From NCBI GenBank assembly GCA_021292105.1, contig CM037865.1, positions 75,095,152 to 75,159,151 of the forward strand: DNA of 64,000 nucleotides. Direction: 5' to 3'. This DNA comes from Anadara kagoshimensis (taxonomy: Eukaryota > Mollusca > Bivalvia > Arcoida > Arcidae). The position numbers were made by a program, and so were the translations under genes. Shown here piece by piece: positions 1 through 64,000 of this stretch. Position 1 is the stretch's first letter; each line of letters opens with the position of its first letter. The notes under the pieces were generated by a model that made no database searches, had not been told where the DNA came from, and worked only from the letters and a program-made list of their open reading frames with translations.

Positions 1-1426
1 AATACTTTGGTTACTGGTGTAGTAATATGGTAAACTAACAGGTCTAAAAATAGCCATGTCTAAAATCTGGAAATTTCAAAGAAATTAAATTTGACTTGCA
101 AATTTTCAGTGTGGATTTGCAGAGAAACAAATTGTTTGACATTTGGATTATTTCCATATTATTTCAGACAATTATATTTGCTTTCTGGATACTTTCTGTG
201 TCAGCAGGGCAGATAGGGGCCAGTAAGGTACTTTGTAAAAGAAATATTAGCGGTAGGAAACTTTCACTGTTATGATCTTCTAAACTATTTCACTGTAGGG
301 GAAGTGAACCAAGGGAAATCAATGATTTTTGCTGAGAAGATATATTTGCTTTTCAAATGTCACCGGGAAAATCTCGAATATTTCTTCAACACAAATGTTT
401 ATTCTTGTACAGTATATTTTGGCTTTCTATTAAAATCTGGCCCTTGATTTTGGCTTCATGTTGTTGCATCATGGGAAATCTGAGACCCTCAGTCAGAGGT
501 TTTTAAAAATCTTCATTATAGTAACTTCGAGTATCAATAGCCACCACCATTAAACCCTATGTCATGTTATACACAGAAAAGTGTTGCAAAATGCTTCCAA
601 AATTGTGCAATTTTGGTGTATCTTCAAAATGTATACTTGAACCTTTATGTTTATTGCAATGTTTTTCTCAATTTTAGCAAATGTACAGCTATCATTTGAA
701 GAGACATATGCTGATGTTTTTCCAGTTAGAACTAATCCTAATTCATGCTCAGCTTTCATGTAAGTGAAATGACAATAGGCACACCAAGACAGGCACAAAT
801 TCACACACATTGACACTAGTGTAGAGACGATTCACCGAAGCACCAGTGAATCACATCGTTGTGTAGACGATACGATACATCCTGATCGGGATCGGGATAC
901 ATCACTTTGATAAAATGGAGTTATTTCCATTTGAAAGAACTCTTAATTAAAGTAAAAATCATGACCGACTGGGAATTTAAATTGGTAAATACACTGGCCA
1001 ATTTTAAAGCCACTGTCTGACAGTATATTGCCTTTCCGTCAAAATTCTAAAGAAAATGTCCACATGTGATTGTCAATTCCGCCTTCTTTGATTTTGTGTA
1101 TATTGCACTTTCATAACAGTTGATATATTTTACAGATTAACAAACCAAAAAGAAACAGGGAATACATGCTTTTAAATTTTTTGTAATTTTGTATTTTGTT
1201 GATTATTTTTAATTAAATAAAGTTTTAATAAATAAATAAAATGAAAGCAAAAGTATACGGTAGGTAAAGATATAAAAGAGGCGGTAAAACATTTTATTCT
1301 TTTCGTTTTTTCTTTTTCATAACAATCTAGAAAATACATGTACCAAAATTTGTCTGCGCCATAGTTTCTGGTTGTAAGGGACCCTGTCTTCAACAGTTGA
1401 TCGAGTAAACAAGACAACAGATTTTT
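1..1426. other. No gene recognised
   Basis: This is AT-rich DNA with no convincing coding exon. It was checked for the missing 5' exons of CDK5RAP1 and none was seen. At 835-905 there is a stretch rich in ACGATACGATACAT that is roughly complementary to 5660-5735. The pair may be the decayed inverted ends of an older element that now holds two tandem-core elements. Confidence 0.5.
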
Positions 1427-3429
1427 AGCTCACCTGAGCCAAAGCTCAGATGAGCTATTGCAATCTATCACTGTCCGTCATCCGTCGTCCATCGTGCGTC
1501 GTGTGTAAACTTTACATTTTAATCTTCTCCTCCAAAACTACTAGGCCATATTTGATGAAACTTGGTGATTATCATTCCTAGGTAACAGCCTTTCAAAATT
1601 GTGTTCGGGGTTTGGCCACGCCCAACAAGATGGCCGCTGTTACTAAAAATAGCAAAAAGACAAAAAAATCTTCTTCTCTGAAATCAAAAGGTGCAGGCGA
1701 ATTTTGATTGGATATTTGGATCTAGCATACCTGGGAACATTAAAATTGTGTTTTTCATGAAAATTAGACGAAAAATAGGTTACACGTTTTGCGTAAAATT
1801 ACGTAATTTTTAAAATGAGACATTTATTGTTATAACTTCATAATGGCTGAAGATAATTGTATGGAGTTTTCACTGTTGATCTTGTCTTGCAATTTTCTTC
1901 CAATTGATGTCAAGGTCGAAGGTCAAGGTCATGTCCCAGTTTTTGACCTTTGATAAAAAATGCTATTTTTTTAGCATTTCTTGTGATAATGGCATAGGTT
2001 TTTCATTTATTTGTAGGTATTGACATGACGATCATTTTGATACATAGATCAGGGTCATGGGTTCAAAGGTCAAGGTCACAGATGTCCAAGAATACCAAAA
2101 TAGTTAATTATCTGCAAAACTATGAATTTTTTGTTAGGCATGTATATCAGAATATTAAAGGTAATGGCACAATGGTCATTTTGATATATGAATAAAGGTC
2201 ATGGGTTCAAAGGTCAAGGTCAAAGACACGACCGAATACTTAAATGGTTAATTATCTCAAAAACTATAAACATTTTGTATAGGCATGTATATTAGAATAT
2301 TGTAGGTATTGGCCTTACGATCATTTTGATATATGAATGAAGGTCATAGGTTCAAAGGTCAAGGTCAAAGACACGAACGAATACTTAAATGGTTAATTAT
2401 CTCAAAAACTATAAACTTTTTGTATAGGCATGTATATTGGAATATTGTAGGTATTGGCCTAATGATCATTTTGATATATGAATGAAGGTCATAGGTTCAA
2501 AGGTCAAGGTCATAGAATTGAACGAATACTTAAATGGTTAATTATCTCAAAAACTATAAACTTTTTGTATAGGCATATATATTGGAATATTGTAGGTATT
2601 GGCCTAACAATCATTTTGATATATGAATGAAGTTAATAGGTTCAAAGGTCAAGGTCATAGCTGCGAACGAATATTTAAATGGTTAATTATCTCAAAAACT
2701 ATAAACTTTTTGTATAGGCATGTATATAAGAATATTGTAGGCATTTGCACAACGGTCATTTTGATATATGGATGAAGTTCATAGGTTCAAAGGTCAAGGT
2801 CATAGATGCAAACTAATACTTAAATGGTTTATTATCTCAGAAACTATAAACTTTTTGTATAGGCATGTATATTGGAATATTGTAGGTATTGACCTATCAA
2901 TCATTTTGATATATGAATGAAGGTCATAGGTTCAAAGGTCAAGGTCATAGATGCAAATGAATACTTAAATGGTTAATTATCTCAAAAACTATAAACTTTT
3001 TGTATTGGCATGTATATTGGAATATTGTAGGCATTTGCACAACAATCATTTTGATATATAAATGAAGGTCATAGGTTCAAAGGTCAAGGTCATAGATGCA
3101 AACGAATACTTAAATTGTTAATTATATCAAAAACTATAAACTCTTTGTATAGGCATGTATATTGGAATATTGTAGGTATTGGCCTAATGCACATTTTAAT
3201 ATACAGATGTTTTAGCTGTTTATAAATAATATATTGTAGCTAGAATTTAAATATGTTATATATAGCATACTTATATAATAATTATTATAATTAATTTGCA
3301 AAAATACTTGCATATTATTGGCCCTTACTGCTGAAAATTTTGATATTCTCTTTTATTAATGTCATTGAACCTCTGCATAAGATATGTACTCTTCCTCAGG
3401 TGAGCATTAAGGCCCATGGGCCTCTTGTT
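1427..3429 (+). mobile_element. Tandem-core (pearl/Helentron-like) element 1
   Basis: It starts with a terminal hairpin, AGCTCACCTGAGCC paired with GCTCAGATGAGCT, preceded by a T run. It ends with AGGTGAGCATTAAGG followed by the palindrome GGCCCATGGGCC and TCTTGTT. In between is a unique 5' section with CTCCTCCAAAACTACT and 'AAGATGGCCGC' blocks. Then come about seven ~145 bp tandem units carrying TATAGGCATGTATAT, TCATTTTGATATATGAAT and AAAGGTCAAGGTCA. No ORF is conserved, so it is non-autonomous. The structure resembles pearl-type bivalve elements and Helentron derivatives; assignment to either is by analogy. Confidence 0.8.
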
Positions 3430-3955
3430 AAAATGTACTTTTATTGAATTTATAATAAAAACCGAGTAGCTGATACGTTTCCTACAAATAAGAAAAGTCT
3501 ATAGGGTTTTTGGGGATGAGTAGTTTTCCATTTTTACACTTTTCTGTATTCATTCTTATTCTTTACACAAATCATTACGGTAACAAGTGAACATCAGTCA
3601 TCGGAAGAAAATTGGTGGAACATTTAGTCCGATCGGTATAGCTTCAAATACTGTTACCGGTATGATCTTGACTGAAAATTATGGTCGTCTTGTAGGTGTG
3701 GGATAGCATGAAATCGTAAAAAATGACAAGAAAATCACTCCCCATCTTATAGACAGAGTAGCCTTATAGTCAGGACTTTAGGGTAATACAACATATGTCA
3801 AGCTCATTCAGCTGCACCATCTGGATGTATAATTTGTCTTTAAAAAATTAATATTGCTTAACCTTATTTAAGTCTAGCAACTGATAAGTACAAAGGTAAA
3901 ACTGCACCCTCAGACTTGTCTCCAGTATCACTGAGGAAGTAGAACCCAGATTTTT
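3430..3955. other. Spacer between tandem-core elements 1 and 2
   Basis: No gene or recognisable repeat is seen. The sequence is AT-rich. Confidence 0.5.
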
Positions 3956-5657
3956 AGCTCACCTGAGCCGAAAGGCTCAGATGAGCTATTGCTATCTATC
4001 ACCGTCCGTCGTCCGTCGTCCGTCGTCCGTCGTGCGTCGTCCGTCGTCCGTCGTGCGTAAACTTTACATTTTAATCTTCTCCTCCAAAACTACTGAGCCA
4101 AATTTGATGAAACTTGGTGATTATTATGCCTGGGTAACAGCCTTTCAAAATTTTGTTCTGGGTTTGACCACGCCCAACAATATGGCTGCCGTTACTATAA
4201 ATAGCCAAAAGACAAAAAAATCTTCTTCTCTGAAACCAAAAGGTGCAGGCAAATTTTGATTAGATTTTTGGATTCAGAATACCTAGATGCACTAGAATTG
4301 TGTTTTTCATGAAAATTGGACGAAAAAATAGGTTACGCGTTTTTTGCGTAAAATTATGTAATTTTTAAAATGAGACATTTATTGTTGATGGCTTCATAAT
4401 GGCTGAAGATAATTGTATGGAGTTTTCACTTGTCTTGCGATTTTCTTCTGATTGATGTCAAGGTCAAAGGTCAAGGTCATGTCCCAGTTTTTGACCTTTG
4501 ATAAAAAATGCTATTTTTTAAACATTTCTGGTGATAATGATGTAGGATTTTTGGTTAATTGTAGGTATTGACATGACGATCATTTTGATATATCGCTTAA
4601 GGTCATGGGTTCAAAGGTCAAGGTCACAGATGTACAAGTTTACCAAAATAGTTAATTATCTGCAAAACTATGAACTTTTTGTATAGGCATGTATATTAGA
4701 ATATTGTAGGTAATGGCCCAATGGTCATTTTGATAAATAAATAAAGGCCATGAGTTCAAAGGTCAAGGTCACAGATGTAAACAAGTACTGAAATGATTAT
4801 TTATCTCAAAAACTATAGACTTTTTGTATAGGCATGTATATTAGAATATTGTAGGTAATGGCCCAATGGTCATTTTGATATATGAATAAAGCTCATGAGT
4901 TCAAAGGTCATGGTCACAGATGTAAACAAGTACTGAAATGATTATTTATCTCAAAAACTATAGACTTTTTGTATAGGCATGTATATTAGAATATTTTAGG
5001 TATTATCCTAACGATCATTTTGATATATGAATGAAGGTCATGGGTTCAAAGGTCAAGGTCACAGATGTTAATGAATACCTGAATGGTTAATTATCTTGAA
5101 AACTGTTAACTTTTTGTATATGCATGTATATTAGAATATTGTAGGTATTAGCCTTACAACCATTTTGATATATGAATGAAGGTTATGGGTTCAAAGGTCA
5201 AGGTCACAGATGTGAACAAGTTCTGAAATGATTATTTATCTCAAAAAATATAAACCTTTTGTATAGGCATGTATATTAGAATATTTAGGTATTATCCTAA
5301 TGATCATTTTGAGATATGAATGAAGGTCATGGGTTCAAAGGTCAAGGTCACAGATGCAAATGAATACCTAAATGGTTAAATATCTTGAAAACTATTAACT
5401 TTTTGTATAGGCATGTATATTAGAATATTGTTGGTACTGGCACAGTGGTCATTTTGATATATGAATAAAGAGCATGAGATTAAATGTCAAGATCACAGAT
5501 ACAAACAAGTACTGAGATGATTATTTATCTTAAAAACTATAAACTTTTTGTATAGGGATGCATATTAGAATATTGGCCTAATTATCATTTTGATATTTGA
5601 ATGAAGCTCATGGGTTCAAAGGTCACAGGTGAGCGTTAAGGCCCATGGGCCTCTTGT
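3956..5657 (+). mobile_element. Tandem-core element 2
   Basis: It has the same layout as element 1: AGCTCACCTGAGCCGAAAGG hairpin start, a CCGTCGTCCGTCGTCCGT micro-repeat, the CTCCTCCAAAACTACTG block, about eight ~145 bp core units, and AGGTGAGCG plus GGCCCATGGGCCTCTTGTT at the end. It lies 526 bp from element 1 in the same orientation. The last core unit is cut short and fused directly to the 3' terminus. Confidence 0.8.
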
Positions 5658-6058
5658 TATGACGTGATACGTATCGTATCGTGACCCTTGTATCATGATA
5701 TGTATCGTATTGTGCTTTTTCTGCGATATCCTACCCTAATTGACACATGCAGCAAGGAAACATTGAAAATTAATCAAACTGGTTTCTACTATGCTTTTTG
5801 GGTTTTGATTTAGAACATGGACATGTACAGGTTTATTTATTTTACACCCTGCAAAAGAAGTTTAGGGGGGGGGGGGGGGGTATATAGAAATCACCCTACC
5901 CTGTCTGTCTGTCTTTCCGTCCCAATATCATGTCTGCTCCATATCTTCCATGTCTTTTGATGGATTTTGATCAAACTTGGCACAAATGTAAACCAACATG
6001 AGTCCATGTGTCACATACCAAATTTATGTGCATAAGTCAAAGGTCAATTTTATTTTTT
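5658..6058. repeat. Spacer with poly-G run and partial GGGGGTATATAG repeat
   Basis: There is no gene. A run of about 15 G at 5866-5880 leads into TATATAGAAATCACC and CTGTCTGTCTGTC. This pattern recurs at about 18830, 25110 and 50855, so it is a fragment of a separate short dispersed repeat. Confidence 0.6.
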
Positions 6059-7888
6059 AGCTTAACTGGCTTTAGCCAGTTGAGCTATTGACATTATGCG
6101 TGTTGCGTCCGTGCATCGGTTAACAGCAAAAACTCTGAAACTACCAGGCCTTTTGAAACCTAATTTGCTGTGCAAGGTCCTTGCTAGAGTCTTACTGTAG
6201 ATTGTACAAATCATGGCGATTAGATATCCAAGATGGCTGCCGTTACTAAAAATAGAAAAAACCTAAAAAAAAATCTTCTTCTCCAGAACCAGTCATTGGA
6301 GGCAAAATCTGATTTGGTATTTGGCTTCTAGATGGTCTTAACCTCTAAGTTTGTACATTTCGTGGAATTCTGACAAAAAATAGGTAACACCTTTTTGCGT
6401 TTAATTTTGCAAAAATTGTAAAATAGCTTTAAATTGTTATAACTTGACTATTAGATCAGATAATGACATGGGGTTTTCAGTTTTGACATATTCTTGTAAT
6501 TACCTTCAAAATGGGGTCAAGGTCAATTGTGAAGGTAATGACTTAATTTTTACCTTTTTGATTTTATTTATTATCTTGAAAATTATAAACTTTTTGTATA
6601 GGCATATATATTAGAATGTTGTAGGTATTAATACAGCGATCATTTTGATGTGTTAAAAAGGTCATGGGTCCAAAGGCCAAGGTCACAGAAGCAAAACCAT
6701 ACCAAAATGGTTCATTATCTCAAAAACTATAAACTTTTTGTATAGGCATGTATATTGGAATATTGTTAGTATTGATGCAACGGTCATTTTGATGTATAGA
6801 TTCAGGTCATGGGTTTAAAGGTCAAGTCACAGACGCGAAAGAATACTGAAACTGTTCATTATCTTGAAAACTATAAACCTTTGGTATAGGCATGTATATT
6901 AGAAGGTTGTAGGTATTGATACAACAACCATTTTGATGTATAGAAAAAGATCATGGGTCCAAAGGTCAAGGTCACAGTAGCAAAACAATGCATAAACGTT
7001 AGTTATCTTTGAAAAGTATAAACATTTTGTATAGGAATGTATATTAGAATATTAGTAGGTATTGACACAATGATCAGTTTGGTATATAGTAAAAGGTCAT
7101 GGGTTCAAAGGCTAAGGTCACAGATGCAAAACAAAATCAATAACGTTAATTAACACGAAAACTAGAATTTTTTTGTATAGGCATGTATATTAGAATATTG
7201 TTGGTATTGATGTAATGATCATTGTGATATATAGATTAAGGTCAGGGGTTCAAAGGTCAAGGTCACAGATACGGAATAATACTGAAATGGTTAATTATCT
7301 TGAAAACTATAAGCATTTTCTATAGTCATATTTAGAATGTTGTAGATATTAATTCAGCTACTATTTTGATGTATAGAAAAAGGTTATGGGTTCAAAGGTC
7401 AAGGTCATGGAAGCAAGAAATTGCTGAAATTGTTATATCTTCACTATTTGATCAGATAATGACATGGGGTTTTCAGTTTTGAAATATTCTTATTACTTTC
7501 AAAATGAGGTCAAGGTCAATTGTGAAGGTTATGACCCAATGTTTTACCTTTCCTGAAAAAAAATTGTTGACCCAATTTTTAGGCAGTGTACAAATCATTG
7601 AAAATTTCCTCCTGAATTTGTCATTTCTAACCAAATACATAAAAAAGTAATTAAGTAACAGTAATCCAAAAGTTGTGTCTGGCATATCAGCCAAAATCCA
7701 AGGTGGTTTCTGTTCCTATAAATAGCAAAAACATGAAAGACCAATGCAGATTTGTTTTCCAATCACTTTGGTTCCAGTTGCAACTGTAAAAAGGAGGGGA
7801 ATGTCATTTTACAAGATTTGCATGTTATTTATCAAAAATGTAAATTACCTGCCAGTTGAGCATTACAGGCCCTAATGGGCCTCTTGTT
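6059..7888 (+). mobile_element. Tandem-core element 3 (AGCTTAACTGGC subfamily)
   Basis: This is a different subfamily. The 5' hairpin is AGCTTAACTGGC/GCCAGTTGAGCT and the 3' end reads GCCAGTTGAGCATTACAGG then a CCCTAATGGG palindrome and CCTCTTGT. It carries about six core units with TATAGGCATGTATATTAGAA and AAGGTCATGGGTTCAAAGG. The same subfamily recurs at 58055 and 63561. Confidence 0.78.
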
Positions 7889-7976
7889 TCCTTTTTTGTA
7901 CGGCGTTTCACGATAGTGAACGCATACTTTGCTATCGCTTTCTTTCAAGATATCAGGCTTCTTTGCTATGAAACTA

Positions 7977-9212
7977 CAGTCGAACCTGTCTATAAAGGCC
8001 ACCCAAGGGAAGTTTGAAAAATGGCCTTTATAGACAGGTTCTGAAGGACAAACCGAATCTGCTTCGACACTTTATATAATTCTTGGTACACATTGCATTA
8101 ATGAATTGTATTAAAACAACAAACATACTAATCCATGTCTGAATCACAATCCAGAAGCAAATTAAAAACTTTGAAACTGATAAGTTAAGTAAAACTTATG
8201 AACTTCCACCAGGGAAGTGAGACTGATTGCCCCAGAAGGGTAGGCACCTCCTGTTTACCTAGCTACACCTGCCACGTGTGTAATCAAAAATGAGTCAACA
8301 ATATTGTGATGACAGCCATAAAACTTTTTGAGGGTATGCTGGTTTTTCTTTATGCTGTTGATATAATGTGAACTTCCACCAGGGAAGTGAGACTGTTTGC
8401 TGCAGAGGGGTAAGCTGCGTAAGCACCTCCTGTTTAGCTAGCTACACCTGCCACTTGTGTAATCAAAATTGAGTCAACAATACTGTGATGACAGCCATAA
8501 ACCTTTTGAGGGTATGCTGGTTTTTCTCTATGCTGTTTTCTTTGTTGATATAATGAAAGATAAACAAATAAGATTCAATACTCTTTAAAAATATTTGTTT
8601 ATTCAAAATTACCAGGATTTAACATTTACCTTCAATCACCTGGAAGACTGAAGGGTCACTCTCATGCGTACAAACACACAAACTCAAATAAATAAGCTTT
8701 TTTTCTTGCACTTAATCCATCTTTTTCTGATTTACGAATGACTTCTACACGTTTGTCCAATGTCAATGCGGTACGAGGAGATTTCCCCGACATTGTAACG
8801 AATCAAGAGATAATTTAAATTTCACATGGTCTTTTAAATCACAATCAGCTATAGAAATAAACTAGACGAGTTGACGTTTGCGATGTGTTTAGTAAACAAG
8901 CATTACTCAATATGGCCGCTTGGATACAGGTTGTTTACACTACGCTTGCATGATGGAAGTTTCCGGTTTCGTTTTGATTTTTGCTATTCCAGTTTTAACC
9001 GGAAAATACCAAAAAGTTCCGGATTTTTTTTATCATTCAAAATGGCCGCTACGGACAGGTATTTGACTGTAATTTGGTGACCGCTGGCCGCGTTGGACAG
9101 TGACCGCTATATAGAGGTTAAATAAAGAACAAAGCAAGTTGAGGGATTTTTTTATGGCCGTTATAGGCAGGTGGCCGCTGTATACAAGTGGCCGCTAGCA
9201 CAAGTTTGACTG
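7977..9212. mobile_element. Pogo-like terminal-inverted-repeat element, non-autonomous
   Basis: The ends are CAGTCGAACCTGTCTATA on the left and its near-complement on the right (reverse complement CAGTCAAACTTGTG). Both are flanked by TA, giving a TA target duplication. CAGT termini with TA duplications are usual for pogo/Tigger-type elements. GGCCACC/GGTGGCC motifs repeat subterminally. No transposase is present. Fragments of a Penelope-like element end are inserted at about 8117-8540. Confidence 0.7.
8117..8540 (-). mobile_element. Penelope-like element 3' end, tandemly duplicated
   Basis: On the minus strand this matches the right terminus of the Penelope-like element at 46486-49732: TTACACACGTGG..., CAGGAGGTG, CTTCCCTGGTGGAAGTTC, and the final CATGGATTAGTATGTTTG. 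A second partial copy starts about 170 bp later (CTTCCACCAGGGAAGTGAG at 8202 and 8372) together with its flank. It is therefore a local duplication rather than a second insertion. Confidence 0.7.
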
Positions 9213-10132
9213 TATAAGATATGAGTACACATGGAAATAGTGCGCCTGGTAAATGAGCGTGAAAGAAATATATCTGTTTTATCGTGAGATATGTATTCTG
9301 AGACAGGTAACGCATTTGGTTACATATGCACATTTGGAATAAATTTTCAAAATACATTTTGGAATCTAGTAAAATATTGCGACGGGATGCATTCAATAAT
9401 TTCTGCAATTTGGCGAACTGGTCTCGTGTTTACAATAAAAAGTAGTCCGAGAAGTTTGCGTCCTATGATGTAAAATCATAACTTTTTATGAAATAAACAG
9501 CAATGGCAGGTTGATTTAACTAATTCTTCATGAAATCTATGGTAATTTAAATTTATTTTGAAGGGTATGATAATGTATTTTGATGTTGAGGCAATTGTGT
9601 CACATTTTAAAACTGTTTATCGATTAAATTTCACTCGTGAAAGGGAGATAATTCGTACAGTGTTGTGTGCAAATGACCACATGTGGATTTTAAATATGAA
9701 ACGGGAATATTGTGAGTGATAATCAGCAGTTTATTAAAACCCAGATTTAACAGCAAATGATCCAGTTACATACAACAGCTAGAATGTACCCCCTCATAGC
9801 GACGGTAGGATCTGCAAAACTCTACTTTCTCTCTATTCGAAATGACAAAACGATCGGGTACGACTTTATTAAATTTTAATTACTGATTGTCTTTTTCAGT
9901 TATATTCTGTCTTCCCACAACAACATTTTCCCAACTACACTGTACAACAGTACGGCAGTGCTATGTTTAACTCTATTAGTTAATCTTTTATTCATTTATT
10001 GATTTTAGGTTTTTAGTTAAAATTTCAAATATCCAGTTTCCAAATATTTAAGAATTTTAAATTGTTAAGTGTTAAACCCACTGCTTGTATTTATGAAATT
10101 TATTTGTCAAAAAATCCAGATTGTGGGTCAGA

Positions 10133-10163
<31 letters not shown>

Positions 10164-10357
10164 GGGGGGGGGGGTATTAGTCTCCTTTAGAGACAGCTCT
10201 AGTTACTATAGTTTTCGTCTCCCTCTGTCTGTCTGTTTGCAGACCATGTTTTCCGCAGTTTTTAGCAGTGCTTTTAGATAATGCACGTGTGGTGCATAGC
10301 TTTATTTAATGGAGGTATATCACAAGTTTCACTTATAGTAATTTCTATCAACTTTTT
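9213..10357. other. No gene recognised; (GT)n and poly-G microsatellites
   Basis: AT-rich sequence without a supported exon. A (GT)n tract lies at about 10136-10161, followed directly by GAGGGGGGGGGG. Confidence 0.5.
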
Positions 10358-10740
10358 AGCTCGCCTTAGAGAAAGTCATATAAGCTTATGGCAGGTATAA
10401 TGTAGGATGTGTGCATGTGTGTGTGTTGTTAACACCTACTTTTGACTTTTCCTCTGAAATTTTTCTGAAACTACAGACAGATTTCAATGAAACTTGATCA
10501 GAAGTGTGTATGGGCCAGTGTAATTCAGATTGCCATGGCTACCATAACTATGTCAAGGTGGCCTAGGGTGCAAAATTAAAAAAAAAATCTTCTCTAAAAC
10601 TTGTCTTCTCTAGGGTCTTAAGTCTGCCTCTATTTTGTTCATTTCTTGAAATTCAGACATAAAATAGGAAAGTTTTGCATCTAATTTTGAAGAAAAAACA
10701 CAATAAAAGAGCTTCAAATGGTTATAACTTGACTATTATT
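10358..10740 (+). mobile_element. Outer tandem-core element, left part
   Basis: It begins AGCTCGCCTTAGAG after a T run and reads through the usual 5' section (CTGAAACTACAG, TTGCCATGGCTACC) to TATAACTTGACTATT. There a younger, complete element is inserted. The text resumes at 13201 with CATATAATGACAATGAG. Confidence 0.65.
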
Positions 10741-13200
10741 AGCTCACCTGACCGAAGGTCATGTGAGCTTATGGCATAGCGCAGCGTGTGTGTGTGCGTG
10801 TGTGCGTGTGTGCGTGTGTGCGTGTGTGCGTCGTTAACACCTATTTTCGACTTCTCCTCTGAAACTACAGGACAGTTTTTAATGAAACTTTGTCAGAAGT
10901 ATATATGGGCTGGTGCAATTCAGATTTGTTCGTGGCGTTGCTATGGCTACCATAACTAGGTCAAGGTGACCTAGGGGTGCAAAAATCTTAAAAAATCTTC
11001 TTCTCCGAAAGTACTGATTGGAGAAAAAATCTGATGTGATATTTGGCTTCTCTAGGGTCTTAAGCCTATAGTTTGTTCATTTTGTGAAATTCGGATAAAA
11101 AATAGGTTACGCGTTTTTGCGTTTAATTTTGAAAAAATCGTAAAATAGCTTCAAATTGTTATAACTTGACTATTTGACCAGATAATGACATGGGGTTTTC
11201 AGTTTTGACATCTTCTTGTTAATATCTTCAAAATGAGGTCAAGGTCGATTGTGAAGGTCGTGACCTAATTTTTTGTACCTCTGATTATAATTATTATCTC
11301 GAAAACTATAAACTTTTTGTATAGGCATGTATATTAGAATGTTGTAGGTATCGATACAACGATCATTTTGATGTATAGAAAAAGGTCATGGGTTCAAAGG
11401 TCAAGGTCACAGATGCGAAACAATACCGAAATGGTTAATTATCTCGAAAACTATAAACATTTTGTATAGGCATGTATATTAGAATGTTGTAGGTATTGAT
11501 ACAACGATCATTTTGGTGTATAGAAAAAGGTCATAGGTTCAAAGGTCAAGGTCACAGATGTGAAACAATACTGAAATGGTTAATTATCTCGAAAAGTATA
11601 AACTTTTTGTATAGGCTTGTATATTAGAATGTTGTAGGTATTGATACAACGATCATTTTGATGTATAGAAAAAGGTCATAGGTTCAAAGGTCAAGGTCAC
11701 AGATGTGAAACAATACTGAAATGGTTAATTATCTCGAAAACTATAAACTTTTTGTATAGGCATGTATATTAGAATGTTGTAGGTATTGATACAACGATCA
11801 TTTTGATGTATAGAAAAAGGTCATAGGTTCAAAGGTCAAGGTCACAGATGTGAAACAATACTGAAATGGTTAATTATCTCGAAAACTATAAACTTTTTGT
11901 ATAGGCATGTATATTAGAATGTTGTAGGTATTAATACAACGATCATTTTGATGTATAGAAAAAGGTCATGGGTTCAAAGGTAAAGGTCACAGATGTGAAA
12001 CAATACTGAAATGGTTAATTATCTCGAAAACTATAAACTTTTTGTATAGGCATGTATATTAGAATGTTGTAGGTATTGATACAACGATCATTTTGATGTA
12101 TAGAAAAAGGTCATGGGTTCAAAGGTCAAGGTCACAGATGTGAAACAATACTGAAATGGTTAATTATCTTGAAAACTATGAACTTTTTGTATAGGCATGT
12201 ATATTAGAATGTTGTAGGTATTGATACAACTATCATTTTGATGTATAGAAAAAGGTCATGGGTTCAAAGGTCAAGGTCACAGATGCGAAACAATACCAAA
12301 ATGGTTAATTATCTCGAAAACTATAAATATTTTGTATAGGCATATATATTAGAATGTTGTAGGTATCGATACAACGATCATTTTGATGTATAGAAAAAGG
12401 TCTTGGGTTCAAAGGTCAAGGTCACAGATTCGAAACAATACCGAAATGGTTAATTATCTCGAAAACTATAAACATTTTGTATAGGCATATATATTAGAAT
12501 GTTGTAGGTATCGATACAACGATCATTTTGATGTATAGAAAAAGGTCATGGGTTCAAAGGCCAAGGTCACAGATGCGAAACAATACCGAAATGGTTAATT
12601 ATCTCGAAAACTATAAACATTTTGTATAGGCATGTATATTAGAATGTTGTAGGTATTGATACAACGATCATTTTGGTGTATAGAAAAAGGTTATGGGTTC
12701 AAAGGTCAAGGTCACATATGCGAAACAATAAGGAAATGTTTAATTATCTCAAAAACTATAAACTTTTTGTATAGGCATGTATATTAGAATGTTGTAGGTA
12801 TCGATACAACGATCATGTTGATGTATAGAAAAAGGACATGAATTCAAAGGTCAAGGTCACAGATGTGAAACAATACCAAAATGGTTAATTATTTCGAAAA
12901 CTATAAACTTTTTGTATAGGCATGTATATTAGAATGTTGTAGGTATTGATACAACGATCATTTTGATGTATAGAAAAAGGTCATGGGTTCAAAGGTCAAG
13001 GTCACAGATGCAAAACAATACCAAAAGGGTTAATTATCTTTTTGTATAGGCATGTATATTAGAATGTTGTAGGTATTGATACAATGGTTATCATGATGTA
13101 AAGAAAAAAGTCATTGGGGTTTAGTTTTTATGTGTTCTTTAAATCTATCAGCTAGCCATTAGTTATCAGGTGAGCGTATCAGGCCCATGGGCCTCTTGTT
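10741..13200 (+). mobile_element. Tandem-core element 4, long and homogeneous
   Basis: Complete element: AGCTCACCTGACC hairpin start, a GTGTGTGCGTGTGTGCGTG tract, about twelve highly similar ~146 bp core units, and AGGTGAGCGTATCAGG with GGCCCATGGGCCTCTTGTT at the end. Unit-to-unit identity is visibly higher than in elements 1-3, so it is younger or homogenised. It is nested in an older relative (10358-10740 plus 13201-13330). Confidence 0.82.
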
Positions 13201-13967
13201 CATATAATGACAATGAGTTTTCAGTTTTGACATATTCTTGTAATTACCTTCAAAATGGGGTCAATATCAATTGAGAAGGTCCTGACCTAATTTTTTACCT
13301 TTCTGATTTTATTTATAATCCGGAAAGTATAAATTTTAATGCATGGCACATTATTTACGTCCTGATTTTTATAAGCCCGTATAACCATCTGTCTGTCTGT
13401 ACCTTAACATTTATCTTGTCCAGGCCTATATCTTTTGACTCAATGAGAATATCAAGATGTAACTTGTCCGAAGGTCCATATTGAAGGTCAAGGTCACAGG
13501 TTAAGTTCAAAAGTCAATTAAGGACATAATATGAAAATGCAAAATTTTTTTTTATTTTTCATTTAATTCCTTTCATATTTGGTATGGATTTACAATTAGT
13601 AATAATGTTTATCGTATTGAACAGGTTTTTGTGTTGCATTTAAATTTTTTTTGCAGAATTCGAGTTATGGTTCTTTGTATCTAGTTTATGGTATGTATAA
13701 TTTTCTTGTGGGTGAAACTTGTCCAACAGTTTTTGAGTGATTGTTTTTATGGTATGTATAATTTTCTTGTGGGTGAAACTTGTCCCACAGTTTTTGAGTG
13801 ATTGTTTAGTCATTTGGCATGTGTTATCGGCTCATATGAAGATGCCCACATTGTAAAATGAAGATGCTGCATAAAATTTTCAGGAGTTATGACCCTTTGA
13901 TTTCCAAATAAGGACGTAATGTAAAAAATACAATAATTATATATTTTTCATTTAATTCTATGTCTAG
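13201..13967 (+). mobile_element. Outer tandem-core element, right part, then intron
   Basis: CATATAATGACAATGAGTTT continues the element broken at 10740, up to about 13330. The remainder holds degenerate repeat. A direct duplication of about 60 bp (TTTTCTTGTGGGTGAAACTT at about 13700 and 13760) is present. The sequence ends in the polypyrimidine/TCTAG acceptor of the first visible CDK5RAP1 exon. Confidence 0.55.
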
Positions 13968-14088
13968 ATCTATCATGAGAGGATGTGATAACATGTGTAC
14001 ATATTGTATAGTGCCTTTTACGAGAGGTCGAGAAAGATCCAGGCCAATAGACTCAATTATAAAGGAAGTGAAGCTTCTTTCTAATCAA
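13968..14088 (+). CDS. CDK5RAP1: CDK5RAP1 exon 1 of window: radical-SAM Fe-S motif
   Basis: The exon is 121 bp. Its first base completes a codon begun upstream, and 40 codons follow. It encodes [20 protein letters not shown] and then a basic stretch ending LLSNQ. The cysteines of CDNMCTYC form the CxxxCxxC motif that binds the SAM-cleaving [4Fe-4S] cluster. The acceptor is TCTAG before 13968 and the donor is GTAAGT from 14089. The exon starts in mid-protein, so at least one upstream coding exon must exist, ending two bases into a codon. It was too short to stand out as an open frame and was recognised by motif. Confidence 0.95.
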
Positions 14089-15135
14089 GTAAGTAACCAA
14101 TATCATTTAAAAGTGACTTGATTTGATTAGATTAAAGGTTTGGAGAGTTGTGACAGTGCTGGTATTTTTTCTAACATTTGATAGTTGATATTTGATATCT
14201 TTCTATTCATTTAACAGTGGAGTTTGGCTATAACAAAATCAAGAGAACAGCTTTATGGACTTTGTTATAGGCATACTATGTACATGATGTAATAAACATT
14301 TTTTCAGTCCCAGATATTATTTTGGAGGGATAAGGAAGAAGTAGTCTCTCTTTAACGATGTATATTGCCCAATTCTAAATGCTCAATTTTTATATAAAAA
14401 CTAATTTTTTTCTATATGTTTTGATTTCTAATTTTAAATAACAATGAAAAATCCAGATTCTGTCATTAACATTAAGCATTTAACTATACATTAGGTTTAT
14501 TTATTGATAAGGTATTACCAGTTTCTGCAATAAGATTACCAAAATACCATTTAAACGAATATACAAATTAGATCAATTCATTCATGAAATAAATAAATAT
14601 CAATTTTTCTCACAATACCTCACTCATCATTTTGACTGATAAAATTGAAAATATTAAATTTATCCAAAGTTATAGAGAAATTTTACCTGTGTACTTGTTC
14701 AATCAATTAATATTGAGGAATATGGAAAATCCTTTTCAATGTTGCATTATAAATCCATGCAAGTTATGAAAAATTTAACTAAGATCCAGTGTATGCACAT
14801 AAACACTAAGCACTGACGTTGATTTTAGTTGTACAAGAATGTTTGAAGATCTAACAAACTGTCATCAATAAATATCAGTGACACATGTTTTCCTGAAAGT
14901 CCACATAAAGTTTTACTCTGGCGAGCCATTCACATGCACTTTCACTTTTTACGAAATGAATAATCAAAGTGTATTTTATGATTTCTTCATCCTCAACAAA
15001 TTTTACAATCAGTGGAATAACATTTAACATGCTACACATACACCTTATTATACCTTTCTTCTCTTGTCAGGACCTAAATGTTAAATAAACATGTGCTTGG
15101 TAGCATTCATCAAAAGTTAATTGACACTTTATATC
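14089..15135. other. Intron sequence, nothing recognised
   Basis: AT-rich intronic DNA with no ORF and no repeat I can name. Confidence 0.5.
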
Positions 15136-15148
15136 CAATCACAAGGTT

Positions 15149-15491
15149 ACCACTGTGGTAGCTCAGTTGGTAGAGTGCTTGCTCTGTAAGTGGAAGGTTG
15201 TGGGTTTGATTCCCGGCCAGGTCTGACCCAAGACTTGAAAGTGGGTAGTGACTGTTCTTTCGCCAAGCACTTGGCATTACAAAATGAAAGTCACGGTTCT
15301 TTCGGATGGGAACTTAAAATAAATGAGGTCCAGTGTCATGGTGGGCTTGGCACGCTAAAGAACCCTGCTGTATAGTGCCATCAGTGCAACGCACAGGCAA
15401 AATTTCTGCACCTTCGACTATAGCTGGCGACGTCTTGATATAAGTAAAATATTCTTGACTGGGACGTTAAACACCATTACTCAACTCAACT
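15149..15491 (+). mobile_element. tRNA-derived SINE, full length
   Basis: The head is tRNA-like, with A box TAGCTCAGTTGGTAGAG and B box GGGTTTGATTCCC. It is followed by a conserved body (GCACGCTAAAGAACCCTGCT, CTTGACTGGGACGTTAAACA) and an ACTCA-repeat tail. It is flanked by a perfect 13 bp target duplication, CAATCACAAGGTT, at 15136-15148 and 15492-15504. The tRNA half lacks a fully convincing cloverleaf and the unit is dispersed, so this is a SINE rather than a tRNA gene. It may belong to the V-SINE/RUDI or MetaSINE groups known in molluscs. Confidence 0.9.
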
Positions 15492-15504
15492 CAATCACAA
15501 GGTT

Positions 15505-17090
15505 CATGCGTACTGTCAGGTCAGATACCTGTTTAAAGTTTTCATTTCTCTTTTGTCAAGAGTAAGTCTTTTTAAGTTTACTGACTTATATACCCAGTTA
15601 TTACCATTAATTTTTTTCTACTTGACATAAAATTTACTACATTATAGGCCTTATTATGGTATAGGGTTTTAACCAATTTCGTTATGCATAGATTATAAAG
15701 AACAATTTTCCGGAATTTTTTGGGTTTCATTATAGGCCTTAATTCATTACACTCGTCTTCATTATAACTCCACTATATATGTCTTTTCTAGTTTTCTGCT
15801 CAAATAGTTAAAGTCATGTGTAAATTTTCACATTTTAATCAACTCCTCCAAAACTATTGGCGAATATTGGATGATTTTTAGCAGTTATTATGTCTAGGTA
15901 AAAGGCACAACTTGCACAAATAAAGAGTTATGTCCCTTTGGGTTGCCGTAAAGGGGAAAATTATAAAAACCTTTAAAAATCATTATGGCACCTAGCTTCA
16001 AATTTGCACTGATTGTAGCTGTATAGGCCAAAATGGCAACATACTTAAGGGGGAAATTGCTAAAATTGTGTATTTCTCAATATATCTTGAAAACTATATT
16101 TCTTCCATACATGCTCATGTGAGATAGGATCTTTTGCCATATGAGATATGCCTATCTCACATGACCATGTGACCATTAGTGATGTCATAATCAAAGGACA
16201 ATCAATTCCATAATGCCATCTTGGGGGGAAATGACCTGAGTCTTCAAAATTCATGATTTTTTTTATACATTTCAAATCTTAATTCTAGGATTTTATAAAA
16301 ATTAACTTTGTTTTTTAGTTAATACAGTTTTCATAAACCAAAATTAGGCACATTCTTTCCAGTGGTCATATTTATTTAGCTGTAGAACATTGAATAGCAA
16401 ATGTTACAAATATGGTGTCATTGTCTATGTAAATCATATTGGAATCGACAATCGGGCGATAAAATGGAAGAAAAATAATCCAATTATGAGTTTATCAATG
16501 CAGAATAGGAAAATCTCACTCTCTGGTTTGAACAATTTTGGTCAGATTCTCAACAAGCTTCATCTCTGACTGAACTGTTCATCACATCCGGTGAGATTTC
16601 CCAATTCCACATGGATACTCAGGGCTCTACATTAGTTGTCCTTCAGCAAAACAGACTTGTCCGAAAGTTCACAGCCATTTACTGAACGACTTAAAGCTAT
16701 AACCTGTCTGTATATTAACTCAAACCTAAAGTAATTTAGTGCTCATTGTTAATTATTAGCTGTGTGATTCACAGTTGTAAATATCAATATGCATTAAATA
16801 TTATCAATTTATCATTTTGTTGTTGTTTTCTGCAAGAAATATTAATATCTCATTGGAGCTATAATATTCAGGTCAACTCAAGAGTCAAATATATTTTTGA
16901 ACTGCACCAAATCTCACTTATGTTTTCATATAATTTTGGCAATTCCATGGGTTCAAATATCCTTATACAAAAATGGATGAGTACTTTTGTGTTGGATTAT
17001 GTTGAACTCTTTAATCAAAAGTGTTGAGTTGCCTTGATAAAATCACATAAAATGGATGTGAAACTGCAGCTGAAATGAGTGTACCTGACT
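15505..17090. other. Intron sequence with a decayed repeat fragment
   Basis: About 15820-16270 resembles the 5' section of a tandem-core element (CACATTTTAATCAACTCCTC, TGTCTAGGTAAAAGG). It also has a short fold-back CATGTGAGATAGG...CCTATCTCACATG at 16112-16162. The rest shows nothing recognisable. Confidence 0.45.
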
Positions 17091-17340
17091 CCGGTTTCAC
17101 AATCATTCCTTAGTTAAGATTTTCCTTAACTTTAATCTTGCAAATTGTCACATCTTTATAATTTTGTAAATTTTCAAGATATTGAGGAATTTAAGGTGTC
17201 ATTTTTAAGTTCACTTCTAGATTAAAACATTTGCATTTAGTTTTGACAAAAATATTCACCGGTAGTTTCAAAAAGAGATTACAAAAATTTGCTAAATTTA
17301 AGTTAAGGGAAATCTTAGTTAAGGAATGATGTTAAACCGG
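17091..17340. mobile_element. MITE with ~40 bp terminal inverted repeats
   Basis: It starts CCGGTTTCACAATCATTCCT and ends with the near-perfect complement, AGGAATGATGTTAAACCGG in part. Each arm also includes TTAGTTAAGATTTTCCTTAACTT or its complement. It is 250 bp long with no coding capacity. Subterminal TTAAGG/CCTTAA motifs are repeated within each arm. Confidence 0.75.
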
Positions 17341-18156
17341 GGGCTGGACACATAAAACCACCAAAGCACACAATAAGTTAGTCAAAGAACACAAGGTCAA
17401 AGACATACACAAATGATAAATAAGTCCAGTGGCCATATTCTCCCGACTTTGGACAAATTAGACCCAGCAGTTTGGTTAAACCTGGCTTTATGACATGACA
17501 AACCATTCCACTCCAACACAAGTATTCATTATTGCTACTCAGTTCTCACCGATAGTCTCAACTTTACAAGATACCCTCATGATACTGAATTATAAAGTGA
17601 CATATTTTGACAACCAAAACAGTTTTATTAGATCGTTTTTGTTCCTAAGTGGTACGTATGTCTGACTGTCTGACAATCGGATATACGCCATTTCAACTTG
17701 TTCATTTTCTATGCTTGGTCTTAGAAATCTTTTTTTCCTTCAGATTTTTTATTTTTTAGGAGGACCGCACGAATTAACCAAATGAAACCCAAATAAAAGA
17801 CAGATCCATTGCTTCTCTTATTTTAGTGTGTAAACAATCTACGTAAATTGAACGCTTCAATGTTGTTAAGGCAAAAATATCGATCTTAAGCGCAGAGGAG
17901 ATTAGGCCATAACCTCTTTCCAAAGTATTTGACAAATGAGTTCTGATCAATAATTTTGTCGCATATACTGTTAAATATTCACTTTAGATATGTGATCAGT
18001 GATATTGAAGGACGGCGGATAATGTTACTTGTCCTGTTGGACAACACCACTGTCCTGTTAGCTTGTACGACAGCACTTTTTAGTAGTAGGGCAATCGGGC
18101 TAATGTTAATGTCGAGCCCTGATACTCATAATGGATTCTTAAATTTATATTTGAAG
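17341..18156. other. Intron sequence, nothing recognised
   Basis: No supported gene; short open stretches look like chance. Confidence 0.45.
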
Positions 18157-18810
18157 GAAGGTCATAGTTTACATGGTTTATTGGCCTAACAATGATTTTG
18201 GTATATGAATGAAGGTCATGGGTTCAAAGGTCAAGGTCCCAGATGCAAACACATATTGAAATGGTAAATTATCTCGAAAGCTATAAACTTTTTGTATAGG
18301 CATGTATATTATAATATTGTAGATAATGATAATTATGATATATGAATGAAGGTTATGGGTTCAAAGGTCAAGGTCACTGATGCAGAAGAATACTTCTTTA
18401 AAATATAAGCTTTGTTTAGGCATGTATTTAAAATATTGTTGGTATTTTCCTAATGATCATTTTAATATATGATGAAGGTCATGGGTTTAAAGGTCGAGGT
18501 CACTCTTGCAATGGAATACTGAAATGGTCAATTATCTAAAAAAAAAAAAAACAAAAAAAAAACTATAAACTATTTGTATAAGCTTGTAAAGTAAATTATT
18601 GTAGGTATTAGCATATTGATAATTTTGATATATGAATGAAAGTCATGGTTTAAAGGTCAAGGTCGCAGATGCAAATGAATACTGAAATATTGTATTGGCA
18701 TGTATACAAAATATTGTAAGTATTGACCTAATGATCATTTTGATATGAAAAGAAAGGTCAGTAGTTGAAAGGTGAAGGTCACAGATGCAAATAAATACTG
18801 AAATGGTTAA

Positions 18811-19070
18811 ATATACCCCCACAAACAAGTTGAGGGGGAGGTATATAGCAATTACCATGTCTGTCTGTTGGTCTGTCCATGTAAAACTGTGTCATAGCTG
18901 CTTTGGACAACTATCATAAAACTTCACTTGAATAATTTTTAGGGTCCAAAGGTGTATCATGACCTTGAACCAAGGTCATATTGGAAAGGTCAAGGTCATG
19001 GGAAATCATTTATTGTAGGGGTAGGGAGGGGGATATTTGGCTCTCTCTCTCTCTCTCGAGTCAGTTCTAG
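18811..19070 (+). mobile_element. ~260 bp dispersed repeat (CCCCC...GGGGG-TATATAG type)
   Basis: It begins ATATACCCCCACAAACAAG and folds back with TTGAGGGGGAGGTATATAG. It contains GTCTGTCTGTTGG and GACCTTGAACCAAGGTCAT, and ends TCAGTTCTAGTTA. It splits a core unit within GGTTA|ATTATC, leaving TTA on both sides. A second copy is at 25085-25339. Confidence 0.65.
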
Positions 19071-19321
19071 TTATCTTAAAAGCTATAAACTTTTTGTACA
19101 TGCATGTATAGTAGCATATTTTGGTATTTGCCTAACAATGATTTTGATATATGAATGAAGGTCATGGGTTCAAAGGTCAAGGTTACAGATTCAAACAAAT
19201 ACTGAAATGGTAAACTTTCGTTAAAACTATAAACTATTGGTATAGGCATGTATATTAGAATATTGTAGATTAATTGTACTACAACAGCAATAAAAAAAAA
19301 TAGACAATAAATCAATATTTT

Positions 19322-20130
19322 CTAGGAAGATGTACAAAAAGGGGTTTTATTCATAAACGATTTAATTGATGATTGTGGAAATTTTCTTGATGTATGTGGG
19401 TTCAACATGTTAAAAATACAATGGAATAGTATTATTCATAAAACACATGTTAAAAGACAATAAAGGGTATAGTTAAGACATATATAAAAACTTTTTAAAC
19501 CAGTAAATATAAAAACTTTCTTTAAAAGTAGAATAGGATAATGGTATGCATGAAATTCGTAAATATAACAACACCCTTCCCACTTCTAAACAAAGATAGA
19601 ATGCTATTTTTGATCAATTTCAGGAAAAAGATGGGAGACAAATATATAGAATAATTTACTTGGCAATGAATTCAAAATTACAATATTATTGGTACAAATG
19701 CTCTTTTATGTAAAATCAATGTTAGATCAAATCCATTATGTATGTTCTGCAAACAGAGTAGTGAAACTGTAATTTATCTCTTTTGGGAATGTGAACATGT
19801 ACAGACATTTCTAGAAATATTAGACGAATAATATTCTATTTGATTTTGCAAAAATGTATTTTATTTTCGTAAAATTGTCATACACTAATAGAGTTAAAAA
19901 CCTAGTTATTAATAATGTTAAATGCTATGTTTATAAAGCAAAATTCCTTGACACATACCTATCACTCAAAAAGTTTAAATACATCTTGTAGTAAAAACAA
20001 ACTAGAACAATTCAGAAAAGGAAGAAATAAGGGTTTTGTATTCATGTATCTATATATATGTATGTATCTATGTATATATTACTAAATATAATTTATTATT
20101 TATATCAGAAACACCCATTATATATGTATA
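19322..20130 (+). pseudogene. LINE remnant, 3' part of an L1/Tx1-like ORF2
   Basis: Broken frames include LCMFCKQSSETVIYLFWECE near 19734-19800. This matches the CxxC...HLFWxC motif at the C terminus of L1/Tx1-type reverse transcriptases and parallels LCTFCNNTAEKIEHLFWYCE at about 57133 in the longer LINE. The copy is old, with many stops, and is inserted in tandem-core element 5. Confidence 0.65.
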
Positions 20131-20404
20131 TGTTGATTTATATTATCAAGGCCAAGGTAACACATGCAAATGAATACTGAAATGGTTAATTTATCTCAAA
20201 AACTAAAAACTTTTTGTAAAGAGATGTAAATGAAAATATTGTAGGTATTGACATAAAGATAATTTTGATATATGAATGAAGGTAATTGATTTAAAGGGCA
20301 AGGTCACAGATGCAGACAAAAAGTGAAATGGTTTATTGTTTTATGTTTGTACTTTCTTTTAGCTGTTTATAAATATATATTTGTATATATATAAGTTTTA
20401 GATG

Positions 20405-21221
20405 TAGCATTCTTAGTACAATCCTTGACTTGTGCACAGGAGCATTGTCGTGAAGAAGCAATACCCCTCGGCTCAACTTTCCCCTCCTTTTTAATTTAAT
20501 AGCAGCTGAAATAGCAGCTTTCAGCTGCTTCATTAGATCAGCATAGTAAGCCCCAGTGGTATAGATTCCAGCTGGTTTATAATTGATTAACAGAACACCC
20601 TTGGAATCCCAAAACACAATGGCCATGACTTTGCCAGCTGATGGTTGGGTTTTAAATTGCTTTGGTTGGGGTGAGCCAGGGTGCTTCCATTGCATGGAAT
20701 TATTTTGGTTCCTGGGTCCCAATGATGAATTCATGTTCCATCACCAGTTACTAAACGTAAATGGAAGCTCTTCGGGTTATCATTATAAATACCAAGAAGC
20801 TCCCGACTTGACTGGAGTCTTTGGAAGCGATCCTGCACATTAAGGTTTTTGGGGACCCATCTTGCGGATACTTTTGACATTCCAAGTTGTCTCGTGGATA
20901 ACGTGTATACACTTCCATGTGAAATGTCACACTCCCTAGCTATGTCATAAATCCTAATTCGACGATCATTCATTATGAGGGTCTCCACAGATGTGACAAT
21001 CTCCTTTGTGATGGCATCAGCTGGACAACCTGACGGTAGGTCATCCTTCAGTGAGGTGCACCCACATTAAAATTCATCTGACCATTTTGCAACTGTGGAA
21101 TAGGCAGGACCACTGTCACCGTACACCTCGGCCATTCGCCGGTGAATTCCTTTGGTATTTGATCCCTGTACTATGAGGAACTTTATTACTGCCCTAAACT
21201 CAACATTTTGATTTTCCATCA
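20405..21221 (-). pseudogene. Mariner transposase, inactivated
   Basis: On the minus strand an ATG at about 21221 opens MMENQNVEFRAVIKFLIVQG. Helix-turn-helix segments follow (HRRMAEVYGDSGPAYSTVAK; IARECDISHGSVYTL), then the DDE domain with VTGDGT (first Asp), QWKHPGSPQPKQF, SAGKVMAIVFWDSKGVLLIN and LLHDNAPVHKSRIV (second Asp). The first in-frame stop is after WSDEF. A Trp-to-stop change and a frameshift follow GDGT, so the ORF has at least two stops and one frameshift. The sequence stops before the YSPDLAP block, so the third catalytic Asp is absent. It is clearly a mariner family member, defective. Confidence 0.92.
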
Positions 21222-21395
21222 TTGCTTGATGGTCACCAACTTTGAATGCTTTTGAGAATTACACAAATATGTCGTGATAAATAAACTTGATATGTTTAAA
21301 ATGGCGGAATGTTGTGTTGACTAAATAAGTAAATAAAATGTGTGTTACGCTTGGCTAAATATGCTGTTCTATGAACTTTCTGACTTCCCCTCGTA
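20415..21395 (-). mobile_element. Mariner element, 3' truncated
   Basis: The transposase's upstream terminus (window right side) reads TACGAGGGGAAGTCAGAAAG in minus orientation, a typical mariner terminal repeat, ending at 21395 beside a TA. The opposite terminus is missing: the sequence passes from LRMLH codons into tandem-core text near 20415. Defective and immobile without outside help. Confidence 0.82.
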
Positions 21396-21506
21396 TGTTG
21401 GAATATTGTAGGTATTAGCCTAATGATCATTTAGATATATGAATGAGGGTTATGGGTTCAGAGGTCAAGGTCACAGGTGAGCGTTAAGGCCCATGGGCCT
21501 CTTGTT

Positions 21507-22401
21507 CGTTTACGCAATATTAGCGTAATATGCAAATTAGATGCGTTTAAAGCCTATTTCTTAAAAAATCTTCTCCTCTGAAACTGTTGAACCAATTTAA
21601 AACAAATTTGGTGTGAGAGGTCCATGCTGGATAAAGATAAAAAATTGTGTCCGACATAATCCACCAATAGCCAATATGGCGGCTGTTACTTAAAAATAAC
21701 AAAAGCCTATTATTAGTCAATGTGGATTTATTTATGGGCCATTTTGTTCAAATTTGGTACACAGAAACTAAATAGATAGCCATTTAATATATATAATGGG
21801 ATTTGCTGTCAAATTTTTCGTCTAGGCAATATTAGTGTAATATGCAAATTAAATGCATTTTAAGCCTTTTTCTTAAAAAATCTTCTCCTCTGAAAACTAC
21901 TGAACCAATTTAAACAAAATTTGGTGTGAGAGGTCTTTGCTAAATAAAGATAAAAAAGTATGTCCAGAATTACGGACAAATATCCAATATGGCCGCTGTT
22001 ACTTAAAATAGCAAAAACCTATTATTAGTCAATGTGGATTCATTTATGGGCCGATTTTGTTCAAATTTGGTACACAGAAACTAGATGGATAGCCATTTAA
22101 CATATGATACGGGATTTGCTGTCAAATTTTTCGTTTACACAATGTTAGTGTGATATGCAAATAGATGAGTTTTAAGCCTTTTCCTTAAAAAATCTTCTCT
22201 GAAACTACTGAACCAATTGGAACGAAATTTGGTGAGAGGTCCTTGCTTGATAAGGATTCAAAATTATATCTGGCATTACCGACCAATATCCAATATGGCC
22301 GCTGTTACTAAACATATCAAAAACCCATTATTAGTCAATGTAGATTTATTATGGGCCGATTTTGTTCAGGTGAGCAATACAGGCCCATTGGGCCTCTTGT
22401 T
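21507..22401 (+). mobile_element. Tandem-core element of a ~311 bp unit type
   Basis: About 2.8 tandem copies begin CGTTTACGCAATATTAGCG at about 21508, 21819 and 22131. Each contains TTAAAAAATCTTCTCCTCTG, GTGAGAGGTC and CAATATGGC(C/G)GCTGTTACT. The end AGGTGAGCAATACAGG-CCCATTGGG-CCTCTTGT is the same terminus type as the ~145 bp family, although the core is unrelated. It abuts the end of element 5 directly. Confidence 0.75.
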
Positions 22402-22544
22402 TGTTGTCGTTTTTGATTTATTAAATGGCCAAACCACCACACTTATTTAACAACCAGTGTTCCATAAAGCCTATTTCACCTTGTATGGAATTCACTGATG
22501 TTTACCTTTGTTGGGGGGGGGGGGGGGGTAGTGTTTTCTGAACA

Positions 22545-22681
22545 CCTTGTAATTAATTTGCAAAAGTGCTTTCATATAGGCCCTAACTGTTGAAAATTTG
22601 GTCATTCTCTTCAGTTTTGAACCACTGCATGAGATATGTACATACCCTCAGGTGAGCATTAAAGCCTATGGGCCTCTTGTT
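22545..22681 (+). mobile_element. Solo 3' end of a tandem-core element
   Basis: TGTAATTAATTTGCAAAAGTG through AGGTGAGCATTAAAGCC and TATGGGCCTCTTGTT matches the last ~140 bp of element 1. No core or 5' end is attached. It lies about 100 bp upstream of CDK5RAP1 exon 2. A poly-G run of about 16 bases precedes it at about 22512-22528. Confidence 0.7.
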
Positions 22682-22788
22682 TAAATTACTACATTTGATC
22701 ACATTATTCAACAGCTTCAATACAGTTTGCACTTTCATTTTGTACATTACTGACTTCATATAATATGTATATATATGTTCTATTTCAG

Positions 22789-23034
22789 GGAATTAAAGAA
22801 ATAACATTACTAGGACAGAATGTAAATAGTTACATAGATAAATCCGAGTCCACGTCTTATGGTGGCTTTGATCCTGAAAGTCCTACCAAATTAAGTAATG
22901 AAAATTTTAAAACTGTTTATAAACCAAAACTTGGTGGAAGAAGATTTAGTTACTTATTAGATCAAGTGTCGGCTGTAAATCCAGAAATCAGGATAAGGTT
23001 TACATCGCCACACCCCAAAGATTTCCCTGAAGAA
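22789..23034 (+). CDS. CDK5RAP1: CDK5RAP1 exon 2 of window: radical-SAM barrel
   Basis: The exon is 246 bp, 82 codons in phase 0. It encodes GIKEITLLGQNVNSYID, a variable polar stretch, then RRFSYLLDQVSAVNPEIRIR and FTSPHPKDFPEE. LLGQNVNSY and FTSPHPKDF are the conserved barrel blocks of MiaB-type methylthiotransferases. The acceptor is TATTTCAG and the donor is GTAAGT at 23035. The frame is intact throughout. The loop between the two blocks (about residues 18-50) is longer than in bacterial MiaB, as expected for metazoan CDK5RAP1. Confidence 0.95.
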
Positions 23035-23987
23035 GTAAGTCTGTATAATAACATATTATGACATTCATATTTTCAACTTTCAGAGTTAATTTGGTGGTTT
23101 TATTTATATTTTATTTATATTGGTGAATACTTGGTGACATAGATGTTTTAATTTACAATTTTCAGAGATATATTGGTGAATTATTAGCAATGTTAAAAAT
23201 TTTAATTTATAATTTTCAGTGCTATATTTCTATATATTCCCTCTAATCTCTTGACTTTGTATTGGCCTTTTAATATCGCTTTAATAATTCTTTGTGAATT
23301 ATATGTAGTGTCATTAATAGGAGTGAAATGGTTTTTTATATGCTAATTATTTTGTTTATGGGTCAATATCACACTGTCTTCTTTGATTCACCAAAGACAG
23401 TTACTCCCAACCTTGTGTATATAATTGCCATCAAACATCTTGAAAATAATTATTTTTCAAGTTGATGTCTTTAACAGCTGTGCAGTGATTGATTTCATAT
23501 TATTATTTTATTCATTTTTCTGCTAAAGTTGTGAGAAGTATTAGTTAACTTGAGCCCCTAATTATACAAAGTTGACAGTTGTTTACAACATTGTACACAC
23601 ATGAGGTAGGTTTGATAAAGTTCTTGCTTCAAGAGAAAGAACTTGTGCCTTAAATAATTATGTTTACCCTAATTGTGACAGAAATATTTATGCATGGCAT
23701 ATTTCTACATGCATTAGAAACTGTTGATAATTCAGGTAAATTAACAATTATAAACTTATTTGAATTAAATTCTTCTAAACAAATCTCTGTAATTTTTTGT
23801 TCTTGTTAATCATGTGTAGTGTTGTGTGACAACATTGTTGATAAGTACTGTAAAATCACAAATTTTCCTGGGTTAAATTTTTGTGGGTAGTTAACTTGCT
23901 GTGCACCTGTAATTCAAGCATAACAATTGCAACTCGCCTTAACCGCAAAAAAATTGTCACATAATCAAGACAAACAAGTCTAGTTTC
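23035..23987. other. Intron sequence, nothing recognised
   Basis: AT-rich intronic DNA. A ~55 bp motif around GGTGAATACTTGGTGACATAG recurs weakly at 23172, probably a decayed local duplication. Confidence 0.4.
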
Positions 23988-24620
23988 ATGCTGAAATGGT
24001 TCAATTTGCTAAAACTATGGGAACCTATATCACCTCACCACAATGTGCAAATTCAGAAAAAAGAAGTTGTTAAAATAATTGCAGCAAATGACAGCATATC
24101 AAGTTATATGCCTGGAAAATGTAAACGATGTGAATATTCTTCGTATTCGCCAGAAAGGAGGGCAAAAATTGCCAAGCTGGCTGTTGAAATTGGTGTTGCC
24201 AAGTCTGCAAGAAAGATGTTAGTTGAGCTTGGGAAAATTTTTTAGAGACAACCTTTTGTATCATTCATGATAAATATCGCAAATATAAAAGAGATTTGAA
24301 TCGGAAATTAGGGGTACAACAAATAATAGAGCGAGGCCTTTAATATTTGGTGAACAATTAGATCAAGATGTAAAAATGTTAATTTGAAACTTGAATCTGG
24401 AGGGTGGAGTTGTAAATGTTTCAATTGTCATGGCAGTGGCACAAGGTATTATTGGGGCCTACAACAAGGCCATGTTAACTGAATTCAAACAGAAAATGAG
24501 AAGTAAATTTGTGAACTGGTTTCTGACTAGGTATCAAAACAGTTAAAGATGGTGTGACAGTTAACAACCATACGATTGACCTGAACAAGAATAGTAATAA
24601 AATTGCTCATGCAAATTGAC
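23988..24620 (+). pseudogene. Transposase-derived fragment, DNA-binding N terminus
   Basis: An open stretch encodes CKRCEYSSYSPERRAKIAKL, then AVEIGVAKSARKMLVELGK, an HTH-like segment. In broken frames, IINKAMLTEFKQKMRSKF-like and WFLTRYQN-like text follows to about 24600. The combination resembles uncharacterised pogo/CENP-B-like DDE proteins spread in invertebrate genomes. No DDE core is seen. The lack of a continuous frame argues against a host gene. Family assignment is tentative. Confidence 0.45.
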
Positions 24621-24649
24621 TAGGGACAAAATTTGCATACAGGTCTAAG

Positions 24650-25084
24650 TCTATCACTATAAACTTTTTATATAGGCATGTATATTAGAATATTGTTGGT
24701 ATTGATGTAACAGTCATTTTGATGTATAGAAAAAGGTCGTGGGTCCAAAGGTTTAAAACAACATCTGCAAAGCAAATGAAAATACCGCTTTTACATCAAA
24801 GTCTTCAGAAACCGTGAGTAAACCAAATTCTGATACTGAAATTGAAAGTAAGATGCAATGATGACAAACTTGAATATCAAATTAAATTTTTAAACACTGA
24901 TAAACACTTGGCGTCAGAAAAAGATTATTCATTATTAATGGAATCAAAATGATGTTGATGTTTTCCCAAAATGAGCAAAAAGTTGATATTTTTTCCTAAT
25001 TTTTAGTTTAGGGCCTTTTCCCAAAGGACCCTGATAAATCCCTGTATTTGGCTTTTCTAGGATCTTGTTAATGTAAATATAGTT
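24650..25084 (+). repeat. Core-unit fragment and intron sequence
   Basis: Text at 24655-24760 (ACTATAAACTTTTTATATAGG, TTTTGATGTATAGAAAAAGG) is a piece of one tandem-core unit. The rest shows nothing recognisable. Confidence 0.5.
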
Positions 25085-25339
25085 TAATAGACCCCCTGCA
25101 AACTCGTTTCAGGCGGGTAAATATAGGAATCTGTCCATCTGTCTGTCTGTCCATGTAAAATTGTATCTGTGCCATATGTCATATAGCTACTGTTGATGAC
25201 TGTCATAAACTTCACCTGAATAATCTTCAAGTTCCAAAGCTGCGTCTTGAAGGTAATATTGGAAAAGTCAAGGTTTTAGGGAAAACATTAGATGGGGTTG
25301 GAAGGAGGTTGTATTTTTCTCTCAAGAAACGGTTCTAGT
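25085..25339 (+). mobile_element. ~260 bp dispersed repeat, second copy
   Basis: ATAGACCCCCTGCAAACTCG, GTCTGTCTGTCCATGTAAAA and an end of CAAGAAACGGTTCTAGTT align with the repeat at 18811-19070. It too sits inside tandem-core element sequence. Confidence 0.6.
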
Positions 25340-25535
25340 TCATGTAGTAAAATTTGGACAAAAAAGGTTACATGTTTTCTCATTTAATTTTGATAAAAAT
25401 CATATAAAGGCTTCAAATTGTTCTAACTAGACCATATAAAAAAACTGTGACATGGGCATTTCAGTTTTTACATATTCTTGTAATCACCTTCAGAATGGGG
25501 TCAAGGTCAAAGGTCAAGGTCATGAGCTAATTTTA

Positions 25536-26306
25536 AGCTCACCTGAGCAGAAAGCTCAAATGAGAGCTATTGCAATGGTTCACCATCCATCATCTGTCCT
25601 GCGTAGTATGTCGTAATGGGACAACAATCATTTTTGCATATCAATGAAGGTAATGGGTTAAAAGATTAAAGTCACAGATGCATAGAATGCTAAAATGGTT
25701 AATTTTCTCAAAAACTTGAAACTTTTTGTAAAGGCATGTATATGTATTGACCTAAGGAACATTTTTAATATGAATGAAGGTTATGGGTTCAAAGGTCAAG
25801 GTCACAGATGGAAAGTAAAATTATTGATTATCTCAAAAAGTATAAACTTTTGTATAGGCATGTAGAATAGAATATGGTAGGTATTGTTCTATCAGTATGA
25901 AGGTCATGGGTTCAAAGATTAAGGTCACAGATGCAACTGAATAATAAAATGTTTAATTATCTTGAAAACTAAACTTTTTGTATAGGATATTGTAGGTATT
26001 GGCATAACGATAATTTTGATGCATAAAAAAGGTCAAAGTCACATAGAAACAAATACTGAAATGGCCTAGTTTTTTTACATTTGTACTTTTACTTTACAAT
26101 TGTAGCTGTTTATAAATATTATACTGAACTAGACTTTAGATATTTTAGAGTTAGCATTCTCAGAACAAGTTATTATTAATATTAGCAAAACTTTTTGCAT
26201 ATTGGTCCTAACTGCTGGAAGTTTAAACATTCTCTTTAATGTAAGTGATCATTGAACCTGTGCATGAGATATGTCAGGTGAGTGTTAAGGTCCATGGGCC
26301 TTTTGA
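25536..26306 (+). mobile_element. Tandem-core element 7, short
   Basis: AGCTCACCTGAGCAGAAAGC start, about three to four core units, TTGAACCTGTGCATGAGATA, and AGGTGAGTGTTAAGG-TCCATGGGCC end. Older element text lies just upstream (25340-25535), implying insertion into a relative. It ends about 260 bp before CDK5RAP1 exon 3. Confidence 0.72.
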
Positions 26307-26567
26307 TTAAAAATGGAATGAAAGTGGAACTTTGCATGTGCAATTTAAAGATCTCTTTTACAGTGTGAAGGTCTATGGGGCTCCTGTTTACTAATTAAGC
26401 TAGATCTTAGATATTTTAGATAAAGTATTTGGGTAAGAAAGGGTTATGGTAGGAAATGACTAAGGTTGACATGTTAAAATACATTTGATATCTAACAGGT
26501 CTGCAAATAAATGGACCATTAACTCAATGTGAAAGATACTTACAACAAAATAATGATCTAATTATAG

Positions 26568-26721
26568 GTACTACAGATTATAAAGGAAAGAAACAATGTA
26601 TGTAATCAAATACATTTACCAGCTCAAAGTGGTAGTAACAGAATACTTGAAGCTATGGGTAGACATTACACAAGAGAGAGTTATTTAGATCTGGTAGACA
26701 CAATAAGAAAGACAATTCCAG
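26568..26721 (+). CDS. CDK5RAP1: CDK5RAP1 exon 3 of window: barrel, LPAQSGS block
   Basis: The exon is 154 bp: 51 codons plus one base. It encodes [20 protein letters not shown], then [20 protein letters not shown] and [11 protein letters not shown]. The final G pairs with AT of the next exon to make the Asp of the following block. HLPAQSGS and the MGRxYTRE segment are hallmark family motifs. The acceptor is ATTATAG. The donor GTATTG is weaker than those of its neighbours. The frame is intact. Confidence 0.94.
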
Positions 26722-26788
26722 GTATTGAATATCAGTAGAATTTATCTAGAATATTCATATACAAATGCATTTCTATAACCAAGTATTT

Positions 26789-26990
26789 AGCTCACCTGGT
26801 CAAAGATCATGTGAGCTTATGGCATGATGCAGTGTGTTTGTGTATGTATGGATGTGTTAGAAGCATGTATGGGTTAGTGCAATTTAGATTGTCATTGGTG
26901 TTGTCATGGCTACCAAATCTAGGTCAAGGTGATCTGTGGGTTCAAAAATCTTTTAAAAAGTCTTATTTTCCGAAAGCAATGATGTAACAA
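26789..26990 (+). mobile_element. Tandem-core element 8, 5' end only
   Basis: AGCTCACCTGGTCAAAGATC and GTGAGCTTATGGCATGATGC start the element. It then degrades within 200 bp. A second 5' fragment of the AGCTCAACTGGC subfamily may lie at about 27176-27290. Confidence 0.6.
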
Positions 26991-27519
26991 AAAATTGCCA
27001 ATACAAATGTTTCAGATTACGCACTCTCTTACCTTTTGAGATGAAAATGTCTACATCATTAACCAAAAGTTCCACGAGGTCACTTCCAGTGCGATGGGTT
27101 ACATGTAACCAGCAGTTTAGATGCTTGGAATATTTGAAGATTCGATATTTTCCTTATCAGAATTAAGGTTTAGATTGGCATGATGCATATGTGCATGGGT
27201 GGTTGCGTGTGTGTCTGTCCGTTAACAGCAAAAACTCTGAAACTGCTGGGCATTTTGAAACCTAATTTACTGTGCAAGGTTTACTAAAAAGCCAACTTTT
27301 AATTTTTTTGAGGATTTATTTTTACTGAAAAATATAACTATGGACTCAAAATTAGGTTCAAATAATCGTCGGCATTCCAATTAAAAAGTTTGAATAAAAG
27401 AAGTTTTTTAAATATTAATTAAAGTGCAGGACAGTCGGGACCTGTCATGATGAACTTTTAATAACCTAAGGTATTTTGAAAAATCAAAGTTAGAATAACC
27501 ACAGTTCTATTGTACTGAA

Positions 27520-27704
27520 ATGGTTTCTTAACTGGAAAAATATAAACTTTTATATAGACATGTATATAAAAATATTGTAGGTATTAGTCTAGCAATCATT
27601 TTAATATAGATGAAAGTCATGGGTCAAAGATAGATGAAAGTCATGGGTCAAAGATAGATGAAAGTCATTGGTTCAAAGATAGATGAAATTCATGGGTTCA
27701 AAGA
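27520..27704 (+). repeat. Core-unit fragment with 24 bp duplications
   Basis: A tandem-core unit (TTATATAGACATGTATATAA) is followed by four copies of a ~24-27 bp piece, AAAGATAGATGAAAGTCATG. A separate inverted-repeat element interrupts the core at 27705. Confidence 0.6.
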
Positions 27705-27708
27705 TTAA

Positions 27709-28959
27709 GGTAGTTCCATACTTTACAAATCGCCTGAAAACACATATTGAAATTTTGATATGTTGTACATGGGTATAAACCATTCAACATGCCAAAATTT
27801 CAGGGCAGGTATTCGACTTGCTTAAGAAGTTCTGAAGCACCACCTGGTGGCCATTTTCACGACATAAATGATCAAAATATTACTACTGTTATCAACAAAT
27901 AAGCATTAATAATTTTTTGTCATGCTTAGAAACCAAAAGTCTCTTGCATCTAAATTAACCATTATGTCATGAAGATTATTTGGACCAATGGAATTTTTCT
28001 TCCGGTCACGTGGTATTTTTCTACAGCGCCACCTATCAAGAGAGAACATTAAATTTCCAGAAAACTAAAAGTAACACTCTTTCGTTAATTTGTCGATTTT
28101 AAAAAATCTAAGTCGAATACGACCCCTGATTTTCACATATATCGCACATAAATATGTAAGTTTGATTTTCGAAAACAAAAAATTGGGGGTTGTCAAGCTA
28201 CTTTTTTCATAAAATTGCATCAAAATCCTGAAACAAGAAAAAAGCATCATTCCTTACGCAAGAAGTTACCAATAATGTCCTAGGATACTCTTATGAACTC
28301 GTTGTTTTTCGTTTGGTATTAACAAATAAACAAAAATACTGATTGTGAGCTATTTGGCTGTGCAAAACAAAACCAATTTAATATTCTTATGGTCTGTCAC
28401 CCATAGAAACACATAGCAACCGTTACCCAACACAGATCAGTTAAAGTGGAAAGGGGATTCGTATACATTGATGAAGTGTTCTTGATTTTAGGCGCTGAAT
28501 GAAACGCAAATACAAGAACATAGCCAAACTGCTAAAATTTGACACCGAGAAAAATGATCATCATTATGTTTATTGAAGAATCGTCAGTTTGTATTTAAAA
28601 TCACTGAAAAAAACAAACATAAAGCGGCATTTAAAATACTGTCTTCAAAATTTAAACAATGTACTCAAATCTTTCAATTATTTAGAATAGTACTCTCAAT
28701 AGTGTAGATCAACCTAATTTCCGTTATGTACAATATATATTTTCTTCTTAAAAATTGTGCACAGAATTAATATTGTGAATTCTAATCTTTTGTGAATGCA
28801 GAAAATTATTCTACTGAATGATAGCATAACAGCGTTCCCGCCATAATTCTGAAGGCGCCGAAGACCACACATTCGTGACGTCATAGATAAAAAAGACGTC
28901 AAATCTGACATTTCGACCGTACGCACAAAACGACGACGTCACCATGGTATGGAACTACC
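27709..28959. mobile_element. Inverted-repeat element with probable TTAA duplication
   Basis: The termini GGTAGTTCCATAC and GTATGGAACTACC are exact complements. The flanks are TTAA on the left (27705-27708) and TTGA on the right (28960-28963), consistent with a TTAA duplication carrying one substitution. It interrupts a tandem-core unit at AAAGATTAAGGTCA. It is 1.25 kb long and no transposase was recognised. TTAA targets suggest piggyBac or Kolobok superfamilies, which I cannot distinguish. Confidence 0.68.
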
Positions 28960-29083
28960 TTGAGGTCAAAGAACTGTAAAAAATACTGAAACAGCCTAGG
29001 TTTTTGCCTTTGCATTTTTAACCAGCTGTCTACACATTTACTTTAGTTAGACATTAGATATTTAGATATATAATTGCATTTTT

Positions 29084-30041
29084 AGCTCACCTGAACAAAG
29101 GTCATGTGAGCTTATGTTATAGTGCAGCATGTGTATGTGCTTGTGTGCCTGGGTCCTTAACACCTATTTTAGACTTTCCCCCTGAAACTACCAGACAGAT
29201 TTCAATGAAACTTGGTCTAAAGAATATATAGGCTGGTGCCATTCAGATTTGTTTGGGGCCTTGCCTTGTCTTCCATAACTAGTTCAAGGTGACCTAGGAG
29301 TGCAAAATCTTCTCCTAAAGCGATGATCGTGGAAAAAAATCTGATGTGATATTTGGCTTTTCTAGGGTCTTAAGCTTATAGTTTGTTCATTTTGTAAAAT
29401 AAGGACACGTTTTTGCGTTTAATTTTTTTAAAAAAAGATAGTAACATAGCTTCAAAATGTTATAACTTGACTAATTGATCATAATAAAATACTGAAATAC
29501 TAAATTATCTGGAAAACTATAAAGTTTTTTGTATAGGCATTTATATTTTAATATTGTCCATGTTCTTGTTGATATAAAGATGAAGGTCATGGGTCCAAAG
29601 GTCAGTGTCACAGCTGCAAAAGAATAGTGAAATGGTATAATTATCTTGAAAGCTTTAAATTTTTTGCATGGATATGTATATTAGATTATTGTAGGTATTG
29701 ATGAAATGGTGATTTTGAGATATAGGTGAAGGTCATAGGTTCAAAAGTAAAGGTCACAGATGTGAAAGAATACTGAAATGGTTAAATATCTTAAAAACTA
29801 TAAACTTTTTGTATAGGCATGTATATTAGAATAATGTAGGTATTAATTCAACAAAGTTTTATATAGATGCATGAAGGTCAATGTCACAAATGTTTAAAAA
29901 TTTTGAAATGGTTAGTTATCTAGAGGAGGCTTTAAAAATTGTCTATGTATAAAGATTTCAGGTATTTCAGTTTTAATATTTTTAAAACATTTTAGGTAGC
30001 CATTATCAGGTGAGCGTATCAGGCCCATTGGGCTTCTTGTT
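29084..30041 (+). mobile_element. Tandem-core element 9
   Basis: AGCTCACCTGAACAAAGGTC hairpin start, 5' section, about three to four diverged core units, and AGGTGAGCGTATCAGG-CCCATTGGG-CTTCTTGTT end. It is more diverged than element 4. Confidence 0.75.
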
Positions 30042-30774
30042 ATGAAAATATATGTTTGTTTACATTCCATTTCGAAGAACAGGAAATGAATTACAAAGAT
30101 GTAAATAGTATAACAGCTTTAATAGTCAGTAGTTTTGTGTTAATAGTTATATTTAGTAAATAAAAGTTAAATAATAATATACATTTTCTGGTATTGCAAA
30201 AACAAACTGTCCTGAAGAAATTTTATCATGAAATGAAATATGATTACATTTTTACAAGACTGAATTTTTCTTGTGTTTTTCAAAATTCTTGACAGGGTAA
30301 AATTTCCATGATTTGGTGTGTCCTAGGGGATAGGTTTAAAAAGCTTCAAAATCTGTGACACCTAAGACAATCTGGGATGTATATCATGTATGATAAATGA
30401 CAATATTCCATATACCCAAGTACAAGAGCATGAAACAGACTAAAATATTCTCCTATACAAAAAAAGTTGTAGTGCACAGTTATTACTGGTAATCAAATTA
30501 CCTCATCTTTTATGCAAGTACAAATATACATTAATTTTGTACTTTAATCTATATTTTTTATTAACTCAGAGTTGTAGCCAGTGAATGTAGTAAGCTAGAG
30601 TAAGCCTAAGTTTCTGTTTCCGTTTTACACAAAAATACTGAAATATTTTATATCACTTTGTATGTTGCTATCATTGTGATCTTTGCCAACAGTCTAATGG
30701 CAAACATGTAAATGGACATATCTTGCTCTGCCTAGCAGTGCTCTTAATACAAACACATTTTTAAATACTTGTAG
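30042..30774. other. Intron sequence, nothing recognised
   Basis: AT-rich intronic DNA ending in the acceptor of CDK5RAP1 exon 4. Confidence 0.45.
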
Positions 30775-30903
30775 ATATAGCCCTAACCAGTGATTTTATT
30801 GCTGGGTTTTGTGACGAAACACAGATGGATCACCATCTTACCTTAGATTTGATACAGAGAATTAAATCACTTTGTATATTGTTTTCCATACAGCATGAGA
30901 GAG
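30775..30903 (+). CDS. CDK5RAP1: CDK5RAP1 exon 4 of window, frame disrupted
   Basis: The first part encodes DIALTSDFIAGFCDETQMDH then HLTLDLIQRIK in phase with exon 3. The last part encodes FVYCFPYSMRE in the next frame, ending at a GTAAGT donor. The frame change falls near 30862-30880, around AAATCACTTTG, and corresponds to one extra base or two missing bases. Exon length (129 bp) is off by one from a phase-consistent exon. Without correction, translation runs into a TAG early in exon 5. Both halves are clearly conserved, so this looks like a recent indel or an assembly error rather than an old relic. Confidence 0.88.
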
Positions 30904-30927
30904 GTAAGTATTACTATATCAACTGTG

Positions 30928-31930
30928 TACAGGCTGTGGATTGTGTTTATACATGTGTAGTGTGTGTACAGATAGAGCATTGTGTATAGAAAAAATGTCA
31001 TAGGTTCAAAGCTTAAATACAAGCTCTGATGGATTGTATGTATACATGTGTAGTGTGTGTACAGATAGAGTATTGTGTATAGAAAAAATGTCATAGGTTC
31101 AAAGCTTTAATACAAGCTCTGTGGATTGTGTTTATACATGTGTAGTGTGTGTACAGATGAGTATTGTGTATAGAAAAAATGTCATAGGTTCAAAGCTTAA
31201 ATACAAGCTCTGATAGATTGTATGTATACATGTGTAGTGTGTGTACAGATAGAGTATTGTGTATAGAAAAAATGTCATAGGTTCAAAACTCAAATACAAG
31301 CTCTGATAGATTGTATGTATACATGTGTAGTGTGTGTACAGATAGAGTATTGTGTATAGAAAAAATGTCATAGGTTCAAAGCTTAAATACAAGCTCTGGT
31401 GGATTGTATGTATACATGTGTAGTGTGTGTACAGATAGAGTATTGTGTATAGAAAAAATGTCATAGGTTAAAAACTCAAATACAAGCTCTGATGGATTGT
31501 ATGTATACATGTGTAGTGTGTGTACAGATGAGTATTGTGTATAGAAAAAATGTCATAGGTTCAAAGCTCAAATACAAGCTCTGATAGATTGTATGTAAAC
31601 ATGTGTAGTGTGTGGACAGATAGAGTATTTGTATAGAAAAAATGTCATAGGTTAAAAACTCAAATACAAGCTCTGATGGATTGTATGTATACATGTGTAG
31701 TGTGTGTACAGATAGAGTATTGTGTATGGAAAAAATGTCATAGGTTCAAAACTGGAGTACAGGCTCTGGTGGATTGTATGTATACATGTGTAGTGTGTGT
31801 ACAGATAGAGTATTGTGTATAGAAAAAATGTCATAGGTTCAAAACTCAAGTACAGGCTGTGGATTGTATGTATACATGTGTAGTGTGTGTACAGATAGAG
31901 TATTGTGTATAGAAAAAATGTACAGGCTGT
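30928..31930. repeat. 93 bp minisatellite, about 11 copies
   Basis: Each unit reads GTATACATGTGTAGTGTGTG, then ACAGATAGAGTATTGTGTAT, AGAAAAAATGTCATAGGTTC, and AAAGCTCAAATACAAGCTCTG. Units differ by a few bases and short indels. The part GTATAGAAAAAATGTCATAGGTTCAAAG resembles a slice of the tandem-core unit (GTATAGAAAAAGGTCATGGG), suggesting that origin. Long minus-strand open frames here are repeat artefacts. It lies in the exon 4-5 intron. Confidence 0.92.
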
Positions 31931-33180
31931 GGATTGTGTGTATAATGTGGAGTGTAAGTACAGATAATAGATTGTTTGTATAGATAATGGATTGTATGTA
32001 CAGATAATGGATTGTATGTATATGTATGTATAGGTAATGGATTGTATGTATAGATAATGGATTGTATGTACAGATAATGGATTGTATGTACAGATAATGG
32101 TTTGTATGTACAGATCATGGATTGTATGTATAGATAATGGATTGTATGTACAGATCAGATCATGGATTGTATGTATATGTATGTATAGATAATGGATTGT
32201 ATGTATATGTATGTATAGATAATGGATTGCATGTATAGATAATGGATTGTATGTACAGATAACGGATTGTATGTACAGATAATGGATTGTGTGTATAGAT
32301 AATGGATTGTATGTATAGATAATGGATTGTATATACATATAATGGATTGTATGTACAGATAATGGATTGAATGTATAGATAATGGATTGTATATACAGAT
32401 AATGGATTGTGTGTATAGATAATGGATTGTATGTATAGATAATGTATTTTATGAACAGATCATGGATTGTATGTATATGTATGTATAGATAATGGATTGT
32501 ATGTACAGATAATGGATTGTAAATACAGATAACAGATTGTATAAATAGACAATAGATTGTACAGATAATGGATTGTATGTACAGATAATGGATTGTATGT
32601 ATACATAATGGATTGTATGTATAGATAATAGATTGTGTGTACAGACAATGGATTGTGTGTACAGACAATGGATTGTATGTACAGATAATGGATTGTATTT
32701 ACAGATACAGGATTGTATGTGTACATAATGGATTGTATGTGCAGATAATAGATTGTGTGTACAGACAATGGATTGTGTGTACAGATAAAGGATTGTATGT
32801 ATAGATAATGGATTGTATTTACAGATAAAAAATTGTGTGTACAAATAATGGATTATATGTACAAATAATGATTCTATGCACAAATAATGATTCTATGTAC
32901 AAATAATGGATCGTATATACAGATAATGGACTGTATGTACAGATAATGGATTGTATGTGTAGATAATAGATTGTGTGTACAAATAATGGATTGTATGTAC
33001 AAATAATGAATGCTATGTACAAATAATGGATTGTATGTGTAGATAATGGATTGTGTGTACAAATAATGATTGTATGTATAGATAATGGATTATATGTACG
33101 GATAATGGATTGTATGTATAGGTATGGATTGTGTGTACAATCAATGGATTGTGATTGTGTATATAGATAATGGATTGTGT
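31931..33180. repeat. 20 bp minisatellite, about 60 copies
   Basis: The unit is GGATTGTATGTACAGATAAT, with variants TATAGATAAT and GTGTACAAATAAT. Some higher-order insertions of ATGTATATGTATGTATAG occur. It follows directly from the 93 bp array, whose GGATTGTATGTATACATG start probably seeded it. Apparent minus-strand proteins rich in YLYTQSI are translations of this repeat, not genes. Confidence 0.93.
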
Positions 33181-33395
33181 ACATTGTAAGTGTAAGTGTA
33201 TTGTAAGTGCAGGTAGTGAAATATATGTATAAAGATGAATTATGTTGTGTACAATAGTGTTGTGTATTTGCATATAAATTGTATATCTATGTACAGTTAC
33301 TATGTGTTCAGACAATATATGTATACATATTTCTGAGGTGATTACTAAACTGAATATTTCTAAACTATAAAAATATATCAACATTTCATTTACAG

Positions 33396-33544
33396 AAAAC
33401 TCGAGCACATCATAGACTTAAAGACAACATTACATTTACTGTAAAAAATCAGCGTGTTGCAGAAATCATTGAAATCTTCCGTGAAGAGCATTACAAATTC
33501 AAACTGAGATGATAGGAAGTCAGCAGTTAGTTCTCATTGAAGAT
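33396..33544 (+). CDS. CDK5RAP1: CDK5RAP1 exon 5 of window, frame disrupted
   Basis: The exon begins after TTTACAG with KTRAHHRLKDNITFTVKNQR and VAEIIEIFREEHYKF, then meets TGA TAG in frame near 33510. Another frame encodes MIGSQQLVLIED up to a GTAAGT donor at 33545. VLIED followed by SRRS in exon 6 matches the start of the TRAM region in this family, so the exon continues past the apparent stop. The 149 bp length is one base short of 50 codons, consistent with one missing base near 33496-33506. A tandem-core element begins only 13 bp beyond the exon end. Confidence 0.88.
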
Positions 33545-33557
33545 GTAAGTTTTTTTT

Positions 33558-34359
33558 AGCTCACCTGAGATGAAAGCTTAGATAAGCCTTTTTGATGGTA
33601 CACAATGTTATGTGTTGTCCATTCTGTGTTAACATTTCACATGTTAATCAATGGGGAAAACTGCAAAAATCACTGTTTTTTGCTTTGATAAATGCACCTA
33701 TATTAAAATATTGTTTCCCTAGTGACTAACTAGTATTTGATTCTTTGGCAAAGATAAATCATGTTTTTCAATGCCATATTATTAGCCAATCAGATGCCTG
33801 AAATATATTTGATGCAGACTATGCATGTGCAAGTGTCATTTACTTTTTCAAACATTCTGATCATCTAGTCAGGGAAATTTATATCGTTAATCATCTTAGT
33901 TATTTTTGTGTGCATTGTGAATACCTATTTTCTTCTTCTGTGATAAAAAGAACAAGAAAGATTGCAATGAAAATTGATCAGAAATACATATGGGTCGTTG
34001 GCGTTCTTTTAGAATTAACTACATTGTTCCTAATAATGTATCCTATTGGTAAATTATGACATAACATTTATAGTTGTTCAGAGTAAGAAGGTAAGGAAGG
34101 GATAATTTTGACATAGTTATATTTGTTGTTTTGTTAAAAACTTCAAAAATTGCACTATGTACAGAATTAGATTCACTTTTGGATGAATGAGAAATATTTT
34201 TTCCTATTAGGTCAGTAGATTTTGCATCAAGTTTGGCAAATTTCTTGTGCGTTTGTTAGGAAATACAACTTTATTCTTGCATTTACCATATGCACTGAAT
34301 TTATGGAAACACAGTAGGCATTGTTCTTAGGTAAGCATTTAGCCCCATGGGTCTCTTGT
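33558..34359 (+). mobile_element. Tandem-core element 10, no core units left
   Basis: AGCTCACCTGAGATGAAAGC start and AGGTAAGCATTTAGCCCCATGG-GTCTCTTGTT end, with diverged unrelated interior and no clear core unit. It starts 13 bp after the CDK5RAP1 exon 5 boundary, so the exon's donor is followed by the element's T-run. Confidence 0.62.
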
Positions 34360-34560
34360 TCAAAAATTGCAGTCATAGAAAAAATGAATAAAGAAAGTGA
34401 TTTTAGACACCTGGTGACATGTTCAAAGTTGACAGATGTTCAGTACCTTTTTCTTTATCTTTATAAATTGTTTAGCTTATTTGTAATGTCATCCACATTA
34501 TTAGCTAGCAATCATTCCTTTTATGGATAAAAGATGGAGTTGTTGGACATAAACATTTTT

Positions 34561-35736
34561 AGCTTACCTGAGCCATAGGTTTAGATGAGCTTTTGTCATC
34601 TATCTTTCCCTGTTGTGTGTCTTTCACCATCTGTCGTGTATAAACTTTTCACATTTTAATCAACTCCTCCAAAACTACTGGCCCAAATTGGATGCTATTG
34701 CTATAATGATGTCTAGGTAAAGGGCTTACAGATTTGCACAAATAACAAATAAACAAAATCATCTCCTCTTTCATATAAAATAGATGAGTTTAGATATGCT
34801 CAAGTGAGTTGAGTAATGGTGTTTAACATCCCAGTCAAGAATATTCACTTATATCAAGACGTGGCCAGCTGCAGGCGAAGGTGCAGAAATTTTGCCTGTG
34901 CGTTGCGCTGATGGCATTATACAGCAGGGTTCTTTAGCGTGCCAAGCCCACCGTGACACGGGACCTCGTCTATTTTAAGTTCCTATCTGAAAGAACTGTG
35001 ACTTTCATTTCGTAATGCCGAGTGCTTGGCGAAAGAACAATCACTACCCACTTTCAAGTCTTGGGTCAGACCCGGCCGGTGTTCAAACCCACAACCTCCC
35101 ACTTACAGAGCAAGCACTCTACCACTTAGCTACCGCAGTGGTTAGAATGCTCATGTGAGTTATTGTAATCAGTCTGTCATGCAATGTCAGTCGTCTGTCA
35201 AGTTTTCATTGTTAACACTCTAGTTTTTAGTTCAATCTTCATCAAACTTGTCCAGAATGATCTTCATGACAAAAGCTAGGTCAGGTACATATATGGGATC
35301 AATAAGTAGGTCACTAAGTCAAATCATAGAAAAACTTTGTGAACACTCTAGAGTCTATATTTTGTCCAATCTTCATATAACTTGTCCAGAATGATCTTTT
35401 GACAGTAGTCAGGTCAAGTTTGTATATGGGTCATGTTGAGCCAATAAGTAGACCACTAGGTCAAATCATAGAAGAACCTTGTCAACCCTCAACACCACAT
35501 TTTTCATCCAATCTTCATTAATTTGCTCAGAATGATCTTCATGACCAAATCTATGTCACGTGTGTATATGGGTCATGTTGGGCCAATAAGTAGATCATTG
35601 GTCAAATATAGAAAACCTTGTAACTCTAAAGAATCCATTTTTATTGAGGAACTCTCCATACATTACATAATTGGAAAAATATGCAGAATTCAATTTATTT
35701 TCAGGTGAGCAGCCTGAGTCTCATGACCCTCTTGTT
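34561..35736 (+). mobile_element. Tandem-core element 11, split by a SINE
   Basis: AGCTTACCTGAGCCATAGG start, TCAACTCCTCCAAAACTACT block, and an end AGGTGAGCAGCCTGAGTC-TCATGACCCTCTTGTT. The interior holds four ~110-120 bp repeats with CAATCTTCAT and TCCAGAATGATCTT, a core unlike the ~145 bp one. A minus-strand SINE is inserted at 34809-35146. Confidence 0.7.
34809..35146 (-). mobile_element. tRNA-derived SINE, minus strand
   Basis: The reverse complement has B box GGGTTTGAACACCGG, the body CACGCTAAAGAACCCTGCTG and GACTGGGATGTTAAACACC, and an ACTCA tail. Flanks ATGCTCAAGTGAG (34796-34808) and ATGCTCATGTGAG (35147-35159) form a 13 bp target duplication with one mismatch. Same family as the copy at 15149. 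Confidence 0.88.
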
Positions 35737-35936
35737 TAATTTTGTACTTTTTATAAATATACTGCAGCTAGACCTTAGATGTTTTAGATGGAGCGTTATA
35801 ATTAATTTGCAAAATCCTTGCCTATTGCCCTACTGCTGAAATTTGGATATAAATTCATGTAATTGGCCGTTGAACTACTGCAGGAGATATGTACAGCCCT
35901 AAGTTGACTGTTGAGGTCCTTTGGGCTCTTGTTCAA
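35737..35936 (+). mobile_element. Solo 3' end of a tandem-core element
   Basis: TTTATAAATATACTGCAGCT, ACCTTAGATGTTTTAGATGG, GCAGGAGATATGTACAGCCC and a decayed end GTCCTTTGGGCTCTTGTTC match the terminal ~200 bp of element 1. Confidence 0.6.
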
Positions 35937-35972
35937 TTTGAAGTGAAAATGAAAATTTTATGGCATTATATA

Positions 35973-36081
35973 GACAGGGTGCCAGTACATATTGTCACCT
36001 CGAGGAAGCATTGTTTGCTGAGGCGATAGCCGAGGCTGATAATGCTTTTCGAGAGGTGACAATATGTACTGGCACCCTGTC
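35973..36081. repeat. Fold-back repeat, ~33 bp arms
   Basis: GACAGGGTGCCAGTACATAT and the following TGTCACCTC are complementary to GAGGTGACAATATGTACTGGCACCCTGTC at 36053-36081. The arm is extended imperfectly by AAGCATT/AATGCTT. It could form a cruciform or a hairpin in RNA and is probably a MITE-type terminus. Confidence 0.8.
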
Positions 36082-36091
36082 AGAAATGTAA

Positions 36092-36594
36092 TATTTATTT
36101 TATTACACCGAATGTTTGTTTTATTTTACCAATACATGATGTGCATCCTTTGTCTTTAGTAATGCCCATACCAATTTTCATCCAATTTATCGACCGGGAA
36201 TGCCTCAAATCCACAGTCATTTGAGCCAAGAAATTTAAGAAACATATCCACGGTCCGCTTAATGATCCGTTTAGTTGATGCAGAGTCTTTGGACTCTAAC
36301 AAATTGCCAAGAAAGTCATTGTCAACCTCGACAAACATCATCCATTGTTACAGACGAATGTAAACAATATCAATAACAATGAGACGCTTGCCGTAGACAC
36401 AACTGAAAACATGTTTTGTTCAAAGCGCTGATGTGATCCAGTGAAGGGAGGCGACTCGAACAAACGTACTGTCACATAGTCACGCGCATCGCTATGTGAC
36501 ATTATAAATTTTATGTGACAGTAAAAATTGTTACATAGCTCTTATCCAATGAAATTGCTAGATTTTTACATAAGGTGTAATAATATAAAATAAG
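36092..36594 (-). mobile_element. Short inverted-repeat element with 61-codon ORF fragment
   Basis: TATTTTATTACACCG on the left pairs with GGTGTAATAATATAAAATA on the right. Inside, a minus-strand frame at 36156-36341 begins MMFVEVDNDFLGNLLESKDS and includes STKRIIKRTVDMFLKFLG. This is weakly like the N-terminal region of phage-integrase-like (Crypton/DUF3504) proteins. It is short and alone, so at most a fragment. Several TATGTGACA motifs follow. Confidence 0.4.
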
Positions 36595-36792
36595 ATGTTG
36601 AGCTGAGACTGATAATGTACATTAGGTCACTTCCTAATAAAATGATGCCACTAGCAACAAAATTTTAATTTTTGTTAAATGTAGTGAAAATCTCTGAAAA
36701 ATGGGGTTTGAGTAATGATGAATATAGTTATAGATTAGCATTAATCTTTGATATCTTTTAAACAGCTATTATATTATTTGTTTTATTGTTAG

Positions 36793-36933
36793 GAAAGTAG
36801 ACGTTCAGTGAATGACTTGGTAGGAAAAAATGATGCAGGAACTAAGGTTATCATCCGAAAAGATCAAATTCCCAGTGATATAGACAGTGACACAGACAGG
36901 GATATGAAAGTAGGAGATTATGTTGTAGTACAG
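36793..36933 (+). CDS. CDK5RAP1: CDK5RAP1 exon 6 of window: TRAM region
   Basis: The exon is 141 bp, 47 codons in phase 0. It encodes ESRRSVNDLVGKNDAGTKVI, then IRKDQIPSD and a Asp-rich stretch ending MKVGDYVVVQ. The S(R/K)RS...L.GKND...KVI pattern and the closing GDYVVVQ strand match the C-terminal TRAM domain, which contacts tRNA. The acceptor is TTGTTAG and the donor GTAATT. Open reading continues past the donor only by chance into a CT/AC-rich stretch. Confidence 0.93.
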
Positions 36934-37014
36934 GTAATTATGTCAGTCTCTCTCTCTATCTATCTCTCTCTCTCTCTATCTCACACACACACAAAAGGTA
37001 GGATTAAATGGATG

Positions 37015-37135
37015 AATTAGGTTTTATGCCCCAGTCAAGAATTTATATATCTTATATTGAGACATCACCATCTATAGGTTAAGTAGCAGAAATGTTTACC
37101 TTTGCCGAGTGCTAATGGCAATGTGCAGGGAGAGT
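37015..37135 (-). mobile_element. Degenerate SINE, tail-side half
   Basis: Text such as CCCAGTCAAGAATTTATATA, AGTAGCAGAAATGTTTACC and GCTAATGGCAATGTGCAGGG aligns in order with the minus-strand SINE at 34809 (CCCAGTCAAGAATATTCAC, GTGCAGAAATTTTGCCTG, GATGGCATTATACAGCAGGG). The SINE text continues straight into the 47 bp array. Confidence 0.7.
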
Positions 37136-39657
37136 TCTTTAACATGACATGCCTGCTGTGACACAGAACATGCAGGGAGAGTTCTCTAACTTGACATGCC
37201 TGCTGTGACACAGAACATGCAGGGAGAGTTCTTTAACTTGACATGCCTGCTGTGACACAGAACATGCAGGGACAGTTCTTTAACATGACAAGCCTGCTGT
37301 GACACAGAACATGCAGGGAGAGTTCTCTAACATGACATGCCTGCTGTGACACAGAACATGCAGGGAGAGTTCTCTAACATGACATGCCTGCTGTGACACA
37401 GAACATGCAGGGAGAGTTCTTTAACATGACATGCCTGCTGTGACACAGAACATGCAGGGAGAGTTCTTTAACTTGACATGCCTGCTGTGACACAGAACAT
37501 GCAGGGAGAGTTCTTTAACATGACATGCCTGCTGTGACACAGAACATGCAGGGAGAGTTCTTTAACATGACATGCCTGCTGTGACACAGAACATGCAGGG
37601 AGAGTTCTTTAACTTGACATGCCTGCTGTGACACAGAACATGCAGGAAGAGTTCTTAAACATGACATGCCTGCTGTGACACAGAACATGCAGGGAGAGTT
37701 CTCTAACATGACATGCCTGCTGTGACACAGAACATGCAGGGAGAGTTCTTTAACATGACATGCCTGCTGTGACACAGAACATGAAGGGAGAGTTCTTTAA
37801 CTTGACATGCCTGCTGTGACACAGAACATGCAGGGAGAGTTCTCTAACATGACATGCCTGCTGTGACACAGAACATGCAGGGAGAGTTTTTAACATGACA
37901 TGCCTGCTGTGACACAGAACATGCAGGAAGAGTTTTTTAACATGACATGCCTGCTGTGACACAGAACATGCAGGGAGAGTTCTCTAACATGACATGCCTG
38001 CTGTGACACAGAACATGCAGGGAGAGTTCTGTAACATGACATGCCTGCTGTGACACAGAACATGCAGGGAGAGTTCTTTAACATGACATGCCTGCTGTGA
38101 CACAGAACATGCAGGGAGAGTTCTTTAACATGACATGCCTGCTGTGACACAGAACATGCAGGGAGAGTTCTTTAACATGACATGCCTGCTGTGACACAGA
38201 ACATGCAGGGAGATTTCTTTAACATGACATGCCTGCTGTGACACAGAACATGCAGGGAGAGTTCTCTAACATGACATGCCTGCTGTGACACAGAACATGC
38301 AGGGAGAGTTCTTTAACTTGACATGCCTGCTGTGACACAGAACATGCAGGGAGAGTTCTTTAACTTGACATGCCTGCTGTGACACAGAACATGCAGGGAG
38401 AGTTCTTTAACATGACATGCCTGCTGTGACACAGAACATGAAGGGAGAGTTCTTTAACTTGACATGCCTGCTGTGACACAGAACATGCAGGGAGAGTTCT
38501 TTAACTTGACATGCCTGCTGTGACACAGAACATGCAGGGAGAGTTCTTTAACATGACATGCCTGCTGTGACACAGAACATGAAGGGAAAGTTCTTTAACT
38601 TGACATGCCTGCTGTGACACAGAACATGCAGGGAGAGTTCTCTAACATGACATGCCTGCTGTGACACAGAACATGCAGGGAGAGTTCTTTAACTTGACAT
38701 GCCTGCTGTGACACAGAACATGCAGGGAGAGTTCTTTAACATGACATGCCTGTTGTGACACAGAACATGCAGGGAGAGTTCTTTAACTTGATATGCCTGC
38801 TGTGACACAGAACATGCAGTGAGAGTTCTTTAACATGACATGCCTGCTGTGACACAGAACATGCAGGGAGAGGTCTTTAACATGACATGCCTGCTGTGAC
38901 ACAGAACATGCAGGGAGAGTTCTTTAACATGACATGCCTGCTGTGACACAGAACATGCAGGGAGAGTTTTTTAACATGACATGCCTGCTGTGACACAGAA
39001 CATGCAGGGAGAGTTCTCTAACATGACATGCCTGCTGTGACACAGAACATGCAGGGAAAGTTCTCTAACATGACATGCCTGCTGTGACACAGAACATGCA
39101 GGGAGAGTTCTCTAACATGACATGCCTGCTGTGACACAGAACATGCAGGGAGAGTTCTCTAACATGACATGCCTGCTGTGACACAGAACATGCAGGGAGA
39201 TTTCTTTAACATGACATGCCTGCTGTGACACAGAACATGCAGGGAGAGTTCTTTAACATGACATGCCTGCTGTGACACAGAACATGCAGGGAGAGTTCTC
39301 TAACATGGCATGCCTGCTGTGACAGAACATGCAGGGAGAGTTCTTTAACTTGACATGCCTGCTGTGACATAGAATATGCAGGGAGAGTTCTCTAACATGA
39401 CATGCCTGCTGTGACACAGAACATGCAGGGAGAGTTCTTTAACATGACATGCCTGCTGTGACACAGAACATGCAGGGAGAGTTCTCTAACATGACATGCC
39501 TGCTGTGACAGAACATGCAGGGAGAGTTCTTTAACTTGACATGCCTGCTGTGACACAGAACATGCAGGGAGAGTTCTCTAACATGACATGCCTGCTGTGA
39601 CACAGAACATGCAGGGAGAGTTCTTTAACATGACATGCCTGCTGTGACACAGAACAT
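37136..39657. repeat. 47 bp minisatellite, about 54 copies, inside a SINE
   Basis: The unit is CAGGGAGAGTTCTTTAACAT, GACATGCCTGCTGTGACACA, GAACATG. Variants include AACTTGACATG, TTCTCTAAC and a 2 bp deletion (GTGACAGAACATG). It corresponds to the SINE segment CAGGGTTCTTTAGCGTGCCA-AGCCCACCGTGACACGGGAC. Because 47 is not a multiple of 3 and the unit lacks stops on the minus strand, long spurious frames (MSQQACHV...) appear. It lies in the intron between CDK5RAP1 exons 6 and 7 and should be a highly variable locus. Confidence 0.95.
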
Positions 39658-39780
39658 TGTTTTATGATCTTTTCCTAAGGACCTGGTGACTTTTATTTTT
39701 AAATGCCTAGTGCGCATTGAAAAATCAGTGTCTACCCATTTTTATGAACAGAGAAGTAACATCCCTTGAAGTATTGAAGG
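39658..39780 (-). mobile_element. Degenerate SINE, head-side half
   Basis: GGTGACTTTTATTTTTAAATG, CCTAGTGCGCATTGAAAAATC and GTGTCTACCCATTTTTATG align with the intact SINE's CTGTGACTTTCATTTCGTAA, GTGCTTGGCGAAAGAACAAT, CACTACCCACTTTCAAG. It resumes the SINE exactly where the array began. Another decayed SINE tail may lie at about 39850-39950 (TGTTTAACGTCCAG, GGTTTTTTAGCGTGC). Confidence 0.68.
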
Positions 39781-40374
39781 CTTGAAAAGTCTGAGAATGA
39801 TTTGCCAAAGAGCTTCTCTGACTTTTATTTGTACGGCAAGTAAATAGTTTGTTAGATGTTTAACGTCCAGATGTAATAAAAGTGAATTATATAAAATGCA
39901 AAGAGGGTTTTTTAGCGTGCAAGTGGTAAGAGAGGTCCTGGTTGGTAAAATCGAATGTTATTTTATATATTTCTATTGCAAATGTTTAACCAAACAGTGC
40001 AATAATATTTCATATTTAGTATATACTGACCTGGTTCATTGATATTTTTATCACATGATACACGAAATATTCTAAAACGTCTCCCACTGTCATTAGGTAA
40101 AATTCTGATCATAGTTGAATTAGGTGTAATTCAAAGATAAATTCATAAAAGAAGGCAATACAGGTATTGTTTTATTTTTATTTTTAAAAAGTTTAATGAC
40201 AAAGCGTTATAGTAGAGATGAGTCCTGTAGAATGCCTGTATATTGATAAAGTAGTTCATCTGCATTATCAATGTGTTTGGGGTATATTATGTCCGTATTT
40301 GCACACAGTGCTCCAGCTCAGCTGTTTTCACATTGCATAGCACATGTCCTCTTAGTACTGTGTTGTCCCTTTTT
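39781..40374. other. Intron sequence, nothing further recognised
   Basis: AT-rich DNA. Apart from the possible SINE tail at 39850-39950, nothing is seen. Confidence 0.4.
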
Positions 40375-42557
40375 AGCTCACCTGACCAAAGGTCATGTGA
40401 GCTTATGGTATGGTGCGGCGTGTGTATGTGAGTGTGTGCGTGCGTGCGTGTGTGCTTGCGTTGTTAACACACATTTTCGACTTCTCCTCTGAAAGTACTT
40501 GGCAGATTTCAACGAGACTTGGTCAGAAGCATGTCTGGGTTGGTGCAATTTAGATTTGTTCATGGTGTTGCCATGGCTACCAAAACTAGGTCACAGTGAC
40601 CTAGGGGTGCAAAAATCTTGAAAAATCTTCTTCTCTGAAACCGATGATGGGAGAAAAAATCTGATGTGATATTTGGCTTCTCTAGGGTCTTAAGCCTGTA
40701 GTTTGTTCATTTCATGAAATTCGGTTGAAAAATGGGTTACTCGTTTTTGCGTTTAATTTTGAAAAAATTGTAAAATAGCTTCAAATTGTTATAACTTGAC
40801 TACTTGACCAGATAATGACATGGGGTTTTCAGTTTTGACATCTTCTTGTTAGTATCTTCAAAATGAGGTCAAGGTCAATTGTCAAGGTCGTGACCTAATT
40901 TTTTTTACCTCTGATTATAATTATTATCTCGAAAACTATAAACTTTTTGTATAGTCATGTATATTAGAATGTTGTAGGTATTGATACAACGATCATTTTG
41001 ATGTATAGAAAAAGGTCATGGGTTCAAAGGTCAAGGTCACAGATGCGAAACAATACAGAAATGGTTAATTATCTCGAAAACTATAAACTTTTTGTATAGG
41101 CATTTATATTAGTATGTTGTAGATATTGATATAACGATCATTTTGATGTATAGAAAAAGGTCATGGGTTCAAAGGTCAAGGTCACAGATGCGAAACAATA
41201 CCCAAATGGTTAATAATCTCGAAAACTATCAACTTTTTGTATAGGCATGTATATTAGAATGTTGTAGGTATTGATACAACGATCTTTTTGATGTATAGAA
41301 AAAGGTCATGGGTTCAAAGGTCAAGGTCACAGATGCGAAACAACTAACCAAAATGGTTAATTATCTCGAAAACTATAAACTTTTTGTAAAGGCATTTATA
41401 TTAGAATGTTGTAGGTATTGATACAACGATCTTTTTGATGTATAGAGAAAGGTCATGGGTTCAAAGGTCAAGGTCACAGATGCGAAACAATACCAAAATG
41501 GTTAATTATCTCGAAAACTATAAACTTTTTGTATAGGCATTTATATTAGAATGTTGTAGGTATTGATACAACAATCATTTTGATGTATAAAAAAAGGTCA
41601 TGGGTTCAAAGGTCAAGGTCACAGATGCGAAACAACACCGAAATGGTTAATTATCTCGAAAACTATAAACTTTTTGTATAGGCATGTATATTAGAATGTT
41701 GTAGGTATTGATACAACAATCATTTTGATGTATAGAAAAAGGTCATGGGTTCAAAGGTCAAGGTCACAGATGCGAAACAACACCGAAATGGTTAATTATC
41801 TCGAAAACTATAAACTTTTTGTATAGGCATGTATTTAGAATGTTGTAGGTATTGATCCGACGATCATTTTGATGTATAGTAAAAGGTCATGGGTTCAAAG
41901 GTCAAGGTCACAGATGCGAATCAATACTGAAATGGTTAATTATCTCAAAAACTATAAACTTTTTGTATAGGCATGTATATTAGAATGTTGTAAGTATTGA
42001 TACGACGATCATTTTGATGTATAGTGAACGGTCATGGGTTCAAAGGTCAAGGTCACAGATGCAAATCAATACTGAAATGGTTAATTATCTCGAAAACTAT
42101 AAACTTTTTGTATAGACATGTATATTAGAATGTTGTAGGTATTGATACAACGATTATTTTGATGTATAGAAAAAGGTCATGGGTTCAAAGGTCAAGGTCA
42201 TTGATGCGAAAACAATACCGAAATGGTTAATTATCTCGAAAACTATTAAATTTTTGTATAAGGATGTATATTAGAATGTTGTAGGTATCGATACAACAAT
42301 CATTTCGATGTATAGAAAAAGGTCATGGGTTTAAAGGTCAAGGTCACAGATGTAAAACAATACTGAAATGGTTAATTATCTTGAAAATTATAAACGTTTT
42401 GTATAGGCGTGTATATTAGAATGTTGTAGGTATTGATACAATGATCATTTTGATGTAAAGAAAAAAGTCATTGGGATTTAGTATTTACGTTTACTTTAAA
42501 TCTATCAGCTAGCCATTAGTTATCAGGTGAGCGTATAAGGCCCATGGGCCTCTTGTT
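40375..42557 (+). mobile_element. Tandem-core element 12, long
   Basis: AGCTCACCTGACCAAAGGTC hairpin start, GTGTGCGTGCGTGCGTGTG tract, GTTGCCATGGCTACC block, about ten ~146 bp units and AGGTGAGCGTATAAGG-CCCATGGGCCTCTTGTT end. Very similar to element 4, so the two are recent copies of the same subfamily. Confidence 0.82.
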
Positions 42558-43268
42558 AAATGATTATGACAACATGCCCTTTTTATAATCAGTTTATAAA
42601 TGCTAAAATGGCATGCTTTATTCTTGGATCTCTGAAACATAATTTATTACAGTCACATTTCTCGTGATAGTCTCGGAGGACAGATAATTTTATTATCAAA
42701 ATTCATTTAAATCAAAAACAAACATACTAATCAAAAACAAACATACTTATCCATTTCCGAGTCACAATCCAGAAGCAAAGTAAAAACTTTGGAACTGACA
42801 AGTTAGGTTAGACACGTGAACTTCCACCAGGGAAGTGAGGCCGGGTGCTCCGGAAGGGTAAGCACCTCCTGTATAATCTATTTCCAAATCACAATCCAGA
42901 AGTAAAAACTTTGGAATACTATTTCTAGTTGTTTTGGTGTTTGAATTAACAAAATAAATATACAAGAAAGAAAAAAATCAAAATCCTAATGAATGAACGG
43001 GAAAAAAGAGAACTTTTCTATTTTAAAACTTTTTCTAAATTCTGCATCAGATGGTATCTATAGTGAATATTCAATTAAAAGTATTGTCAGGAGTTTAATT
43101 TATGGTTTTTCTAATCCTTAATCTGTTTTCCTGAAGCCATATGTCTGACATGGTAAAATTAAAATGTAAAAAAATAATTTTGCTGGTTTATTTTACATTT
43201 TAAACATAACCCTTTCCCCATGGGTATAGGCATTGCACTTTTACAGCATTTTGGAAAAGTGCCCTTTT
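42558..43268 (-). mobile_element. Penelope-like element end fragment in spacer
   Basis: At about 42711-42912, minus-strand text matches the right terminus of the Penelope-like element: CAGGAGGTGCTTACCCTTCC, GGAGCACCCGGCCTCACTTC, CCTGGTGGAAGTTCACGTGT. The 3' part (AAAACAAACATACT, GAGTCACAATCCAGAAG) is internally duplicated. Outside this nothing is seen. Confidence 0.68.
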
Positions 43269-43800
43269 AGGTCACCTGAGCAATTAGCACAAGGTGACCT
43301 ATAATGGTCCTTGTTTGTCTGTTGTTGTGCTGTGTGCATCATGAACAATTTTAAATCATTTTCAACTTTTCTTCCGAACCAGTAAACAAGTGATAGTGAA
43401 AGTGAATATAGATGTTCCTTGGACAAAGTCCTTTAAAGTTTGGAAAATGGGTTGACCTTGACCTACATTCACAGTGACCTAAAGCAACAAAACCGTTTAA
43501 CATCTTTTTTTCATGAATCAAAAGGGCTATGAGCTTATGACTTCATGTATAGCAGTAGGACAAAAAGCTCTTCCAAGTTTGCCAACTACTTGTAAAGAAA
43601 AAGTCTGTTCATAAAATATTTTGACATAACTAGCATAAAGATAATTTTCAGTATTATCATAATGGCTTTAATTGCTGTAATATTTAATATTCATAGCCAA
43701 ATATCACATCAGATTTTTTCTCCAATAGCTTGTTTCTAAGAAGATTTTTTAAGATTTTTGCACCCTTAGGTGACCTAGCTTCTTTAAATAGCAGTAAAAT
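43269..43800 (+). mobile_element. Tandem-core-like 5' section (AGGTCACCTGAGC variant)
   Basis: AGGTCACCTGAGCAATTAGC paired with CAAGGTGACCT gives a terminal hairpin like that of the other elements. The interior has short GGTTGACCTTGACC and ACAGTGACCTAAAG motifs but no core array and no clear end. It lies about 200 bp before the last CDK5RAP1 exon. Confidence 0.5.
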
Positions 43801-44013
43801 GTGATCCCAATTGCTCTTAATTCATGTTTTTTGAACCTGTATACAATTGGTCACTTTTACTAGTTCCCTTATTGGTCTTTTGGACAGGTTTAGACTGTAC
43901 ACTAATAAGTACATGTGTTTTTTTAGGTTTCAGTTATACACATTTTTCAGTAATTTTAAACATTTTATTCATCTATACACTATTTTTTCTTTATTCTATT
44001 TTTTATATTACAG

Positions 44014-44130
44014 ATAACATCATGTACATCACAAGTATTAAAAGGAGTTCCATTATACCACACAACATTACAAGATTTCTACTATAATAAAAAAAACAGA
44101 AGGTTTAACCTTCTTGCTCATGGCTGTTGA
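44014..44130 (+). CDS. CDK5RAP1: CDK5RAP1 terminal exon and stop codon
   Basis: The exon is 38 codons plus TGA. It begins after TTATATTACAG with ITSCTSQVLKGVPLYHTTLQ and ends FNLLAHGC. ITSxTSQxLKGxPLxxTTL is the last strand of the TRAM domain in CDK5RAP1 proteins; the tail after it is not conserved. Frame and phase agree with exon 6. An AATAAA at about 44535 could serve as the polyadenylation signal, giving a 3' UTR of roughly 400 bp. Confidence 0.9.
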   Translation: MTSCTSQVLKGVPLYHTTLQDFYYNKKNRRFNLLAHGC

Positions 44131-44558
44131 GTAATAGACACTAAAAAGACTCCATGATTGATTATAAATAGGGATATTTGTTTATAGAACTGTCATCATT
44201 TTTTGTTTTGAGAGTTGGTTAGAAATGAAGGTAGATCAATGCATAAAGAAAATATAGGAGGACTGCAAAATGCTATTGTGATAAGAACGGTTGCAAATAC
44301 ATAAATACATGGGATGAGTCTATACCACATAAACCGTTAATAATCAGGCATTGTGTTTGTATATAATCATATCTCTGTAGAAACAACCCTGATATTTAAA
44401 TAGACTAACTTTATACATTATCATCAGATAATGGACATCCTATAGATGGAGTGGCATTTTATTATCAATAATATAGTTTTTGTACAGTATAAGTATAATT
44501 TTTATAATGTGACAAAGGTATTGTATTATTCAAAAATAAAGTGACTTTATTGACCTTT
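44131..44558 (+). other. CDK5RAP1: Probable CDK5RAP1 3' UTR
   Basis: This is AT-rich single-copy-looking sequence after the TGA, with no ORF. AAAAATAAAGTG near 44532-44543 contains an AATAAA that would place the mRNA end just before the 51 bp minisatellite. The position is inferred from the hexamer only. Confidence 0.5.
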
Positions 44559-45305
44559 GAAATCTGTGTAAAAGAGACAGGTTAAGTTGGTAACACTCAG
44601 TTGATCATTTAAATCTGTATGAATCAGGCAGGTTAAGTTGGTAACACTCAGTTGATCATTTAAAGCTGTGTGAAACAGACAGGTTAAGTTGGTTACACTC
44701 AGTTGATCATTTAAATCTATGAATCAGGCAGGTTAAGTTGGTTACACTCAGTTGATCATTTAAATCTGTGTGGCACAGACAGATTAAGTTGGTTACACTC
44801 AGTTGATCATTTAAATCTGTGTGAAACAGACAGGTTAAGTTGGTTACACTCGGCCATTTAAATGTGTGAAACAGGCAGGTTAAGTTGGTTACACTAAGTT
44901 GATCATTTAAATTTGTGTGAAACAGACAGGTTAAGTTGGTTACACTTAGTTGATCATTTAAATCTGTATGAATCAGGCAGGTTAAGTTGGTTACACTCAG
45001 TTGATCATTTAAATCTGTATGAATCAGGCAGGTTAAGTTGGTTATACTCAGTTGATCATTTAAGCTGTGTGAAACAGACAGGTTAAGTTGGTTACACTCA
45101 GTTGATCATTTAAATCTGTGTGAAACAGACAGGTTAAATTGGTTACACTCAGTTGATCATTTAAATCTTGTGAAACAGGTTAAATTAGTTACACTAAGTT
45201 GATCATTTAAATATGTGTGAAACAGACAGGTTAAGTGGTTACACTCAGTTGATCATTTTAATCTGTTAAACAGACATGTTAAGTTGGTTACACTCAGTTG
45301 ATCAT
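44559..45305. repeat. 51 bp minisatellite, block 1 (~15 copies)
   Basis: The unit is GTGAAACAGACAGGTTAAGT, TGGTTACACTCAGTTGATCA, TTTAAATCTGT. The array begins at the presumed gene end and is interrupted twice; blocks 2 and 3 are at 46005-46485 and 49733-50555. Confidence 0.93.
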
Positions 45306-46004
45306 TTATCAAAAGACGCGTGTTAAATACACATCAAACCACCTATAAAGGAGAGGGGTAACACGCTAGCTACAGTTTGACCTTTTTAATTACTAAAAAC
45401 GACACAAATAGCTATAATTTTTAGGATTTGGATTTATTATTATAAAGTTTGGCGATAACTGGCCACGGCTGTACAATAGAGGAGCCAAGACTCCAATTGA
45501 GTCTGTAATAGGCATCCTTAAAAACAATTATATAACAAGTAAATGATTATTAAAAGAATGAAAAAGATGGACCCTGGTAACAGATGTTTGCCATTTACTT
45601 AGCATGATAACATTTCCATATTATGTATATTTATGAAAAACAGGTTTATTCTATATAATTGTGAGAGCAAAATTTGCCAACCATTGCCACACCTTGTATC
45701 CGCCGCAACAAAATGTTGTCTGGGTGGTTAGGCAGTTAATCTGAAAATATAAATTGTAAAACAACAGCAGTACATGTTCTTTAACAAAACATAGCTATAT
45801 GAGGTGGATGGGTGAAAATTTTCAAGAAACTGACACGTTCCAAAGAAAAACCACGTGTTTTATACACCGTGAAAAAGAGTTCTGTTAAAGGGACATAATA
45901 ACACTAAGTATGCGTTCGATGTACAAATATGAAATTCTTAAGAAAAAAGTGCACACTTAACTTTGATAAATTGATTTAATGTTAAAGCATTAAATCTTAT
46001 TAAT
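45306..46004. mobile_element. ~700 bp insertion in the 51 bp minisatellite
   Basis: Unique sequence interrupts the array between GATCATTTA and TTAATTATGTGAAACA. No ORF or clear inverted ends were recognised. It may be a mobile element or the original single-copy flank trapped by array growth. Confidence 0.45.
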
Positions 46005-46485
46005 TATGTGAAACAAATATGTTAAGTGGCTACACTCAGTTGATCATTTAAATCTGTGTTTAACAGACATGTTAAGTTGGTTACACTCAGTTGATCATTA
46101 AAATCTGTGTAAAAGGGACAGGTTAAGTTGGTTACACTCAATTTATCATTTAAATCTGTGTTAAACAGACAGGTTAAGCTGGTAATTCAGTTGATCATTA
46201 AAACCCATGTAAAACAGACAGGTTAAGGTGGTTACACTCAGTTGATCATTTAAACATGTGTGACACAGGTAAAGTTGGTTACACTCAGTTGATCATTAAA
46301 ATATGTGTGACACAGCCAGGTTGAGTTGGTTACACTCAGTTGATCATTTAAATCCTGTGAAACAGAAATGTTTAGTTGGTTACACTCGGTTTATCATTTA
46401 AATATGTGTGGCACAGACAGGTTAAGTTGGTTACACTCACTTGATCATTTAAATCTGTGTGGCACAGACAGGTTAAGTTGGTTAC
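46005..46485. repeat. 51 bp minisatellite, block 2 (~9-10 copies)
   Basis: Same unit as block 1, with more length variants (45-52 bp). It ends at GGTTAC where a Penelope-like element is inserted. Confidence 0.92.
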
Positions 46486-46899
46486 TTGATTTGATTTTGA
46501 TTACACACGTGGCTGGTGTGATTCGGACATGGATTAATATGTTTGTTTTTGATTATTACTACTGGGTCGGTGTCTCTTTTGGTGGAATTTTCCAAGGGGA
46601 TACAATAAGCCCAGTAGCATCTATTGTATTTATATATGCAGCACTAACAAAATGACATTTGAGAGCCTGAGACGTATCGCTCTTTAAAAAGGTCTCCTGC
46701 TAGCACTACAGGCACTAGAGTAGCAGTTAATATTGGTGCCCCTAGGATTATCCTTCAGAATGTTATCATATATTATCATATATTGCCAGTTCCGATCATC
46801 GTTAATTCTATAAATATTCACAAGACACTTTCAAACAAATAAAAAAGTCAATTAAATTTTCAGATATTTTTTAATTATGATGACAATTTAACTTGCTGC

Positions 46900-47221
46900 A
46901 CCGTTACAACATGTAAATTAAAAAACTGCAAAACCTGTAAAATTTTAATACGCATTTTGCCAGTAACCTTACATCTAAAATTTACTCTACGAAGCCACGA
47001 TGATCTGAATTCTAAATGTTGTATATGGAATAGAGTGCACTTTATGTGAACTCGTATATGTGGGTGAAACCAAAGGTAGACTAAATGTACGTGTGAATGG
47101 ACATCGGTTTGAGATAAATAACAATGGTAATCAGTTTCTTTACCAACATTTTAACCAGCCTGACCATTCTGTGTTATCTATGAGTCAGACTTTTGGAAAA
47201 AATATACCGCCATACAAATAG
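46900..47221 (+). pseudogene. GIY-YIG endonuclease domain of the Penelope-like element
   Basis: The main frame from 47045 encodes CELVYVGETKGRLNVRVNGH, then RFEINNNGNQFLYQHFNQPD and HSVLSM, ending at a TAG. YVGET and the RxxGH helix are the YIG half and the catalytic Arg region of GIY-YIG nucleases. Upstream in broken frame is a Cys-rich stretch (TCKLKNCKTCKIL) that may be the zinc-binding insertion. A frameshift separates these parts. Confidence 0.8.
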
Positions 47222-47246
47222 CCGTACATTAAGCACTCCATAACGA

Positions 47247-48297
47247 TTGCAACGGGAAAATTACTGGATAAGAGAACTAGGCACTGCTTCGCCATATGGG
47301 TGCAATGACAAAATTGTAAGCGTAGGAAATCTTTCAAGTCCGGGTTGTAACAATGTAAATGTTTTACACTTGTTCAATAAAACTACATGTGACAATAGAA
47401 GTCATGGATATCGGCGTTACAACAAACCCAATATCTATGGTGTTAGTTTTCCTAATCTTTTACCATTCAGAAACCTCTCGGATTACACCATATCCGAACT
47501 AAACTCTAGTCTATACCACTATTCCGTCGTAGACAGTTACAAGAAGAATGTATATTTAAAACTACTATAGATTCTAATACATCAGAATATAACCTTACTG
47601 CTATCATCATGGATATTGTTTTTAACAGATTATTAAAACCTGCTCGGGAAAACGATATTGAGAACGATAGTCAACGCCAATATCTTAAGTTACACTATGC
47701 TAACAAAGGCATAGATGCTATACACATTTCCAATATTCTTCAAAATAAACATGTACAATCTAAAGTTCCTGCTTATTTAAAAAACAATTCGCCACCTTAA
47801 GTTCCTACTTATACAATAAACCTATTGCATCCAAAATATAATATTAAACAAACATTGCATGTGTGAACTTTCATAATTTTACTCCACCTACCTGCTCTTG
47901 GTCGTCTTCTCCCTATATTTATGAACCAGCTGGACATGTTATAAATGGTGATCTCAATATAATCGAGAACACTAAATTAAGATCTTTACTTTCAAAAGAT
48001 CATAAATATAGAGAAGCTCAACTTTTTACTTGGGGACAGAATTTCAGACTTGTCATGGATTCTGTTGAAGAGTACGCCAGGCGTTGGGCTAAATTAGAAG
48101 ATGTTGAGCTTGATACCTCATCCGACTGGATAAAGGTTGTGAGATCTTTCGTTAAAACGAGAATTGCCAAACTTAAAGGGTCTATGAGTACTAAACCGTC
48201 TTTGGTACTCGGGGATCAAGAAATTAAGGCATACACAACAAATATGTTGTTGTCCAAGCTGATAAGGCTTCCAACAACATTATTCTCGTTTGTTTAA
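47247..48297 (+). pseudogene. Penelope-like element linker/RT N-terminal region
   Basis: Three open pieces continue one another with small gaps: WIRELGTASPYGCNDKIVSV and NKPNIYGVSFPNLLPFRN (47262-47570); RLLKPARENDIENDSQRQYL and NKGIDAIHISNILQNKHVQS (47609-47800); PTCSWSSSPYIYEPAGHVI, NTKLRSLLSKDHKYREAQ and VEEYARRWAKLEDVELDTSS (47863-48297). These are the stereotyped blocks that precede the RT in this family of invertebrate proteins. Stops and frameshifts fall between the pieces. Confidence 0.78.
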
Positions 48298-48439
48298 GAT
48301 TCTGCCTTGGGTGTCTTGTTGGGGAGCTTGGTTTGGATGGTATGTCAAATGACCCTGCATATGCTGGAACTATTTTTGCCAAAGATGGGGTTCTTTCCGG
48401 CCATTCTCGAGTCTTTCGGTGTCGGTCTTGGGGGAAGGG

Positions 48440-49535
48440 TCTTGGTCTTCCTTGCTTGTGTTGGATTCCTGGGCTCCATGGAGGTCCATATAGGGAAGGA
48501 TGTACTACTGGATCATTGGCGGTGACTCTATTGCAAATTTTGACAATTGTCAAAGATTGTCTTCAGTCTTATTCGGAATAGGTATGTTCTACATCTGGAG
48601 TCAACCAAGTGTGGATTATCGGAAATTCTAGAGAATTACTTGACCATCTAGTTTCTAATGCTTTATCTGATATAAAGGGTGTGGAGGTATTTGGTTTTCT
48701 GCACTGTGCACCACTGTCCCTCGTTCTGGGCTGGGGGAGCGTCTGGGACAAATTGTTTGCTTGTCGTTCTTTTACAAAGACGGTAGGCCGGTGCTGAACA
48801 GGGATTCTTTGTCAAGCACCATACAGATTCCAAACAAAAATATACTGAAGAAACCATCAACAAAATGATTTTGATAGATAACATATTTGTTGTGTTTGGT
48901 AATATAGTTTTTCAACAAACAATCGGTACACCAATGGGTACAAACTGTGCACCATTGCTTGCTGATTTGTTTCTTTATTCTTATGAAGCAGAATTTATGC
49001 AGAACCTTGTTAAATCTAGAGAGAAGATTGTCGCCAAATCATTCAACTCAACATACAGATATATAGATGACGTTCTGTCTGTTAACAATCCTAAATTTGG
49101 AGACTATGTGAATATAATCTATCCTAGTGAGCTTGAAATAAAAGACACGACTGATTCCTCAAGTTCTACTTCATATTTAGACTTATACTTGAATTATGAC
49201 GCACACGAAAGGCTACATTTGAAACTTGATGACAAACGTGATGACTTCAATTTTTCTATTGCCAACTTTCCTTTTCTATGCAGCAATATACCTGCTTCTC
49301 CTGCTTATGGTGTATTTGTTTCTTAATTAATACGCTATGGAAGAGCCTGTTCCTACTACAGGGATTTTGTACAACGAAGTAGGCTGCTTGTAAATAAATG
49401 GCTGACTCAAGAATATATTGCAAGCCCAGGCCTATTAAGGCCCTCAAAAAGTGTTATGACCGTCATCACAGTATTGTTGATAAGTTTGACGTCTCTGCGT
49501 CCAGGATTGCCCTGGATATATTTGACGTCCCATAG
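48440..49535 (+). pseudogene. Penelope-like element reverse transcriptase
   Basis: The best-preserved frame, 48865-49326, carries LIDNIFVVFGNIVFQQTIGT, PMGTNCAPLLADLFLYSYEA, YRYIDDVLSVNNPKFGDYV and RDDFNFSIANFPFLCSNIPA. YIDD is the catalytic motif C. Upstream in other frames are PYREGC-like and IIGNSRELLDHLVSNALSDI. The expected FDFSTLYT motif A reads FGFLHC in the genome, replacing the catalytic Asp. The C terminus ends IVDKFDVSASRIALDIFDVP before TAG at 49533. Not functional. Confidence 0.85.
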
Positions 49536-49732
49536 TTCCATGTTCCTTTCACAAATTTGGATTACACACGTGGCGGGTGTAGCTAGCTAAACAGGAGGTG
49601 TTTACCCTTCCGGAGCACCCGGCCTCACTTCCCTGGTGGAAGTTCACGTGTCTAACCTAACTTGTCCGTTCCAAAGTGTTTACTTTGCCTCTGGATTGTG
49701 ATTTGGACATGGATTAGTATGTTTGTTTTTTA

Positions 49733-50555
49733 TTACACTCAGTTAATCATTTAATTATGTGTGAAACAGACAGATTAAGTGGTTACACTCAGTTGATCAT
49801 TTAAATCTGTGTAAAAGGGACAGGTTAAGTTGGTTACACTCAGTTGATCATTTAAATCTGTGTGACACAGACAGGTTAAGTTCGTTACAGTTGATTATTT
49901 AAATCTGTGTAAAAGGGACAGGTTAAGTTGGTTACACTCAGTTGATTATTTAAATCTGTGTGACACAGACAGGTTAAGTTGGTTACACTCAGTTGATTAT
50001 TTAAATCTGTGTGACACAGACAGGTTAAGTTGGTTACACTCAGTTGATTATTTAAATCTGTGTGACACAGACAGGTTAAGTTCGTTACAGTTGATTATTT
50101 AAATCTGTGTAAAAGGGACAGGTTAAGTTGGTTACACTCAGTTGATTTTTAAATCTGTGTGACACAGACAGGTTAAGTTGGTTACACTCAGTTGATTATT
50201 TAAATCTGTGTGACACAGGCAGGTTAAGTTTGTTACACTTAGTTGATTATTTAATTATGTGTGAAACCGGTTAAGTTGGTTACACTCAGTTGATCATTAA
50301 AATCTGTGTAAAAGGGACAGGTTAAGTTCGTTACACTCAGTTGATTATTCAAATCTGTGTGACATAGACAGGTTAAGTTCGTTACACGCAGTTGATTATT
50401 TAAATCTGTGTAAAAGGATCAGGTTAAGTTCGTTACACTCAGTTGATTATTTAAATCTGTGTAAAAGGGACAGGTTAAGTTCGTTACACTCAGTTGATTA
50501 TTTAAATCTGTGTAAAACAGACAGGTTAAGTTGGTTAGACTTAGTTGTTTAATTT
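49733..50555. repeat. 51 bp minisatellite, block 3 (~16 copies)
   Basis: It continues the array after the Penelope-like insertion. Common variants here are GTTGATTATTTAAATCTGTG and TAAAAGGGACAGGTTAAGTT, which alternate with GACACAGACAGG units, suggesting a higher-order repeat of two units in this block. Confidence 0.92.
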
Positions 50556-51114
50556 TGACAATAAGTATAAGCTGTGAAACTATTGTTTGTCTTTTATACT
50601 TAAAGACAGTTTTTTTACTTAAATTTGCCAGTTTCATTTAATTTTCCATTTAATACCACAATATGTGTGTTGAAATAAACATAACTAATAAACAGAAGAA
50701 AAAAAACCAGTTAAATTTAAATTATTGTCTTTATTTCTGTATATAGAGAATAATCTGCAAATTAAAAATATCCTTGGTTGCCAAAAATCTAAAGCACTTG
50801 TTTTAAGGAACCGAAATTAACACCTAAACAAAAAAAAAAAAAAACAAAGCCCAGGGGGTATATAGGAATCACTGTTTGTCCGTCTGTCTCTGACGATTTT
50901 GTGTCTGGGTCATAATTCCTTTGTAATTTAACTTAAGAATACCATATTTGCTACGTTGATGTATCACCACAAATCTATAAGTTATGTACATTAGTGACCT
51001 AGATAGTACTTATAAGGTGGTCGCCATTACTATAAATAGTAAAAATGCAAAAGAAGCCATTGTGCAAACAATTTTCAACTGATTTTGTTCATATTTAAAA
51101 TATTGGAAGTAGAA
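50556..51114. other. Spacer with partial GGGGGTATATAG repeat
   Basis: No gene. CCCAGGGGGTATATAGGAATC with GTCCGTCTGTCTCTG at about 50850-50890 is another copy of the short repeat at 18811 and 25085. AAGGTGGTCGCCATTACTAT follows. Confidence 0.5.
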
Positions 51115-51143
51115 ATTACATATTATACCAGTTTTAATTTTAC

Positions 51144-51189
51144 AGCTCTAGACGGCCGTTTCGGAATACAATTCCTCATCAGTAGTGCT
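51144..51189 (-). ncRNA. Hammerhead ribozyme, copy 1
   Basis: Minus-strand order: stem I AGCACTA, core CTGATGA, stem-loop II GGAATTGTATTCC, core GAAA, then ACGGCCGTC with predicted cleavage after GUC, and stem I return TAGAGCT. Stem I has one A-A mismatch. Stem II is 5 bp with loop UGU. Stem III would be only ACG/CGU around GC, too tight for a monomer, but the palindromic ACGGCCGT would allow a dimer, as in type I hammerheads of Penelope elements and retrozymes. Confidence 0.85.
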
Positions 51190-51463
51190 TGGACCAAAAT
51201 TATGAAACCAAAATTATTTTGAAGATATTGAAAAGCTACACAAAGGACCAAAATACATTTTACCAAATTAAGGTAAGGAAATACTTTGCATGAGGGAGTA
51301 TACCTTAGTTTTTGAGAAATTTTTAAATTTTAACTTGCAGGAAATTTGGACAATTATAGCATATTTCTGACAATAATACGAAATTATTGCCTACTGAGTT
51401 TGTGATATCCTCGGGACATCAGCCACCAGCAGAGATATCGGCTCAGGGGTTTAAATTACATAT

Positions 51464-53113
51464 CAAAGGTCACCGGTCACCAAATTTATCAAATTTGTAT
51501 TTTGCATTCCTATTGGTTGAATAGTCAATATTGATGTGTCTGACGGTTTCCCACGCCTTACATTTACCTGTAATACACTAAAACCTTACCTAAACGAACT
51601 GCTAATACCCGATAATTTCCGACACCGCTCGTAACTTTCCGGCGACCTAATTGATGACGTACATGGTGTTAAGCTGCTGAGGAAAGACACATTACCTATA
51701 TATGTATCCATATATTACATGTTGGTTTGTGTGGTGTTTGTGTCTTGTTCAAATTAACTAATCTAATTTAACTTTAATTTATTCGATTTTCAGAATCCAT
51801 CAAAATGACAAATAACATTTACCGGGTATATCATAAAGATATACGCACGTGTCAATTAATGTTGCATATTGCAAGGTAAACTCTGGTAATTACAGGTGGT
51901 AGATGTCAACCTCTAAACAGGATGTTTCCCAATGTAGCATATTGATAATCTCTTAATTACTGGTATGTGAGGGGGTGTAATTCACACTTTGAACGATATT
52001 AATTTATTGTGAATAAATTAACAGATAAAGGAAAGTTTCACTCGATTTTTGAGTCCTTAATAAAGTTATAATACAAAAAAAATATTTTTATTTTATAATG
52101 GAAACAGTGATGATGATGATTTATTTTTTAAACCTCTATTTATATATTTTTATTGTACAAAAAACTACAGGTCTTGGACCCAGATTCTACCCTAAAACGT
52201 GTTTTTTTATTCATTACAGGGGTAAATAATAATAATAATAATAATAAAAATAATAATAATAATAAGTCTTTGATTTTAATCTAAAAGGAATTAAAAATGG
52301 GACAATTTCTAGAACAAACATGAATTAAAATAAATTTGAGGTCATAATATAGCTGTACTGGAGAGAAGAAAAGATTTTTCTTAAATAAAAAACAAAAATT
52401 TGGGTTCTTTTTATTATTCCTTATGACAAATAGATATATTTTGTTGCGATAAATAGATATCAATAAATAAATAAATCAATAAATGAATAAATAAATAAAT
52501 CAAAGAGAAATGTAAAGATAATTAACATGATATTAAATATTAATGAAAATTAATATGAACAATATTTTAATAAAAACGGAAATTTTGGTTCTTTTATTAT
52601 TTGTTATGATAAATAAATAAATAAATAAATAAATAATAAATAAATAAATAATAAATTTCAAAAGAAATGTCAAATTATGTTTTGTAAAAGTATTAGTAAA
52701 TAGTATATCATACTTAGAGCAAACACACATATAGTTTTTTTCTTCTATTTATTTCTTATTATTATGTTTATTTTTTATTTATTTTTTTCTGCTGAAGGAA
52801 ACTGAAATACCCAATGCTAAAATAAAATAAACATATAAAAACACTTGAAGTTATTTCCGATAAATCTGGGTAATAAATACAGTTCACTATACAAGCTTCA
52901 TTTACTAAATAGCTGGGATAACACCTTCTGCGTCACTTCCGGTTTTGTGCTCTTTTACTACCAAAGGAAGATAACATTTTTTTAACAGGAATTTGATTTA
53001 CGCTGTAGAAAAGGACAGAAATGATTTAAAAATGTTATTTGTGGCTAAATCGACTTTTTATGATGTTATCTTTCTGAAAATAGTACTTAAAAAATTCGGT
53101 GACCGGTGACATT
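51464..53113. mobile_element. 1.65 kb inverted-repeat element in the hammerhead array
   Basis: Left end AAGGTCACCGGTCACCAAAT and right end ATTCGGTGACCGGTGACATT are near-perfect complements. The flanks ACATAT and TATACC join to give ACATATTATACC, which is exactly the uninterrupted sequence at the other unit boundaries, so no target duplication is evident. The interior is AT-rich, with (AAT)n at about 52226-52265 and (AAAT)n at about 52614-52650, and no transposase. Confidence 0.72.
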
Positions 53114-53133
53114 TATACCAGTTTTAATTTTAC

Positions 53134-53179
53134 AGCACTAGACGGCCGTTTCGGAACACAATTCCTCATCAGTAGTGCT
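53134..53179 (-). ncRNA. Hammerhead ribozyme, copy 2 (perfect stem I)
   Basis: Same architecture: AGCACTA, CTGATGA, GGAATTGTGTTCC, GAAA, CGGCCGTC, TAGTGCT. Here stem I pairs perfectly over seven bases (AGCACUA/UAGUGCU). Stem II is GGAA/UUCC with a UUGUG loop. All invariant core bases (CUGAUGA, GAAA, and the C at the cleavage site) are present. This is the copy most likely to be active. Confidence 0.9.
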
Positions 53180-53473
53180 TGGACCAAAATTATGAAACCA
53201 AAATTATTTTGAAGATGTTGAAAAGCTACCCAAAGCACCAAAATACATTTTACCAAATTAAGGTAAGGAAATACTTTGCATAAGGGAGTATACCTTAGTT
53301 TTTAAATTTTTTTTAAATTTTAACTTGCAGGAAATTAAGACAATTATAGTATATTTCTGACATTAATATGAAATTATTGCCTACTCAGTTTGTGATATCC
53401 TCGGGGCATTAGCCACCAGCAGAGATATCGGCTCAGGGGTTTAAATAACATATTATACCAGTTTTAATTTTAC

Positions 53474-53519
53474 AGCTCTAGACGGCCGTTTCGGAATACA
53501 ATTCCTCATCAGTAGTGCT
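53474..53519 (-). ncRNA. Hammerhead ribozyme, copy 3
   Basis: Identical to copy 1 in the ribozyme region, 340 bp from copy 2. Two sites cleaved in one transcript would release a unit of about 340 nt, the substrate for circularisation in the retrozyme model. Confidence 0.87.
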
Positions 53520-53635
53520 TGGACCAAAATTATGAAACCAAAATTATTTTGAAGATGTTGAAAAGCTACCCAAAGCACCAAAATACATTTTACCAAACTA
53601 AGCTAAGGAAATACTTTGCATGAAATAGTATAATT

Positions 53636-56600
53636 AAGTTTTTGCAATCACCTTTACACAAACACATATCATACACTTTGTCAACCCATTGACTTTCCTC
53701 ATGATTTTTGTAACTAGTAAAAAATGTTTAATATATTAAGAAGTGAAGTTTGTATTACTTCACCAGAATGCCTTGTTTGTTTATAGACAAAAATAAAGTT
53801 ATTGATCAAATCCAATCATGGAAGCACATAACAATATCACAATACTTACTTCCAACTGTAGAGGTCTAAAGGATTATGAAAAACGTAGGGATGTGTTGAA
53901 CTTCCTAAGGTCAAAATCATATAATATACTGTTTACAAGAAACTCATTTGGTAGACAATTTACATTGGGTAATAAGATCAGAATGGTGGAGAAATTATTT
54001 TAAATTCAGTTACATCAAACTCAAGAGGGGTAGGCATTTTGTTTAATAATAATTTTGAGTATAATATACACCAAATTAAAAAAGATAATAATGGGAATTA
54101 TATAGCAGTTGACCTGACTATTGAAAAGATGAGAGTAACATTATAAATATATATGCTCCAAATGAGGATAACCCACAATTTTTTTCAAATATAGCAAAAA
54201 TTCTCCAAGATTTTGAAAATGAATATTGCATCATAAATGGTGATTTTAATTTAGTTCAGAATCAAGAACTGGATACCTTTGGTTACCTCCATTACAATAA
54301 TCCAAAAGCAAGAGATGTTGTAATAAATATGAAAGATGAATTTAATCTCATAGACCTTTTAACTATATCCAGATGATAGAAAATATACTTGGCGAAAAAA
54401 ACACCCATTAAAACAAAGTAGACTTGATTTTTTCCTTGTGTCAGAAAATTTTTGTCCAAGGTTGTAGATGACAAAATCAATCCTAGTTATAGGTCTGACC
54501 ATTCTTCTGTTTGTTTATCATTAAAACTAAATGAATTTGTTAAAGGTAGAGGCCTCTGGAAAATTCAACAATTCCTACTAACAGATAAAAACTATATTAT
54601 ATAGTGAAAAAGTGTATATAAAGATGTAAAAATACAATATGTAGTGCCTGTTTATAACATAGAAAAAATTAATGAAATAGCAATGATGATATTCAATTTA
54701 CCATTACAGATCAACAATTTTTGAAACTGCTTTGCTGAATTAGGGAAAAACCATATCATACTCTCTTCCGTAAAAAAATGTCCATCAAAAAGAGAAACAG
54801 ATAATTGATGAAATTGCTAGACTAAAAGTAACTGTTTTTCTAACATTAATGAAATTAATAATAAAAAGAAAGATTTAGAGGAATTAAGAAAAGAAAAAAT
54901 GAAAGGGTCTCTGTTAAGGTCTAAAGCAAGGTGGTAGAGGAAGGTGAAAAACCAACAAAGTATTTTTGTAGTTTAGAATCCAGAAATTTTGTTAGTAAAT
55001 AATCCCAAAGTTGTAAAAGATGATAACTCTATAATTACTGATCAAAAGAAATCCTAGCAGAAACTAAACAATATTACTTCAATCTTTATAGAGATAATGA
55101 GGAGTATGATATGGATCTCAAGAGTAAACTTAAAGATATTAAACACATAAGTATTTTACTGAAGAACAAAATCATAGTTTGGAGGGAGAATTAACAAACA
55201 CAGAAATTCATACTTTTTTACGAAAAATGAAAAATTTGAAAAGTCCTGGATCAGATGGTTTTACATCTAATTTTTTAAATTTTTTTATAACGACTTAGTA
55301 AGCTTTTTAAGACGTTCGCTAAATGAAGGATTTCATACTGGAAAATTGTCAATTACACAACGTCAGGGTATTATAACTTGTTCACCAAAAGGGGACAAAC
55401 CAAAGCAGTTCTAAAAAACTGGCGACCAATATCATTGTTGAATGTTGTATATAAAATAGCATCTGGCTGCATAGCTGAAAGATTGAAAAAGGTATTACCG
55501 TTTATATTTCAGAAGATCAGACAGGATTTATCAGTGGCAGATATATTGGAGAAAACACTAGACTAATTTATGATTAATGCAATATACAGAGGAAAAAAAT
55601 ATACCAGGGCTACTTTTAATGATTGATTTTGAAAAGCATTTGATTCAGTGTCCTGGGATTATATTGATAAAGTGCTTATTTTTTCAATTTTGGTGAATTT
55701 TTATAAAATGGATTAAAATATTCGACAAGATATTATGTCAGCAGTCCTACAAAATGGAATTGTTTCTGAATTTTTTAGTATAACAAGAGGTTATTTCACC
55801 TACATATTCTTAATGTATGCTGAGATTCTGTCTGTTCTTCTGAAAAATAATAAAAATATCAAAGGTATTAAAATTGGTGATGAAGAATTTAAACTGTCAC
55901 TTTTTGCAGATGACACTACTGTCATACTGGATGGAGCAGAGTCATCATTACAAGAAACTTTACATGTTTAGATGACTTTGCCTTGCTTTCCGGTTAAAAA
56001 TTAATAATAATAAAACAAGAGTAGTGTGGATTGGATGTAATAAATATAATGGCGAAACTTTTCATCGTTTTAAATTAGATTGGAACCAAGTCCATTTACA
56101 TTGCTTGGAATAAATTTCTGTTGATTTGGACAGAATGATAAAAATAATTATGATATTAAAATACAAGAAATGAAAAAAGCTTAAACTCCTTTAGGTAGAA
56201 TAACCATTTTGAAAACACTGATAATTTCCAAACTAAACCATTTATTTATTGCTATTCCAAATCCACCGCTGGAAATAATAACAAAACTGAATAAAATGTT
56301 TTTAACTTTATTTGGCAACATAAAAATGATCGCATAAAAAGAGAGTAATGTCACAGAGCTATGAAAAAGGAGGCTTAAAAATGATAGACATCAAACATTT
56401 TATAGCATCACTCAAAATAACATGGATTAGAAGACTACTTCAAATTGAATCCAAATACAGAAAGTTATATTCTAAAATTGATAATTTCTTAAAGTATGGA
56501 AATGATTATTTTAATAAAATAAAACAAAATAATCCTAATAATTGTTTTTGGAATAATGTTTTTGAAGCCTGGAATTTCTTGTCTATGAGACAAAACCTGA

Positions 56601-57981
56601 AAATATAAATGATGTTAAAGATGTAAGTATCTGGTACAATAAAGATATCTGTATAAATAAAAGTCCAGTATTTACAAGTCTTGGTCTAACTGTGGCATAT
56701 ATATAAAAGATTTACTTAACGAAGATGGAAATATAATTTCATATAGAGAATTTAATAGAAGATATGCTGCTGTCAGGTCAAACTTTGTTGAATATAATGA
56801 TATAAAGTCCACCATTGAATCATATATTAAAAGATTAAATATACAAAACCAACCAGTTAATTTATTACAAATTGATATGCCATATTTTTTCAGAATAGTT
56901 TTTAAAAGTAAAAAAGGAGTAAGGACTTTTACAATCTATTTAATAATAATAACACAAAAGTCAAGAAAAATGGAAACCATTCTAGACCTTGATATTGACT
57001 GGAAATCACTATATAATATCCCCTTTAAAACTTGTAAAATATCAAACATCAATGGTTTCAATACAGGATAAACCAACGAATAATTTCTACAAATGATTTT
57101 TTATTCAAAATTAAACTAAGGGATAATAATCTCTGTACATTCTGTAACAATACAGCTGAAAAAATAGAACATCTGTTTTGGTATTGTGAGATAACTAACT
57201 TTTGGATGAAGTAGAGGATTTTATATATAAAAAAAATAAACGCTACATCAATATCTATAGGAAAGTGCTATCTTTGGACTTATTGACCAAAAACAGAAAT
57301 ATAAACCTCAAAATTTTCTACTTTTAACTACCAGACTTTACATATATAAGTGTAGAATTGATAAAAAACTGCCAAATTTAAATACATGGAAAATGAGTCT
57401 TAAATATCAGATTATATTGAAAAAATCATTGCAATAAAAAATAATCTTTATGCCAAATTTCTGGAATTTTGGGACCCATATCAATATCTTTACGAATGAT
57501 ATACTTTCTTCATCTGATGTGACTGTTGTTAGTACTGCAGAAGTAGTAGTAGAAATAAATCATCAACATTTATAGTGTATAAAATGTTTCCTGATGCTTA
57601 GAACTATACTTTATCATGAAAATATAATATATATTGTTTGTATCTGAATTATATATTCTGTTTGTATCTGAATCTCATAGGGGTTCACACACACACACAC
57701 ACTTGCATAAACAAAAACCCATACAAAACTGAAAAGAATATACAAGTACCATACCAAAGGAAATATAATAGATAAAATGTTTGAAATATTGGAAACAAAA
57801 CTATATATTTGTCATTTACTTAAGTACTTGATGGTGTGTTGTATATATATAGACGTGTTGTATTTGTAAAATTGTCCCTTTGTTACCCGGCAAGTGAACC
57901 CAGTGGCCCCAACCCTGGCACTTGACCATCCCTATTTAATGTCTGGGACAATAAAAACATGAATTACAAAAAAAGTTTTTG
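53636..57981 (+). mobile_element. L1/Tx1-like LINE, nearly full length, with 9 bp duplication
   Basis: The LINE lies between two copies of AAGTTTTTG (53636-53644 and 57973-57981). The intact hammerhead unit has TTAGTTTTTGAGAAAT at the same point, proving insertion. The 3' end has a short untranslated part (AACCCAGTGGCCCCAACCC, GGGACAATAAAAACATGAA) and ends TTACAAAAA. An (AC)n tract lies at about 57688. One ORF2-like region with endonuclease and RT is visible; no ORF1 was recognised. Many single-base frame breaks. Confidence 0.88.
53818..57210 (+). pseudogene. LINE ORF2 (AP endonuclease + reverse transcriptase), broken
   Basis: From ATG 53818: ITILTSNCRGLKDYEKRRDV is the start of an AP-type endonuclease. 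CIINGDFNLVQNQELD (about 54227) and YRSDHSSVCLSL (about 54490) are its later motifs. The RT follows: SPGSDGFTSNF (about 55240), LKNWRPISLLNVVYKIASG (55411), IDFEK (about 55622), and FADDTTVILDG (about 55904) with the catalytic ADD. The C-terminal LCTFCNNTAEKIEHLFWYCE is at about 57133. This order and the LFWxC end suit the L1/Tx1 group. At least a dozen frame breaks are spread along it, so it is inactive. Confidence 0.9.
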
Positions 57982-59745
57982 AGATATTTTAATTTTTAAC
58001 TTGCAGGAAATTTAGACAATTATAGTATATTTCTGACAATAATACGTTGTTTTTAGCTGAACTGGCTAAAGCCAGATGAGCTATTGGCATGATGTGTACA
58101 TGCATGTGTGCGCCTGTCCGTTTACAGCAAAATCTCTCTAACTATTATGCCAATTGAAACCAAATTTTCTGTGTAAGGTCCTTATTAGAGTCTTACTGTA
58201 GTTTGTTAAAATCATGGCGATAGGATATCAAAGATGACCGCCGTAACTAAAAATAGAAAAAACTTAAAAATCGTCTTCTCCAGAACCATTTACAGGAGAC
58301 AAAATCTGTAATGATTTTAGCTTATTCATGGTCTTAACCTACACATTTGTACATTTTGTGATATTTGGACAAAAATAGGTTATAGGTCGCGCACGATAAC
58401 TTGGCACATACGGGCTTATTCATTTTGTAAATAAACATTGTAACTCGGACTCATGAAACACGCACATTGAACAACTCGCCAATGTCCATGCTGCACCTTC
58501 ATACATATTTTTGTTGAAATATAAATATTTATCATATTCCACTTATCTTGGACATTTTCATTTATGTTCTTTATTTGAAACTTTTTAAATATTCACATGA
58601 AATTATTTCGTTTCTGCATAATTTTTGTGAAGTTCCACATAACTGTGGAACGAATTGTCTGAAGATATAACAAGGTATTTGTCCTTAACACCTTTAATTT
58701 GATAGGATAGGTTACTGTCGTCCTTGGCTCAGTGGTATGTAACATATCTTACAGTTAGTGGACAGCTATATAATTTTGTCACATGTGAGTTCGAACAATA
58801 CCGGGTCCATACATATATATTTTTTAATTTTATCTAATTTTGTTTTTAATTTTTATTATAAAAACTTTTCAATTAAAAAGTAAAAGAAATAAATGAATCT
58901 ATACTAATTATTTAAATGTGCTATCAGGCTAATAATTAATAATTTCTATCTTGTAAATGTATGAACAACCTAAATTTTAAAATTCTTGTGGAAATTATTT
59001 CTACCAGAACTACATAACATTTAAAATTAGCACAGGGCAAAATTTTAACGTCTCGTTTCATACAGAAATCAAAATATTAGCACTATTTGGGACTAATCAC
59101 TATTATTAATCCGTACCTCACCGCCGCGTCATACGGAAAAATCAAACTGTAAACCTATATTAATTTGGAAAAGGATGCCAACATCAATAAATTTTATCCT
59201 GTGTTGTTTATTCATTTATTTATTGTTTTTTTAATTTATTTATTTTATTTATTCATATCTGGGAATAGACAGTTAATATTGTTGTCATGTGCATAATTTT
59301 AAATTTAATATTTTTCTCTGTTAAAATTCAAAATGCTCCACATGACGCTGTGCGAAATATAAAAATACAATTCCTCCTTACAAGTGAAATATTTTATGTC
59401 CAACAACACAACTCATATTAATGCATTCATTTATAATTTTTATTAATAGATTCAAAATTAAAGTGAATCAAGTGTACGAGTTTCCAATTTGTGATGCAAG
59501 AGATTACAGCAGGTGTTTGTTCTAATTAATAATATAATACAATAGGATATGAATTCCAACATATCATGGCGTTGGGTGAATCTGAGAGTTAAAAGGGACG
59601 ATATGTTAATTATTAAGTTAATTGGACCATTAATTAGAACATGCGAACGAGTTGAATGGTCACGTCCTCGTAAAAATGTGAGAATATAGTATAATAGGTA
59701 TAAGGCGAAAACGAGGCAACACGTGTGATTTTCATAACCGAGAAG

Positions 59746-61280
59746 ATGTCTGAAAATAAAAAGATTGTATTAAATTCACAGGCAAAACAAATTGCCATCA
59801 ATGTTGTAAAACATTGCTTTGATGAGGCAAAACAAAAATGTCTCAAAAATCCCATCAGCTGTCCCTTGGAGAGAGCAAGTGCAATGACGGGTGTGCCGAG
59901 GAGAACATTATCAAGATTAAAATCGTTCGGAATAGAAACCAAACAGGCTGATAGAAAACAGAGATCAGATAAATTTTTAATGATGATTTTGATATCTGCG
60001 TAATTAGAAGAACAATAATTAATATGTATTTAAATAAACGCGTTCTTCCAACTATAAATGCTATTCATTCGGAAATAATTAACAAAATTCACTTTAAGGG
60101 GGGGGGGACAATTCTCAGAAAATTGCTTAAAGAAATGGGGTTTAACTGGAAAAAATGCAGCACAAATACAAAAATTCTTATGGAAAAACCAGATATCGTA
60201 TCAAAAAGAATTAATTACCTTCGCGAAATTAAAAAACTTAGAGAAACTGGACACAACATTATTTATATGGATGAAACGTATATAAACTCTTCACACACTG
60301 TACCCAAGTGTTGGCAGCTGGATGGGAACGGTTTAAGTGTTCCAATCGGAGCAGGTGACCGTCTGATTGTTGTTGATGCTGGTTCAGAAAAGGGTTTTGT
60401 TCCTAATGCAAGCCTTATATATAAAGCCAAGTCATCAACAGGTGATTATCACCATGAAATGAATGCTGAGAATTTCACTAAATGGCTTCGCGAAAAATTA
60501 ATTCCAAGCCTTGAACCAAATTCCGTCTTGGTAGTCGATAATGCATCTTATCATAACGTCTAAGAAGACAAAAAACCAACAACATCGTGGAAGAAAAAAG
60601 ACATTCAGGAATGGCTCACAAAACACAACATTAAATTTACAGAAGACATGGTTCGCGCAGTTACTTACAATATGCAAACAACAAATTATTCCACCTTCCT
60701 ACAGAATTAATTATATATTAAGAGAACATGGACATAAAATTTTAAGATTACCACCTTATCATACAGACTTAAATCCTATAGAATTAATTTGGGCTGATCT
60801 AAAATCATATGTTGCTTCACAAAATTTAAAATTTAAACTTTCGGACGTGCAACAACTTGCAGAAAAACAATTGAAAGACATATCGACAGAAAAATGGAAA
60901 AGGTGTGTTGAACACGTAAAGAAAATAGAAACCGATTACTGGAAAAATGACATCGCAGTCGATGAAGAAATAGAGAAATTTGTAATAAACTTGGACGATA
61001 CCGATTCCAGCTGTCATATACCATTTTTTGAATTTAATCATAAAATACATTCAAAAAATGGTCGTATACCATTTTTTAATGTATTTTATGATTAAATTCA
61101 AAAAATGGTATATGACACAGCGACGAAGACACAGACACAGCAACAGAAGAAGAGGATGAGGAAGAAGAAACATCTACAGTGACGGCCGACGAAGAATCAA
61201 CCATTTCAGAAGAAGATACGACTGATACAGCTGACGAAATTTTTACTGTTACCAACTTGCATGGAGCTGCACAATTATAA
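59746..61280 (+). pseudogene. DDE_3-type transposase, frame disrupted
   Basis: ATG at 59746 opens MSENKKIVLNSQAKQIAINV with an HTH (ERASAMTGVPRRTLSRLKSF). A frameshift at the T run near 59972 separates it from RRTIINMYLNKRVLPTINAI. The catalytic region has IIYMDETYINSSHT (first Asp, about 60270), VVDNASYHNV (second Asp, 60537) and LPPYHTDLNPIELIWADLKS (Glu, 60781). A TAA follows HNV and another frameshift lies near 60657. About 80 residues separate the second Asp from the Glu, far more than the 34 of Tc1. An acidic C-terminal tail rich in EEEDEEEET runs to TAA at 61278, out of frame because of the palindrome at 61012-61117. Confidence 0.88.
61012..61117. repeat. 106 bp near-perfect palindrome in the transposase tail
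   Basis: The arms are 40 bp, 61012-61051 and 61078-61117. The left arm begins TGTCATATACCATTTTTTGA; the right arm is its exact complement, ending AAAAATGGTATATGACA. The 26 bp centre contains a second small inverted repeat, AAAAAATGG/CCATTTTTT. It interrupts coding text between DDTDSS and the acidic tail, so it is an insertion or fold-back duplication relative to the ancestral transposase. Confidence 0.92.
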
Positions 61281-62287
61281 ATTCCAATTGTAAATGTTCA
61301 AATTTGAAAAATATAAAATACATGTACGTATATTTATTAATATCTTGGACCATTTAATTACTCTCAAGGACATTTGAAATTCATATTTTCATCCGACTGG
61401 AAATATTTTAATTTTTTAATCAAATTACTACGAACGTTCACCTTCCACTTTTATTATTAATTTTTATTTATTTTATAAAATCGGAATTTTCGTAAAACTT
61501 ATTTACAAAATATTGATATAAATTAAACAATTCAGATACATAATTGATAGTCAAAATAATTTGAAAACTTAAATTTTCCTGTGATTACAAATTAGCGAAA
61601 TCTTAAAGTTGTATTTAAAAATCATTGTTCAACGGATTAAACTTTAATTAAAGAAAGATCTGTTATTGCTTAAAATGGTAAAGGTTCTGAAAATTTATTT
61701 CCAAAATTTTTAATAAAAATATTTAAAAAAAAAACCAAAATCAAGAAACAAACAACAACATTGAAATTTTGGTTGTATGGTTAAAATTTCGATCAAATTT
61801 ATATAAAATAACAACTGATTCTAAGTAGAAATGATGGCATCCTTACCTTTGTCGACTTATAGGACTTTTAATTGGTTTCATTAATCCAATTTGCAATTAA
61901 CAGGAAAATACAAGTACGCTTACCTCTCTAGATTATCTGACTACGAGATGAACAGACGACCAAGGCAAACCCTGATTATAATACACAGTGATAAATATCT
62001 GATTTATTCGCATGTAGTGTCTTATCACTGCTTTGGCTATATTATACTTATTTGTCAAAAAAATCAAAAAGTATAAAAATGAAAATAAATAAATAAATAA
62101 CTTTTAATACTAATTATGCGATGTTTATTATTATTTATCATCTTTAAACTGTAACACAAATATGTTAAGTTTCAAAATGTCGGATAAATAATTATCCCAT
62201 GACTCGTTATAAATTTTTCGGATAGATAATTTGTTCGTTTATATAATTATACACAGAGTTACAGAATACTTAAAATGCAATGTTTGT

Positions 62288-62327
<40 letters not shown>

Positions 62328-62942
62328 TAAATAATTCTACCGACTGAGAATCTTCCGAGATTAACGAAAAGCTTAGGCTACTTCTGACACACCTGGATTC
62401 ATTCATGCATAAGCAAATTGTCCTTAGGTTGGACCGAAGCATTTTGTCTCCTGTCAATCAGGTAATCAAAATCAGTGCCCTAATTAGTTCCGAATGACTG
62501 CCCATGACTTGGTATTACAATATCAAATATGTCATGGAACAGTTATTATTATGTAACAATTAAAATGAATTTTTAAAACTTTTAATGAAAAATATATTAA
62601 TAACAAATTATTTTTCAAGAAGTCATGGAATAAAATACCAGCGATATATGTAATTAAAATTGAAATTTAATATTAAATTTTAAAACAATATTATGTTGAG
62701 GGAAAATATGAAATGCTAGTATTTCTTTTCATAATTCCCTGTATGACGTCACATTCTACTATCAATCCTAGCACTCCCGCCAGGTGTCGCGATTTATCGG
62801 AAGGGCGTATAGCAGAATAGAACTCTCAACACTTGTCCCCGTTATACACTATGGGCCAAAACATAACATTTATCGAACGAGCTGCAATGTTTATTTACAA
62901 ACTGAAAAACCCCGGATGTGCCAAGTTATCGTGCGCGACCTA
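61281..62942. other. Noncoding right part of the 4.56 kb transposon
   Basis: AT-rich sequence with no ORF of note. A (CT)n tract lies at 62290-62324. The right terminal repeat closes it. Confidence 0.6.
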
Positions 62943-63560
62943 TACACATTTTTGTGTTTACTTTTGTAAAAATCATTAAAAAGCTTCAAATTGTTATAAC
63001 TTGACTATTTGATCATATAATGACATGGGGTTTGCATATTCTTGTAATAGCCTTCAGAATGGGGTCAAGGTCAATTAGGATGGTCATGACCTAATTTTTT
63101 ACCTTTCTGATTTTATTTATTATCTGGAAAACTATCAACTTTATGTATAGGCGTGTATATTAGAATATTGTTGGTATTGATGTAACAATCATTTTGATAG
63201 ATAGATTAAGGTCATGGGTTTAAAGTTAAAGATTACAGTAGCAAAACAATACACCAATGGTTAATTATCTAAAAAACTATTTGTATAGGCATGTATATTA
63301 AAATATTGTTGGTATTAATGAAACGATCATTTTGATGAATAGAAAAAGGTCATGGGTTTAAAGGTCAAGGTCACAGATATGACAGAATGCTGAAATTATT
63401 GATAATCTTGAAAACTATTAACGTTTTCTACAGGAAAGTATATTTGAATGTTGTAGGTATTGATACAATGATTATTTTGATGTATAGAAAAGGTCATTGG
63501 TTCAAAGTTCAAGGTCAAAGATGCCGAAATGGTAAATTATCTCAAAAACTATAATTTTTC

Positions 63561-63910
63561 AGCTCAACTGGCTACATCCAGCTGAGCTTATGACATGGTC
63601 AAGTGTGTATGCTTCCTTGCTTAAAGTTTGATCTTCTCCGCTGAAACCATGGGGCCAATTGAAACCAAATCTGATATGGAAGGTCCCAAGGCAAACATGT
63701 AAAAAGTATAAGATGTCTGCCATTACTATAAATGGCAAAATCACTATGCATTCAATTTGCCACCAATTTTCTTCAAATTTGAAATTTAGAAGGTCGATTC
63801 TTAGCCATATAACAATTTAAAGGGTTTTTCATTTACCTAATTCAAGCAAATTATGCAAAAAAGGTCAATTTTTGCCTGTTGAGCATTACAGGACCTTTTG
63901 GGCAACTTGT
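63561..63910 (+). mobile_element. Short AACTGGC-subfamily element without core units
   Basis: AGCTCAACTGGCTACATCCA with CCAGCTGAGCT forms the 5' hairpin. AAGATGTCTGCCATTACTAT follows. The end CTGTTGAGCATTACAGGACC-TTTTGGGCAACTTGT is the usual terminus. It is only 350 bp and appears to have inserted into the last core unit of element 14 (ACTATAATTTTTC junction). Confidence 0.68.
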
Positions 63911-64000
63911 AACAAAAAATCTTAACCTGACCAAATATTCATGAATTATGCAAATGAGGTATAATAATTACAATAGACAATTCTTTGAAAATCTTTTTCT
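63911..64000. other. Window end, nothing recognised
   Basis: Ninety bases of AT-rich sequence without a feature. Confidence 0.4.

Follow-up and report, generated by a model that had tools for sequence, protein, structure and literature searches.

The window, as we call the whole 64,000-nucleotide stretch of Anadara kagoshimensis DNA analyzed here, carries three complete type I hammerhead motifs on its minus strand. A motif scan placed them at 51182, 53172, and 53512, each in the order CTGATGA, 5-bp stem II, GAAA, CGGCCG, and TC; Markov-shuffled windows gave 0.05 matches apiece (40 shuffles, maximum 2). The first-pass annotation had described three units of about 340 bp with a minus-strand hammerhead, and these are indeed present as a 339-bp repeat. 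The unit 1 hammerhead spans 51144 to 51189 (predicted cut 51151/51150), that of unit 2 spans 53134 to 53179 (predicted cut 53141/53140), and that of unit 3 spans 53474 to 53519 (predicted cut 53481/53480). Only in unit 2 is the 7-bp stem I fully paired, as the annotation had noted; hammerheads 1 and 3 read TAGAGCT, so that stem I consists of 3 bp followed by a mismatch. Covariance analysis, which the annotation had proposed as a check, gave a hammerhead hit that falls short of the curated threshold: given 131 bases alone, RF00163 aligned end to end, at 53135-53178 in unit 2, with 28.1 bits and an E value of 2e-5 against a cut-off of 34. At gathering cut-offs Rfam returned no match at all in the window, and over 7.1 kb at E values up to 10 it did not find the hammerhead. 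One reading of stem III is a 2-bp helix closed by a palindromic GGCC tetraloop. It had been argued that this palindrome implies activity as a dimer, which does not follow from it alone, as a two-base-pair helix III with a tetraloop is described in PMC7229834 as similar to invertebrate hammerheads; the same paper reports efficient cleavage of most invertebrate retrozymes as monomers. In the predicted fold, stem I is prolonged by an outer A/T helix. Fold energy was uninformative for the circle (-64.4 versus -60.2, standard deviation 5.4, 50 mononucleotide shuffles) and gave no evidence either way for the hammerhead region (z = -0.8). No open reading frame of at least 110 amino acids was found within the units, which agrees at that threshold with the earlier description of a unit without coding sequence. 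Read by eye, an ATG inside CTGATGA opens a frame of 18 codons, whose stop lies immediately short of the unit's 3′ end.

The genome consensus of the repeat aligns to the window at 51117-51456, 53109-53446, 53448-53644, and 57974-58046, and by this alignment the 7-kb span is a single insertion of about 2.8 units that was later split by two other insertions. The fixed 3′ end lies at 51117 and the truncated 5′ end at 58046. Unit 1 (51117 to 51456, minus strand, 96.5% in the consensus alignment) is bordered at 51117 by ATT reading outwards (locus L004). Between units 1 and 2 lies a 1.65-kb segment at 51464 to 53113, of unassigned strand, with an inverted repeat of 28 nt at its ends (I6, 86%), which is probably a DNA transposon; the halves around it rejoin to the consensus, with 51457-51463 being the displaced tail of unit 2. 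Unit 2 (53114 to 53446, 93.9%) is followed by the 3′ part of unit 3 (53447 to 53644, 94.9%), and the 5′ remainder of unit 3 lies at 57973 to 58046 (95.9% over 57974-58046), all of them in minus orientation. A plus-strand LINE-like element with broken frames (53645 to 57972) interrupts unit 3; reverse-transcriptase-like frames were recognized in it by eye, and it has AAGTTTTTG on both sides. The tandem array annotated at 51115 to 58047 thus holds its three units but is not an intact, clean array, because two insertions interrupt it. The contig also holds, at a distance of about 154 kb, an inverted copy of unit 2 (L002) that is 99% identical and has matching flanks.

The repeat is abundant in the genome. 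Its core pattern matched 3,143 times in 1.115 Gb (1,628 on the plus strand and 1,515 on the minus strand), and the reversed control did not match at all. A looser hammerhead pattern, in which GG was barred at the start of stem II, matched at 724 places (control 4), and no second abundant hammerhead family was seen among the roughly 100 of these that were listed, most of which resemble variants of the same repeat. Viral contigs held no exact match to the hammerhead core. Copies of more than one unit, which the first-pass annotation had suggested looking for, do occur: in a filtered set of 72 copies (defined below), lengths range from 74 to 2,289 bp, with 41 copies shorter than 338 bp, 6 at 338-345 bp, and 25 longer than 345 bp. 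The copies have ragged 5′ ends and are without terminal repeats beyond the unit period. The annotation's retrozyme-like reading also holds, given the unit size, the type I hammerhead, the low GC content (34.5%), the short arrays, and the lack of a long open reading frame, and the repeat is almost certainly a metazoan non-LTR retrozyme, an already described kind. Such retrozymes likewise have a type I hammerhead and low-GC repeats of about 150-450 bp, single or arrayed and in many copies, with neither LTRs nor coding capacity, both of which hold here. Among the Acropora, Mytilus, and Ambystoma elements with which we compared the 339-bp unit, that of the mussel (compared by its description) has repeats of about 350-390 bp in about 5,000 copies (PMC7229834). 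RNA circles have been shown for metazoan retrozymes (PMC7229834), whereas the Anadara element was studied through its genome copies; what was measured here, in comparison with the retrozymes of that study, is a fixed 3′ end and an ATT junction. The LTR retrozymes of plants share the hammerhead and a proposed circular RNA intermediate, but as described in PMC7229834 and PMC7761336 they are marked by a type III hammerhead, LTRs, a primer binding site, and 4-bp duplications, features not seen here.

We surveyed copy ends at 30 loci chosen by similarity, 30 chosen by core pattern, and 40 further pattern places on contig C1, with some overlap. Consensus position 339, directly after ATATGTA, was the stop of 74 of 98 distinct element ends, the sequence there reading ...GGTATAATATGTA. 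By its motif the ribozyme would cut after position 305, so the fixed end lies 34 nt past the predicted cut. Only one of the 98 ends (L080) falls within 3 nt of the cut, and tail-like letters come after it. The 5′ starts, by comparison, are spread along the unit (66 starts, Kolmogorov-Smirnov test against uniform, P = 0.39). To obtain the filtered 72, we dropped 20 elements ending elsewhere (16 at about 90% identity or less and 4 at 95-96%) and 6 more for their end letters or duplicate flanks. Since a GTA end was itself a condition of this filter, its presence in copies without ATT counts as weak support. All 72 copies reach past the cut site, and the cut junction is unbroken in each, so the template was either uncut or re-closed there. 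At the similarity-chosen loci, mismatches amount to 1.7% in CTGATGA, 0.9% in GAAA, 3.4% in helix III, and 2.8% in positions 1-250, a small contrast; the pattern-found loci all hold the core, so that conservation among them is biased and very short copies are missed.

Beyond the fixed end, the next three letters in the filtered copies were ATT in 49 of 72, ATA in 9, and others in 14, against an ATT background of 4.2% (binomial P = 5e-50 for 49 of 72). On contig C1, 36 of 52 loci had ATT and 42 of 52 had AT. The unit itself continues ATTTAAACC beyond this point, and the template could therefore supply part of the ATT. Empty sites in diverged repeat copies mostly appear to favor the target as its source. 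L071 is inserted in a LINE-like copy; the related stretch of the window, free of the insertion, reads ATTTATGA at that place. The L042 site has four matches in L044, of which three show TTTTG at the junction, but the closest of the four is without ATT there. About 6 bp are missing beside the junction of L100, and the extra letters at L093 are compatible with a short duplication; for L053 and L017, divergence was too great for the empty-site comparison to tell. Matches to L092 and L038 were set aside because they compared retrozyme with retrozyme. Abutting target duplications of at least 5 bp were found in 2 of 72 copies (shuffled mean 0.5, maximum 3), and with an offset of up to 12 allowed there was a single 8-bp duplication, at L058 (shuffled mean 0.09, maximum 1). 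At L029, reading the short partial unit at the 5′ end by eye brings out a 9-bp repeat that starts with ATT. Target duplication is little or absent, and any excess over chance is not clear. In the open-access library that was searched, no paper linking retrozymes to target-primed insertion turned up.

What the genome copies display, then, is a fixed 3′ end with an ATT junction, ragged 5′ ends, and variants common to the units of an array. We consider it probable that the whole is best explained by a retrozyme circle copied by a borrowed reverse transcriptase from a fixed internal start at ATT. By analogy with the known family, the retrozyme would be transcribed, its hammerhead would cut the transcript, and the product would re-close into a circle of about 339 nt; expression, cleavage, and circles are all carried over from that family. 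With a genomic ATT as its priming site, the borrowed enzyme would begin copying 34 nt beyond the cut and travel a variable distance around the circle, from under one turn to about seven. Copying that halts at no preferred place would make the 5′ ends ragged, whereas the 3′ end would be fixed and the target duplicated little or not at all. Ordinary satellite DNA spread by DNA-level exchange, with the hammerhead as a passenger, would account for the tandem arrays and has many other satellites in the window for company, but a fixed end with ragged starts speaks against it: of the 72 filtered copies, 41 measure less than 338 bp and are found at different places, yet have one 3′ end in common, which makes this reading very improbable. 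Movement of the retrozyme by a LINE through ordinary target-primed reverse transcription deserves more weight, although we regard it as unlikely. A fixed 3′ end with ragged 5′ ends is the usual outcome of that process, the window contains LINEs, and LINEs too can leave little or no duplication. Yet the retrozyme 3′ end has no A-rich stretch after it, and its duplications of at least 5 bp stay within the shuffled range given above; by contrast, insertion of the window's one LINE produced two copies of AAGTTTTTG.

A further question is the form of the RNA that was copied. From the fixed end past the cut and the ragged 5′ ends, it is very probable that reverse transcription began internally on RNA that was uncut or had been re-closed, a circle being the simplest form, and we judge a circle reasonably likely in place of an uncut multimer. 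In 35 multi-unit rows, some of them not independent because they represent the same or duplicated arrays (L011/L019/L028, L033/L034, L001/L002, L026/L027, and L008/L009), neighboring units share 172 of 427 departures from the consensus, whereas between loci the shared fraction averages 1% and never exceeds 7% (200 shuffles). The window array is poor in such variants, with 2 of 14 departures common to its units. We read the sharing as a sign that one circle was copied repeatedly, although it could also stem from donor arrays that were already homogeneous or from local homogenization at the DNA level. The template may instead have been linear, with existing arrays transcribed into uncut multimers that were copied from a defined internal start, circles having no part in mobility. 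The intact cut junction in 72 of 72 filtered copies is equally expected of an uncut transcript, and 255 of the 427 array variants are not common to units. Furthermore, PMC11167929 reports that in Anolis hammerhead cleavage is not needed and unprocessed RNA is the main substrate, which therefore lends no favor to circles. Set against this is the degree of sharing within arrays, which far exceeds that between loci and is what repeated copying of a circle should produce, with the proviso that donor arrays might themselves be homogeneous, which would weaken the argument. On balance we hold the linear multimer to be doubtful and retain the circle as the preferred template.

As for the enzyme that would copy this circle, the form of the copy ends hints at a Penelope type, which we lean toward with some reserve. 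The window contains a plus-strand Penelope-like remnant at 46900 to 49731 (outer limits approximate), in which a GIY-YIG stretch (PF01541, E = 7.1e-4, 47009-47221) lies upstream of a reverse transcriptase (RVT_1, E = 3.7e-4, 48817-49326), followed by a tail before ATT; its frames are broken, and neither Pfam score reaches the curated cut-off. Naiad-type Penelope-like elements carry their GIY-YIG domain upstream of the reverse transcriptase, and the remnant may be Naiad-like; no paper on this Naiad feature was found in the open-access library searched. Arrays of a 51-bp repeat flank the remnant (44560-45308, 46007-46485, and 49733-50551), the last of them starting about at the ATT after the tail. 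Junctions of the retrozyme were compared with those of two Penelope-like families, that of this tail and that of L101. In the fetched loci, 54 distinct copies of the tail matched 20 or more of its 24 letters, and the letters after it were ATT in 25 of them and ATA in 10; in a stricter set of 20 the counts were 14 and 4. A few rows among the 54 are misaligned (e.g., L038), and their tail end was fixed after ATT had been noticed. The ATT shares of the retrozyme (49 of 72) and these tails (25 of 54) differ (Fisher P = 0.018). At 42728-42916 in the window, one tail copy is nested at 42875 in another, where the ATT was pre-existing and 2 bp were duplicated. The retrozyme and Penelope-like junctions appear alike in kind, which does not show a single enzyme, and no tail sequence common to both emerged. 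L101 was set aside as a partner, since its tail is different and its copies lie in or near (TA)n; no CTGANGA with a paired stem II was found in it. This locus (1115-3301 and 4390-4875) holds two Penelope-like copies arranged head to head, one with a 728-amino-acid frame comprising a reverse transcriptase and a C-terminal GIY-YIG domain, the other truncated, and several GIY-YIG matches in the genome form inverted pairs of this sort.

Penelope-like elements are put forward in PMC7229834 as strong candidate partners of animal retrozymes on the strength of shared features and co-existence, and a review states that retrozyme repeats show no motif revealing the partner (PMC7761336). According to PMC11167929, the purified protein of a Penelope-like element from Anolis cuts preferentially at ATT and begins reverse transcription at an internal point beyond the hammerhead. 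This element, Poseidon, resembles the retrozyme in having a hammerhead upstream of the internal start, an ATT preference, and a fixed genomic tail, but it is autonomous and protein-coding, and its start 111-118 bp into the open reading frame, with the cut at 26 bp, lies about 85-92 nt past the cut rather than 34 nt. Its open reading frame begins inside the hammerhead (PMC11167929), which the ATG within the retrozyme hammerhead parallels. The best candidate partner is the abundant family to which the Penelope-like remnants at 46.9-49.7 kb belong, an assignment we make tentatively. It is conceivable, with about the same reserve, that animal retrozymes parasitize Penelope-like elements, the enzyme recognizing the hammerhead tail on a re-closed circle, cutting at ATT, and carrying out rolling reverse transcription from a single fixed internal start. 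If so, the motif by which the partner could be recognized, missing until now, would consist of the fixed end together with the ATT rule. The contribution of this analysis is a measured integration signature of a metazoan retrozyme, which makes the partner question testable. Copy ends now give a rule for any candidate: it should start at a single point, 34 nt beyond where the ribozyme cuts, target ATT, duplicate little of the target, and sometimes go several rounds. Because a purified Penelope-like enzyme and an assay exist (PMC11167929), the idea can be tried directly.

The remainder of the window is rich in other repeats. A satellite that repeats about every 138-145 bp forms separate arrays at 2011-3203, 4578-5630, 6570-7416, 11293-13039, 40923-42471, and 63137-63522. 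At 37124-39657, a 47-bp repeat occurs in 54 copies that are 96% alike, with a GC content clearly above that of its surroundings. Transposase pieces lie at 60024-61095 and 20333-20734, comprising two DDE_3 frames (E = 8e-7 and 5e-7) and one Transposase_1 frame (E = 1.6e-19).
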